NCBI GenBank assembly: GCA_029448655.1
Contig: JACCLO010000044.1
Coordinates: 1-64,000 of the forward strand
Length of the DNA stretch: 64,000 nucleotides
DNA from: Wolfiporia cocos
Lineage: Eukaryota > Basidiomycota > Agaricomycetes > Polyporales > Phaeolaceae
Direction of reading: 5' to 3'
Shown here piece after piece: positions 1-64,000 of this stretch (the first letter of the stretch is position 1; every line of letters begins with the position of its first letter). Below the pieces are notes generated by a model. The model was not told the origin of the DNA and ran no database searches. It saw only the letters and a program-made list of their open reading frames with translations. Both the position numbers and the translations under genes were made by a program.

Positions 1-669
1 CGCTGGATAGTTGTGAGTGAGTGAGAGGTGATGAGAACGCCATCTATATTCCGACGGCCGATAGTGACTACGGTGAGTAATGTGCGTAGTTGAGCTTTTG
101 ATGGTGCGGTCACTGACCGAGACCGTCTACACTCAAGATCTCGTCGATGCTCTGTACGGCCTCAAGTCGTTCGCAGATGCGAGGTATTCTGACGCCATCA
201 GTCCCCATGTGCTCTGTGTAAATGGACTGCCGAATCCACGGATACCTGGACCCCTTGGGGGGAAGCGCGCCGCAGCAACGATCGACTTGGCTTGAGCGGC
301 GGTTGATACCTATCAGATTGACGTATATGTACCACGACCGACTAGCCCAGCGTGTTCTACATACCATTGGAACCAGCACTCCCCGGGCGCCGGCATCAAG
401 CCCATACTTGATTTGCCACCGACACTACCGTCTGCACACGCCCCTGTTGCAGGTATTCTGACAATAGTGCTGGGCGCCGAGCTTCCGAGCCCCGATATTG
501 TTTGGATGGATTCGGCAGCGCCTGGCTGAAGAGATGTCATGCCATGCTCACAATCAATGAGCAGCCATGAGAGATGGGGCGAGGCGAGCGCAGCAGTGCG
601 CGCTTTCAAAGCACCTGGCAGCGTGATCCATGCGCCGAACGCTGGCTTCGATGCGCGAAAGGGCTTCAA
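1..669 (-). pseudogene. HpcH/HpaI-family aldolase, frameshifted, runs off the window
   Basis: The minus strand encodes blocks typical of HpcH/HpaI aldolases (2-oxo acid class II aldolases that cleave or form C-C bonds in aromatic catabolism): KPAFGAW, LLIDCEHG, ADGSV, then in another frame YGLDAGARGVLVPM, then after a probable intron FGSPFTQSTWGLMASEYL, and LEAVQSIDEIL. The jump between ADGSV and YGLDAG (near 405) looks like one lost G in a G-run. Between SEYLASAN and LEAVQ about ten residues are missing together with a frame change; in this family that stretch carries the metal-binding glutamate (VQIE-like). No ATG lies in frame upstream; the first usable ATG near 690 is in a different frame. 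Seen: the motifs and frame changes. Inferred: a decayed gene or one damaged by assembly indels. The 3' end lies outside the window. Confidence 0.75.
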
Positions 670-1215
670 GAAGACGGTGCATTATACTCCGCTGTGGAAT
701 TGTTGCGATGACAATACATTACATTCATTGACTTGGTGCTTGTGGACAGATCCTCGCCGAACACAGACTCCGACCGTTGCATCTTGGCCTGCTCCGCACG
801 TGGGCAAGCAAGATTAGATGCGAGAAATCCCTGGTAGAAATAATAACCAGAAAGCACCCCCGTCACTGTGCGCAGACACCAGCGGCATCCGAGCCACCGC
901 TGCCTCGTTGCAGCACGCTCACCGACGCCACACACAACTGTGGTGTTCCTGTTGAATCGGAATAGTTTGTTGCCCAGAATGGCTAGGGTGAATAGTACAG
1001 CAATGGACCATGCGTATACGCGAAGTTACTAACCACCTGCCAATGCAGCGGAAAGGCCAGCGAAGAGGCCGTCTCTCCGAGCTTCCTGTGGAGGTTGGCG
1101 TGTGAATGTCATCATTATCGAGATTGGAATGGATGGATATAGATTTCCCTACAGTTGTACATCTTGCTACAGCATCATCGGGAGCCACAAGTGAAGTGTC
1201 GGCGGCGTTGGGCAT
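666..1215 (-). CDS. Possible small two-exon protein, unrecognised
   Basis: A minus-strand ATG at 1215 opens a 70-residue serine/threonine-rich stretch. A plausible GT-AG intron lies near 985-1040 (donor GTTAGT, acceptor CCCTAG), followed by an open frame of about 110 residues with a hydrophobic run around TVTGVLSGYYFYQGFLAS and a stop just before the aldolase start. The intron phase does not fit perfectly, so the model may be wrong or contain an indel. No family is recognised. It would end where the aldolase begins, on the same strand. Confidence 0.22.
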
Positions 1216-2162
1216 AGTGATAAATTATGGAACGCGATGCGTTTGCGGACTTGATGCGGACAGATAAACGTGTGCACCACTTAGTAACTCAAATAGAATT
1301 AATAATTCCCCTGCCTGACACACGGCGTGCGCGCGCTAACATCACCCCGCGTCACATAAGCTCGACGTCACGACTTCGTGACTGAGCGCGTCAAAGTCTC
1401 GCGTGGAGCTCGCTGTGGCTGGCATCGTAGACATTGGGCTTCTTCTTGTATGTGGATAACTCACTGGAAATATCGGCGAACAAGCGCAAACTGTCTTCAG
1501 ACATATCAAATACTTTCAGTTCCATCGAGGGTACGTTATATGCGCTCAATTGCACGGATCTTATTTACAGCAACATCCTCCATTCGTGTAGACGCTTTGA
1601 TCAGCGTCAAGCAGAAACTCGGGGATAGTAGTCGTAGCAGTCGGGTCTCTATATGCGCCGAACTATACCAGCTGGCATATCTCTCCGAGTCTTTCTCCCA
1701 GCAGCGCCTGCGGTCGAACAAGGATTGGATCCATCAAGTGGATATCCTAGATCGTGAAGGTGGGCACACTATTTCTGGGTTTCTTCCAACTACCACATAT
1801 GATCCGCAGGGGTCAATCTGTGGAATCCATCTGCCTTGTCTCGCGATATGGATGATGAGGATACTTGAAATGTGAATGCTGCATGTGAGTCTAGTTCATC
1901 ATGCCGAGAGTGTCTCACCGTACCATCCCCAATCACCGGTTCGGCTATCCGTACAGTGAAGTTGGCCGGATTCCGCCTCGTTGAAGCCGGATTAGAGAAC
2001 AAGCCAGCCATTGACAGTGAGACAATCATCCATCACGATGTCACCTAGTTTGAGATCGCTTCTCCACAGCTCTCATCCATGTGCTGCAGCTCGCAAGCAA
2101 AGCCGGCGTTAGCATGTCAGGTACAACCATCAGTTCGCGTGCGGACTCCCAAGACGGGCCGC
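1216..2162. other. No supported gene
   Basis: Several frames stay open but none shows a recognisable domain. The best short candidate is a 44-residue minus-strand ORF (1391-1525, start MELKVFDMSEDSLRLF) that could be an exon of something larger. The interval also sits where the reductase half of the neighbouring NRPS-like gene would be expected, but I see no thiolation or reductase motif. Confidence 0.3.
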
Positions 2163-3939
2163 TTACTCAGAAAATGTGAATTCTAGCGATCGGACGCCAT
2201 GATCTTGCAGGCTCCGTGCTTGCATGTGCAGCGAAGGTATGACTACTATCCGCCCCATGAGTGCACGCCAATGTGATTTCTCCTGAAGGATTGGTACCGT
2301 CTTCTCACCTGAATCGAAGTTAGCAGCCGCCCTCGGGCGATGACAGGGGCGACGCACCTGATCCGAGTACGATGACATCGTCAGCACGCCCGACACTTCA
2401 TATGCGACATCAGACTTTATTTGCCAATCATATTGACTGCGACGTACATTCGCCAGAGACCAGGCTTGGCCGGATGTGGTTCCCAAAGGTCGGATGTGGC
2501 AAAGCCACGCTCCCCATTTGGCATATTCTCGATGCAAGGCTGGTGTGTCTCGCACGTCTGCACGCACATGCACGCCATACCTCAGTATACTTCGGGCGGC
2601 TACATCGTTACATTTTGGCACGCACCAACATCTGCAGCTCGAATGTCCCGTCTCCCTGAGGAACCCAGCGACATACACTCTCTGGGAAGCTGCATCCATT
2701 CCCAGTCGGCGCGCTTCTTGCCAATAGGGCTCGGCTCTTCGACGCCGTCATCGAACACGCATGTCACCAGGCCGAATTCGGTTGCACCGTAGCACGCCAA
2801 CAGGCGCACGCCTTTATCCACGAGCTTCTCACCATTCGCCCTGGAGAGCGGGCCGCCGGCGAATATCTAAGACGTGAGTGATAAGCGAGTTGCTCCCTCG
2901 ACCAGCGCAATGTGATGCAGGTACTGACAAGAGCCTGAAGAGACGCAAGGTACTTCGCGTCATCCTCGTTCTGCGACCACGCCTGGCGAAAACAGTACTT
3001 TAGCAATCACAGGCACACTACACAACCAGAGCCTACCTCGACGAAAGCAGGGACGCTCTCGATAGCCGTGCAGCCTGTCTTGCGCGCCGTCTCAATTGTG
3101 TTCTGCGGGGTCGGCACGACCGGGGGCGCTGACACGATCGCGCGCGGGGGGAACAGCGACGTCGGCTGGCCGGACAAGAGCGGCGCGTACAGCTGCGAGC
3201 AGAGTCCCATTACGTGGAACGGCGGTAGCGCCATGCACCCCCACCGTATCGCCTTCCTGCGCGACTCCACGAAGATGGGCATCCTGCACCAGTGTAGGAT
3301 CGTCGTGTGCGTGTGCGGGATCGGCTTCGGGAAGCCGGTGGAGCCTGAGGAGTGCAGGTAGAGCACAACATCCGATGGCGACGCCGCGCACGCGGGCGGC
3401 GGGTAAGGGCCCGAGACGGCACGCGGCGGGTCGAAGGAGGGCGCGAGCGTCGGGAAGACGTCCGTGAGCGCGGGCAGGTCGTCGACGTGCATGGCGAATC
3501 CGCTCGGCAGGCTCTCCCGGACCGCGTCAGTGAATGGGGCGAAGGTGGGCTGTGAGACGATGCGATGGCAGCTCGTGTGCTCCATCAGGCTTGCTATTGC
3601 GGGCACGGAGTTGCGGGAGGACATAGGGAAGGGGACGAGCCCCGCACGGATCAGACCCGCGACGAGCGCATGGTAGAGCAGAGTATCGCAGTTCGCGATG
3701 ATAGCGACAACGGCGCCCTCTTCGCCCTTCCGTCCGGGGAAGGAGTGGGCAACGCGGTGAATTGCCTGAGCGAACTCGAGGAACGATATACTTCCGAGCG
3801 TATCAGAAGACAAGTCTGGAAACAGGAAGAGAAAGAACGGAGAGGTGGAATTGTATTCGGCATGGAAGTCGACGAGCCCAGGGATGAGAGATAGCGAACC
3901 GTTGAGGGGCGGGAGTACAGGCGATGCAGATGCAGACAT
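2163..3939 (-). pseudogene. NRPS-like adenylate-forming enzyme, adenylation domain only
   Basis: From a good ATG at 3939 the minus strand encodes an acyl/aminoacyl-adenylating (ANL superfamily) domain. Core motifs in order: A3-like LHSSGSTGFPKPI, A4/A5 region with YGATEFGL, GFATSDLW, and the A8 motif GRADDVIVLGSGEKTVP. At least five GT-AG introns are needed (around 2985-3035, 2870-2930, 2555-2620, 2390-2440, 2300-2355). Two one-base losses appear near 2690 (before WVPQGDGTFELQ). After the A8 motif the homology stops; no thiolation or reductase domain follows, although basidiomycete relatives are usually adenylation-thiolation-reductase proteins of over 1000 residues. It is therefore a 3'-truncated gene, or the rest has decayed into 1.2-2.2 kb. 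Substrate cannot be told from the sequence. Confidence 0.8.
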
Positions 3940-6381
3940 ATCTGCCAGAAGCTGAACAGAGTGGATTATAATGATTCTGATGGAGTATGTGGGTGCTGAG
4001 AATGAGGCCTATTTAAACGAAGTTCTCGAGCCATCCCCGTGACGCGGGAAGGTCCATCGGTGAATATTTGAATGGCTTGCCGGTGCGCTGCGGGTCAGTT
4101 GTCCTCATGAATCCGAGCAGGTAGGTAATCGTCTACTGGTGTCAGTATCGAGTGTGGCGTACTAGATCCTGAGGCCTGAAGAGTGGCCGGCCGAGCTCGG
4201 CATCTGTTAGCCGACCAAATGTGAGACCGCGGTGATCTCGGAGCGTTCCTTTCGTTATCGTCGCAGAAAGCCGCGAAGGTTCTCTCCAGCGATCGGAGGC
4301 TAGTCGATTGGAGTCCCGCACAGCCTCGCACCTCCAGCCTTCCTGAGACGCAGGGGCACGACATAATCAGCAGCCCAGTACATCTTCGACGGGCGCGGAA
4401 CATTCTTGCTGATATTCTAGAGCTGTCAGCATCATCACCTTGGGGCCCGCGGCCACGACAGCCGACGCAGAATTCCGCCAACGATTGCGATCGTCAGATT
4501 TTGGGGAGTTGGTATCATGCAGCAAAATAAACTAACGCGTAAAGCATGGGCAACTGATCTTCCCGCATAGCCTGTCTATCGCTATGTGACTCGTCAAAGT
4601 CCGCCAGCGGCTTCGACGCCCGGAAGGACTCACTGCTGGAAGTGAGAGATTGAAGATTGATCTAGACGTTTCTCCTACGAGTGTGGCCAAGTGGCAAAAA
4701 GAGCGGAGCTGCATGGACGTCGGAAATGATAGAAGAGCCTTTCATTTCGGACCAACTGCGCATTTGAGCTGGCACATTCCAACCACCGTGCCCGCCAGGC
4801 CATTCCAGGCTGAGCATGTCCGGCATTGCTCATACCGACACTGCCGGGCGGTGAAAGGCTCAGACTAACCCGATGGTAAACAAAAGTGGTTCCGGCTGTA
4901 TGATAACGATATGGCAACAACACATCGCTTGCAATCCTTCCAGGAGGCTCTCGGCTCCACGTGAATTACTTCATCTGCACTACATTGACCAAATCTCACT
5001 GTTCCTGTACAACACAATTTCCTAAGAATCCTAACATGCGAGGGCGCATATTTCGTATCATGTCAAGTCGATAGTTGCTAAATACAGATAAAATGGGTCA
5101 GAGCTGGTAGCAATGGGCGCCCAATGCCTCTGACAATTATTTGGGGCGTTCACCTTGAATTTATAGTGCAAGGATAGCTCTTCAGAGCCTCGCCTTCCCG
5201 ATTCCGAAACACACAATTAGATTGCATATTCTCGCCATGTCAGTAGTAAGTTAATACACCGCAAGTAGTCAGACGATCGTCCGCGAGAAAGGCTAATCGA
5301 TTCAGAAGTCCTGCTCTAAACTGTTCCCTCACCTGCTTAATGTCATGCCCAGTGTGACTGTCCGTTCGTAGGCTTGCTGGTTCACTCGCCTCCCAACGTT
5401 TGCGACACGGTACCGTTGCACAATAGCTACCTCCTTGATTTGTCAGAGCACTCTTGCTGCGGAAGACTTTGCGGGTTCTGGAGACATAAATATCTACTTT
5501 CGCAACGTACGCTACACATGCGCCGATGGCGTTGTTTGTCACGAAACATGTTCTGCTCTTCTTGCGTACTTTGCTACTCACCAGTGCACTCCCAGGAGTT
5601 GTAGCTATGTGTACCTGTAGCACAGATGGCATAATATGTCCCATTGTTCTTACCTTCGCCTCACAAACACGCTCGTGTATCGCTTCGTTCTTCGATGAAA
5701 CTGCAGTTTTCGCTGATGTGTGAACTGAGCACTTAGGTGATGACTGACTTCAGGGCCTGTAGTCCGGCATTCAGTACGTTTAGTGCAAAGTAGCGGGCCA
5801 TGTCGGAACCGGCGCTACTTCATTATCAAGCAATATAAGAACAGAGATGAGTAGATAGATACTCAGCGTGGGTGGCGCCCACGCTTCAATGTGGCTTGCT
5901 AATCCGTGTTCATGCTATTTGCACGGCATGCTACACGATCGAAGTGTTGTAATAGAGGTTTTTTTACTAACGATAATTATGACTCGCCCTTTTCCGAGGT
6001 TGTGCAAGAATTATGAGAACGAGGTATGGCATCATTGATACCCTACAGTGTTTTCGTACATCCGATGCGGGTTAACAGTACTTGGATACAGTTACTGGTA
6101 TGCGTCACAAAGATCAAGGACTACGCTCTACCCACTCCATTTTAAAAACTTAGTAGTGGAGCTCAAAAAATCCGTGCCACAGTCAATTTTATTGTTAGCA
6201 AAACACCTCTAATTCGAGAGTGATTGTGGAGGCGACGGGGGGACTGCATCTAGCACTTAAATCATATGGGTCAGTGTTGGACCACGATGGAGCGATCGCC
6301 GCCACCGCCCGTCCGATCCGCTCAGATCTTGTGACGCACTAGTACTAGTGACAGGTGCCACCACAGCGCGGTCACGCCGAA
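3940..6381. other. Long interval without a supported gene
   Basis: Only short overlapping ORFs occur (longest 128-134 codons, minus, 4095-4481 and 5240-5644). None shows a domain, good initiation context or intron pattern. The first 100 bases would be the promoter side of the adenylation gene. AT-rich unstructured sequence dominates 5700-6250. Confidence 0.4.
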
Positions 6382-6880
6382 TCACCTGTTCGTGCGACTC
6401 AGGACCAGGAAGAAGATAAGACGGTGTCCGAGGAAGGTCCGACTGTGATGGAGGTCGATTCGTAGGGCGTCGTCTGGTGGATGTGTCGCATCGCGAGCAC
6501 GGCCGTGTTGCATTGTGTTTTCGAGCTGTTGTTCATGGCTTTCGTTTGACTCGGCGTAGACACCGTCGAACGCGGGGCCTGGAGCCGCACTGGCCGCACC
6601 GCTGGGCAGCTGAGGCTGGAGGGAGCTGTATCGGCACCGTGAGAGGACGCGAGAGTCTGGCGTCGGCGACACCGACCTGGAACGGGCTTGGCGCAGCGAG
6701 TGCGCAGACGGGTTGAAATGTCCGCACTTCGGGCAGACATATTCTGCACGTGGCGGGTGACGGTCAAGGGCAAGGTCAGGTGGGAGGTGCTGACGTCGAC
6801 CCCACAGCCAATTGGTCGCTGACCGTCGTAAAGGGCACAGAATTGTACATACCAAGTGTATCGCCGGCTCATGACCACGA
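6382..6880 (-). pseudogene. Lunapark-like zinc-ribbon remnant
   Basis: The minus strand reads SRRYTL, a GT-AG intron (donor GTATGT, acceptor GTGCAG), then YVCPKCGHFNPSAHS followed by a Ser/Pro-rich tail. This resembles the C-terminal treble-clef of Lunapark proteins, which stabilise three-way junctions of the endoplasmic reticulum. In the family a first CxxC knuckle (CxKCFxHNG) stands between these blocks; only a degenerate trace is visible inside the presumed intron, and the upstream transmembrane and coiled-coil parts are absent. The upstream side is occupied by the orphan gene starting at 7127 on the other strand. I read it as a truncated or decayed copy; the family call rests on one motif. 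Confidence 0.5.
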
Positions 6881-7126
6881 AGATAATGATAAGTTGGGCG
6901 CTGCAAGTCACGAATGCCGGATAGACCGTTATCGAGCAATGGGAAGTGTTTGAGTGGAGAGCGAATAAGCGCCGATCACTGGGTCCAGCGCGGGCATTAT
7001 ATTGCACATGGCCGGCGAATGAGCACCCAGCGATGTGGCACGTGCTGCGTATCACGCTGCATCCGTGCTGTGGGAATGCCACGCTGTCACCTTACACCCA
7101 ATCCACTCTGCAACGATCTGATAATA

Positions 7127-7746
7127 ATGGAGCCAACAGAGGTCCAAATTTACGGATTGAATCTTTTGAAGGAACACACAGACATGTTTCATAATCACAT
7201 ATCCACTGCTTTCCCGACACAGATTGGTGAACTATACAAATGGCATGCCAAGGGCAGGCATGCATTGGTACATTACATTCTTTTTATTTTTGCTACTCTA
7301 CTAATGAATGCAAAGTTGTATACTGAGGAGATAATCAGAGATTTTCGATTGGAGGACGACGAACTAGCAACCAACTTCCACAGAGACCCTAGGATTTTAT
7401 TAGGTCGTCAAAAACTTGATTTTGCCTTGAAGTTATTCAACCTTGGGCTGGATGCTGAGGCATTCCAGCTACCCAAGTTGGAGATTGAGCTGAAGGAAGG
7501 GCCCAAGACTGACACTACAGACCAGAATGCAGATTGCAGAGGAATAGTAAGTCTTGTGAATGATTAGCACAAAATGGCTTGAATTTAAATTTCTGCATCT
7601 AGAAGCGGCCTACTTCAGAATTGGAAGAAGCAGGCCAGGGTCCCAAGCGCCAAAAAGTGGAGGAGAGACTTCCTCAATTTTTGCCTCTAGGTGATGGCAA
7701 ACCATCCTCCAAGTTGGAAGATTGGGAAGATGAAGCCTCAAAGTAG
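7127..7746 (+). CDS. Orphan two-exon protein, 187 aa
   Basis: Exon 1 is 7127-7546 (ATG, 140 codons, phase 0), the intron 7547-7602 has a consensus GTAAGT donor and CTAG acceptor, and exon 2 is 7603-7746. The frame is clean throughout, unlike its neighbours. The first 140 residues are predicted largely helical with several histidines; the tail is acidic/basic and disordered, with a nuclear-localisation-like GPKRQKVEER. No known domain is recognised. The start MEPTEVQ was preferred to an upstream in-frame extension because that part looks random. Its intact state between decayed genes suggests either a young host gene or cargo of an undelimited insertion. Confidence 0.6.
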
Positions 7747-8103
7747 TATGTATGTCATTTTACATTCTCATTGAAGCAGCTTGCAGTTTACTGAGGCTTG
7801 AGTACAGAATGCTTTCATGATGGTTTAGGACTGTATAGGGTGTACATACTTGCAAATAGGAATCTGCATGAGGTTGTCCTTTGTCTCAACATACATATCT
7901 ATCACCGTGATCACACCCTGTGAACATCCTTGCACACATCAAATATGTAGTCATAGCATGATCATGCTTGCCCTCATGTGCAAATACTAGTGAGAAATGC
8001 TCCACTTCCACTTCAGCGACTGCTGATGAGTACTGGAAAGAAAGCTCAGTACTTTGGAAGGAAGATACATCACCATGCATACCAATGCTCATGCTGGTCC
8101 GAT

Positions 8104-9450
8104 TCAGTGAATACTGGTTGGAATGAATGTCAGCTGGGTAGCAAAGACAGTGCCACAATGTACCTTGAAATCATCACCGTTGAAGATAAGGATATCTCCG
8201 TGCTCTAGGGTCACGAGGAGTACCGGCCCCTCCCTTTTGACAGATTTCGTAATGGAGTCTGTGATTTGAGCAACTTGCATATCCAGAATGCTCACACTGT
8301 TACTCGGCGCTGGGACATCGGAATCGTCTATGTCCATAGGCCCGCATGAGTCGTTAGCTCCGTGCGGGAGTTCCTTCTTAGGAGATCCACGCTCTGCGAC
8401 GGTGATTGGCAGAAGCTGCTGTACACCTGGAGCTAATGATTTGGGGCGCATCGACAACTCTGCATCGGCGCCGAGGTACATCATGTATACAGGGGAATTT
8501 TTCGCAGCAAGCACGTTCTGGCACAACTTCTGTCTTGGGGAAAGCCATGAATAGTAAATTCAGAACTCACCTTCTTTGAGCCAGGGAGAACCCAAGCCAA
8601 GTAATTCATTTCTGTCCCCCTCCTTCAGCGGCCAAGCGGCTTTGAAGCAGTGCGTGTGCTTGCAATATACAGAGCGGGGCATGTGTCGTGGCCGCTGTCG
8701 TATCTTGATTGTTGAATGAGCAGGTGTAATAGGCCTCTGCGGACGCACAGAATGTTTTAGAATCAATACATACGCACCGCTGTCCGTGCTCACCTTTAAA
8801 GGAACCCTTGCTATCCTGGAGCAATGACAATTCAACTTTCGTCAGCATCTCTCTGAAGAGCCTGGTCGGCTGCTCCTGCAACTCTGCCCCGTTACAGGTA
8901 TAAATAAATAAATAAATAAGCTTGGCAGAGACGCCATCCTTTGTCATATACGCTAAACGCGAGCCATCAGCAACGTCCGTTACGGTGGTTTGACACGCTC
9001 GGACGGCCTGTCACACGACAATGTCACTGGAGAAATACCACGGGAATTATGCATGGTATGAACATCCGCAGGAGGTATACAGTTGCTTTCCTGCGCGAAT
9101 GTATGAGTGCTTGCTTCGGCCGCCTCTGGTAGGCACACTCACTGAGCATCCGCTACACAGTTAATACCATAAATTTCGCTGAGCATTCAGTTTTCCACAC
9201 TTTACGCATTGCCTTCCGCCATGATAGCTTGTGGCCGAGATGCCATACTCGAAGTCGGCATCCATTTGATGATTTGGTGAAGAATGGGGAGGAAGAAAGT
9301 GGAAAGGATTGAACATGATATTAGGGTCTGTCTGGTCTGCTCCGATGGAAGGAGGGGCCTGCCACCAGGGATCAGCACTCCGATCCACCGTTTCGCTACC
9401 GGGTACCCAATCGAAAGTGAATTGCCACGAAAATAGTTCTTGACCAGCAT
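8104..9450 (-). CDS. Unrecognised multi-exon protein with zinc-ribbon-like segment
   Basis: Four minus-strand blocks look coding: about 9390-9180 (ending CVKCGKLNAQRNLWY then CSGC, a possible four-cysteine zinc ribbon), about 8950-8790 (AYMTKDG... LFREMLTKVELSLLQD), about 8735-8572 (MPRSVYCKHTHCF... LGLGSPWLKE) and about 8540-8104 (VYMMYLGADAEL... LLVTLEHGDILIFNGDDF). Introns with GTGAGC/GTGAGT donors separate the last three. The HGD-containing segment recalls the end of AlkB-like 2-oxoglutarate oxygenases, but the HxD and RxxxxxR residues were not found, so no function is assigned. At least two joins do not keep frame, suggesting indels or a decaying gene. Confidence 0.4.
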
Positions 9451-10350
9451 CGTTTCTCCCCTGTCATTTGTTCAGCATGCCATCGAAAGGTACCCACGTA
9501 GATATCGATGAGATACCATGTTTATGGATTTGATTCCAAAGAAACCCAGGTGTGTACAGCCATATTGTTCGCGGAGACTGAATGGCGCCGATTCGAAGAC
9601 TCTGCACAGCACGATGCAATCCGGACTATCACTTTTGTGGCTGTCCAATAGAACCTTAGCTTCGGGTGGTGGGCTGATCGGCCGGTTTGAACGACGCGAA
9701 GATGTCGGGACTGCACTGTTGAGATAGCTCCGGTGCTTTGTTGGTCAGCGTGCTCGGATCATGTCTGGGTTGCAGTTTAAAACTCCCAGAGGTCGAAACA
9801 TGAGCAGTACATCATTGCAATAGAACCTAACCAGAATGATGCAGAATCGGAGGCACCAAGGAGGAGTCTGACTTGGATATCGTGGTGATTTTGATGGGGT
9901 TGATGATCAAAGGGATTCGATTCTCGTTGACATCCGTCATGATCATAGATGGCAGAGGACGATCTTGGTGATAGAGTACGTGCCCGTCGCCGTGATTGGC
10001 ATGCACATTTTCAGACTGATGTGTCTGTCGGAGATGGACAACGGCAGCTAGCCAGAGCTTGGCGGTCTATGGCTAGTACAATGCGCAATTGTACCGGATC
10101 AAAGCGCAATTGCTACGTAGGCGCCGGTGGGCGCATTCCTGGGAAGTCATAAAACACGGACGGCCCGACAAGTCCGGTTCGCTGCCGCTACGTTTGTGGC
10201 GGCCACGGTGATATGTGTCCGCTATTGCTATCTGGGCAGCTTAAGTGCAAGTATGGATCGAAAAATGACGCGGCGCCGTCTTTTCCACACTCGTGCGTGT
10301 GATCACACAAGTACAGAACCGCTTACTTGTCAAAGGATGTACCCGACATA
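9451..10350. other. No supported gene
   Basis: Only short ORFs without domains. The right part is the region downstream of the MSH4 stop codon. Confidence 0.35.
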
Positions 10351-13300
10351 CTACATGGTATCACGGAGGACCTGCATGATCTCCTTCTGGAATCGAGCAA
10401 GATGAGCAGCCAACTCTTCATCGGGTAGCGAGGAATGATCGAGCGCTTGCGTGAGTTGGGTCCGTAGCTGAGAGCGGACTGAAAGTAGCACCTGCCATAA
10501 GGAGTACATACCCTGAGGAGGGCCTTGCGCCGTATGGAGACTTTGTTCGAGCGGCTATCCTGCTCCTGGCGTTCCTCCATCTCGCTCAAGGCTTCTGCGA
10601 CCCGCCTTCCCTCGGCGAGGACGTCATTCGGTAGATCGGCAAGTCGGGCAAGATCAAGACCTGGCACAGATGAAACTTAGCTCAGCGTACCACACAATAT
10701 GTCCAACAAACCGTAGTGGCTCGTCTGTTCCGGCGCTCCGTCGACAACTCTGTGACGAACAGCAAAGGGCCAAGGTCTCGCAAATGTACGCACCTGTATT
10801 GAAAAGTCATGCCAAAGTTCGACGTGGATTGGCGTGACCTCTGCGTCAGAAGTTAACAAAGATACACGAAGCGATTGGTATGGAGAACCTGAACGGCAAG
10901 ATGAAGGCTGACAAGTTCTGTTAGTAACCGAGATGTAATCATTCAAAACCTACTCACTTGACAACAGATGGCTGGCGCGACAATGTTGTCGTGAGCTCGC
11001 TGAAGTGACTACAGGGCCTGTAAGCAACCCATACATTAGTGATAATGGTACAGGTGCATACGTTGCGAAGAAGACATATGACTAGCAAACCAACGGCATT
11101 ATCAGTAATGTACAGGGACCGCAAAATGAGCCGGTACGACCTTGAGTTTGATGAGTTCCTCTGCGATGGCATGCGAGATGCCAACTTCTTCCCTTGGAGA
11201 GGTGCCGCGGCCAACTTCGTCGATCAGGATGAGAGAATTCTCCGTAGCAATCCCTGGCACAATTTCGGCATCAAGATGATGCTGGTTTCATAGTTAGCTC
11301 AAGTTACAAACCAACGATCATCGCGCAAGATGCCATCTCACTCGCAAATGTGCTCAGGCTCTTTTCGATATCGTCGTCGTTCGATAGCCGAGTCAGGAGT
11401 GCATCGTGCAGTCTGCATGATACGACATTCAAAGAGGCGGTTTTGGTGATATTTGGAGAAGGTCCGCACCTGAAGCTACCGTACTCAGCAGGAACAAAGC
11501 ATCCGCACATTGCCATGACTGTCAGCAGCCCAATCTGCCGCAAGTATATGCTCTTGCCTATGGTCACAGACAATCGGATGTTTGTTGACCATATACGGGC
11601 TCGGCGTACCTAACATGCTGCGTTGAATCAGCATTGAGCGATAGATATGATGAATCAGATGATCAGACGAACTTCGGCCCCTGGACAATTTGAAAAGAGG
11701 AAGCCTCGCAGCAATATACATCATTCGGTACAAGCGTCCCGGCCGCCTGAACGTTCTCTAGAACAGGATGCTGCCCCGCCTTTATGGCTAAGGTTCCCGT
11801 GAACTCGGGACGCACTACACCAAGTATTAAGTGGTCACTGTTATCTAACTTAGAGGATGCTCACCATAGTCACGCACTAAGAAATCAAAACCAAACCTTA
11901 CAATCAACATCTCTGTCAGTCTAGCATTTACAGGACGTACGAATGCTGGCATGCGCAAAAGACCACAACATGTCCACAATGGCAACGGCCTCCGAAGCTT
12001 TGTACAGAGCTCCAATGACATCGACGATCTCGGCGATCAACTCTTGTATAATCCTGGTATGACCTGTGAGCCGGGTATTGGAATGCCAACCGGTACTACA
12101 TACTTGTCACTCATGATCAGCGTCTCGTCCAGTGCATCCTTCATGCGCGCGTTTCTCTTCTTCTGCTCAAGCTGTGAGCATTCTCACACTGGTAACCTCG
12201 TACAGGACTGACCAGCTCGATACTAGAAAAGAGCCACCGCTTTCTCTGAGCTGTCACATTCACAAAGCCTCTAGGTAGCTCCCCTCGGAGATCTGTCTTC
12301 TTCAAAGCAAAAACGAAGCCTGTGTCCTGGTACACTAGACTAAGAGGCAGGTCGTGTTGCTCCGAGAGTTCGCGGTTCAATGCAAATATATCCCCGACAT
12401 TCTCCTTGTATGTTTCTCGTGCGACGTCAAGGAGGCGATTGTAGTTTGCCTGATTTGCTGGATTTGAGCATTAACAAATGATGTTAAGGAGGAGGAAACA
12501 TACCTTGACGGCGTACACACGTGCATTCACCGCATTCAGGCCGCGCTGTATAGATCCATCGAATCTCAACGAAGGCTGCGTTATTTGGCACGTACTTTCG
12601 CTGAAGCTTCTTCTTCATTCAATGCTTCGCTAACATGCTGTTCGATTCTTGAAAGTCGCTCGTCAGAGATCATCTACATCGAACAGGCGCTTAGCGCGCA
12701 TCCAATCTACAATTATATCTCCAGCACCTACGTCCAGTACGATTCGTAACAGACGGGAGCGGCTGCCTGTCAAGGCTTTCGCGAGAACGGGCATGTTCTT
12801 GACTATGTTTCGGAGACTGAGCATTTGCGCGACGCGAGCGGCAGCAAGCTTTGCAGTGCTTGTCTCACGCGCCTCGGATGCAGCAAGCTGATGATTCAAA
12901 TGAGCATTGATACTGTGCATGACCTGAAACGGCGAAAGCTTGCCGAGCAGATTAGCTTATCGAAGTCCATATTATGGAGGGACTTGAGCGCGTTCTTCAT
13001 ATTGTCGAAACGATTTCCATTCTGTATGAGCTCTTTAAGACAGTAAGCCGAAATAGACACATCCATGGAGTTGATAGACCTTCGACGACATCAAGGCGCG
13101 CCTCTATAGAAGACTGTCTGCAGCATTATTAGATCAACTCCGTAACGGTTGCAAAATGAGATACCAGTGATAGGCGCGAGTACATTTGCCCGGAGGAGGC
13201 GAGCACCCATTGCAGTGTATGTATGATTTAATAGCCTAGGTGTGAATTACTTGAATCGTGGGCATATATTAAGAGACAGAGAGGGTTTACCCAAACATGG

Positions 13301-14098
13301 AATGGGTGGACCTCTTGAATGAGATGCTGCCCACCAGCTCCAAGTTTCGAGCAGTCTCGGGATCTATCATCATGCTGCCTTCTACTTGTACATATCGTAT
13401 GAGGAGCGAAGAAGGAGCAAAGCGTAAATTGAGCTTCGACTCTGCATACTCGAATAGCGCGCTAGCTGCAGAGAGCGCGTAATACCTATTAATGTTGTTC
13501 AGTATAGTCGCAAGGTTTCGGACGCATATACCCACTTGCTGGACACCGCGACAAGAGTTGCAGGCCGCTCATCGTCATCAACTATCAGCTGGTTGACAAA
13601 GGCAAGTCCTGCGTTTACAGTTGCAACGCGAAGCATGTGCTCAGTAGTCATATTGCTCACCAGCATCATCGTTCCAGTATTTTCTCATCACTGGATCGAC
13701 TGTGGCATCAAACTCTTCGATCATGCACTGCACTAGGACCGAAGTCGACGAGGCTTTCTTTCCTCCAGATGCCATAGGTGTATCTATCAGAGATAAAAAG
13801 GTGTTTGGGACCAGAATAATGGATGGAGAATGCAGATGAAGCTGATGCAGCGTCTTGACATATGTGGGACTGTCCACGAGCTGCGGACCATCATATTGAG
13901 CGATGATTCAGTACGAGCTGACTACATGCGCACCTGGATAAGGGAAACCCTCCCGGTATCCTTGTCCAATGCAGCAAGGCCGACTTCACGTGACACTCCG
14001 CGCCCTTCCAGGACATAGCTGGCCTCGTGCCTGGATGATGCGGCGGTCTGGGGTCGGGCGGTAGCCGGACGCGACTGGGCTGCCCAGCCGCGTGACAT
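10351..14098 (-). CDS. msh4: MutS homologue MSH4 (meiotic crossover factor)
   Basis: The minus strand encodes a MutS-family protein matching MSH4, which with MSH5 forms a clamp that stabilises Holliday-junction intermediates for crossing over. It starts at ATG 14098 and ends at 10351. Recognised blocks include EGRGVSREVGLAALD, KYWNDDAG, YYALSAASALFEYAESKLN, MGARLLRANVLAPIT, ARVAQMLSLRNIVKNMPVLA, QHDLPLSLVYQDTGF, VLENVQAAGTLVPNDVY, FQIVQGPN, GKSIYLRQIGLLTVMAMCG, LTRLSNDDDIEKSLSTFA, LILIDEVGRGTSP (Walker B), HFSELTTTLSRQPSVV and LARLADLPNDVLAEGRR. About 17 short introns are needed, including a GC-AG intron near 12900-12955 and an 8-bp microexon (11610-11617) that completes Walker A as GPNMLGKS. 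One base appears missing near 13113 (before SSIEARLDVVE). As in other MSH4 proteins no N-terminal mismatch-recognition domain is seen. Confidence 0.9.
11610..11617 (-). other. msh4: Predicted 8-bp microexon completing the MSH4 Walker A
   Basis: The exon ending GGG CCG AA and the exon starting GC AAG AGC leave the P-loop incomplete. Between them lies CATGTTAG, preceded by a CGCAG acceptor and followed by a GTACG donor, with introns of about 55 and 52 bp. Joining in the three pieces gives G-P-N-M-L-G-K-S in frame. The serine and threonine usual in MSH4 (NMSGKST) are replaced by leucine and isoleucine here. Confidence 0.7.
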
Positions 14099-14439
14099 CG
14101 CCGTAGCGGGGTGGGATGAGGCAGGGCGTGCAAAGCCAGGAAAATATGGGACGAGCGTAGCGATCCAGCGAAAAGGAAAAGGCGCGAGACCGAGGGCGAC
14201 GACAAATGACGGCGGGTTTGAGTCCCCGCATGCGATCGATCGACGAGCGGTGCCGAATCTCGGGACATCCTAATAAGGGATCTCAATTGTGCGTACAGGG
14301 CAGGTCTGAAACGAATACAATACGAGACTCGAGCAACGGGAGGACGTACAGGATTGTGAAAGTTAGTTACATGTGTTATCACGCCCACACCGTCCGCCCT
14401 ATGCCTTAATTACTGCGTCTGTGTCCATCTTGTCTTCAT

Positions 14440-16468
14440 CCCGCCGCGGTGACAGCGTTGCGGTGCTCGCTCCTCTCGACGTGGTCCCGCTGAACACGAA
14501 GCAGCACGCGGCGCTATCGGGCTGGGACACGCTCCGTGGCCCACGGCGCGTGCTCTACGCCTTGCAGTCAGGTGTCCTGCGTCCCGTTTGCCGCGATCGG
14601 TCCCGCATATATAGTAACTCTTCATATGCACTCGCACTCACCCCCTGGAAGCATCCCTCGCACACGTAGTCTCGCCGACCGTCACGACGCTGCCCGCGAT
14701 ACACCTCTCCACGTCCTTCCCCTGCGCCCGGGCGCCACACGACGCAAACGGGCAGGCAGACTGGGAGGAGGACGTATCTGCGCTCTTTCAGTAGGCTGGA
14801 ATGGCATGCCTACACGCACAGCGGTGAGCTGCGCCATCTCCCTTTCACACGCCGATCTCACCTCACTCACTCGGCCGCGGCAGGCCGCACGCTGGCGACG
14901 CTACCGACCCTTACGTTGCCGTCTACGCGCCGCCCGCGCCGGCGTCCGTCGCAGACGCGGTGCACGTCCGGTGGACCGGCCTCCTCCACACGCCGTTTGT
15001 GACTGACGTCGCGACCGCGCTCATGTTCATCCCCTTCCCTTCCAATCCCTGCCCTCTCATAGCGGCTCGGTGCTGATTTATTGATATGGTAACTCCGGGC
15101 GCCGGGCGCCGGCCACACTTGCTGCTGTGACCGTGCACGGCGTCCCGACTGTGCCTGCGGCGTATGTTCATGCTGATACTAAGAGGACGGTGCCGCTCGC
15201 GCCGTGGGCGGGGTCAGAGGACACGTGATGCTTGCTCCTTGGGAGGAACGAGGAGGGCCGGGAGGAGGAGGACGTGTGGACGCTGGCGGAGACTAGTGTG
15301 GGAAAATGGGACGAGCTGGTGGGTGGGTGATCGAATCCTCCTCCGAACCCCGGCCATAGGTTTCGACACTGATCGCAATATTGGTCTCCCACTCGAAGCT
15401 CAAGCGCTCACTATCCTCGCCAATCGAGACGTCATCCTCGAAGACTTCGAGCAGGTGCGGCACTATTTCACGACGCCCCAGCTTCGCAGGTACCTCCTCT
15501 TCGATCAAATGCTTCGCGCCGGTCCGATCGACCTCGGGGAGTTCGCGCTGCCGGGTGGCTACGAAGCTTTACGGTCGCTATGGGCAGAGGATCTACGGTG
15601 CCCTCACCAGTTCTCGGAGTATGACTCCACTGCCAACACGACGATCGTTCACGGGCAGCCACTTCCCCCTGGGTTCTTCGATCCGCCGACTACCCCTCAC
15701 GCCGAGGACAGGGACGCACTCACACCAGTGCAGATCGCTACGTGTGCCGGGCCAGCTGTGTTGATTTCTTTTGCACACTCGTCTCGTTGCTGTCAGAGCT
15801 GAAAATAACAACGATTCTCGGAGACCGGCTCGACCCTTCGAGCATCAAGGCTGGTAAGACAACTCCAGGCTCCGACGGCAAAGAAGAGCGTGTTGTTCGA
15901 ACACTTGGCAGGCGCGAGATCAGCGCCGAGCTCATTGTACGCATCCTCACTTTTTTGAGAATCAGCATCATGTACTCATGCTATTTTAAGCTACTTTGCA
16001 CTGGTCAGAAATCTATTACCGATCTTGTCGCACGGGCAATTTCAGATGCAGTTATACTCGATGGATCGAAGAAAGACTCATACGTGTCAAGCGAACAATG
16101 CAGGTCGCTGTCCCAAGTAATCCCGCTGCGCCCGACATGCTAGTAGATTCTGCCACGGAGGGTGGTGATGAACATTTGCACGTACCACATCCGCACTTAT
16201 TCGCTAGGGATCAAGCAGACTCGTCAAACGACGACTTCGAGCAATTTACGCCTGGCCCTCCGATGATCAAGACTACGCTCTGTCTCGTGAGCAACCCCCC
16301 CTCCCTCCTTTCCTAGTTGCTGTTTGGTGCCTCATAAGACTTCATTTATAGACTAAACAGCTATATGAGGTTGACGGAGAAGTGGGCGCGAAGATGGATG
16401 GGATGCCGGACTTGGAGGCGCATCGGATGTGGCAGTTCTATGGCGTTGAGACCGACGGAGACAAGATG
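14440..16468 (+). CDS. Unrecognised multi-exon protein
   Basis: Several plus-strand blocks look like exons of one gene: DSVAVLAPLDVVPLNTKQHA near 14450-14570, TLPAIHLSTSFPC near 14680-14790, ADAVHVRWTGLLHTPFV near 14950-15010, VHGVPTVPAAYVHAD near 15130-15300, a long exon to about 15720 (EDFEQVRHYFTTPQLRRYLL, SLWAEDLRCPHQF), one around 15900-16290, and a last exon after an acceptor at 16352 ending MWQFYGVETDGDKMYE at 16468. Introns are short GT-AG types. No catalytic motif or known family is recognised, and no convincing ATG was found, so the 5' end is approximate. It is divergent from MSH4, whose start at 14098 is a few hundred bases away, so they may share a promoter region. Confidence 0.5.
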
Positions 16469-16847
16469 TATGAGTGATTGGCTCTCGTATGCATTGTTCG
16501 GACATTCTTGTCACTCTACGCCAGCTTTGGTTATGCTTCTTTCTTGTCTTGTACCATTATCGCATACCTCGCCCTGAAGACAAACGAGCGGCAAGGGTGG
16601 CTACTTTCTGCTAATGAGAAATATCATATACCATACATATACCAGCTATGTTTGAAGCGTCCGCAGAAGCACAAGCTTGTATTCTGGACAACGTCGGCTC
16701 GAATCGGCGTCTTAATTCAGAGATGTCTAGTAGCGCGTGCGTTGCGTCGCGTCACGTATTTGTGATGGATGTGACACTACGCGTTTCCGCGTCGCGCCTT
16801 GTTCTTGACAGCCATACTAGTTACTCCTTGTACACCCACCACTTGAA

Positions 16848-19800
16848 ATGTCTGCCTCCGATTCTCCTTTCAAATTGCTGCAGCAGACTATCTCAAAATC
16901 TCGCGCCAAGAATAGCAAAAGTCTAGCAGAGGCCCTCGAGAAGGTGTCCTCCCACCTCGTCTTACTCGTAAGGCAGCTATTTGGGGCTCAGTGGATGTCT
17001 GTTCATCATCATATAGAATTTATCCACGATATCCGAGCAAGCATCCAAAGTGTTATCTCAGTGTCTGCGCAGGCCCCTTCTTCCCATATACTCTGCTTTT
17101 CCGCAGCCTGCCCTTGAAGCCGCTGCCGCGATTTTCTACAAGGTCTATCACGAGAAGGTTCTCCCAACTCTTAGAAAGCAGCAGAATGAGCAACAGGGGT
17201 TATGGGAAGGAGTGCTCAACTCTCTCTTGTCCGGTGTTCTCGTATGCTTTAGTTCGATGTTTACGCTTTGTCCGGGAAGCTGACTATGTCCAGGATTTTC
17301 TCGATGAAAGTGAAAACGGTAATCTCCATCCCCATTCCCTTCTTCAGATGGGCTCATGGGTGCGCTAGACAAAGGCAAAAGTAGCAAAGCAAAGGACGTC
17401 ATAGCAGCCACGCTTTTTCCCAATCTATGCGACATATGTTTCTCACCAACTGCTCCGATGATAAGTACTGGTTTACGATGCACTGTACGGTCTCTTACAC
17501 CTTTATTTATGCGCCAAACTTACACTCATTTCGACATTACCAGGCATATACTCTTCTCGCCGATTCTGCTGCGATGCATCACGCCAATCAACACACGCTT
17601 CGTGACGACCAAATCCTTGGAGGGTGAGCCTGATTCCATTTTACCTTACTATGCCGCATACCATTTCTTGTGCGTAGTCGTCGCCTCGGAGCCACCATCT
17701 GGCGCACCAAAGGTAAGCTCTCTCGAAGCAGCGTCATGTCAGATTCCGATACCATGATCCAGATTTCCTTCCTCTGGAGAGCTTGTTGACGCTATTTGCG
17801 CGTCTATTGCCTTCAACGAAGGGGGCTGCCTCCGGTCGCGCAAACCGTACTGCATTCATCCAGTCTGTGTTCAGCAAGTCGTCTCCCCCGGAAACCACCA
17901 GCATCGGACAAAAAGGTCACGGGGCTGCTTGAGAACGTGCCCTCGGAGGACTGGGACGTGACCTCACGGAAGATTGCCGAAGCACTGGCTGCTGGCGACC
18001 GGACTTTGTGAGTAACTTAAGCTGCCGTATTATCACGCTGACCGGCGCCATATAGCCCGCAGCCTTTTGCGATAGAAGAAGTCTGTGCCTGTGGGCAAAC
18101 ACAACGATGCGATAGGCTATATGTCGATCCCAAGGCAATACTCGTGAACATGCTCATAGAAGTGTGCCTTTTGACCTTATTCGATGTCCGTCATACGGCG
18201 AGCTGATTATATGTTCATACATCGATACAGGATAACCAATATGAATCCCTGACAATCTCATACACTTCCATACACAAAATAGATATCCTGCGCGAGCGTT
18301 CTGGCGAGGAGAGGGTCGGCGCGCAGGTGCAAATTGTCATGTGCAGTCCTCCTATTCTCGGAGGAGAACCGATAACCTCTGGCATAGACGAAAGCGGCCC
18401 AGTTGTAACGTTTACTCTTACGAGCGGCGATCTGGACAGATTCGCAAATGCGTTGCGCGACAGAGGTCAAGTAAGAAAGCGTAGCTTATACTTTCTATCT
18501 GGTTTGCGAGTGCTGACACGGTATCGTAATGCAGGGACAGAAGTATAGAGAGATACTCCCACCGAAGCTATCACTAGCGACGTCGCCACTGGTTTTAGAT
18601 TTTGACACCCAGGGCAAGCCGATGAAACAACTAAGCCAATCCGAGGTGCGCTAAATTGATCGCATTCTTCCATGACTGATCTCCACTCACTAGAGGATTG
18701 AGAAAGTCCAACAATGTGAGTATCACACAATCCATAGCATCCGCGCTCATCAACACTGTCAACTTTCCGCTAGTCTACAATACCAACCAAAGCAGTGACG
18801 AACTCAGCTGCGGATCAGACCTTGATAACGCGACTAGTTCGAGATCTTCTGCTATCGACGAACGTCAGTCTATGAAATCTACGCCCCATATGCGTTCGAA
18901 AAATGTCCGAAGAGAAGCCTTTGGCGCAAGCGATGAGGAACTATGTGATCCATCTGACGTCGACTCGGTTCTGCTGGCCCCGCCTCAACGTAGGCAACGG
19001 TCGGAAGGCCCTAGAGTAATCTCCACTAGGTCAGCCAAATCGTCCGAATCCCGACTTGCCGGGAAAACCCGCAAGTCGACCAATAACTCTGTTGCCGCCA
19101 AGGCCTACAAGAGAAAGCGAGATTCTACTGAGTGCAGCGAAGACGGTCCTAACTCAGATAAGCTGGCAGAGGACGCTGTTGCCAATAAACGATCCAAGAC
19201 TTCCCCGACAGGTCGTAGCGCTCTTTGCACACCAGATCCTCCAGAGCGCACGGAATCTCAGGTGCTTCAGCCTCGTTCTACAGCGGCGACTAGGGCAACC
19301 AACAGATATCACGGCGAAAAGGAGAAAATATGTTCTCCTACCTCATGCTCCCACATGATTGACTATGGTGCTCTACCCGAATCCGATCCATTTTCGTCTA
19401 CTCGGAACACGTTGTCTCCTCTCACAGCTTTGTTTGCTCGTCGCAAGAAGGCCGACAATAAGCCTGCCCTGGAAAGCAAAGCCCCTCAGTCGAGCACGAC
19501 CAAAGGTAGACCTCATAAAGCAAAGCTCTGGAAGACAAAACCGTCTCCGCCGGGCCCTATCATCTACCAGGGAGCCTCGGACGACGATCCGTTATGTGAC
19601 AGGCATGAGCTATCTGACACGTTCGTCGAGGACGAACCTGTCGAAGAGACTAAGGAAAATCAATCGGAAGTAAAAATCAAGACACACGCAAAGCATGTGG
19701 TCCCTGCTCTCGCAGCCAGTGCTTCGACAACGGACAAAAGGGTATGTTTGTTCTCTTGCGTTCTCGTGATTGATGAGAAAGCCATATCATGGTCGTGGAC

Positions 19801-21232
19801 TACAGAGGGTCGAAATGTCGAACCCTGCCTTGCAAGAGAAAGCTCACCCATTGTCAGGTTCTACCAACATTGCTAAGGCGCGTGTACCGTGACACTTTCT
19901 ACGCCATACGCTAATACTAAAACAGTCCACAAGCAAAAAGAGAAAGATTGCGCCATGGGCCAACCTCACTTCTGAAGCCCCTCACAGATCTGCGACTGTA
20001 GACAACAGTACGAGCGGAGTTCCTGGTGTTCACCATGAAGAAACCATACAGCCTACACTGAATACTTTGGGATGCACATCTCTGTCCAAGAAGTCTATGT
20101 CATCATCCGCATCTGAAAGCCTCTTGACGGGATCTGGTAATGTTCATACAGGGCCTCTGCCTGAGGAGCCAGCCACCGCTGAAGATTCTATGTCAGACAT
20201 CTCCGAAGTTGCCAACAAGGCGATACATGCGACCATAGCAGATTCCATGCTCGGAACGAATACCACACCAAGATCCGATCGTATACATTCTCCTGCTCCT
20301 CTCGTCATTCCCTCTCCGGAAAAGCTTGAGCAAACTGATTTTGAGTTGACGGAGGTAACATCTACCCCAATTGGCAAGGTTGTTGAGGTCGATGATTGTG
20401 CAGGAGACTCTGTCTCCACGAGAAAGACCCATCCTAGACATTCCGTTACCTTCGCGCCAGTCGTGGAAGAATGCGAACCGTTGCCGGAGTTGAACTTTGA
20501 GATTGGTTCTCGGAGTCAGCCCACATCGCTGAGCCCATACAAGCGAGAGAGGGCTACTGGTAAACTTATCCATAGATACAACGGCGCACTTCTGACTTTT
20601 GTTGTTAGTGTCACTGGGACTGCTGCTGCAGGATATTGAACACGAGCCTTTCATAGGGCGACGTGAACGTGGCTCATTCCGGAAAACAAATATAACGGGT
20701 GCTGGGAACCGCTCGCGGTGCAAGGAAGCCACTGCAAATGTCCAAGACATCGAAGATGTTCTGCGGGAGTTGCATCAGGTGCCGTAGAAGCTGCTAAGGA
20801 TATTGCGGTATGCTGAGTATGTGCTCGACCCTCGCAGGCTATTTTCGGCAAGATCACGGATCGCTTTGACAGCGTACGTGAAGAAGTGCACATTGATCGG
20901 AGTGCAATCCTCCGGGAGGCAGCGCAGGATCCTATGCACATGCGTGCGGATAGGTGTGTGCTGACTGCCCATACATACTTCGCATTCTTGCGGACCTGCT
21001 GATCCCTGTGAACGGCCACTGCAGTGTCGCCCACTTCAACCGCCTTATCGACCTCGAGGCCGAATATGCGTCCTCTGGGCGTGCTGTCATTGACAGTTTG
21101 GAAGAGTTGCTTCGCGCAAATGAAGGGATATGCTGCAAAATAGAAGAGACGATAAAGAGCATCGATCGTACAACACTCGTTGGAAGGATGCCGGTGGTCC
21201 TAGTGGAAATTCCCGCGAGCCTGAGACAGTGA
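16848..21232 (+). CDS. Putative meiotic axis protein (Red1/SYCP2-like architecture)
   Basis: The ATG at 16848 opens MSASDSPFKLLQQTISKSRA. Exons then give a helical N-terminal region (ALEAAAAIFYKVYHEKVLPT, AATLFPNLCDICFSPTAP, LESLLTLFARLL, RTAFIQSVFS), a beta-rich block (YESLTISYTSIHKIDIL ... VVTFTLTSGDLDRFANAL) with a PH-like closing helix, about 500 disordered basic Ser/Pro-rich residues (18700-20560, several KRKR-type clusters), and a C-terminal helix rich in heptads (GKITDRFDSVREEVHIDRSA, LIDLEAEYASSGRAVIDSLE) ending at 21232. That order (ARM-like, PH-like, disorder, coiled coil) is known for Red1/Rec10/SYCP2 axis proteins, which organise meiotic chromosome loops. The assignment is by architecture only. 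One base seems missing near 20780 (between ELHQ and AVEAAKDIA). It lies one gene away from msh4. Confidence 0.5.
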
Positions 21233-22482
21233 AAGGAATACAACCATGTTATAGTAGAGAACGCGGTGAGTTCGCTCGATATCACAAACGCTCTAGTACA
21301 AATCATTGCATGTTGATCATCACATGCAGCTGTAGCATGAAACAGGAAACAAGACACAGCTGTATACAAGCGATCGGTCCACGCACGCCTCAGAAGGGAT
21401 AGTGTTAGTTTACATGACCATTGCAAGCGGAAGGTGATATGTGCAATGCATGTAACTCTCACCTAACTACCGTCATCCGGCATTCGATACTCAAATAACT
21501 TGTTGTTCTAACAATGGTATGCCAATAACCCCGTGCAAAACCACCTAGCATTCCAACGCAGCATGAGGAAGCTAAAGTATTCGCCGTGACACCTCGCTAC
21601 CCAGCTTCCTTTGTTCATACCGTCTCGATACAGAGCACCTTGTGTTATGCATCCATCGGGCTCATCTCGACCACTGTTGGGGCGCGGCCACTCCTCGCCG
21701 GTGTGGCACCCTTCTCTTCCCATCCCGCGCGCCACACTATCTTCCATTTTCCACACTCTCGTTGAATGGTTACTTCTTCCATCATTGCCGAACACGCTCT
21801 CTGACACCCGTAACATAAGTTTATATCCAATGACGGCGACAGCCTGAGACATTGTTTCACGGCATTGCGGCGGGTCTCTTGGCACGGAAAGATTAGGTTT
21901 ACTTCTCAATAAAATCGGCTATGAGCACAGCTGTGCACGCATCAAAGCACGCATTGGTGAGCCGATTTGCTATCGACCTCCGCCATTATGTGGGCTGGAA
22001 CTGCATCAGAATGGTGCCTGTGCGCAGCACACATGAAAGCGTGAAGGGGACTTGCTAGGTGCACCATTCACGAAGGGTTCACGAGCCTAGACGATCATTG
22101 CGAGATGAACGGGCGTGGTGTCTCACTGTGCCTTGCGAACAAGTGCCTCGCTAGTGCAGATGCATTTGGGTGACGGGGATCGCGAGATGAACGGACTTCT
22201 CACTCTGAGTGCGAGTGAGAGTCGACTTCGTGATCGCGTACTAGCTTGCCGTGAATTGGAAGGGATTAATATGGATCGTAAACGCCCAGCGCCACCGATG
22301 CCGCGAGTCGGCACACTGGTTTGTCAGCATGGGACCCTGGACACCATGCATATATGGTCACCGGAGCACTGGTTGCCGTCCAGTGCAGCGTGGTGACTCT
22401 TGCTTACTGATAGGTAGACTCGCATCTCTCCTATTGACTGCCACCACCACAGCCCTCCCCTCCCAAGCCCAAGCACGGTGTC
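21233..22482. other. No supported gene
   Basis: ORFs of up to 133 codons on both strands (21508-21909 minus, 22115-22396 plus) lack domains. The last 200 bases precede the nuclease-kinase gene and should contain its promoter. Confidence 0.35.
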
Positions 22483-25149
22483 ATGTCATCGGGTTTGAAA
22501 CGTCCCAGTGACACCCCATCATCACCACGCAAGAAGCCGCGTCCTCAATACAAAACTCTAAAGAGCTTAGTCGAGGAGGCAGCCAAAAAGGTCAACCGCT
22601 TGATTGAACATGTAAAAAAAGAGATATTGCCGCTTCTGCAGGAGGAGGGTCTTGGTACAGTTGGTGCTAAGCTCGCTATGAGTATTATGGGACTTGTGGT
22701 CAGTGCAGCTTCTGCTCCTGGAGAGAAGGAGTTGGGTGAAATGCAGTACTTGGAAGTACATATCAACATCCCAGATGATTACCCAGATATGGCAAGTAGG
22801 CTTGCTATCTATTCCTGACGTCCCTAGTCCCAAGCTGACATGCACTCAAAAGAGTTACAACTGAATGATTTGAATACACAATATGCGAACCTTGCCTTTT
22901 ATTTCAGGGTACTGCTCAACTCCCTCCCTGCACCATCAGAATTTGCCAAGACGGACGTGTGGGCAGACGTACAAAGAACCCGCGCAGCCATCTTATGTAT
23001 GCGTCCCGTTGAAAAGAGCGGTGTGCCGATATGCACGCTCCACGATGTCTTTCGTCTTTTCCGAATTCGACTTGGCACAGACCTTTCTTCAGCCACCGAT
23101 GACCCTATCGCGGTTGCCTCCATCCGTGCTGCCGCCTTATTGTGCAACGAGATGGGAAACCCGTTCGACGATGAGAACGCACGCACAGCGAAATTTAACG
23201 AATGTGTTCAAGGACTGCTCCCTAACTTTAGGCTCAACCACAAATTTTTTCCCAAACTCGACCGTGCCGTATGCAAACCGGATGCAACGTTGTTCATGGA
23301 CGAGGAGGAGATCTTCCCAGTTTGCCTGCGTGAGGACAAGCGTGAGGCGGGCGAAACTGACACAGACTAGACTGTGGGACTCACACTATAACCTTATAGA
23401 CGACTTGAAGATGTTGCAGAAGGTTGGTGAGGAGGCTAGTGGGCGCAAGCAGAGATGGTATGTAACTGTGCGAATGCAGAGAACAAATCTAAGGCTTATC
23501 CGCAGTGATAGCCCTACTTATATACATGTTTTGTTTGGTTACCGGTAAGGGAGCCAAACATGAAGGTGGTCTGTGCGCAGACATAACTAATATGGTTTAG
23601 TCGTAAACTACCATAGACCATGTGCGCCGGTAATGGCCGCACCAGTAAGATCGTTTGTTTGGACCGTAGGTCCATGTTGTGGAAGTGGCTGTAGCTACGT
23701 TAGTAAGCCATGCATGTGATTATTATATTCCGGGATCGGGATATGAGTAATCGTAAGGTCATTGGCATGTGATAACGAGCGGGCCGCTTATCCAATTGTA
23801 CTGACATAGCCCGGTATCGGGATATGAGTAAGGCGCGTGACACCGGAGGTTAGTCCGCTGAGTCATTGACGCGTACAAGCGTGTTATGTACGTGTTGTTA
23901 TGACAAGTGGACGTATACCGCGTTGTGTACGTGTTGTTTGGTTGCGTGTACGTGTAGACGGGCGCTTAGCAGCGTAAATGTCTACAAGGTTGTAGAAATA
24001 CCAGATAAATAGGTAAAAATACGGGAAAAATAGTGGCATGTCCCAAATCTGTGACAGAAACTGGCTATGACGTCTACATGCAAGTGGCGCACGACTACTC
24101 GATTGTGGTCAAAACTCTTCGATGTGCATGAAGGCGGGTGCACCAATGTTTCTCCCATGCTTGTTGGGTATGTACTTTGAACCAAACATACATGTTCTTG
24201 GGCGCCCTTATGATTATCACACAGGACCCCATCTGTCCATGCAGGGCGGTTTTTATGATGGAGAGGATTACATAGTGGAACCACTAAGTGCAATGTATTG
24301 TATGCTACCAGACGTCACCAAAGAGCGACAGAATCAGCTCGCACGGTTGCTGTATGCGCTCGCTAAAGGAGTAGAGGAGCTGAAGGAGTACGTTGCCCAA
24401 CACAATAATGCCACTGTGGGATCAGGTTAATGTCGTCCTACAGGCTGGCTTCATCAACCGCTGAACCACCCTCATTCCCTTGTGGCACCCCTCAAATCTA
24501 CTCATCCTGCACGCTGTATGCCGACACCGCTGCCGACACCGCTGCCGACAAACCAAGCACTGGGACCCTCACATTCAAGAAGCCTCTTGTCGTCGATCTC
24601 AACAACCGAGTGCTGTTCACAGCAACGTTGTCGACGACCTCTGCACGGGAGAAGTTGCCGGAGCAGACACCTGTGGTTGTCAAGCTTGTCAGCGGTTCCT
24701 ATGGCGAAGACATACATCGACTTCTGGCGAAGGAAGGCCTCGTGCCTACCCTCCATGGGTGTGTCTGCTTGGAAGGTGCTCCTGTTGCCTACATCATGGA
24801 CCACTTGGATGGGGATTGGAAGCGCTTACACGACCTCTTACGTGATTTAACCCCTCTGTGCCGTAAGGCTATACGGGAATCATTGGAGAATGTTCTGAAA
24901 TTGCTCAAGAAAAAGGGCTTCGTACACGGCGACCTTAGGTCGAGCAATATCATGGCGCGGATCGTTGACGAAGAAAAAGCGGAGATCAAGGTTGTCGACT
25001 TTGATTGGGCGGGCAAAGCCAGTCAGGTATTCTACCCTGCGATGCGCAACGAGTCCATCGGTTGGCCTGGTCGGCCCTGTGGTCCAATTGAAGCTGAGGA
25101 TGACCGCGAACTGCTTGATTCGTGGTGGCCACGAGAAACCCATGTCTGA
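22483..25149 (+). pseudogene. Nuclease-kinase (Crinkler-like) gene split by a solo LTR
   Basis: Exon 1 (22483-22795) starts MSSGLKRPSDTPSSPRKK with a basic N-terminus; the intron 22796-22852 joins in phase to exon 2. Exon 2 carries KPDATLF ... CLREDKREAGE, which fits the D-(12-15)-E-x-K core of PD-(D/E)XK nucleases. At 23357 the frame is cut by a solo LTR; beyond it the sequence resumes as YDVYMQVAHDYS and KAGAPMFLPCLLG after one further frame change near 24115. The kinase-like half (to 25149) has FVHGDLRSSNIM (catalytic HGD loop) and VVDFDWAG (DFG equivalent). Nuclease plus kinase pairs of this kind belong to the Crinkler-RHS-type effector families expanded in basidiomycetes; their cellular role is unclear. 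A second stop after an in-frame glycine at 24428 separates the last kinase exon, possibly by an intron. Confidence 0.7.
23358..24056 (-). mobile_element. Solo LTR inserted in the nuclease-kinase gene
   Basis: The 699-bp insert begins TGACACAG and ends CTGTGACA, the reverse of the TGTCACAG...CTGTGTCA LTR ends seen elsewhere in the window. It is flanked by a perfect 5-bp duplication GAAAC (23353-23357 and 24057-24061). No internal coding region is present, so it is the product of LTR-LTR recombination. It shares the start with the LTR at 40396. Confidence 0.9.
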
Positions 25150-25741
25150 TCGTTGTTTCAAAGAATGCTTCACTCCTCCTTCTCTCGCTACATTTGTATG
25201 TAGTTTCCATTCTCGATGTGACTATACCAGCAATGCATACAACCAAAAATACTACGGCTGATCATGGTTTCGGTGATTTGCAAGCGATGCATTGTTGCGC
25301 GCTGGACACCATGCAGACAGTCTGAAGTCGCATACGGAGGCATCAGATCAGCCACAGCCCAGTTAAATTAAATCCAGACACTGGCGGTGGTCCGTGCTTT
25401 CCTTTTTTTGCATTAGACATGTATGACTCCCTTGCACCTGTTTTGAATTATGTACCTTTGTCGTGATTATATGGGCAGCAACACTTGCAGATGTTCGATG
25501 GTGCAACAAGCTGCAAGGCCAGATTGTAATATTGCACATTGAAATCTGACGCTGTGTGCTGCATCGAAAGGCGGTATACACCGGCTTGAGATCCGAGCAG
25601 TCATATGATTGCAACTTGTGTATCACGATGCAAATACAATCTCGAGCAATATGCCACAGTGGTCAGCGGTATGGATTGCATGACCCCAGCTCACATGTCT
25701 CTAAGCATGGTTTTAACGGGTCACCACAGGTTGATGATTCC
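25150..25741. other. Downstream flank of the nuclease-kinase gene, no gene seen
   Basis: Contains only short ORFs. Nothing beyond a presumptive terminator region can be supported. Confidence 0.3.
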
Positions 25742-25984
25742 TCATATATTGTATGGATATGTTGGCTCTCTGACAATGTCGAGAACGATTTGCATGTGGC
25801 TTCGCTCATTCTGCGGTCCATTCTTAATATACTTGGCTGTTGCAGATATGGTGACGTGGAAAATGGACGTCTCCCCCAGGTCCTCGCCGTACAGCATCTT
25901 AGCCAAAGCATAGTGGGGGATATTGTGCTTCTCGAGGTAGGCATTGATCTTGATGTAGTGAACGATTTCATTGATGCATTTGGT
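25742..25984 (-). CDS. Exon-like open frame without start, unrecognised
   Basis: The minus strand reads 81 codons (IVHYIKINAYLEKHNIPHY ... FHVTISATAKYIKNGPQNE) between a TAG that could be part of a 3' splice acceptor and a TGA at 25742. The composition is protein-like. It may be a downstream exon of the minus-strand gene whose pieces lie at 26137-26403 and beyond. No family is recognised. Confidence 0.4.
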   Translation of the reverse strand, partial: TKCINEIVHYIKINAYLEKHNIPHYALAKMLYGEDLGETSIFHVTISATAKYIKNGPQNERSHMQIVLDIVREPTYPYNI

Positions 25985-26136
25985 CTATATCACGTGCTGG
26001 TGTGGACCCAATACAATTCTCCAGCCGTAATGCAATAACCATTGCACCAAAAGGGCACAATGCCAACTCTGTTGGCATCGGTGGGTCTCAGTACTTAAGC
26101 TATTATGGCACATGGTCGTGACATGCTCATGACAGT

Positions 26137-26403
26137 CTAGCAATACTGCTCCTTGATAATGATGCGTTTGACTTGGTCCGCACCCGTCCGCTCGGCCGAC
26201 ACATCCGTCGCACCAGAGTCCTCAACGGCCATGGAAGAGCTGTCAGCGTCATCTCCGCGTGCTTGCCCATGCAGTGTGAGACTCAACGTATAGTTGCATG
26301 CAGACCCTTTCCTCTTGCACCACGATGAGGGAGGAGTACTGTTAGAATCCCCCTGAGTCAGGTGCCAATTCTCAGGCAGCAGACACCAGTAGATCAGCAG
26401 CCC
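26137..26403 (-). pseudogene. Buried minus-strand gene, C-terminal piece
   Basis: Reads GLLIYWCLLPENWHLTQGD and then a hydrophilic tail to a TAG at 26137. Its 5' side is cut at 26403 by the Ty3/gypsy element at 26409, but removing that element and one copy of the CTCCC duplication leaves the frame continuous with the piece at 34857. Function unknown. Confidence 0.6.
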
Positions 26404-26408
26404 CTCCC

Positions 26409-27115
26409 TGTTACGGGTCGAACACCCGTTCGTATATTCGAGTCGCGAATATAGATCGTTCTTCTGCACGTGGGCGTATAGCCGTATGCAAGGCAAATGC
26501 TCGTTAGATGCCTTCAAGTCCTAGGTGAAGTTCCTAGGAGATCGTATAATATCCAATACGCGTTAGAGGATATAATCTGTTCAGGTGCGAGTCGAATAGA
26601 ATATAAGACTCGCCTAAGTCCGAGAAGTCAGTGTGCACTTCGAGGACTTAGTCGTTTGGTTGCTCGAGTGAGAAATACTGAGCGTAGTTTCCTACGTTTG
26701 AGAACAAGTATAAGACTTCTTGTTTATACAACAAGGTCGAGCTGAAGAGCCTTGACAATAAGTACATGAGCTTTTATACTACGCTGGGTTTTAGGGGTCA
26801 AGTCCATCCCAGATGCCACCGCTACTATCTACGCTATAGTATCAAACGTTTGATAAGTATGTAGTGATGTATCCGAAACGATAGATAGGGATGATGGTGG
26901 TTGAACACCATCTATAAGCTAATAAACGATGAAGGTGAAACGGTGGCAGAGTTGGATCTGCCAAAGGTGAAACGCGCCCTACATGCTAATACAACTGGGG
27001 ATGCGCCCAGTAGAGTCACGAGTAGCCAGGGGGTTGGTTGCGCAACAAGTCCCTGTATCGTATTCGCCCGGTGGTGAGTTCTGTCGATATTCGAAAAATT
27101 AAAATAACCGTAACA
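26409..27115 (-). repeat. 3' LTR of element 1
   Basis: Begins TGTTACGG and ends CCGTAACA on the plus strand, an 8-bp inverted terminal match with TG...CA ends. It carries a TATAAAAG box in sense orientation near 26770 and the 11-nt sequence complementary to the primer-binding site. Confidence 0.95.
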
Positions 27116-27126
27116 TCAGCCCCTCC

Positions 27127-28232
27127 CTAGGCATTCGTCGGCCTCGACGAATTTTCCAAGTTCCTCTCTTCAGAGTGCCTCGGCGTCCTGTTCATTGTAG
27201 ATGTCGCCGTTCCCGCTGAGGGACGGGGTCGTAGGAGTTCGCCATACGAAGTGTTGGCGGCATTCATTCTGTCAATGACCTGGTTGATTGAGCCCACAAG
27301 CTCTGCAAATATAGTCGGGGCAGTCGAGGATCCAGTGGCTAGCGGATCCGCACTGCCGACAGGGTTGTTCAGGCGAGGGCCTTGCTGGTACCCGTAGGAA
27401 AAGGGATATCTCTGAGATATTCGTTGTGTCGGTATCTCCAGTGGTGAGCGGCGCGGTGGAGGTTCCGTTGCGCCCATGTGGGTAAGGAGGCGGTGTCTCG
27501 TTCGTGCTCCCTCGCACCTCGCTCGAACTCCTCGCGGGTAATGCTCTGCACCGATGGAGATCGTCGAATAGGCGGCGTGCTATTCGCTCTTCGCTGTCGT
27601 TCTGGGGTAGCCCTAGGGCTCGTCGGGCGTGCAGGTGGTTCACGTCTCCCGTTGCCTCCCATACCAGGAATACGTGGCGTCGGGTCTCTAACTCCTGTTC
27701 GGCGGGCTCTCTGAGTCTTGGTAGGCAGTGGAAATAATACTCTATCGCCCTCCATAAAATCAAACGGCCTTGCAACTCGGCGTCGTTCGTCGGGGGTGAA
27801 AAAGCAGGCGGGTCGTGGTGTGTATTCGGGTCGACCGGGAGTAACGTGCTCGCGATCCTCGAAGTCGTTGAGCGCGTGTCGTAGTCGGGCCGTCGTGGTG
27901 GCGGCCAATCTGTCGATAAGTCTGTTGGTGAGTAATTCGAGTCCCTCTCTCTGCGCTCTGATCTGCCCCTCCATTCGGACAAGGTCCTCGGTGATGTTCT
28001 GGTACGAGCTGTAGACGTGTGTGAGGTCCTGCGCGATGTCGAAGAGGGCCGACCAGCCATCGGCTCGGCCAGCAAAAGGTCCCTCGGCCCTGTACCAGAG
28101 GAGGGCGTGTCTACTCTGCAGATGCTGGGGGGAGTACCTTCTTGGTGGCGTACCTCGCGGTCGGCCTTCTCGACGATCTGCATCGCCGGGGGTCGTGGTT
28201 CGGCGGGGGAGCTGGTGGCGAGTCGTCGACAT
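27127..28232 (-). CDS. Element 1 ORF3 with tandem CCHC zinc knuckles (frames broken)
   Basis: After the chromodomain a separate ORF starts at ATG 28232 (MSTTRHQLPRR). Its first half is helical (LFDIAQDLTHVYSSYQNITE, LLTNRLIDRLAATTTARL). Near 27730-27700 the reading passes to another frame that ends with CRQCGSASHWILDC (CX2CX4HX4C) followed by CRACGLNQPGH, a stop TGA at 27272, and QNEC; reading the TGA as CGA would complete a second knuckle. All three minus frames are open over several hundred bases, so the exact protein is uncertain. Zinc knuckles suggest nucleic-acid binding; the role of a third ORF here is unknown. Confidence 0.6.
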
Positions 28233-28296
28233 ACTATTACTGTCCTGTTTTCGAGTGTCGGGGTTGTCCTGACTCTCGTCCTGTGGTAGTCTTTTA

Positions 28297-31200
28297 TCAG
28301 CTCCTTGGAGTGCTCCAAGTTCGCCTCGTCTTCCCATGAATTGTCGGCGTGGCATAGCCTTTCCACTTGACGAAGTATTGATGCTTCTTTCCTTTCCATC
28401 TGTCAGCCAAGATGGCTTCGACTTCGTATTCCTCCTGTCCCTTGATGATATCAGGTGGCGGCCGTAGGTAATTGGGTCCGTGCACCCTTGTTTCTTTGAA
28501 TGGTTTTAGTAAGGCAGCATGGAATACCGGATGAATTTTCCAGTTCGCCGGTAACTGCAGCCGGTATGTCGTGGGTCCCATCTTTTCTGTGATGGTGAAG
28601 GGTCCTTCCCTTTTTGGTGCTAGCTTGTTAGATTCGTAGGGGATGGTTAGGTTCTTTGCGTCGAGCCAAACCTTGTCTCCTTTCTCGAGCTTCGGTAATT
28701 CTCGGAGGAAACGTCCCGCCATTCTTTTCTGAGCTAGTTCGTGCGCGATGAATGCCATCTTTCGCGCCTCTTTGATCTTTTTGATCCTGTCAACTGCTGC
28801 CAGGACGTTTCCTACCCTGTCGTAGTCTGGGAATCCCCTTGGAATATAACCCAAGATTATTTCAAGGGGCGCAGGTCAGTTTTCGGTTCGCTTGGTGTTG
28901 TGCGCAAATTCGACGTCGGGTAGTCGTTGTACCCATTGGAAAGGGTCGTTCATGCAATAGATACGAAGGTACACTTCGATTTGTTGATTCATCCTTTCCG
29001 TTTGTCCGTCGGTCTGTGGATGGTACGCCGTACTCATCGCAGATTCCGTTCCCTGCAGCTTGCATAATTCCTTGAACAGTTTCGATGCGAACTGTGGTCC
29101 CCTGTCTGAAATGATCTTTCGGGGAATGCCGTATTGTGAGTATATCTTTCGATGGAATATTTCTGCGGCCCCTTCGCTCGTGATTGTTTTGTCGCATGGG
29201 GTGAGAGAGATGGCCTTGGATAGGCCATGGTCGACAATCACCATCATGGAGTCATATTTTCCGACTCTTGGCAGGTCGGTGACAAAATCGACCGAGCACT
29301 GTGAGAAGGGAAGGGCGTCCTCCCGTGTCGGTATTGGCTGTAAAGGGGGTTTTAGCGGGTTCCTATCAGGTTTCATCTGTTGACAGATTGCACAGCCTCG
29401 GACGTATTCCGGTATCATTGTTCCCATGTCAGGCCACCAAAAGTGGGTCTTAACCTGTACTGTTGTACCCCAGATCCCAGGGTGTCCGGCCGGGATCGTG
29501 TCGTGGTATTTTGAAATGACGTCCCGTCGAAGGCCCTCATCTTTTGGCACGTACATCCTGCCCCTGTAGAGCAGTATCCCATCCGTTTGTTGCCATTCAT
29601 CTGCGGTGGTTCTTGCGGGGAATTCGTCTGTGCCCCCTAGAGCACGGATCGCCTGTTCCGCAGATTCATCTCGATCGTTGGCGTTCTTGATTCGATCGAT
29701 GATCGGGATCTGGATTGCGTGGACGACGAGTTCATTTGGAATCATGGTGATTCCCTCGTTGTCTTCGTTGCTTTCGTCTAGGTGATACAACCTGGACAAT
29801 GTGTCGGCCATGACTAGTTTCCTCCCGGGGATGTGTTGTAATTTCAGGTCGAATTGCGAGAGGAATAGATGCCATCTCGCTTGTCGCCGATTTAGGCGCT
29901 GTGCGCTTCTCCAGTACGTCAGGTTCTGATGATCGCTTCGGATCAAGATCCGATGCGGTGCTCCTTCTAACAGGTGCCGCCATTCTTCTAGTGCTCGGAC
30001 TATTCCGAGTAGTTCGCGATCATAGATTTCGTAGTTCCGTTCTGTGGATGTCAGGGATTGTGAGAGATATCCCACTGGCCGTTCACGCCCCGTTTCATCT
30101 GTCTGTTTTAGCACTGCCCCTGTGGCAAACTGAGATGCGTCTGTTTCGAGGATGAATGGTTTCTCCTTGTCTGGCGTTCCTAGTGCGGGCGCCGTTGTGA
30201 ATGCCTGCTTCATGAAGTCGAACGCCTTTTGTTCTTTATCCGTCCACTGGAATCCTGTCCCTGTGACCGTTTTCGTGAGATCCACCAGGGGTCGGGCGTG
30301 CGTTGAGTAGTGATCGATAAATTTCCGATAGAAGTTTGCAAATCCTAGGAAGGATCTGACTTCCTTGAGATTTCGGGGAGTCGGCCACTCTTTAATCCTA
30401 TTGAGTTTCGCTGGGTCCATCTGGATGTTTCCTGGGGTGATGACTAGTCCTAGAAATTCGACTCTGTCGACACCGAAGGCGCATTTCTCGGGTTTCACAA
30501 AGAGATGGTTATCCACCAATCTCTGAAGGATTCGCCGTTCCCGTTCCTTGTGTGTTTTCTCGTCTTCTGAGAAAATGAGGATATCGTCCATGTAAACAAG
30601 CACCCATCCTTCGAAGATTTCTTCTTTCAGGATTTCGTTCATCATTGCCTGAAAGGTCCCGGGTGCATTGCACAATCCGAAAAACATAACCGTGGGTTCG
30701 TACAACCTTCGGTTTGTTTTGAAGGCCGCTTTCCATTCGTCTCCTTTCTTGATTCGCACGTTGTTGTACCCCGCTCTAAGGTCCATTTTCGTGAAAATCT
30801 TTGCTCCTTTTAGCTTTTCCAGGAGCTCCGAGATTAATGGCAAGGGATAGACGTTCTTTATCGTTCCTTCGTTCAGATATCGATAATCTTGACAGGGTCG
30901 TAGGCCGCTGTCTTTCTTTGGGACGAAGAAGAATGGTGACGCCATCGGGGATTTTGAAGGGACTATGAATCCCTTGGCCAGGTTTTCTTTTAGGAATTCG
31001 TCCAGCGCCTGTTGCTCTTTAGGCAACAGTGCATAGACTTTGCAGTCCTTCGGCACGAAATCGGGTTTTAATTCGATTGCGTGGTCCCATGGTCTCGACG
31101 GGGGGAACGCCGCTGCGGACTCCTTACTGAACACCTTGGTAAAGTCTAGTAGGTGTTTCGGGACCATTTCCTCAATTGTTCGTTCTGGTTCAGGGGTTTT

Positions 31201-32280
31201 CTGTGCGAATTCTTGGGACTTCGTCAGCGCTTTCCTGACAGCATTGATGATTTGTATCTTTGTTCGGAACTTCTTTCGTGTTTCCCCTTTCTCTCCTATG
31301 ATCCTAGGGTTATCTTTTGCAAAGCGTCGGATCGCTTCGTACTCCTCAGGAGTATAGAGCCGCTGTGCTGTTTCTTCTGGCTGGTCCGTAGATCCAAATC
31401 CTTTCTCCCCTCGTTCTGTTTCATCTAGGTCCTCGACCTCCAAAATGTCGGGGGTTAGGTGTCGTTCGAAAATTATCTGGGCTATTCGCATGCCCGGGAT
31501 AATTCTATGTGCTTTGTCTGAATAGTTGAAGACGATGGCTCCGACGTCTCCTCGGTAGTCCGAGTCTATGATTCCGGCCTGTACTACCAGTCCGTGTCTG
31601 AGGGTGTTGCCTGATCGTCCGGCCAACCTTCCATACGATCCCTTCGGGATCTTCATTTTTACTCCTGTGGAGACGAGTTTCCATCCTCCGGCGGGAATCT
31701 CGGTTTCTTCTGCAGCGTAAAGGTCATACCCTGCGGCTTCTTGGGTTCCCCTTGTCGGAATTTTCCCTTCTGGAGCAACTACCATTTCCACCGTATCCAT
31801 TTGGATCGTGGCTTCCGGTTTCTTTTCTTCTGCCCCTAGTATTGATCGTACATCGACTGTTTGGTCCTTCCAGTCGATTGTGGGGTTTTCGTCTTTTAGC
31901 CATCCATACCCTAGAATCATATTCTCTGTTCCGATCGATCCTACCAAGAATCGGACCTTTCGCGTTTTCTGGGTCTTCGGATATCGTAGTAGTATGGTGG
32001 CTTCTCGGTCTATTCGCCCATCTTTGTTTTCTGTTCCGTCAACATTTTTGACGATAATCGGGTTCTTCAAGGGTTGCGTGGGCACCTTGTATTTTTCTAC
32101 CACTCTGCTGTGGATCAGGTTTGACATTGCTCCTGAGTCGATTAGTGCATTGCACTTCACGGGTTTTGCCAGCGTCATGATTACCGGAATGAAGAGGGAT
32201 CGATTCTTCTCGAACGAGGTAATTACATGCGCTGCTTTCTCGGAGGGTAAGACCGTGGGCTTCCCTCCTAGGCAAAATCC
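28297..32280 (-). CDS. pol: Element 1 pol: protease-dUTPase-RT-RNase H-integrase-chromodomain
   Basis: The frame is open upstream of its first ATG (32178) back to the gag end, consistent with -1 frameshifting. Domains by residue from that ATG: aspartic protease (ALIDSGAMSNLI, about 11-22); dUTPase about 132-266 with motifs AAGYDLYAAE, GRLAGRSG, GIIDSDYRGDV and RGEKGFGST; reverse transcriptase with YMDD (LVYMDDILIF); RNase H starting ETDASQFATGA; integrase with a zinc-binding HHCC region (GHPGIW ... CAICQQM), CSVDFVTDLP, SDRGPQF and the catalytic glutamate in DGQTERMNQ; then chromodomain EEYEVEAILADRW ... YFVKWKGYA. A TGA at 28876 interrupts the frame between integrase core and C-terminus, and one base is missing near 28343 inside the chromodomain. 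Confidence 0.93.
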
Positions 32281-34102
32281 TGTTCTTCTACGAGCCGTGC
32301 TAGGAGCTCGGGGTTCTTGGCTTTCAGAGCCCTAATTGCTGTGACCGCTCTGTTAGCGGTGACATATTCAGTCTCTTCTTCGGAGACTTCTTCGATGCGA
32401 GCTTCTTGCTCGGCTTCTTCTTCTTCGGTTTTTCGAGTAGTCCGCCTAGGGCGGGCTGGTTTCCTCGGCCTCTTCGGGCAGTCTCGCGACATATGTCCTG
32501 GCTGATGACAGGTGAAGCATTTTCCTTTCTTGATGTGATCGTCCCTTTCCTGGGTGGTCATTCGATCTACATCCATTGCGTTCGGATCTTTCGGTGCGGT
32601 TGTCTGTGGAGCACTAGTGCGTCCGTTATTCTGGTTCGAGGCTTGCCAAGCCTTTTTCTTGACAAACGGTTTGTCCCGTTTCAAGAATATCTTGTACGTA
32701 TTTTCATAGTACGAGGCAGCGGACTGCCATTCATCAATGGTTGCTGGTAGCGGTCGAACACCGATGATGTATCGGGTCGTGTGTTCGGGTAACCCTTTCT
32801 CAAAGAGGGTTATGAGCAACGCGTTTCCGTCCGCGCTGTATCGATCGTACTGGGCCTTTCCGGCCAAGTTGTTGAACTCGGTGATATAATCATCAATGTC
32901 CTTCCTGTCCTGGGTTACGTCCAGGATTTTCTTCCGCGCCTTCTGTACCTCTTCGATGGCTCCGAAGGCTTTCTGGAAGTCTGCATCAAACTGTGCAAGA
33001 CTAGGTGGGAAGAATCGTTTCGTCTGGGGGTTCGTGTAAACCCGGTGGTAATTTTGTTTCCACTGGCCTGTTTTCCCCTTGTTCGAAATATAAGAGAGGA
33101 TAAAGATCACTCTCTGAACGTCGTTCTGGAATGATGTTTCGTACATCGTAAACCAGGAATTGCACTGGTTTATGAAGTTCTGCATGTCAGATCGTTCCCC
33201 GTCGAATACGTCTGGGGGATTGATCTTTATCATCGGGGGTCGGTAGTACGGGTTTGGCGCCGGAGGTTGAGGCTGCGGCGCATTCGGTGGTGGAGGTCCT
33301 CCTCCTCCCGGGTATCCTCCACCTGGGTTTCCTGGGTTTCCTCCGGGGTTCCCTGGGTTTCCTCCAGGGTTTCCTCCTCCGGGGTTCGCGGGGGTTCCTC
33401 CTCCGAATCCTCCAGGAGGGGGGAATTCCCTCCTCCGAGTCCGAAGTTTCCTCCCAGTCCTCCTCCGCTTGTACCTGCGGAGGTTCGTCCAAATAGGCCT
33501 GAAGGCCATGTTCCTGGGTTTGTCGTTCCCATTCCTCCGCTTGGGCTAGTCCAAGACGGATTTCCTCCGCTACCCATTCCGGGTGCGTTCTGTGGGGGGT
33601 TTCCAAAGAGGTCTGTTCCTCCAGCCATAGGCCCAATCCCACTCTGCGCAAAAGCAGATATAAATCCTGGAGGGTCCTGTCCTCCGGTCTGGCTGTTATC
33701 TGTTCCTGTAAAATTTCCAGGATTTCTCCCATCATCTCCGATGCGCTCAATTCCTGCCATTCCTGTGGCGCCCGAAGGCTGATTCGTATTTCCATCGGCA
33801 TCGAAGGTTCTGTTGATGGTTTCGGTTTCGTTTTCGGTCAACGTCGCGGTTGACATCGGAGGGAGTTCTCCAAATCGTTCGAACGCTTCACGCGTTATTT
33901 CCCAAGCGGTCGTTCTTGCGGAGGGGTATACTTCTACCCACTTCGATGCCCTATCTTCTCTTGGAATGACAACAATTCCTCCGCGGTTACGGAAGGCTCC
34001 AATGGTGTCAGTCCACTCGTATCGGTTGAGTCTGTAGACTCCCTGAATGTCCTCGGGCAAGAGTTCAATCAGTCGTGCTGGGAATTCTGGTCCAAATATC
34101 AT
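32268..34102 (-). CDS. gag: Element 1 gag
   Basis: Starts at ATG 34102 (MIFGPEFPARLIELLPED) and ends at TAG 32268. A proline/glycine-rich linker (NPGGNPGNPGG repeats) precedes the capsid-like region (DVFDGERSDMQNFINQCNSW), with a single CCHC knuckle CFTCHQPGHMSRDC near the end. The frame shifts inside a C-run at about 33418-33424: one extra C would join both halves. Gag forms the particle and binds RNA through the knuckle. Confidence 0.9.
32274..32280 (-). promoter_or_regulatory. Candidate -1 ribosomal frameshift site between gag and pol
   Basis: The sense sequence G GAT TTT lies one codon before the gag stop (GAT TTT GCC TAG). Slipping back one base gives GGA TTT TGC and an open frame of 34 codons to the pol ATG and then the protease. 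The related heptamer G GAU UUA is a known frameshift site in a mammalian retrovirus (established knowledge); use here is inferred. Confidence 0.6.
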
Positions 34103-34134
34103 GTGCCCTTACACCGTGGTAGGTGAGGGTGATA

Positions 34135-34146
34135 AGCTCGACCTTC
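34135..34146 (-). promoter_or_regulatory. Self-priming PBS of element 1
   Basis: Immediately after the 5' LTR the sense strand reads GAAGGTCGAGCT. Eleven bases (AAGGTCGAGCT) are exactly complementary to AGCTCGACCTT in the LTR (34469-34479), which begins about 35 nt after a TATAAAAG box, i.e. at the predicted transcript start. No tRNA-type TGG primer site is seen. Confidence 0.8.
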
Positions 34147-34851
34147 TGTTGGGTCGAACACCCGTTCGTATATTCGAGTCGCGAATATAGATCGTTCTTC
34201 TGCATGTGGGCGTATAGCCGTATGCAAGGCAAATGCTCGTTAGATGCCTTCAAGTCCTAGGTGAAGTTCCTAGGAGATCGTATAATATCCAATACGCGTT
34301 AGAGGATATAATCTGTTCAGGTGCGAGTCGAATAGAATATAAGACTCGCCTAAGTCCGAGAAGTCAGTGTGCACTTCGAGGACTTAGTCGTTCGGTTGCT
34401 CGAGTGAGAAATACTGAGCGTAGTTTCCTACGTTTGAGAACGAGTATAAGACTTCTTGTTTATACAACAAGGTCGAGCTGAAGAGCCTTGACAATAAGTA
34501 CATGAGCTTTTATACTACGCTGGGTTTTAGGGGTCAAGTCCATCCCAGATGCCACCGCTACTATCTACGCTATAGTATCAAACGTTTGATAAGTATGTAG
34601 TGATGTATCCGAAACGATAGATAGGGATGATGGTGGTTGAACACCATCTATAAGCTAATAAACGATGAAGGTGAAACGGTGGCAGAGTTGGATCTGCCAA
34701 AGGTGAAACGCGCCCTACATGCTAATACAACTGGGGATGCGCCCAGTAGAGTCACGAGTAGCCAGGGGGTTGGTTGCGCAACAAGTCCCTGTATCGTATT
34801 CGCCCGGTGGTGAGTTCTGTCGATATTCGAAAAATCAAAATAACCGTAACA
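34147..34851 (-). repeat. 5' LTR of element 1
   Basis: 705 bp, starts TGTTGGGTCG (two bases shorter than the other copy at this end) and ends CCGTAACA. Near-identical to the LTR at 26409. Confidence 0.95.
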
Positions 34852-34856
34852 CTCCC

Positions 34857-34899
34857 CAACCTGAGTTGCCCGAGAAAATAGCCACGGACTGAAGTGGAT
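34857..34899 (-). pseudogene. Buried minus-strand gene, middle piece
   Basis: Between element 1 and the hAT element the minus strand reads FSPWLFSRATQVGE. It joins in frame to the piece at 26137-26403 on one side and 36657 on the other once the insertions and one copy of each duplication are ignored. Confidence 0.6.
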
Positions 34900-36648
34900 T
34901 AGTGATGTGCCAGGCCCAGCCCAGCTCAAAAGCCCCGGCTTCGGCCCGGCTTGGATGGCCCATGGCTTTTCAAAACCTCAGGCCAGGCCCTCATTGACAG
35001 CTCACGGCTTGGCCCGGCCTAGGTCCCAGCTTGGCCGCGGCCTACCACTGCTAAGATAATCGTCACTTTAGCTTCAGAGCTTGAGATTCACCTTTGCCAA
35101 ACCTTTCCCAGATGAAATAGAACCTTTAATCCTCCGATCTATAGTAGGATTAAGCATGAAATAATCATTCACTAGCGCAGCATTCAGTAGCGTGCCTGCC
35201 ATATGGGGGATCATATAGGCGCCCAAAAGTGAGTGGCAGGCTTCAACGTTGAGGACTTGACTTTTCTGTAGTTTTAAATAAACAAGATAGGTGCACAATG
35301 ATTGAGTTGAGCATATAACTGGCCTGTATGGGCTTATATTGTGCCTGCCAGATATTGTAGCCATTAAGATCCCTAGGCCAGGGCTCAACAGCTTGGCCTG
35401 GCCTGGCCTGTATCTCAGGCCGGGCCCTGGGCCGTCTCTGTCACAAGCCAATTTCCAAGCCTAGTAGAACATCCTAGGTTGACACCCCACTCACGCCTCT
35501 TGCACGCTAAAGCACTCCATCCAAGCCCAGCTGGATACGTACGGCAATGCTAGTAGAAGCCCTCCGATACACAAGTCACTACGGGCACTAGCAGACCACC
35601 AGCAGTCCGAACCTTACACCAGTCCCAGTCCCCGGCAGTCAGTACAATACTGCCTAGTCCATACAACCTAGTCATGGGCCACCTCTAGGAACCACCAGCG
35701 TGGCTAGCACAGCAGTAACCCCAAGACAATCCAGGTTACCAGCCATCGCACATACACTACACACTAACTAGAGGAATGACCTATATTATGCACGTGACCT
35801 AAACACTACGCCCAATGTCTCACATCTCTTACACCACAGACACTCGCCATTACTGGCATAGACATTCCCCATTACAGGCAGGCCCCGACCTGTATAGACT
35901 TCTGCCCGTGGGATGGCAGCAATCCCATACAAGCACTAGACCTATGCACCTACAGTCTACGAGTCTACGCCCTACGCCTTCCCTTCAGTACCGCAACCTC
36001 TGGGAACCCGGGCCGTGAACGATCGACCCTCAGTACCGTAACCTCGGGAACCTAGGCCACCAAAAGCACCTTCAGACCACATCTTGTCAAACCACGCCAT
36101 TGGAATGGTGCACCCCCTGCCTGGGATGGCAGCACATGACCTATGAGGAGCACTGGTCGTTATACCCTGATCGACGAAAACCACCGATCATTACACCCGA
36201 TCGAAGCACTGATCACCACCGCCATTACTGGTATCACCCGATCGACAAGAACCACTGATCGTAACCCGATCGATTGGCAACCCCCCTGATCCAATCCCAT
36301 CACACTACGTTGCTATGGACATCTCGCTACGTACCAGTGCTCCAATGCCATTACCGGCCCCATAGCTTAGACCAATTGTATACCAGCAAGTAGATGACCC
36401 CATAGTCACGCGAGCCCCCACATGTACAAACAGTAGTAATATATAAGCCAGACAGTCTCGAGCATAAACCTCAGACTTGTCTTGGCCTCTTCTGGCTAGT
36501 AGTCCCAAATCAGGAAGGCACCTTTGTGTGAGCCCCCTTCCCCTGGTTGAGTGCTAGTTAGTAGCGTGTGTCAGTCTCAAGCCGTGCTGTAAAGCCCAGC
36601 TTGGCCCGGCCCAGCTCATGGCCCAAAGCTGGGCCTGGCACATCACTA
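34900..36648. mobile_element. hAT-like non-autonomous DNA element 1
   Basis: Terminal inverted repeats TAGTGATGTGCCAGGCCC and its complement at 36641-36648, flanked by a perfect 8-bp duplication AAGTGGAT (34892-34899, 36649-36656), the size typical of hAT transposons. Subterminal regions are packed with GGCCC/GGGCC motifs. Without the nested solo LTR it is about 610 bp and encodes no transposase. Confidence 0.9.
35439..36573 (+). mobile_element. Solo LTR nested in hAT-like element 1
   Basis: 1135 bp, TGTCACAAGCC ... GTGTGTCA, with a perfect GTCTC duplication (35434-35438, 36574-36578). A TATA-like box (AATATATAA) lies near 36430. No coding sequence. Confidence 0.88.
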
Positions 36649-36656
36649 AAGTGGAT

Positions 36657-37042
36657 GGGATGAAGGGTTAAGAAATCAAGAGCTGCTGATGGCAACGTGA
36701 GTATACGATTCCAATACAAGTCTTTGTCGATCAATCTGGGGATCCCTAGTCCTTTGACAAAACTCTCCAAAACCATGAAAGAGAAATTGTCCTGGCCATT
36801 CAGGATGACCTGGTTGGAATACAAGGGGCAGAGGAGTTGATAGAAAAACCTCAATATGAACACATGTTCAGTGATGTAATTGAAGCGGCATGACATGACA
36901 GCAGAGGCATGATTGAAGTGATAAATATGAGTGAAGCTGCCCTGGCCATGTCATGGAGGGCATAAGCATACTGGGTGCCATGAGCAGAGAGGAGGTTGAG
37001 AGTGTCACAGACTGCCTCGGGTAAGGCTCTTATAGATATCAC
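36657..37042 (-). pseudogene. Buried minus-strand gene, upstream piece
   Basis: The minus strand reads SLNMCS / ITEHVFILRFFYQLLCPLYS, then NGQDNFSFMVLESFVKG and LPSAALDFLTLHPIHF up to the hAT insertion. A different frame upstream (AVCDTLNLLSAHGTQYAYAL) is probably joined by an indel or intron near 36890. No family recognised. Confidence 0.5.
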
Positions 37043-38322
37043 ATGACTTGTTATTGTTTGTCTTAGGTTTGATAAGGTTTAGCTAGAATTCCCTGATACC
37101 TTAACAGTCATGCGCCCATACTTACAGTAGTGCCACCCATGTGACTCACCTTAGGTAGTGCACAGGCCACCTCTTTAGGGTAGACACAGTGTGTCCCCCT
37201 GTATGTACATATAGCGCGAGCTGAGGTCTTACAACCTCAGTTCTACTATTCTTGGCAACCAGGTCAATCCTCACTACCTCTGCGTGTGCGCCCGCCTGCG
37301 TCTTGGCAACACTACTATTCTATACTCGCTAGTCTGTGGTGCAAGACTGCACATACCGCTGTTGTCAGAAAAATATTTTCTCTCGGGTTCTCCGGGCAGG
37401 TCTGGATGTGCCGAGATAGGCGAGGTGTTCGAGGGGTTGATGTCGAGTAGTTTTACCGGTTGAACGTAGCCTGTAGCGATTTAGAACTGCGGCGGTGCGT
37501 CGAATAAAGTGGAAATAATAGACATTGACTCGAAAATGTTTGTGACCGATTTCCTAAGTCCTAAGCGTACGCCTCGAGCGCAGCCCTTCGTCTGACTTCG
37601 TCTGGGTGGAATTCGATGATTTGCTCGTATCTACACATCGCCTAAATACATGGAGAGCCACGAAATTTTCTACAACATTTTAAGTGTCCTAAAATTTCGA
37701 GTGTGCACCCTACAAGCTAGACAATCCAGAGACGAACCCTGAGATGGTGAAGACTGTCCTGAAACACAAGCAAATTATTTTATGAGACCGATCACCTGTA
37801 GATCTAGGGTGGTGCACCGAGGTTGGAGAGAAAAGACATGGAAAAAGCTATAGGAAGGCAGTTGGGGTTGGGCCAGACCTGGCTAGGCTAGAGAGCCTAG
37901 GGAAGCGTCAGATGGCACCTGTTTTGACTGGATGAGCAGCCAGATAGTGCCCGCAGGGCTTTTGCGACATTTCAGATTGTGCATGAGCCAGCGAAGGTTC
38001 ACTGTACGAGTATGATCGAGGCCGATCATGATCGGTCAAGCTGTGGCTGAACTACCTCAGATGGGCATTCTGCCTACCAGCTGGCTTTCTGTGGTGTGTT
38101 CTGTGTCGTTTTGGTGTGTGTTTGATCGTGCCCTGGTATTCTTACATGTGTCTAAAGTCTATGGCACATTTATATTGCAGCCGCAGCCACGCGCGAGCTG
38201 GAACGGCCAAAGACAATCGAGGCAGGGCACCGGCCGTGCGGGCCGTCTGGTCCCTTGGGGACACCTGTTCCTGGCCGTGCATGGCATCCCGTGCATGGTC
38301 CAGGAGCGCCATCCCTTCAGAT
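37043..38322. other. Degenerate LTR-like and unassigned sequence
   Basis: About 37050-37370 resembles the promoter half of an LTR: a TATA-like TACATATA, the inverted repeat CTGAGGT-CTTACA-ACCTCAG (37221-37240), then CTTGGCAACC, and a possible end TGTTGTCA at 37367. Ends could not be fixed. From 37380 on there is no domain. Confidence 0.35.
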
Positions 38323-38514
38323 ATGAAGCTTATTGAGGAGGAGCTGGACTATAGGTATCAAGTTGCTGAGGATGAAGTGGACGAGCAGTGTGAAGATGAA
38401 GAGGGAAACAGGGCAGAAAATTATAAAGACAAGGATGGGGATTTGGGTCTGGATGAGGACAGAGTTGACAATCTGGATGACCTGCTCAGCAAGAATGGCT
38501 TTGCACCACTTTGA
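38323..38514 (+). CDS. Short acidic ORF, probable C-terminal fragment
   Basis: 63 residues starting MKLIEEELDYRYQ, with an Asp/Glu-rich body and a stop at 38512-38514. The composition resembles acidic tails of host or transposon proteins; the upstream part in the same frame looks random. No function assigned. Confidence 0.3.
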   Translation: MKLIEEELDYRYQVAEDEVDEQCEDEEGNRAENYKDKDGDLGLDEDRVDNLDDLLSKNGFAPL

Positions 38515-38787
38515 GCAATATACACAGCTTCTCAGATGTGCTCAGATTTTTGTAGTTTGAGCATTCTCAACATCATGTATACCACTTATTTTGTACATTG
38601 TGATTCTACATGATGGTTCTGAGGCCTCTAGGTGTGCACCACATTGTGTGGCATATGCCACAGGCTATAGTATATCCACATAGGTAAGCTGCAACAGCAC
38701 TTTGCAATTCATATGCCAGCCTGACTACCAAACAACAATTCTATACCAGTCTGATGATTAGTTTCCCAGTCACACATTGAATTTGAC

Positions 38788-39413
38788 TAGTGATGTGCAG
38801 GCCCAGCCCAGCCCAAAAGCCCTGGCTTTGATGGCCCACCGCTTTTCAAAACCTCAGGCCGGGCCCTCACTGACAGCTCACAGCTTGGCCCAGCCTGGGC
38901 CAGGGCCAAGCTGGGGCCTACCACTGCTAGGATAGTCATCACTATAGCCTTGAAAGTTTGAAATACACCATTTTCAATTGTTCCTTGATGAAAAGGAACA
39001 TTGAGGCCTACAAATTATAGTGGTATTAAGTGTCAAAATAACCTTCCACCAGCATGGCATTCAGTAGTGCACCTGCCATATGGGGTATTGTATAGGTGCC
39101 CAATGGTGAGTGGCAGGCTTCAACATTAAGGACATGACTTATTGGCTTTTTATGTAGTCTGAAATGAACAGCATATAATACTATAGTTTAGTTAAGCATA
39201 CTACTATCCTGTACAATCTTATATTGTAGTTGCCAGACATTGTAGCCATTAAGGTCACCAGGCTGGGGCTCAACAGCTCAGCCTGGCTCAGCCTGAGATA
39301 CAAGCTGGGCCCTGGGCCATCTCAAGCCATGTTGTAAAGCCTAGCTCACCCCAGCCCAAGTAGGGCTTGGCCCAGCTTGGCTCTGGCCTCAAGCCAGGCC
39401 TGGCACATCACCT
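38788..39413. mobile_element. hAT-like non-autonomous DNA element 2
   Basis: 626 bp, start TAGTGATGTGCAGGCCC, end CTGGCACATCACCT, same family as the copy at 34900. Flanks AATTTGAC (38780-38787) and AGTTTGAC (39414-39421) match at 7 of 8 positions, indicating an older insertion. Confidence 0.85.
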
Positions 39414-39671
39414 AGTTTGACTGACATTGATAAGATACCTTCAGAGTGGCGATTGAATGCTACTCTGCTGTTGATATTATCAGCACTTATCTACAGAGAT
39501 CAGATCCTTCCTTGATTGGCAAGTACCTCCAGCACTGCTCCAGCACTGGTAAGTCATCTCTGTCAGGAATTAGAACCAGTTGTAATCACTTCAAATCAGT
39601 TCACACCTCATACAGTTCAATCCAAAGACAAACCAGTTCTACCCAAATCCTATAACCACCCCACATTAATG

Positions 39672-40290
39672 TGTCACAAGAAATTGTGGCGTCATTTTCC
39701 CCATTTTTCCATGTTTTTATGCCAAAATGCTGGTTTTTAGCCGCTCGTAGGACAGCACGTGCATAGGTAGATAAATGCTTTATCTTATCTAGCTACATCA
39801 CGGTCTTTCGTCATCACTAGGTAACAACGTCACCTTGTATTGTAGCACATGACTTGACTGCACACAGACCACACCTTTAGGGCAAGGCAGTTAGGTAGTT
39901 AGGGAGTTGCTGCATGTATATATACTTGGTGACGTCTGAGGTACTCCTCAGACTTAGTATCTCAGCCTAGGGGGTGTGTCCCCTGGCAACCTCTCAAAAC
40001 CCTCTGCTGCCTGGCTTGAGTGTAACAGCGAACTGCATTAGCAACAAGCCCGCTGCTCTCTCCTTGAGGGTGGGGGCCTCTTTCAATATTATTCTTGCTT
40101 CACTCTCTGCTCGCTAGTCTGGGGGCATTGTGGTACACTCATGGGTTGTGACCTCAGGCATTCGGTGAGGCATCTCAATAGATGCAGCCTCCTGTTCTCC
40201 CCTTACGAGGATGGGGGCCCTGTAGGGCGGATATATAGGATATATAGGGGTTCCCCCGCTTAGGCAGGTAGCATGGTGGTTACCGTGTCA
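39672..40290 (+). repeat. LTR-like sequence
   Basis: Starts TGTCACAAG, ends ACCGTGTCA, contains a TATATATA box near 39916 and the inverted repeat GTCTGAGG-TACT-CCTCAGAC (39934-39953). No matching target duplication and no own primer-binding site follows, so it may be a recombined solo LTR. Confidence 0.5.
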
Positions 40291-40395
40291 TATCACAACA
40301 TCTCAGAAGCCCAAGAAACTGTTCTAATACTCCCAACAAAACAAAGCTACCACAAGGCAATATCTAAACATAAGGTTTATCAAATTCCTGATCTA

Positions 40396-40759
40396 TGTCA
40401 CAGATCTGGGACATTCTACGAATTTTTCTATATTTTTACCTATTTTTCTGGCATTTCTACGAGCTTATTTACACTTACACTTGTAACCGCCCATAGACAC
40501 GTCCATGTACACAAACAACACATACATAACATGCATGTCCAAACTAGTTACTCAGCGGACTAGTTCTCCGAAGTCACACCCCTTAGTAATATCCCAATAC
40601 CAGGCTATGTCACTAGGGATGACATGGAATACCGTGTGTATCATGCAATGGGGAATACCCCCCTAATATAACCCTATACTCCTGATGAGGAGGAGCAGGC
40701 TATGTCCTGCCTATAAGATGCAGGTCACCATGCATGTCATAAGTCTCAGTGGTCGAGTA
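40396..40759 (+). repeat. Truncated LTR related to the one at 23358
   Basis: Starts TGTCACAGATCTGGGACAT and matches the reversed 23358-24056 LTR for its first couple of hundred bases. The expected GTGAGTCCCACAG...CTGTGTCA end is missing. Confidence 0.6.
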
Positions 40760-41691
40760 TGACACGGATAACTTATCACAAGACGCGCTGCGGACCCAAT
40801 GCAACGTGCTTATGAGTGGCATAATAGCCACTCCCCCAAAAGGGCTACGATAACAGCTCATGCTGCTATCGAGGGTCCAGCTATATCTGCAGTTCATATT
40901 CCCACGCTCGGCGCCTATTAGACACTCTATGGTGTAGGCCATGTATGCCGGCGCCACGTACGGGTAATGTACCCTAGTTATTGCTCCGTAACGTCTATGA
41001 TATTATGCTTTCGCATTATCTGTGACATTACCCCACTTCAAGGATTAACCGTCTCTGGTTAAGGAGATAACTTAGGCTGCATCAAGCCGCCCCCGGTACT
41101 AAGTATCACTTCTACTATGCTTTGTCATTGTGCCTGGTGAAGGGTACCCCAATCCCTTATACCATTTGGCTTATGACGTGTGTGCCAACCTCTTGAAGGC
41201 CCGACTTACACCCTGGATTTTGGGTGCGGGTTAAGGCTATTTAATAGTAGTTTTTACCACGCAAGCTTTGACCAATCTTATCCCCTGATACCTTACGGTT
41301 ATAGAGGGGCCCCATGATACAGGGGGTCACGTGGTGGGTACTTTTCCCTCAGCCGCCAGTGGTTCGGAAGCGCCCCAGGCAGTGGAAATATTTGCCACCA
41401 CCCAGGTTCGAACCGGCGACCGGGTGAGCTGTTATTATATCACAAGACGCGCTGCGGACCCAATGCAACGTGCTTATGAGTGGCATAATAGCCACTCCCC
41501 CAAAAGGGCTACGATAACAGCTCATGCTGCTATCGAGGGTCCAGCTATATCTGCAGTTCATATTCCCACGCTCGGCGCCTATTAGACACTCTATGGTGTA
41601 GGCCATGTATGCCGGCGCCACGTACGGGTAATGTACCCTAGTTATTGCTCCGTAACGTCTATGATATTATGCTTTCGCATTATCTGTGACA
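40760..41691 (-). mobile_element. Short TRIM-like element with two ~255-bp terminal repeats
   Basis: Direct repeats 40774-41027 and 41438-41691 are essentially identical; the first extends left to TGACACGG (40760). Both end TTATCTGTGACA. A pyrimidine-rich TTACCCC (reverse of a polypurine tract) follows the first copy, as in the larger elements here. The 410-bp centre codes for nothing recognisable. A third, diverged copy in reverse orientation is at 62796-63029. Confidence 0.6.
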
Positions 41692-42083
41692 CATGCAAGA
41701 GCTGCGGCCGGAAGGACTGCACAAACATGGAGGGGTGATGCAATTGGAGGGTGCCAGCATCCAAGGTGGACAATAAGGGGGCTCAGAAATCTACTAGCGG
41801 CAACCCCCCCACACCTCATGGCAAAGGTCACATGGTCCAGGTCACCACAACAGAGATGTGGATCCCAGATGACAGTGACAACTCCATGGGCAACTCCACC
41901 GCCCATTCATCCGTGCGCATCACGGAGGTAGAGGAACCACTGGCCAGTACACCGGCTCCATCAACAGCCCCAATTGGTCAGCCACCGAATTGGGGCACTA
42001 CCATTATCCCATGGCATTCAGTTGCCCAGAAAACTCCTGACCATCCAGCTAGCGAGTCGAATTTTCGCCTTCAGCACATGTGA
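41692..42083 (+). pseudogene. gag: Element 2 gag, C-terminal part
   Basis: Starts inside a knuckle-like CKSCGRKDC, has an in-frame TGA after NMEG, continues with VPASKVDNKGAQ and ends at TGA 42081. The pol frame is -1 relative to it, with GAATTTT (42059-42065) as a possible slippage point. Confidence 0.6.
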
Positions 42084-44020
42084 ATCCTTGCCTATGTGTG
42101 CTGTGTACTAGTATAGTTGCCTGTACTGCTGACCTGCTTGTAAAAAATTGTGAAAATTTATATCACTATTACAAGAATCATGCATGTGATAAGTCCCGAT
42201 CTTTCCAGATCTGGGTTGACTTGTGGGTCTATGGTCAGAAAGTGCAAGGCTTGGCTTTAATCGATAGTGGAGCAACGTTATCAGTCATCAACTCAGACTT
42301 TGTTGACAAACATCGTCTAGTCACCCACGATAAGAAAGACCCTTTTTGGATTCATAATGCAGATGGATCATACAACAAAAATGGTCTCATCAATAAGTCA
42401 GTTAAAGGATTCATGCAACATGGCGAGCACAAGGAAAAGGTATTCCTTACCATCATGAAAATCCACAACCACGACCTTATCCTAGGATATGACTGGTTAA
42501 TTAAACATAACCCCACTATGGACTGGAACTCTGGCAGTCTGGTATATCGATGTGGGTCTGCATGCCCAGAAGCCTCAGAATCGTCCCCTGATTCGGAAGA
42601 AGTTGCACCCGATGACGAAGAGGACAATAATAACATCAGCAACATTTGGGATTCTGCGCTAGACACGATTGGAGATGGAAACCCTGATGATCCATTTATC
42701 AAGTGGATCGGTACCCTGTCCAATGAGGAATTGGGACTCCTCATGGGAATGGTAGGAGAAATCCACCAGAACAGACCAGAAGCTGCAACCGAAAAATGGA
42801 AGCAGCTTGTGCCTAAGGAATATTGGGAATTCGGCCCAATGGTATTTTCGCAAAAAGCATCCGAAAGGATGCCAACACGTAAGCCATATGATCATGCCAT
42901 CAATTTAATCGAAGGCACTCCATTGCCAACACTGGCCAAACCATATTCCCTCTTGCCAAAGGAAGAAAATTCCCTCCGTGACTGGATCGCTGAAGAAAAG
43001 CGAAAAGGCTACATCTGAGATTCAAGCTCCCCTATGGCCAGCCCAGTATTTTTCGTTGCCAAGAAAGATGGAACCTTGTGCATGGTAATCAATTACAGGA
43101 AGCTGAACGAAATAACTGTGGATAACAAGTACCCTATACCCCAGATATCGGACCTTATCAACCAACTCTCAGGTGCATCGATCTTTACTAAGATCGACCT
43201 GAGATGGGGTTACAACAACGTCCGTATCAAGGAAGGTGATGAATGGAAAACAGCATTCATTACTAAACAGGGGTTGTACGAAGCCATGGTTATGTATTTC
43301 GGTTTCAAGAACGTGCCAGGGACTTTCCAAGCAATGATGAACGACGTCCTAAAGGATTTCATTGCCACCGGAAAAGTCATAGTCTATCTGGACGACATAC
43401 TGATCTTTGGCAACGACTTAGCGGAACACCGCAAAATCACCAAGGCAGTCCTGAAAAGGCTGCGGGACAATGATCTATATGCCAAACCCGAGAAATGCTT
43501 CTTTGAAAAAAGTAGCATCGACTATTTGGGTATGATAATTTCTAAGGGCAGAGTCGAAATGGACCCCTCGAAACTATCAGGAGTATTAGATTGGCTGACC
43601 CCAACCAAGGTGAAGGAAGTTCAAGCCTTTTTAGGCTTTGCGAACTTCTATCGGCGGTTTATTCAGGACTTCTTGAAAATTGTGAAACCCCTGACAACAC
43701 TCATGAAGAAGTCGGAGAAATGGCATTGGGATGAAGCACAGGAAGAAGCTTTCCAAAAGCTCAAGGCGGCCTTTACAACTGCCCCCATCTTACATATTCC
43801 GGACAAAATTCAGAAATTCCGTATAGAAGCCAACACATCAGACTTTGCGACTGGAGCAGTCCTAACGCAATGGTCACCAGATAGTTGGAAATGGAATCCT
43901 TGCGCCTTCTATTCCACAGGCATGACTGCCCCGGAACGGAACTACAAAATTTATGACAAAGAGATGCTAGCCATAATTCGAGCATTAGAAGAATGGCAAC
44001 ATTATCTCGAAGGTCACCCG
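42059..44020 (+). pseudogene. pol: Element 2 pol, part A: protease, RT, RNase H start
   Basis: Protease ALIDSGATLSVINS; reverse transcriptase with INYRKLNEITV, TKIDLRWGYNN and YLDD (IVYLDDILIF); RNase H begins RIEANTSDFATGAV, where the first catalytic aspartate expected after EA is asparagine. A TGA at 43016 interrupts the frame (GYI*DSSSP). The sequence stops at HYLEG when the tandem array begins at 44021. Confidence 0.9.
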
Positions 44021-45110
44021 TGACACAGATGGCTCTGTGGGACTCACCAAGCCAGTATCCTGCGATGAACTAGGCGACTTAGGTGAGGAAGAGGTTATCA
44101 GACGCAGTAGGAGGTAGGAGGTTCTTCTACGGCGTACGCCGAGAAGAATAGAACTGAAGTTAAAGAGCGCTTGGCTCCTACTTATATACATTGTGTCGGG
44201 AGGGCACGTGCTACTAGCTAGCGGTTGCCTTACCGGGTTATGTGGCTTTGCCAAGTGGCGAAGCTTTATCTTATCTGATGTTTAGTTACTCTATCTAGAA
44301 TGGCCGTGGAAGGCCCTAATGGCCGACCCAATCGTAATAGAGGGATTATGTCTTATCTGTGATACTAACGCGGGCGCAGCCCGGGTATAGGTGAAGCCGG
44401 TTGCCGGATACCTTGCGGCATAATGGCGATTGGCCGTGCTTCGTTGGATGACCAAGGCGAGACGCCGAGGTCGTTATGCCATTGGACGGGTAGTACCGTG
44501 GCATGTGTTACAGCCCGGTCCGGATGGTTACCGGGGCATGTATTGGTCTTAGCCGTGAGGCGAGGACCGGTGTTTGGGCAGCGCCGTGATGGCAGAAGCC
44601 CGGGACTTGGAGAACGCCGAGTCCGTGAGATGGCCGAGAAGGCCGAGCCTATAGCGATATTGCCTTGATGCTAATATAGTGCTATTTGGCCGTGTTGCCA
44701 TTATTATGCGAAGGCGTGGCGCGCCTGAGGTGCCATTGTGATCAAGGATCTTATGGCGGTGGGAAGCCGGGAAGGCCGACCCAATAGTACAAGGCCGAGG
44801 CACTGTTTGACATGGGACATTATTATGCGAGCGTGCCGCGCTCGGCCTATCATTATGATCTACGATCTATGACGTGGCTGGTCTTGCTCTGACGGGCGAG
44901 ACCTTTATGACGTAGCTGTAACTATGCTATTGGACCGGAAGGTGCCGTAGCGTTATGTATGCTGGTCATGTGGTGATAAGCCCAGTTAAGAGCTTGTCGT
45001 GGTGGCAATGGGAGTTAACCCGTAGATAACTTGTAGTTAGACGTATAAATCCCAGGTAAATTGCTATAATCGTAGGAAAAATGCTGTAAGCCCCAGATAA
45101 ATCTGTGACA
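44021..45110 (-). repeat. LTR 1 of the tandem array
   Basis: 1090 bp, TGACACAGATGG to ATCTGTGACA. Differs from LTR 2 mainly by small deletions around 44787-44815. Confidence 0.93.
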
Positions 45111-45178
45111 TTACCCCCGCTTTAGGTTTCATCGTCCCTGATGAAACTATTCCTCATTGTGTACGTCCCAAGAGCGGT

Positions 45179-45393
45179 ATAACGCGTGATGACGAAGTGT
45201 CAAATGCCGTTATGGTGCTGCTTCAATTTGTCAATTGAACAGGGATAAATGGGAGTTTCAGGACTTGTGGTGGAACCTGAGCGTGGAAGGCGATTTTATT
45301 CCTTATAGTGATTTGTAACGCGTGATAGCGAAGTGCTAAATGCCGTTACTAGCGATTATCAACGCGTGATGACCGAAAGGTCAAATGCCGTTG
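45179..45393. repeat. Three hairpin repeats with compensating stems
   Basis: Units at 45179-45213, 45315-45349 and 45360-45393. Outer stems ATAACG/CGTTAT, GTAACG/CGTTAC, CAACG/CGTTG; inner stems GAC/GTC, AGC/GCT, GACC/GGTC with loops GAAGT, GAAGT and GAAA; constant single-stranded parts CGTGAT and AAATGC. The same trio recurs in copy 2 at about 50138-50352. Confidence 0.7.
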
Positions 45394-48300
45394 TTAGGGA
45401 GATGTAGTCGTGTTACTAGAGTGTGCTGTCATTGTGCATGCGGATCCTAAGAGGAGGGACTCTCCTGTTATCGCTGAAGGTGTTCTAGTGCCTTTTCGCG
45501 ACCTTGGTCGGATTATTGCTTTTGCTTATGACGTTACTCGTAGTAGAAGGCGATATGGAAATGGTCATCATATAGTGCCTTTGAATCTACTTGTAATCTG
45601 TATCTCCAATAGCTTGCCAAGCGTATTAGAGGGTGCATTGTGTCGTTGTACGTATTTCGGATAGCATTGTGCGATATTCCTTAGAGTGAGGGCTTCACTG
45701 TTAGCTCTGGAGATTTTCTAGTGTCTCTTCGAGCCCTTGGGCGGATATGTTGCTTATGCGTAGTACCCATTGAGTGTGACATAGCGGTGCTTTTTCGACG
45801 TCTATTGCCTAGCGGTGAATGGGATTGCAAGTTCCTTCGTTCGCGTGGCGGGTGTCTTAGGCTTTGTGCTTGTACAGGGGTAATCCTACTTTGTACGACT
45901 TATGCGGTTTGAACGGTTATTAAAGGGCGTCGCCTTATGAACGTTTATGAGGCGTCGCCTCCCTAGTATCGCAAGTACTAAGCGTGTGACATTTGTCAAT
46001 GCCCATTTGTTACAGGGGTTGTGTCCCCTAGTTAGATTGCTTCTACGTAGCGATCTCTTCGGAGTCGTAAGTTCCGGAATGAAGCTGTGCCTTCGTTGTT
46101 GTATGCACTTATTTATTAACGAGTAGGCTTCTCGTGTAAAACCCCATAGTATAAGTACTAATCATTGTGCATTATGGTCAATGCTTATGATTGTATTCCC
46201 TGATACTGTAGTGTCGTTGCCGTAGTGAGGCCTTATTGGGTAACCGTGAGAACATACATCCTTGTCAGGAGTTGTCTCGTATAGGTGTATCCCGTAAGGG
46301 CTGAAGTCCCATGGTGGCGATGACGGTAGTTTCCAATGTGCTTGTATGTCGTTAAAGTCGTTCTTCGATTGAGTATGACATTGTAAGCGTGGGAACTGGG
46401 ATGATCGTTGGGGAAGGGTATATTTCGCTATTGGATAGATAGCTACTATATTCCTATTACAGGGTTGTCGTCCATATACGAATAGGACAGTACGAGCATG
46501 AATGAGGGTAATCGGGCCTCTTAGTGCATGTCGTTTGTTGCTTTAATGACCGTAAGGTTCATTTGTAAGCGTGGGATAGTGGACTTGTTAAGGTCCTAGG
46601 TGCGAAATTAGGGTTTCCACCCCCTCTTTCACGTTTGATCTCCCGATCAAACCTATCCAGATGGTTTTGGTTTTTAAAGAGGTTAAACCGCCTCTATACC
46701 CAGATAAGGGTGGGTGGATGTGGGCCGAAGGTATTCTTGACGTATATCCATATACGGCTGTATCCAGTGTAGTCGCTCGCATATGCGACCAGATTTTTAT
46801 ACTAAGGTTTCCAAGCCCTAGTTTGTCGGAATCGAAGGGTTTTCCAGGCCCATATTCGATGTAGTGACGAGATGTAATCCTTTCTTGACGTAAGGATACA
46901 GATCCGGATTTATTTATTACGCGTCTCGACGGCGTAGGTTTCCGTAAACCAAGCAATTAAATGATAACCGATTGCCAAATCGGCTTGATTGAATTAATAA
47001 GGGGGACTCCCTTGTTATCTCTGGAAGTTTTCGAGTGCTTCTTCGAGACCTTTTGCGGACGATCGCATTGAGTTGCTAAGGTGTATTTTTCGAATTCGGT
47101 TATTCTCCCCACAGAGAAAAGTTGAATCGAAGTGAAATCAAAAGTGAGGTAGCTAGCCTCGTGACGAATTTTGCGATTGGCGTGCGAAATTGTCGACTTC
47201 AATACAGGGGGGGACCGGTTGGAAACCGGTGTAGATTCGGCGATTGTGCGAGAATGCCGAATGAAGTGTGATTCTAGAAGCCTTGCGGCCTCCGCTACAC
47301 TTCAAGGGAACGCGTATTAATAGCGTGTGTCCCTTGTTTTCCTTTCCTCTAACCCAGATTGCAAGATTCAATGAAGTAATCTTGTTGCGATCTGTTTGTA
47401 CATGGGTGGCTGGTGGAAACAGCGCTGTACCCAATTATTTATAGACGCTTGTCAGACGTCTCTTCCCAATCGGATGGTAATTTCCTTGTCAGGAATTCCA
47501 TTACCAAAAGGGGTGCCCCCGTTCTAAGGTTCTTTGTGACATGTGACCAAATGACAGATGCTCAATAACCCGAATCCCCTTTTCAGGAGCGAAGACCGAA
47601 GTCAAACGGGCGCCGATAGATTAAGAATCTTAATCGACTTGGTACTTAGGCATTCCCATAGTAATAATAGTTATAAGCATATGTTTGCCAAGCGTACGCG
47701 ATCCTACGTCGAGTAAGGTACTAGTATCGTTTTTCGATTGACTTATTGTACCTAAGACGTAAAAGGTTGCTTTATATGTACATAAGCGACCTTAACCAGG
47801 CTAGATAACCTGGGAACCAGCAGGTGACGCAGGATTTCCAGAGGCGAATACAAATGCTATTGGACGGTTTCTAAGCTACTTTACAAAGTAAGTAAGCTAC
47901 TAGGAGCCGCCACTAAAACTACATATTTATCTACTTATTGACTGGGATACCAGGGTACCTGAAAGAGAGCTCATCATCAGCGATCAACGCTGAGTGGTCA
48001 TGTCTAACACAAGAAGAACGGGGGCATGGTTAGGGGCGCCCTTGTCAGGACGCCGCGCGGAATTTAGCCGACAGGTGTCTTCATCGAAGCGCGCGACTTC
48101 CTTCTAGAAAGAGAGTCGGTGACTGCCAGCGCTTGATAAGCTGGGTCACATGGTTGGGAATAGGATACACAGCCCATTTCCTCGTGGAGATGAGCTGGAA
48201 AGTGGTCGCAGTATTACACCGCGACCGGTCCGCGCTTTAGTGGTAAGGCTTGCCATCTATAGCCACCTGGGTGTCACATCAGGGCTAAAAAACCATCCGT

Positions 48301-48962
48301 CGATCTAAGATCGCGCATTCACGAGCGCTCCACACATCAAGGATGGTGGGCAACGCCGCATGCTTCCGGTGGGGCCCCAACTCGGTTTAACCCAGGCTCG
48401 CACACCGAGCTGCCCGTAGGACTTACGCTATTGGCTACCGCGAGTGACCTCGGCTGGTTTGGCCTTGCGAGCCGCACCACCTCACCACTTGGATTCCCCG
48501 AAGGAGATCCCAAGCGGGCCCCTTACGCCTGGGGGGCGGCTTTGGAAGATTCCCACACCCAACTAAGGGAATACGCCGAAGCGCATATCCCTATGGGGAT
48601 CCTACTGGTAGTGTTGGGTCCCTGAACAGGGATTGCCAAGACAGGGGGCTGCGCGCACACAGGCAGACGGTCCCCTTTTCCCAATAGGCGGGTCTCAACC
48701 GCTGGCACCAGCAACCTTGTCAGGAAGCCGGCGCCTCTCCTTAACCCTGGAGTCCGGGTTCGCAGGACGCATGCTGCTGATTAGGCAAGCAGCGCCCCAC
48801 TGGGTGGCAGCAGGCCGCTAAGCCCGCCGCCGATGTATCCCAATCCGCAACCACGGAGCATACATCCCCTTTGCAGGAGAGTAGCGGCCCCTGCGCTATC
48901 TCAGACACCTGTTGGAGGAAAAACCCAGGCGCCACCAGTTAAGGAGGCGCAGGGGGGTAGGT

Positions 48963-48974
48963 AGTTCTATTCTT
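48963..48974 (-). promoter_or_regulatory. Self-priming PBS of the tandem element
   Basis: Sense AAGAATAGAACT, one base after the LTR end, is complementary over 12 nt to the predicted first transcribed bases in LTR 2. Confidence 0.75.
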
Positions 48975-48975
48975 A

Positions 48976-50069
48976 TGACACAGATGGCTCTGTGGGACTC
49001 ACCAAGCCAGTATCCTGCGATGAACTAGGCGACTTAGGTGAGGAAGAGGTTATCAGACGCAGTAGGAGGTAGGAGGTTCTTCTACGGCGTACGCCGAGAA
49101 GAATAGAACTGAAGTTAAAGAGCGCTTGGCTCCTACTTATATACATTGTGTCGGGAGGGCACGTGCTACTAGCTAGCGGTTGCCTTACCGGGTTATGTGG
49201 CTTTGCCAAGTGGCGAAGCTTTATCTTATCTGATGTTTAGTTACTCTATCTAGAATGGCCGTGGAAGGCCCTAATGGCCGACCCAATCGTAATAGAGGGA
49301 TTATGTCTTATCTGTGATACTAACGCGGGCGCAGCCCGGGTATAGGTGAAGCCGGTTGCCGGATACCTTGCGGCATAATGGCGATTGGCCGTGCTTCGTT
49401 GGATGACCAAGGCGAGACGCCGAGGTCGTTATGCCATTGGACGGGTAGTACCGTGGCATGTGTTACAGCCCGGTCCGGATGGTTACCGGGGCATGTATTG
49501 GTCTTAGCCGTGAGGCGAGGACCGGTGTTTGGGCAGCGCCGTGATGGCAGAAGCCCGGGACTTGGAGAACGCCGAGTCCGTGAGATGGCCGAGAAGGCCG
49601 AGCCTATAGCGATATTGCCTTGATGCTAATATAGTGCTATTTGGCCGTGTTGCCATTATTATGCGAAGGCGTGGCGCGCCTGAGGTGCCATTGTGATCAA
49701 GGATCTTATGGCGGTGGGAAGCCGGGAAGGCCGACCCAATAGTACAAGGCCGCGAGGCACTGTTTGTACATGTGGACATTATTATGCGAGCGTGCCGCGC
49801 TCGGCCTATCATTATGATCTACGATCTATGACGTGGCTGGTCTTGCTCTGACGGGCGAGACCTTTATGACGTAGCTGTAACTATGCTATTGGACCGGAAG
49901 GTGCCGTAGCGTTATGTATGCTGGTCATGTGGTGATAAGCCCAGTTAAGAGCTTGTCGTGGTGGCAATGGGAGTTAACCCGTAGATAACTTGTAGTTAGA
50001 CGTATAAATCCCAGGTAAATTGCTATAATCGTAGGAAAAATGCTGTAAGCCCCAGATAAATCTGTGACA
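48976..50069 (-). repeat. LTR 2 of the tandem array
   Basis: 1094 bp. In sense orientation it has TATATAAG about 33 nt before AGTTCTATTCTT (complement at 49099-49110), the predicted transcript start. Confidence 0.93.
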
Positions 50070-53000
50070 TTACCCCCGCTTTAGGTTTCATCGTCCCTGA
50101 TGAAACTATTCCTCATTGTGTACGTCCCAAGAGCGGTATAACGCGTGATGACGAAGTGTCAAATGCCGTTATGGTGCTGCTTCAATTTGTCAATTGAACA
50201 GGGATAAATGGGAGTTTCAGGACTTGTGGTGGAACCTGAGCGTGGAAGGCGATTTTATTCCTTATAGTGATTTGTAACGCGTGATAGCGAAGTGCTAAAT
50301 GCCGTTACTAGCGATTATCAACGCGTGATGACCGAAAGGTCAAATGCCGTTGTTAGGGAGATGTAGTCGTGTTACTAGAGTGTGCTGTCATTGTGCATGC
50401 GGATCCTAAGAGGAGGGACTCTCCTGTTATCGCTGAAGGTGTTCTAGTGCCTTTTCGCGACCTTGGTCGGATTATTGCTTTTGCTTATGACGTTACTCGT
50501 AGTAGAAGGCGATATGGAAATGGTCATCATATAGTGCCTTTGAATCTACTTGTAATCTGTATCTCCAATAGCTTGCCAAGCGTATTAGAGGGTGCATTGT
50601 GTCGTTGTACGTATTTCGGATAGCATTGTGCGATATTCCTTAGAGTGAGGGCTTCACTGTTAGCTCTGGAGATTTTCTAGTGTCTCTTCGAGCCCTTGGG
50701 CGGATATGTTGCTTATGCGTAGTACCCATTGAGTGTGACATAGCGGTGCTTTTTCGACGTCTATTGCCTAGCGGTGAATGGGATTGCAAGTTCCTTCGTT
50801 CGCGTGGCGGGTGTCTTAGGCTTTGTGCTTGTACAGGGGTAATCCTACTTTGTACGACTTATGCGGTTTGAACGGTTATTAAAGGGCGTCGCCTTATGAA
50901 CGTTTATGAGGCGTCGCCTCCCTAGTATCGCAAGTACTAAGCGTGTGACATTTGTCAATGCCCATTTGTTACAGGGGTTGTGTCCCCTAGTTAGATTGCT
51001 TCTACGTAGCGATCTCTTCGGAGTCGTAAGTTCCGGAATGAAGCTGTGCCTTCGTTGTTGTATGCACTTATTTATTAACGAGTAGGCTTCTCGTGTAAAA
51101 CCCCATAGTATAAGTACTAATCATTGTGCATTATGGTCAATGCTTATGATTGTATTCCCTGATACTGTAGTGTCGTTGCCGTAGTGAGGCCTTATTGGGT
51201 AACCGTGAGAACATACATCCTTGTCAGGAGTTGTCTCGTATAGGTGTATCCCGTAAGGGCTGAAGTCCCATGGTGGCGATGACGGTAGTTTCCAATGTGC
51301 TTGTATGTCGTTAAAGTCGTTCTTCGATTGAGTATGACATTGTAAGCGTGGGAACTGGGATGATCGTTGGGGAAGGGTATATTTCGCTATTGGATAGATA
51401 GCTACTATATTCCTATTACAGGGTTGTCGTCCATATACGAATAGGACAGTACGAGCATGAATGAGGGTAATCGGGCCTCTTAGTGCATGTCGTTTGTTGC
51501 TTTAATGACCGTAAGGTTCATTTGTAAGCGTGGGATAGTGGACTTGTTAAGGTCCTAGGTGCGAAATTAGGGTTTCCACCCCCTCTTTCACGTTTGATCT
51601 CCCGATCAAACCTATCCAGATGGTTTTGGTTTTTAAAGAGGTTAAACCGCCTCTATACCCAGATAAGGGTGGGTGGATGTGGGCCGAAGGTATTCTTGAC
51701 GTATATCCATATACGGCTGTATCCAGTGTAGTCGCTCGCATATGCGACCAGATTTTTATACTAAGGTTTCCAAGCCCTAGTTTGTCGGAATCAAGGGTTT
51801 TCCAGGCCCATATTCGATGTAGTGACGAGATGTAATCCTTTCTTGACGTAAGGATACAGATCCGGATTTATTTATTACGCGTCTCGACGGCGTAGGTTTC
51901 CGTAAACCAAGCAATTAAATGATAACCGATTGCCAAATCGGCTTGATTGAATTAATAAGGGGGACTCCCTTGTTATCTCTGGAAGTTTTCGAGTGCTTCT
52001 TCGAGACCTTTTGCGGACGATCGCATTGAGTTGCTAAGGTGTATTTTTCGAATTCGGTTATTCTCCCATCATATAATAGTTGATTCGAAGTGATATCATT
52101 ATTTAGGTTGCTAGGCTCGTTACGAATTTTGCTATTGGCGTTCGTTATTTTCGACTTCAATTCAGGGGGGACCGGTTGGAAACCGGTGTAGATTCGGCGA
52201 TTGTGCGAGAATGCCGAATGAAGTGTGATTCTAGAAGCCTTGCGGCCTCCGCTACACTTCAAGGGAACGCGTATTAATAGCGTGTGTCCCTTGTTTTCCT
52301 TTCCTCTAACCCAGATTGCAAGATTCAATGAAGTAATCTTGTTGCGATCTGTTTGTACATGGGTGGCTGGTGGAAACAGCGCTGTACCCAATTATTTATA
52401 GACGCTTGTCAGACGTCTCTTCCCAATCGGATGGTAATTTCCTTGTCAGGAATTCCATTACCAAAAGGGGTGCCCCCGTTCTAAGGTTCTTTGTGACATG
52501 TGACCAAATGACAGATGCTCAATAACCCGAATCCCCTTTTCAGGAGCGAAGACCGAAGTCAAACGGGCGCCGATAGATTAAGAATCTTAATCGACTTGGT
52601 ACTTAGGCATTCCCATAGTAATAATAGTTATAAGCATATGTTTGCCAAGCGTACGCGATCCTACGTCGAGTAAGGTACTAGTATCGTTTTTCGATTGACT
52701 TATTGTACCTAAGACGTAAAAGGTTGCTTTATATGTACATAGCGACCTTAACCAGGCTAGATACCTGGGAACCAGCAGGTGACGCAGGATTTCCAGAGGC
52801 GAATACAAATGCTATTGGACGGTTTCTAAGCTACTTTACAAAGTAAGTAAGCTACTAGGAGCCGCCACTAAAACTACATATTTATCTACTTATTGACTGG
52901 GATACCAGGGTACCTGAAAGAGAGCTCATCATCAGCGATCAACGCTGAGTGGTCATGTCTAACACAAGAAGAACGGGGGCATGGTTAGGGGCGCCCTTGT

Positions 53001-53929
53001 CAGGACGCCGCGCGGAATTTAGCCGACAGGTGTCTTCATCGAAGCGCGCGACTTCCTTCTAGAAAGAGAGTCGGTGACTGCCAGCGCTTGATAAGCTGGG
53101 TCACATGGTTGGGAATAGGATACACAGCCATTTCCTCGTGGAGATGAGCTGGAAAGTGGTCGCAGTATTACACCGCGACCGGTCCGCGCTTTAGTGGTAA
53201 GGCTTGCCATCTATAGCCACCTGGGTGTCACATCAGGGCTAAAAAACCATCCGTCGATCTAAGATCGCGCATTCACGAGCGCTCCACACATCAAGGATGG
53301 TGGGCAACGCCGCATGCTTCCGGTGGGGCCCCAACTCGGTTTAACCCAGGCTCGCACACCGAGCTGCCCGTAGGACTTACGCTATTGGCTACCGCGAGTG
53401 ACCTCGGCTGGTTTGGCCTTGCGAGCCGCACCACCTCACCACTTGGATTCCCCGAAGGAGATCCCAAGCGGGCCCCTTACGCCTGGGGGGCGGCTTTGGA
53501 AGATTCCCACACCCAACTAAGGGAATACGCCGAAGCGCATATCCCTATGGGGATCCTACTGGTAGTGTTGGGTCCCTGAACAGGGATTGCCAAGACAGGG
53601 GGCTGCGCGCACACAGGCAGACGGTCCCCTTTTCCCAATAGGCGGGTCTCAACCGCTGGCACCAGCAACCTTGTCAGGAAGCCGGCGCCTCTCCTTAACC
53701 CTGGAGTCCGGGTTCGCAGGACGCATGCTGCTGATTAGGCAAGCAGCGCCCCACTGGGTGGCAGCAGGCCGCTAAGCCCGCCGCCGATGTATCCCAATCC
53801 GCAACCACGGAGCATACATCCCCTTTGCAGGAGAGTAGCGGCCCCTGCGCTATCTCAGACACCTGTTGGAGGAAAAACCCAGGCGCCACCAGTTAAGGAG
53901 GCGCAGGGGGGTAGGTAGTTCTATTCTTA
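50070..53929 (-). repeat. Internal region copy 2 of the tandem array
   Basis: 3860 bp. By eye it matches copy 1 except for isolated one-base length differences and the dense substitution patch at 52068-52162. The longest frame is 158 codons minus (51915-52391) without an ATG start. Confidence 0.85.
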
Positions 53930-55029
53930 TGACACAGATGGCTCTGTGGGACTCACCAAGCCAGTATCCTTGCGATGAACTAAGGCGACTTAGGTGAGGA
54001 AGAGGTTATCAGACGCTATAGGAGGTAGGAGGTTCTTCTACGGCGTACGCCGAGAAGAATAGAACTGAAGTTAAAGGGCGTCAAGCCCCTACTTATATAC
54101 ATGTTTTATGCGGATGGCACGTGCTACTAACTAGTACTACCATTCCGGGTTATGTGGCTTTGCCAAGGGGCGAAGCGCTATCTTATCTGATGTTTAGTTA
54201 CTCTATCTAGAATGGCCGTGGAAGGCCCTAATGGCCGACCCGATCGTAATAGAGGGATTATGTCTTTATTGTGTTGCTTAACGCGGGCGCAGCCCGGGTA
54301 TAGGTGAAGCCGGTTGCCGGATACCTTGCGGCATAATGGCGATTGGCCGTGCTTCGTTGGATGACCAAGGCGGGATGCCGAGGTCGTTATGCTATTGGAC
54401 CGTTAGGTACCGTAGCATATGATATGTCTGGACCGAAAGGTAACCGGGACATGTGTTGGTCTTAGCCGTGAGGCGAGGACCGGTATTTGGGCAACGCCGT
54501 GATGGCAGAAGCCCGGGACTTGGTGAATGCCAAGTCCGTGGGATGGCCGAGAAGGCCGAGCCTATAGCGATATTGCCTTGGTGCTAATATAGTACTATTT
54601 GGCCGTGTTGGCATTATTATGCGAAGGCGTGGCGCGCCTGAGGTGCCATTGTGATCAAGGATCTTATGGCGGTGGGAAGCCGGGAAGGCCGACCCAATAG
54701 TACAAGGCCGCAAGGCGCTGTTTGTACATATGGACATTATTATGCGAGCGTGCCGCGCTCGGCCTATCATTATGATCTAAGATCTATGACGTGGCTGGTC
54801 TTGCTCTGACGGGCGAGACCTGTATGACGTATGCTGTAGTGTTGCTATTGGACGTGGTTGTACCGTAGCATTACGTAAGCTAGTCATGTGGTTGATAAGC
54901 CCAGTTAAGAGCTTGTCGTGGTGGCAATGGGAGTTAACCCGTAGATAACTTGTAGTTAGACGTATAAATCCCAGGTAAATTGCTATAATCATAGGAAAAA
55001 TGCTGTAAGCCCCAGATAAATCTGTGACA
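53930..55029 (-). repeat. LTR 3 of the tandem array
   Basis: 1100 bp, same ends as LTRs 1 and 2 but with many substitutions, concentrated around 54075-54165 and 54390-54440. Confidence 0.92.
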
Positions 55030-55116
55030 CCCGGAAAAATTCGAAGTATGGTCGGATCATCTGAACCTAACCTACTTCAAGACGGCTCAGAAGCTCACCA
55101 GGAGACAGGCAAGATG
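55030..55116 (+). pseudogene. pol: Element 2 pol, part B
   Basis: Short RNase H segment between insertions: [14 protein letters not shown] and LTRRQAR. It continues part A in frame once the tandem array is ignored. Confidence 0.85.
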
Positions 55117-56011
55117 TGACACAGATCTAACTGTGGGACTCACCGCCTAATCCACAAGTGTGAGGGGAATAAGCAGGCAAGCAGTCAGAAGGCGCAGAAG
55201 AGTGGTTAAGTTCTTCTAGGGCGCGCAGCGCCTAGAAGAATAGAACTAACGTCTAAAGGAGTTAAGCCCTATCTTATATACATGCTTATATTGATTACGT
55301 AAGTAAGGAGGTTGACCTACCCTAAACGTGTTAGGTCATGCTTGCATAAGGCGATGGTTGTCAGTATGGGCGCCATCCGCTACATCATAATGACACATAA
55401 GGTTGTCATGGCATAGGTGTCTACATGCGTACCGTGCTAGCCTGTAGGGCTTAGTCAGTAGGAGACAAGGGTTGGATCAGAAGATCCGCACATACATGAT
55501 AACCGGGCCGGAGGCCTAGGTTCATAATGACATCATAATTGGAAATGATGAGGTCATGGAAGGTGCTAGACCAGAGGTCTAGAATAGCGATGCCATTATT
55601 GTGTAATGATGGTGTGCTATGGATTGGGCTGGGCTTGGAGGCCTGGACCAGTGATGTCATTATTTGTAATGATGACATAGGGATGACATCATAGTGATGT
55701 CATAGCCAGGGGCTAGACCATATGATGTCATGATGATATCATTATTTGTAATGATGGTATCATGGGTTAGAATAGACCATAGGTCTAGTCTTGTGACAGA
55801 GTGTCATGTAACATGTCATGCTTGATGACTAGCGTGTAAGCGCCGTGTCATAGATGCTTAGTAGCGCGTAAGCACTCTTGGGCTTAGGTAATAACTGTTA
55901 GGTTACACCGGCATGTCGGCTTGTACTGATAAGTACAGGATAACTCGTAGGTATGCGTAATAATACCGGATAAATGGCAATTAATTGCGGAAAAATGTCA
56001 GATCTGTGACA
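55117..56011 (-). mobile_element. Solo LTR in element 2 pol
   Basis: 895 bp, TGACACAGATCT to GATCTGTGACA, flanked by a perfect AGATG duplication (55112-55116, 56012-56016). Internally rich in ATGATGTCAT-type short repeats. Related at both ends to the tandem-array LTR. Confidence 0.9.
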
Positions 56012-56016
56012 AGATG

Positions 56017-56364
56017 GGCATTATATCTGTCAAGATTTAACTTCTCCATGCACCATAAACCAGGAAAAACCATGCTTACTGCAGACCCTCTGTCCAGGAG
56101 ACCAGACCATGAAGAGGGGGTGGAACTCGACAATAGGAACAATATTCTGTTGAAACCGGAATTTTTTGTTAACTTTGCGCGAGAATTAGCCATCCTTGCG
56201 TTCGAGCCCCTCCATCAGTTGGTAATCCCAGATGACGAACTCCAACGAGAAATACACAAAGCATTGCTAGACAACGAGGTAACCAAGGACTACAAAGGCC
56301 TATTGGAGTCAGGACCTCACGAATTCGGCAAGTCTCTCAGAGACTGGAACTACGAGAATGGTCT
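56017..56364 (+). pseudogene. pol: Element 2 pol, part C: RNase H end and linker
   Basis: Reads LYLSRFNFSMHHKPGKT, then DPLSRRPDHEEG and the linker to integrase (EIHKALLDNEVTKDYKGLL), up to YENGL at the TRIM insertion. Confidence 0.88.
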
Positions 56365-58253
56365 TGTCACAAATTATTCCACTAATAGTTTGGACTCCCT
56401 CGCTATAGGACGCACGCGCGGCGCTAGGCGTACGCCGCGCCTCTGCGCTGTAGCCACCTCCGGCGTCTCCCAGTTATTGCAGGTCACCTGGTCGTTTGGT
56501 TAGCGCTGTAGGGTAGCGCGCGCCTCAGGTACCGTCACATATGGTCACATTGTTACATGTCTCGTTACCTAGCACATGACCCATTAGATAGCGGTGCACA
56601 GACCACGTCTTTAGGGCGGTCTCGGTAGTATACACAAGCATGTATATAATACGACGAGATGCGGGCTTACACCCCATCTCTCAGATTCTCGACAATGGTG
56701 TATCACCCTTTCTCGCTTATAGCTGTGTGATCTCCTGGCCCGGGGCCCGTATCTCTCCTACCTTGTCTGTGAGGTTATCAGCTATGTCGGCGTACACTAG
56801 GAATGCGGGGATGCCCCATCCATGTAGCCTCTGCGCTCACCTCTGGTTGGTGCCTTATGGCCTCGATTGTAGGCCTGTATGGATCCCCCTGAGCCCAGGG
56901 GTCGCACAGACAGTGAGTCTGTGACATAATCTGAGAGATATCTTACCTCCCCTCCGGCGCCACCTGCGCTGGGGCCGAGGGTTCTCCACGTACAGGGTGC
57001 CATGGCAACGCGGCGGGGCAGCCTCTGGTAGAAGCACCAGAGGTCCGTAGTCTTACGAGCCCCCACGAAGCGTTACACCAGGCGAAGTACCCGTGCGGAG
57101 TGAGCAAGCAAGACCGCCCCCTTTCGAACGCAAGGTAGAAGGGGTCGACCGACGTAAGCCCCGTTTGAGGACCCGCCGCCGTCACCCCTGCAAAGGGAAT
57201 GCGCGCGCGTGTGGAGGTCTAGGGCAGTCCGGCCACTTACCCCTGGGCGGCAGGGTATCACCAAGAACTGATGATCAGTGGGTATGCGAAGGGTACCCGC
57301 AAGGGTACCCAACCCCACACCGACGATCACGAAGGTCAGAAAGCAATCCTCGACGACCGACTACTTCTCCGACAAAACCAACCACATACCCCGAGGTCGG
57401 TGCGCCACGCTCCATCTATGTCGGCGTCAGTCCTAGGAGGCGGAATGAACAAGCATTACCATCAACCTCCGATGGGCCCGCTCACCTCTGGAGGGCCTCG
57501 TTCACTCACGTTGCGGGATGGGGGGACGTTTTCTTCACTCCTCCACCGGCGGACGGACCGTGCACACGGACGCTCCCCACCTTACGTTGCAAAGGATGGG
57601 CCGTGTGTCAAACAAGCAACCAAGGATGCGAGGGTCGTAGGAAGATAGGTAGAACGTCAGGGACGACGTTTTTCGAGAGGGGGGGTAATGTCACAACTTA
57701 TTCCACTATGCAGTTTGGACTCCCTCGCTATAGGACGCACGCGCGGCGCTAGGCGTACGCCGCGTCCTCTGCGCTGTAGCCACCTCCGGCGTCTCCCAGT
57801 TATTGCAGGTCACCTGGTCGTTTGGTTAGCGCTGTAGGGTAGCGCGCGCCTCAGGTACCGTCACATATGGTCACATTGTTACATGTCTCGTTACCTAGCA
57901 CATGACCCATTAGATAGCGGTGCACAGACCACGTCTTTAGGGCGGTCTCGGTAGTATACACAAGCATGTATATAATACGACGAGATGTGGGCTTACACCC
58001 CATCTCTCAGATTCTCGACAATGGTGTATCACCCTTTCTCGCTTATAGCTGTGTGATCTCCTGGCCCGGGGCCCGTATCTCTCCTACCTTGTCTGTGAGG
58101 GTTATCAGCTATGTCGGCGTACACTAGGAATGCGGGGATGCCCCATCCATGTAGCCTCTGCGCTCACCTCTGGTTGGTGCCTTATGGCCTCGATTGTAGG
58201 CCTGTATGGATCCCCCTGAGCCCAGGGGTCGCACAGACAGTGAGTCTGTGTCA
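56365..58253 (+). mobile_element. TRIM-like non-autonomous LTR element
   Basis: 1889 bp with a perfect GGTCT duplication (56360-56364, 58254-58258). LTRs 56365-56926 and 57689-58253 are nearly identical; the 762-bp centre has a self-priming PBS (AATCTGAGAGAT, 56928-56939) and a polypurine tract (GAGAGGGGGGGTAA, 57675-57688) but no gag or pol. The 219-codon ORF crossing the centre is proline/arginine-rich and not convincing. Mobilised in trans, presumably by a chromovirus. Confidence 0.92.
56928..56939 (+). promoter_or_regulatory. Self-priming PBS of the TRIM-like element
   Basis: AATCTGAGAGAT is the exact complement of ATCTCTCAGATT (56676-56687), which starts 33 nt after the TATATAAT box at 56643. 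Confidence 0.8.
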
Positions 58254-58258
58254 GGTCT

Positions 58259-59585
58259 ACTCTTGTACCATAACAAGATCTACGTTCCCAAGGCACCAGA
58301 AGAGCTTAGAAATAAGGTCTTACAATTACACCATGACCACCCTACTGCAGGGCATATGGGGAGATGGAAGACATACAAACTCATCTCACGTAATTACTGG
58401 TGGCCAGGACTAACCAACTCGGTAAAGAAATACATACAGGAATGCGACACATGCCAGCAAATGAAGAATCGCCCGCAAAAGCCATATGGACCCCTGATAC
58501 CTAACGAAGTACCAGAAGCCCCATGGGAGATAATAACCATGGATTTCATTATGTACCTACCCAAGTCGAAGATAGACAACAAGGTGTATGACGGAATCAT
58601 GGTTGTAGTCAATTGCTTGACCAAGCGAGCATGCTTCTTCCCCATCTCCAGCAAATTCGGAACAAAGGATCCCGTAAGAGTCCTATACAGAAGGTTTTAC
58701 CCAATACATGGGCTACCTAAACGTATCATTTCCGATCACGGAGTGCAGTTTGCATCCAAACTATTCGGCGAATGGTGTAAACTGCTAGGGATAGAACATG
58801 CCATGACTATGGCATATCACCCACAGGCAGATGGACAGATGGAAAGAATGAATCAGACACTTGAACAATACCTCAGATGCTATGTAAACTCGTATTGCAA
58901 AGACAATTGGTCTCAATTCCTGCCTACGGCGGAATTTGCATACAACAACGCAGCGTCAGAGACTACCAAGATGTCACCATTCTACGTCGAGTTGGGAAGG
59001 CACCCAAAGGCTGGGCCAGCAGATTTAGCTATTCAGGCAAAAGCAGACCTTAATGAAATTGCAACCGATCGTTGGAACGCTCAGGAGCAAGCCAAAGCCG
59101 CAATGCAGTTAGCAGCTGACAGTATGAAGTGGTATTACAATCAATCGATCCAGAAAGTACCCTTCAAGGTTGGAGACAAGGTTATGATAGACGTAAGGGA
59201 TTACCAAACATCCGAAAGAAGTTTGGCCCCCAGGTACATCGGCCCGTTCAAAATAGTCGAACAACTGTCACCCGTGACTTTCAGACTACACATGGATGGC
59301 CAATACCGAGCCTATCACCCGGTCTTCCATGCGTCAAAGCTAACACCATATACCGGCAAGGAAGAAGCTCCAGAACCAGATAAGTCAGGAGAATACGAAG
59401 TGGAGCAAATACTCAACCACAGATTCACACCCTCAGGAAAACTACAATTCCTGGTGCGATGGTTAGGGTACTCCATGGGAGAAGACACATGGGAATATGA
59501 AGATGACTTCGTCAACACTAAGGAGTTGGTAGACGAATACAAGGCAGAACATGCCCTTAACGCACATACCGCTCCGCGAAGATGA
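58259..59585 (+). pseudogene. pol: Element 2 pol, part D: integrase and chromodomain
   Basis: Zinc-binding region HHDHPTAGHMG ... CDTCQQM, catalytic core MDFIMYLP, SDHGVQFASKLF and the glutamate of DGQMERMNQ, then GPKR-like linker and chromodomain GEYEVEQILNHRFTPSG ... FLVRWLGYS ... DTWEYEDD. The frame ends at TGA 59583 after APRR. Integrase inserts the cDNA; the chromodomain may steer it to heterochromatin. Confidence 0.92.
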
Positions 59586-60317
59586 CACACCCACAATATT
59601 CAAGTATTCGAACCAGATGACAACCCAGACTGGAAAGTTGGGGATTGTTATCTATGGCCAGATGATTGGCCACTGCAGAGAGGTGAATTTACTCCGGAAG
59701 AATGCAAGAAAGTACGGAAGTGGTTAGTACGGGACAAATTCGGCAACTCCGTAGAAGAAGGCACTTGCTTCAACGAATATCTCGAATTCGCAGTAGGACC
59801 CCAGGGCACATATCCAGAAAGAGGCACTGAACATGCCACCGGATTTGACATCTACTCAGCCGAAGCTACCAGGATAAACCCTCACACCACCATGCTCGTG
59901 AAAACAGACCTAAGAATCCTATTCCCTTATGGATTCAGCGGCAAACTGGAGACACATTCTAGCATGGCGAAGAAGGGCATACAGGTACAAGGCAGAGTCA
60001 TAGACTGGGATTACTGTGGAGAAGTGATAGTCATGCTCTACAACTTCACCGGATATCCATACATGGTTAACCATAGGGACAAGATAGCACAATTACTTCT
60101 GCAACCTGTCCCTCAACCAGAAATCCACCATAGTACAACCTACATGTACAATCAACAATACTTGAAGGACACAGCTCGTGGTGACAAAGGCTTTGGTCAT
60201 ACTGGTAGACACTTGGGAGAAGTCAAAATACTCCCTCATGACTATGAGGATTGGGACCGCCTGATGGAGCCCTCAGCGAGCAAGTGGCAAGATGTCGAAC
60301 CACCGATCACCGAGTAA
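59586..60317 (+). pseudogene. Element 2 3'-terminal dUTPase domain
   Basis: In the same frame as pol, directly after its TGA: a linker (WKVGDCYLWPDDW), then dUTPase motifs HATGFDIYSAEA (motif 1), GKLETHSSMAKKGIQV (motif 2, degenerate), GRVIDWDYCGEV (motif 3 with the catalytic aspartate), and RGDKGFGHTG (motif 5). dUTPase hydrolyses dUTP so that uracil is kept out of cDNA. Reading the TGA as CGA would make it the C-terminal domain of Pol. Confidence 0.85.
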
Positions 60318-60353
60318 CCTTTGCAGGGACCGCAAATCTTGAAGAGGGGGTAA

Positions 60354-61741
60354 TGTCACAAATTTTCCTATATTTTTCCCTATTTTTCCTAGACTTGTAG
60401 TCCAGTTTGTAGCATAGTTAGCGTAGCACGGATACTTGTAGATCACGTGACCCAGTAGAACTAGATGCCGACGGAACCTTCTAGCAGGTTCCATCCCATT
60501 CCACAGATATCACATGTTAATGCTCATATGTGTGACCGCTGACTCATTACACTTGTAGAGTCACCTGCCATCTGACTCATTCATAGTCATAGCGCATACG
60601 TTATCACTTACGGTCACATGCAACCTGACTCATACCATAGTACCGTAGGTCCTAGTAGTATTAGGGGTCTTGTATTGCATGTGTCACAGTATTATCTAAA
60701 CGCCCTATTTTTCCGCTATCCGTAGCCATTTATCCGGTATTTATACGCATAACTACGAGTTATCCAGTACTTATCCCATACGGCTATAACCTTACGGTTA
60801 TTATTGCCCTTACGGCTTCTCAACGTACGCTTATGCGCTACTAAGCTAGAATGACACAGCGCTTACACGCTAGTCATGCCCCATGACACGTCCGGCTTGC
60901 AACCGTACCACGTCATAACCTACGTCATGGACTAGACCTACGGTCTTGTCCAGACTATGATATCATCATGATGTCACCACCATCATATGTCTAGGTCCCG
61001 ACCTATGTATAGACACATGGCACCATACTGGCATCATACCCTCGTCATCAGTCTAGCCCTCGGGCTTACGACCAATGGCACTAATGGCTCGGCGCTCCGC
61101 CTTAGTCATTCCCCGGGATACAGCCTATGGCAGTTACCCCTCAAGACTCGGCCTTCGGCCTTGTCGTCATACTGGTCTCAACCGCCCCCATGTGAATGTC
61201 TACAGGTAATATGATAGGTTCGCCATTACCGGCTTACCACGGTCTATTTCTAGCACAATCACACATCTATGCCTTATGCCGATACCGTACCAGTATCACA
61301 TGCTAACCCTTCTATTCGTAGATGGATCTTCCTTCCGTTGATGGTTACTCAGCCACAACGCCATACTAGGTACATACTGTATAGTAGTACCAAACATGTA
61401 TATAAGATAGGGACTAAGCGTCCTATACGTCTTAGTTCTATTCTTCTAGGCTATGCGCCTAAGAATCCTCTCACTTAGCTGCACTAGAATAGTCTACCTT
61501 ACCTCCCTCCCCACTGGAGGATAAGTGGTGAGTCCCACAGACTGTTCTGTGTCAGCATGTATATATACTGGAACAGTCTGAGCGTTACAACTCAGTTCTG
61601 TTCTCCTCGATATTGAGCTACTGCCTAACAAGCAACCTCATCGCTCATACACTTTTACTTGCTATCTCTTCTTGTGTGTGTATACCTCTAAGCCGCCCTC
61701 AAGAAACACTATTAGTGAGTATTAGGTTTGGGTTTGTGTCA
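60354..61741 (+). repeat. 3' LTR of element 2 (contains a solo LTR)
   Basis: Starts TGTCACAAATTTTCC after the polypurine tract and ends TTTGTGTCA. After removing the nested LTR it is about 510 bp, with TATATATAC near 61561 and the palindrome CTGAG-CTCAG at 61578-61595. Confidence 0.82.
60682..61554 (+). mobile_element. Solo LTR inside the 3' LTR of element 2
   Basis: 873 bp, TGTCACAGTATT to TGTTCTGTGTCA, with a perfect GCATG duplication (60677-60681 region and 61555-61559). It has TATATAAG upstream of AGTTCTATTCTTCT, the same transcript start as the tandem-array LTR. Confidence 0.9.
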
Positions 61742-62188
61742 CCGTGATCCGTGATCGGGATTGGGTTGCCAGCCAATAGCAGTAAAGCCTGTTGGCTATA
61801 CTTAGCTATGGTGCCATAGTTGCATGAGCATGGTGTGCTCATGATGTCATAGGCAGTGTGCCTTGATGATGTAGTGGTCTAGCTAGACTGGCTAGACTGG
61901 GTGACGTAGTGGTGACGTGTCTGTCATGGTGACATATGTCGTGACTTGCTTCTGGTGTTATCCATGTGGATTGATAGGCCGCGTGGTTGATAGAAGAGCT
62001 TGACTAATAGTCTATGACTAGCGTGTCGCATGTGTCGTATCAGCTTAATAGTGTGTAAGTACCTTGTGTAAGTGATAAGGGTTGGCAATGGGATAAGTCC
62101 CTGATAACTGATAGGTAGACGTATAAATCCTAGAATAATTGCTATAAATAGCAGAAAAATGGCCATGTCCTGTAAATACTGTGACATG
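61742..62188 (-). repeat. Truncated LTR, tandem-array family
   Basis: The last 150 bases (GGGATAAGTCC, GACGTATAAATCC, GCAGAAAAATGG, TACTGTGACA) match the 3' side of the TGACACAG-type LTRs in minus orientation. The other end is missing. Confidence 0.5.
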
Positions 62189-62221
62189 GCACAGACTAGT
62201 CAGTCTTAATGATGCAGCAAG

Positions 62222-62639
62222 TGTCACAGATTTTGGGTCCCCTTCAGTAATCAAACCAAGGCACTAGTGGTACTGAAGTCACATGATGGTTTGGCCCTCA
62301 TCAGGTAGTATAGCGGTATAACATCTAGCATAGCGTGGCACCCTAGAGGCACATGACTTGCTTACATATACAGAGGCTGTGTAGATAGTGCATGGACCCT
62401 TACGTTAGGGTAGGCCCTAAGGCCCACCTGCGCTCATCCTCATGTATATATAGTATGTCGTCTGAGGCTTACACCTCAGACTTGTCAATCTCGTTGTTGG
62501 GGGCGTTTCCCCTCTTAGCTGGCATTCTTAGTCTTGCTGGTCTTGTGTGCCCACCTCGCCTCGCTATGGCCCCAAGGCCCCTTAGCAACTAGGTGTTGTA
62601 CTCTACCTATTCGGTATTGGGGGTATATTAGATGGTAGT
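62222..62639 (+). repeat. LTR-like sequence, right end uncertain
   Basis: Starts TGTCACAGATTTTGGG, has TATATATA near 62445 and the palindrome GTCTGAGG-CTTACA-CCTCAGAC (62460-62481). It abuts a pol fragment on the opposite strand. Confidence 0.5.
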
Positions 62640-62795
62640 GAGCCTATGCCACTTTGTGACAAGCTCCTTGTAATCCTTAGTGACCTTGTTGTCTAGCAAT
62701 GCTTTACAAATCTCTCGGAGTATCGGTTCATCCAATTCTGGCACCACATGGGAGGTATCAAGAGCCATTGCCATGAACTCTCGCTCGAAAAATTC
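62640..62795 (-). pseudogene. pol: Pol linker fragment of a third Ty3/gypsy element
   Basis: The minus strand reads EFFEREFMAMALDTSHVV and REICKALLDNKVTKDYKELV, clearly related to part C of element 2 (EIHKALLDNEVTKDYKGLL). It is cut at 62796 by an LTR. Confidence 0.75.
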
Positions 62796-63029
62796 TGTCA
62801 CAAATCTAGGTCACGCTAGATACTAGGACGTTATGGAGCAGTAACTAGGGTATATTCCCCCTAAGGTGGTGACCTGAATACAATAGGCACCAAGCATGGG
62901 AATATGAACTGCAGATATAGCCGGACCCTTGATAACAGCCAAGCTGTTATCATAGCCCTTTTGGGGGAGTGGCTATATTGCCACTCATGAGCACATTGCA
63001 TTGGGTCCATGGTGCGTCTTGTGATATCA
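62796..63029 (+). repeat. Third, diverged copy of the ~255-bp terminal repeat
   Basis: Starts TGTCACAAATCTAGG and ends CGTCTTGTGATATCA; it is the reverse of the repeats at 40774 and 41438, with substitutions throughout. Confidence 0.65.
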
Positions 63030-63359
63030 GTCCTGCACTTCCATAATTGACATCCAATGTGCTGCTTGACATGCTCACCACACTTGGCATGCCAAACCAG
63101 TACTCACACCTGATTGGCTAGTGTACATCATCAGGTGATAAGTTAGTTGTAGTAATTGGCACAAGATTGACAACAGAAAGTGTGCCCAGCGTCTGCAGAC
63201 AATTCTCCTTCAGTGATGGGGGTAGCAGAACAGTGTTGAACTTTGGCACCTTGAGCTTCTCCATTCCCACACCTGGCCTGTGTCAACCATTGCATCTCTG
63301 GGGATTTGCATACTCAGCCTCACTCTCATTCTCATACACATTCAATGAGGGCTTGTGTG
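63030..63359. other. No supported feature
   Basis: Unassigned sequence between LTR fragments; a plus ORF from 63167 shows no domain. Confidence 0.3.
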
Positions 63360-64000
63360 TGTCACAGATTCTGAAAAGAGGTACCCCCCCCCTGTCTCAA
63401 ACCCACGTTCTTGGGTAGTACCCCATCATGTGTCTTTGTATGGACTTAGCAGTGTAGCGTAATGGTACAGGTCGCCCCACCCATAGATGGTCACATGGTC
63501 AGTAGCTTAGATACTACAGCACATGACTTAGGTAGCACTCAGCAATACGCACAGACCCTGCCTTTAGGGTGGGTCTCTAGTATACAGTGACAGTGTTCCT
63601 CATGTACTTAAGCTGTGACACTCTGGGGCTTACTCCCCAGAGTGTCACAGATATATTACTGTTGAATTCACCCTCACTATAGCTTTATGAGCACTGCTGT
63701 ACATGCATGTGCCCCTCTACACTATGGTATTCCTCTCCCCTTCGTCCTGTAGTTACTGTAACAACCCTGCACCACTCGTCGATCAGCGCCCTTAGGGTAG
63801 GCGCACGTGCCTCTACCCATAACATGGTCACACTTTCATTACATACTCATGACTAGTTACTGTTATGCCTGACCTCATAGTTACTGCGCACAGATCAGCA
63901 CTTCAGGGTAGACACACTAGCGTACACGCAGATGTATATAAAGTATGACAAATGAGGCCTTATGCCTCATTCTTAGGATTTTTGGCAATTGGGCCTAACC
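63360..64000 (+). repeat. LTR-derived sequence at the window end
   Basis: Starts TGTCACAGATTCTG. Two promoter-type palindromes occur: CTGTGACACTCTGGGG with a perfect 16-bp partner (63613-63650) and AATGAGGC-CTTAT-GCCTCATT (63951-63971) after TATATAAAG, followed by TTTGGCAATT. At least two LTR promoters are therefore present; boundaries run off the window. Confidence 0.45.

Follow-up and report, generated by a model that had tools for sequence, protein, structure and literature searches.

A transition-free substitution patch in one copy of a tandem LTR element of Wolfiporia cocos is most likely an assembly artefact

One of the two internal regions of a tandem LTR element in Wolfiporia cocos holds a 95-bp patch of dense substitutions among which there is not a single transition. 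We analysed the whole stretch of DNA in which the patch lies (64,000 nucleotides; hereafter the window) together with copies from the rest of the genome, and established the existence of the patch, its polarity, its uniqueness among the scored copies, its spectrum and its length, as well as the presence of two extra patches outside the element. Most likely the patch is an assembly artefact and does not reflect a new way of mutating DNA. The explanation that we favor, and consider probable, is a local consensus error that arose when short reads, likely from a two-colour instrument, were polished into a long-read assembly.

Results

The patch and its host element

The patch occupies 52068-52162 (minus strand) in internal copy 2 and differs from the same interval of internal copy 1 (47110-47204) by 20 substitutions over 95 bp. 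Going from copy 1 to copy 2, the plus strand has ten A>T, eight G>T, one C>A and one C>G. On the minus strand, on which the element lies, copy 2 has A at 18 of the 20 sites, where copy 1 has T at 10 and C at 8; at the remaining two sites copy 2 has T and C, both against G. Neither transitions nor internal indels were found within the 95 bp of the aligned copies. A sequence-only reading of the window had described a dense, transition-free patch with a minus-strand bias towards A in copy 2, and both features are real, although its 21 differences come down to 20 and its 19 cases of A to 18 (eight rather than nine against C). It had also described the remainder of the ~4.95-kb repeat unit as differing by short indels only, which held in our alignment up to 49061/54017; these indels are at 44795, 44809, 44814, 46834, 47207, 47784, 47807, 48173, 49015 and 49026.

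The hairpin that the same reading placed beside the patch (ACCGGTT-GGA-AACCGGT) can be read at 47214-47230 in copy 1, upstream of the patch interval on a minus-strand reading, and at 52171-52187 in copy 2, where it adjoins the patch. A G6 run in copy 2 (52165-52170) has one G fewer than the G7 run of copy 1 (47207-47213), and near the patch there are one-base deletions, five within the 3.5-kb locus. In two copies from other contigs (C35:37947 and C55:43990), the aligned length is the shorter one of copy 2 and the score, though slightly higher, is that of a patch-free sequence; both appear to have the G6 run without the patch. A 158-aa stop-to-stop frame of copy 2 (51915-52391) runs across the patch and falls below 150 aa in copy 1, an internal region in which no stop-to-stop frame of at least 150 aa was found.

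The host element (44021-55029, minus strand) is arranged LTR-internal-LTR-internal-LTR. Its parts are LTR 1 (44021-45110, with ends TG...CA), internal copy 1 (45111-48975; 3,865 bp), LTR 2 (48976-50069), internal copy 2, which holds the patch (50070-53929), and LTR 3 (53930-55029). LTR 2 is the same as LTR 1 apart from short indels, and over its initial ~85 bp it is also the same as LTR 3 save for two one-base indels. LTR 3 is about 8% off LTR 1 (blastn identity 92.0%), and beyond the first ~85 bp, from 49061/54017 on, it differs from LTR 2 by mixed substitution types; judged from the alignment, its differences from LTR 1 and LTR 2 are ordinary divergence.

LTR retrotransposons are marked by LTRs that end in TG...CA and by a target-site duplication. 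The host element of the patch has both, as it ends in TGACACAG...TGTGACA, with TG...CA termini, and CCCG stands at both outer flanks of its LTRs (ACCCG if the final A is assigned to the target site). Because CCCG is found on both outer sides, the element looks like a single insertion with a later duplication of its internal part, presumably by unequal LTR-LTR recombination, and LTR 2 may be the crossover product. The number of internal copies differs among units of the array described below: one in contig C7, two in C39 and, among the matches listed, three within ~12 kb in C31. The element appears in its turn to sit within a Ty3-type element, with protease and reverse transcriptase frames on one side (42053-44023) and an integrase with a chromodomain (58200-59585) and a dUTPase (59586-60317) on the other.

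Some further features of these elements deserve mention. A 10-mer with self-complementary ends, CCTTGTCAGG, occurs eight times in the window against 0.09 expected and is there exclusive to the LTR element, with four occurrences per internal copy (46260, 47484, 48040 and 48715 in copy 1; 51219, 52441, 52995 and 53669 in copy 2). By eye, some of these sites lie within longer hairpins that have differing arms. An inverted-repeat finder returned just two palindromic pairs in internal copy 1 at the settings used, and hairpins were assessed by folding and by eye. A dUTPase domain is present in two Ty3-type elements of the window (28876-32331, minus strand, and 59586-60317, plus strand), in one of which it lies upstream of the reverse transcriptase within one frame. 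Neither the window nor two additional stretches gave an Rfam match at the gathering score.

Copies elsewhere in the genome and the polarity of the change

The window is part of a 92,914-bp contig (C39) in a genome of 64.4 Mb and 76 contigs. Since C39:74001-92914 realigns to positions 81-18991 of the window (identity 99.95-100%), the repeat period in this contig is ~73.9 kb, and spacings computed from match positions in other contigs are ~67-83 kb. The macro-repeat is spread over 41 listed contigs (C7, C10 and many of C21-C65), which measure 77-137 kb where the length is known, and the array also extends into the 1.27-Mb contig C7. It may be a true multi-megabase array or may in part be assembler redundancy.

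Of 195 candidate matches to the region of the patch, 40 were scored, so that it has at least 40 copies when copies 1 and 2 are counted in. Thirty loci were fetched; apart from copy 2 (L001) and copy 1 (L014) themselves, all other 28 are identical to copy 1 across 47110-47204, which we took as the ancestral, majority state. When the genome was searched with the patch sequence, 40 of 135 candidates were scored: the patch itself at 100% and a further 39 at 83-84%. As the other copies match copy 1 and the patch is private, copy 2 is taken as the derived copy, in which T and C on the minus strand became A. A later homogenisation of every other copy is unlikely. The window by itself could not decide between the directions that the sequence-only reading had considered, since two copies give no polarity; this was supplied by the genome copies. 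They also bear on the outcome that this reading had named as fatal to its observation, an ordinary old subfamily with mixed substitutions: no other scored copy carries the patch.

Two further patches in a second contig

We compared all 50 fetched loci with the window (298.5 kb fetched, of which 275.9 kb aligned), defining a cluster as at least four substitutions spaced no more than 40 bp apart. L001 and L014, which come from the window itself, show nothing in this comparison. Two clusters are free of transitions and indels. Both are in contig C36, on the plus strand and outside the LTR element, at positions where the window itself is unaltered: one has 10 substitutions (window-equivalent 5121-5169; hereafter C36-5121) and the other seven (window-equivalent 63668-63733; hereafter C36-63668). 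The former is unique among 40 scored of 64 candidates and the latter among 40 scored of 50. Because these two patches lie outside the element, the cause of the patches is not specific to this retroelement. One-base deletions occur near C36-63668 as well, and near C36-5121 there is just one two-base deletion, ~390 bp off.

Most other clusters contain transitions and transversions mixed, with indels inside, as expected for diverged LTR or allele copies. Clusters of this sort around window position 48604-48847 in L003, L013 and L021 have 12-14 transitions among 23-26 substitutions together with 3-9 indels, and are, by this composition, alternative alleles with ordinary divergence. There are also five short clusters of transitions only (L031, L041 and L049). 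Repeat-induced point mutation (RIP) leaves C>T and G>A transitions, and two of the transitions-only clusters, found at 35136-35434 against L031 and L041 (11/11 and 4/4), are as RIP would leave them.

Private indels (137 over 241.5 kb of alignment) are concentrated in a few loci. At one locus near the start of the large contig C7 (C7:1-10000, L048), indels take up 50 columns of a 10-kb stretch that has 7 substitutions; 46 of these columns and 7/7 substitutions are in window-equivalent 9559-11801, and this error-rich part resembles an unpolished long-read consensus.

Spectrum and shape of the three patches

For each patch we assigned a reading direction, minus for the C39 patch and plus for both C36 patches, which was picked after seeing the data. 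Read in this way, the three patches have 37 changes between them, none of which is a transition: 14 are T>A, 15 are C>A, 7 are G>T and 1 is G>C. Relative to the bases available, 14/70 T, 15/57 C and 8/35 G were changed, so that each non-A base was altered at 20-26%, against 0/48 A (Fisher p 4.6e-5).

In two-colour chemistry, A is labelled with both dyes, C with red and T with green, and G is dark, according to PMC13218037. Scored by this code, 37/37 changes are a gain of exactly one channel, with zero losses and zero double changes; the opposite direction gives 22 gains and 15 losses. We simulated 37 changes as random transversions in 20,000 trials, with the better direction chosen per patch to allow for that choice, and obtained a mean of 20.0 and a maximum of 29 single-channel gains. 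The observed pattern is thus not a matter of chance, as the simulated maximum of 29 falls short of the 37 observed. The lack of transitions is explicable in the same terms, since A/G and C/T swaps need both channels to be altered.

Patch lengths are 95, 49 and 66 bp. The patches stop sharply where the 3' end is presumed to lie, and changes in their interior are weakly skewed to the same side (mean relative position 0.59, p 0.04). The 60 nt on each side of every patch were folded and compared with 4,000 random 60-mers. Upstream in the read direction, the folding energy is -12.5 kcal/mol for the C39 patch (top 2.6% of random 60-mers), -19.4 kcal/mol for C36-63668 (top 0.1%) and -2.7 kcal/mol for C36-5121 (top 86%), which has no stable hairpin there. 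Thus, 2/3 patches are preceded by unusually stable hairpins, and the 60 nt on the 3' side are not stable in any patch (top 74%, 70% and 99%). By eye, the first change of C36-5121 falls inside a TGGGCGCCCA palindrome.

We also tried a superposition with one shift, in which slippage at the C7 run would add base i to base i+s, for every non-zero s between -6 and +6. The best shift was not the same in the three patches (15/20 changes at -3 for C39, 7/10 at +2 and +3, and 6/7 at +1) and none suited them all, and this candidate was rejected.

Discussion

Given a long-read assembly polished with short reads, in a repeat unit present dozens of times, the most likely scenario is that one bad short read, probably of two-colour chemistry, ran along the minus strand across the hairpin and the C7 run and there lost phase or took up background signal. 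Single dye signals would then be gained, with T and C being read as A, and G as T or C, up to the end of the read at 47110, and the read would have prevailed in the consensus of copy 2. The patch would therefore be the low-quality 3' part of an erroneous minus-strand short read. The platform, the involvement of a single read, its direction and the polishing step are what we infer here. Among the options of the sequence-only reading, a local consensus error is the one that the evidence favors.

Our reasoning for this is that: (i) an artefact would be expected to give private patches that are not bound to a locus, and we found three patches, two of them outside the element; (ii) such a patch should lie within one short read, with errors rising to an abrupt end, as is seen here with a weak trend (p 0.04); and (iii) precedent exists for the component steps. 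Illumina miscalls are reported downstream of inverted repeats and of GGC motifs (Nakamura et al. 2011, as cited in PMC3622629), and the authors of Polypolish describe unreliable alignment of short reads within repeats and the introduction of errors by several polishers (PMC8812927). The single-channel gains at 37/37 changes, the stable folds ahead of two of the three patches, the long-read-like error segments elsewhere in the array and the contrast with the mixed clusters of ordinary divergence were likewise counted in favor of this explanation. The four-colour HiSeq and other platforms treated in extracts from PMC4787001 show a preference for false G and T for G, a spectrum unlike that of the patches.

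Several observations weigh against this explanation. The best-documented NovaSeq artefact is a loss of signal, giving T>G and poly-G, and T>A is merely inconsistently elevated on that platform (both from PMC13218037), whereas the patches consist of signal gains. Double gains, which would appear as G>A, number 0 among 35 G. C36-5121 lacks a stable upstream hairpin and has few deletions near it. Finally, there are three patches in total, and the two-colour idea was formed on the same three.

A different base-calling or assembly artefact, for example one that arose on another platform, from damage to the template or from a consensus of low coverage, is possible but rather unlikely. It would be in keeping with patches that are private and transition-free and that lie in a many-copy array with error-rich segments. 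However, the errors at the start of contig C7 are mostly indels (50 columns against 7 substitutions) and the patches are substitution-only, and the rule of single-channel gains already accounts for 37/37 changes.

The best biological rival to an artefact is bypass of abasic sites by the A-rule, a real clustered mutation in which purines are lost beside a hairpin and A is inserted opposite, giving purine>T and, if both strands are affected, pyrimidine>A. This option had been raised from the sequence alone as purine-to-T change. In its favor, 36/37 changes are purine>T or the complement, and two of the three patches adjoin a strong hairpin. Insertion by the A-rule is documented in E. coli, in human cells and in duplex DNA of yeast (PMC4167244), which also speaks for it. 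We nevertheless regard it as improbable, as the C>G change is left unexplained, every patch is single among the scored copies, and the C36 patches require both strands to have been affected within 49-66 bp. Within the latter, plus-strand A is altered at 0/25 and plus-strand G at 6/20. In addition, some 18 abasic sites in 95 nt of one strand of one copy would presumably call for an unknown enzyme, and in single-stranded gaps of yeast it is C rather than A that is reportedly placed opposite abasic sites (PMC4167244). A real local hypermutation with a single direction (pyrimidine>A and G>T with A untouched, in 50-100-nt tracts often beside hairpins of a large tandem array, driven by enzymatic base loss followed by the A-rule and free of transitions) has, in our judgement, only a slim chance of being correct.

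It is very improbable that copy 2 represents an old allele or a member of a diverged subfamily, or arose by conversion from such a sequence. Alternative alleles do exist in the array (L003, L013 and L021), and the copies seen were the 40 scored per search. Against this, the patch is absent from the other scored copies, it contains no transitions and its flanks are free of substitutions for kilobases. An old subfamily or gene conversion is disfavored because no donor was found among the scored copies.

Adenine-directed mutagenesis of the kind seen in diversity-generating retroelements (DGRs), through errors of reverse transcription during copying of the element, we find scarcely credible. In DGRs, the adenines of a template repeat are the substituted positions, and a template/variable repeat pair is accompanied by a DGR-type reverse transcriptase nearby. 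The product on the minus strand is indeed A at 18/20 positions and the element is flanked by LTRs, but the polarity is reversed: ancestral minus-strand adenines were altered at 0/23 (0/48 over the three patches), it was T and C that became A, and the other two patches lie outside the element. This also speaks against error-prone synthesis at adenines as first suggested for the window, where a DGR had not been claimed. Two of the 10 frames scanned (of 41 listed) have a reverse transcriptase domain, and both look like pieces of LTR-element pol, since RNase H, aspartic protease or dUTPase or integrase domains accompany it within the frame or in a neighbouring one. RIP or editing by a cytosine deaminase is ruled out by the 0 transitions in 37 changes.

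If the patches are artefacts, as we favor, their value is methodological: a transition-free patch with one base that is never changed when read one way would be a fingerprint of short-read error, and such an error, once frozen into the consensus of a repeat, can mimic a new mutagenesis system. If, on the other hand, accurate reads proved the patches to be true, they would represent a new kind of clustered transversion hypermutation.

With regard to known systems, the likeness to DGRs is superficial and consists of a bias towards A on one strand of one of two near-identical copies; here A is the product and not the substrate, and patches also occur outside a retroelement. A-rule bypass of abasic sites shares with the patches the purine>T and pyrimidine>A transversions without transitions, and differs in the one C>G, in the absence of plus-strand A>T from the C36 patches, in the extreme local density and in that the patches are private and lie in an error-prone part of the assembly. 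The polishing of repeats with short reads, as described in PMC8812927, resembles the present case in that errors are left or introduced in repeat copies, although that benchmark is bacterial. In the NovaSeq two-colour artefact, as presented in PMC13218037, it is likewise the state of the dye channels and not DNA damage that explains the errors, mainly as T>G from loss of signal where the patches are gains towards A. The inverted-repeat and GGC error of Illumina instruments (Nakamura et al. 2011 via PMC3622629) is described there for GAIIx, MiSeq and HiSeq data, as opposed to the finished consensus and the two-colour gain rule encountered here, and has in common with our patches a one-stranded clustering of miscalls beyond an inverted repeat.
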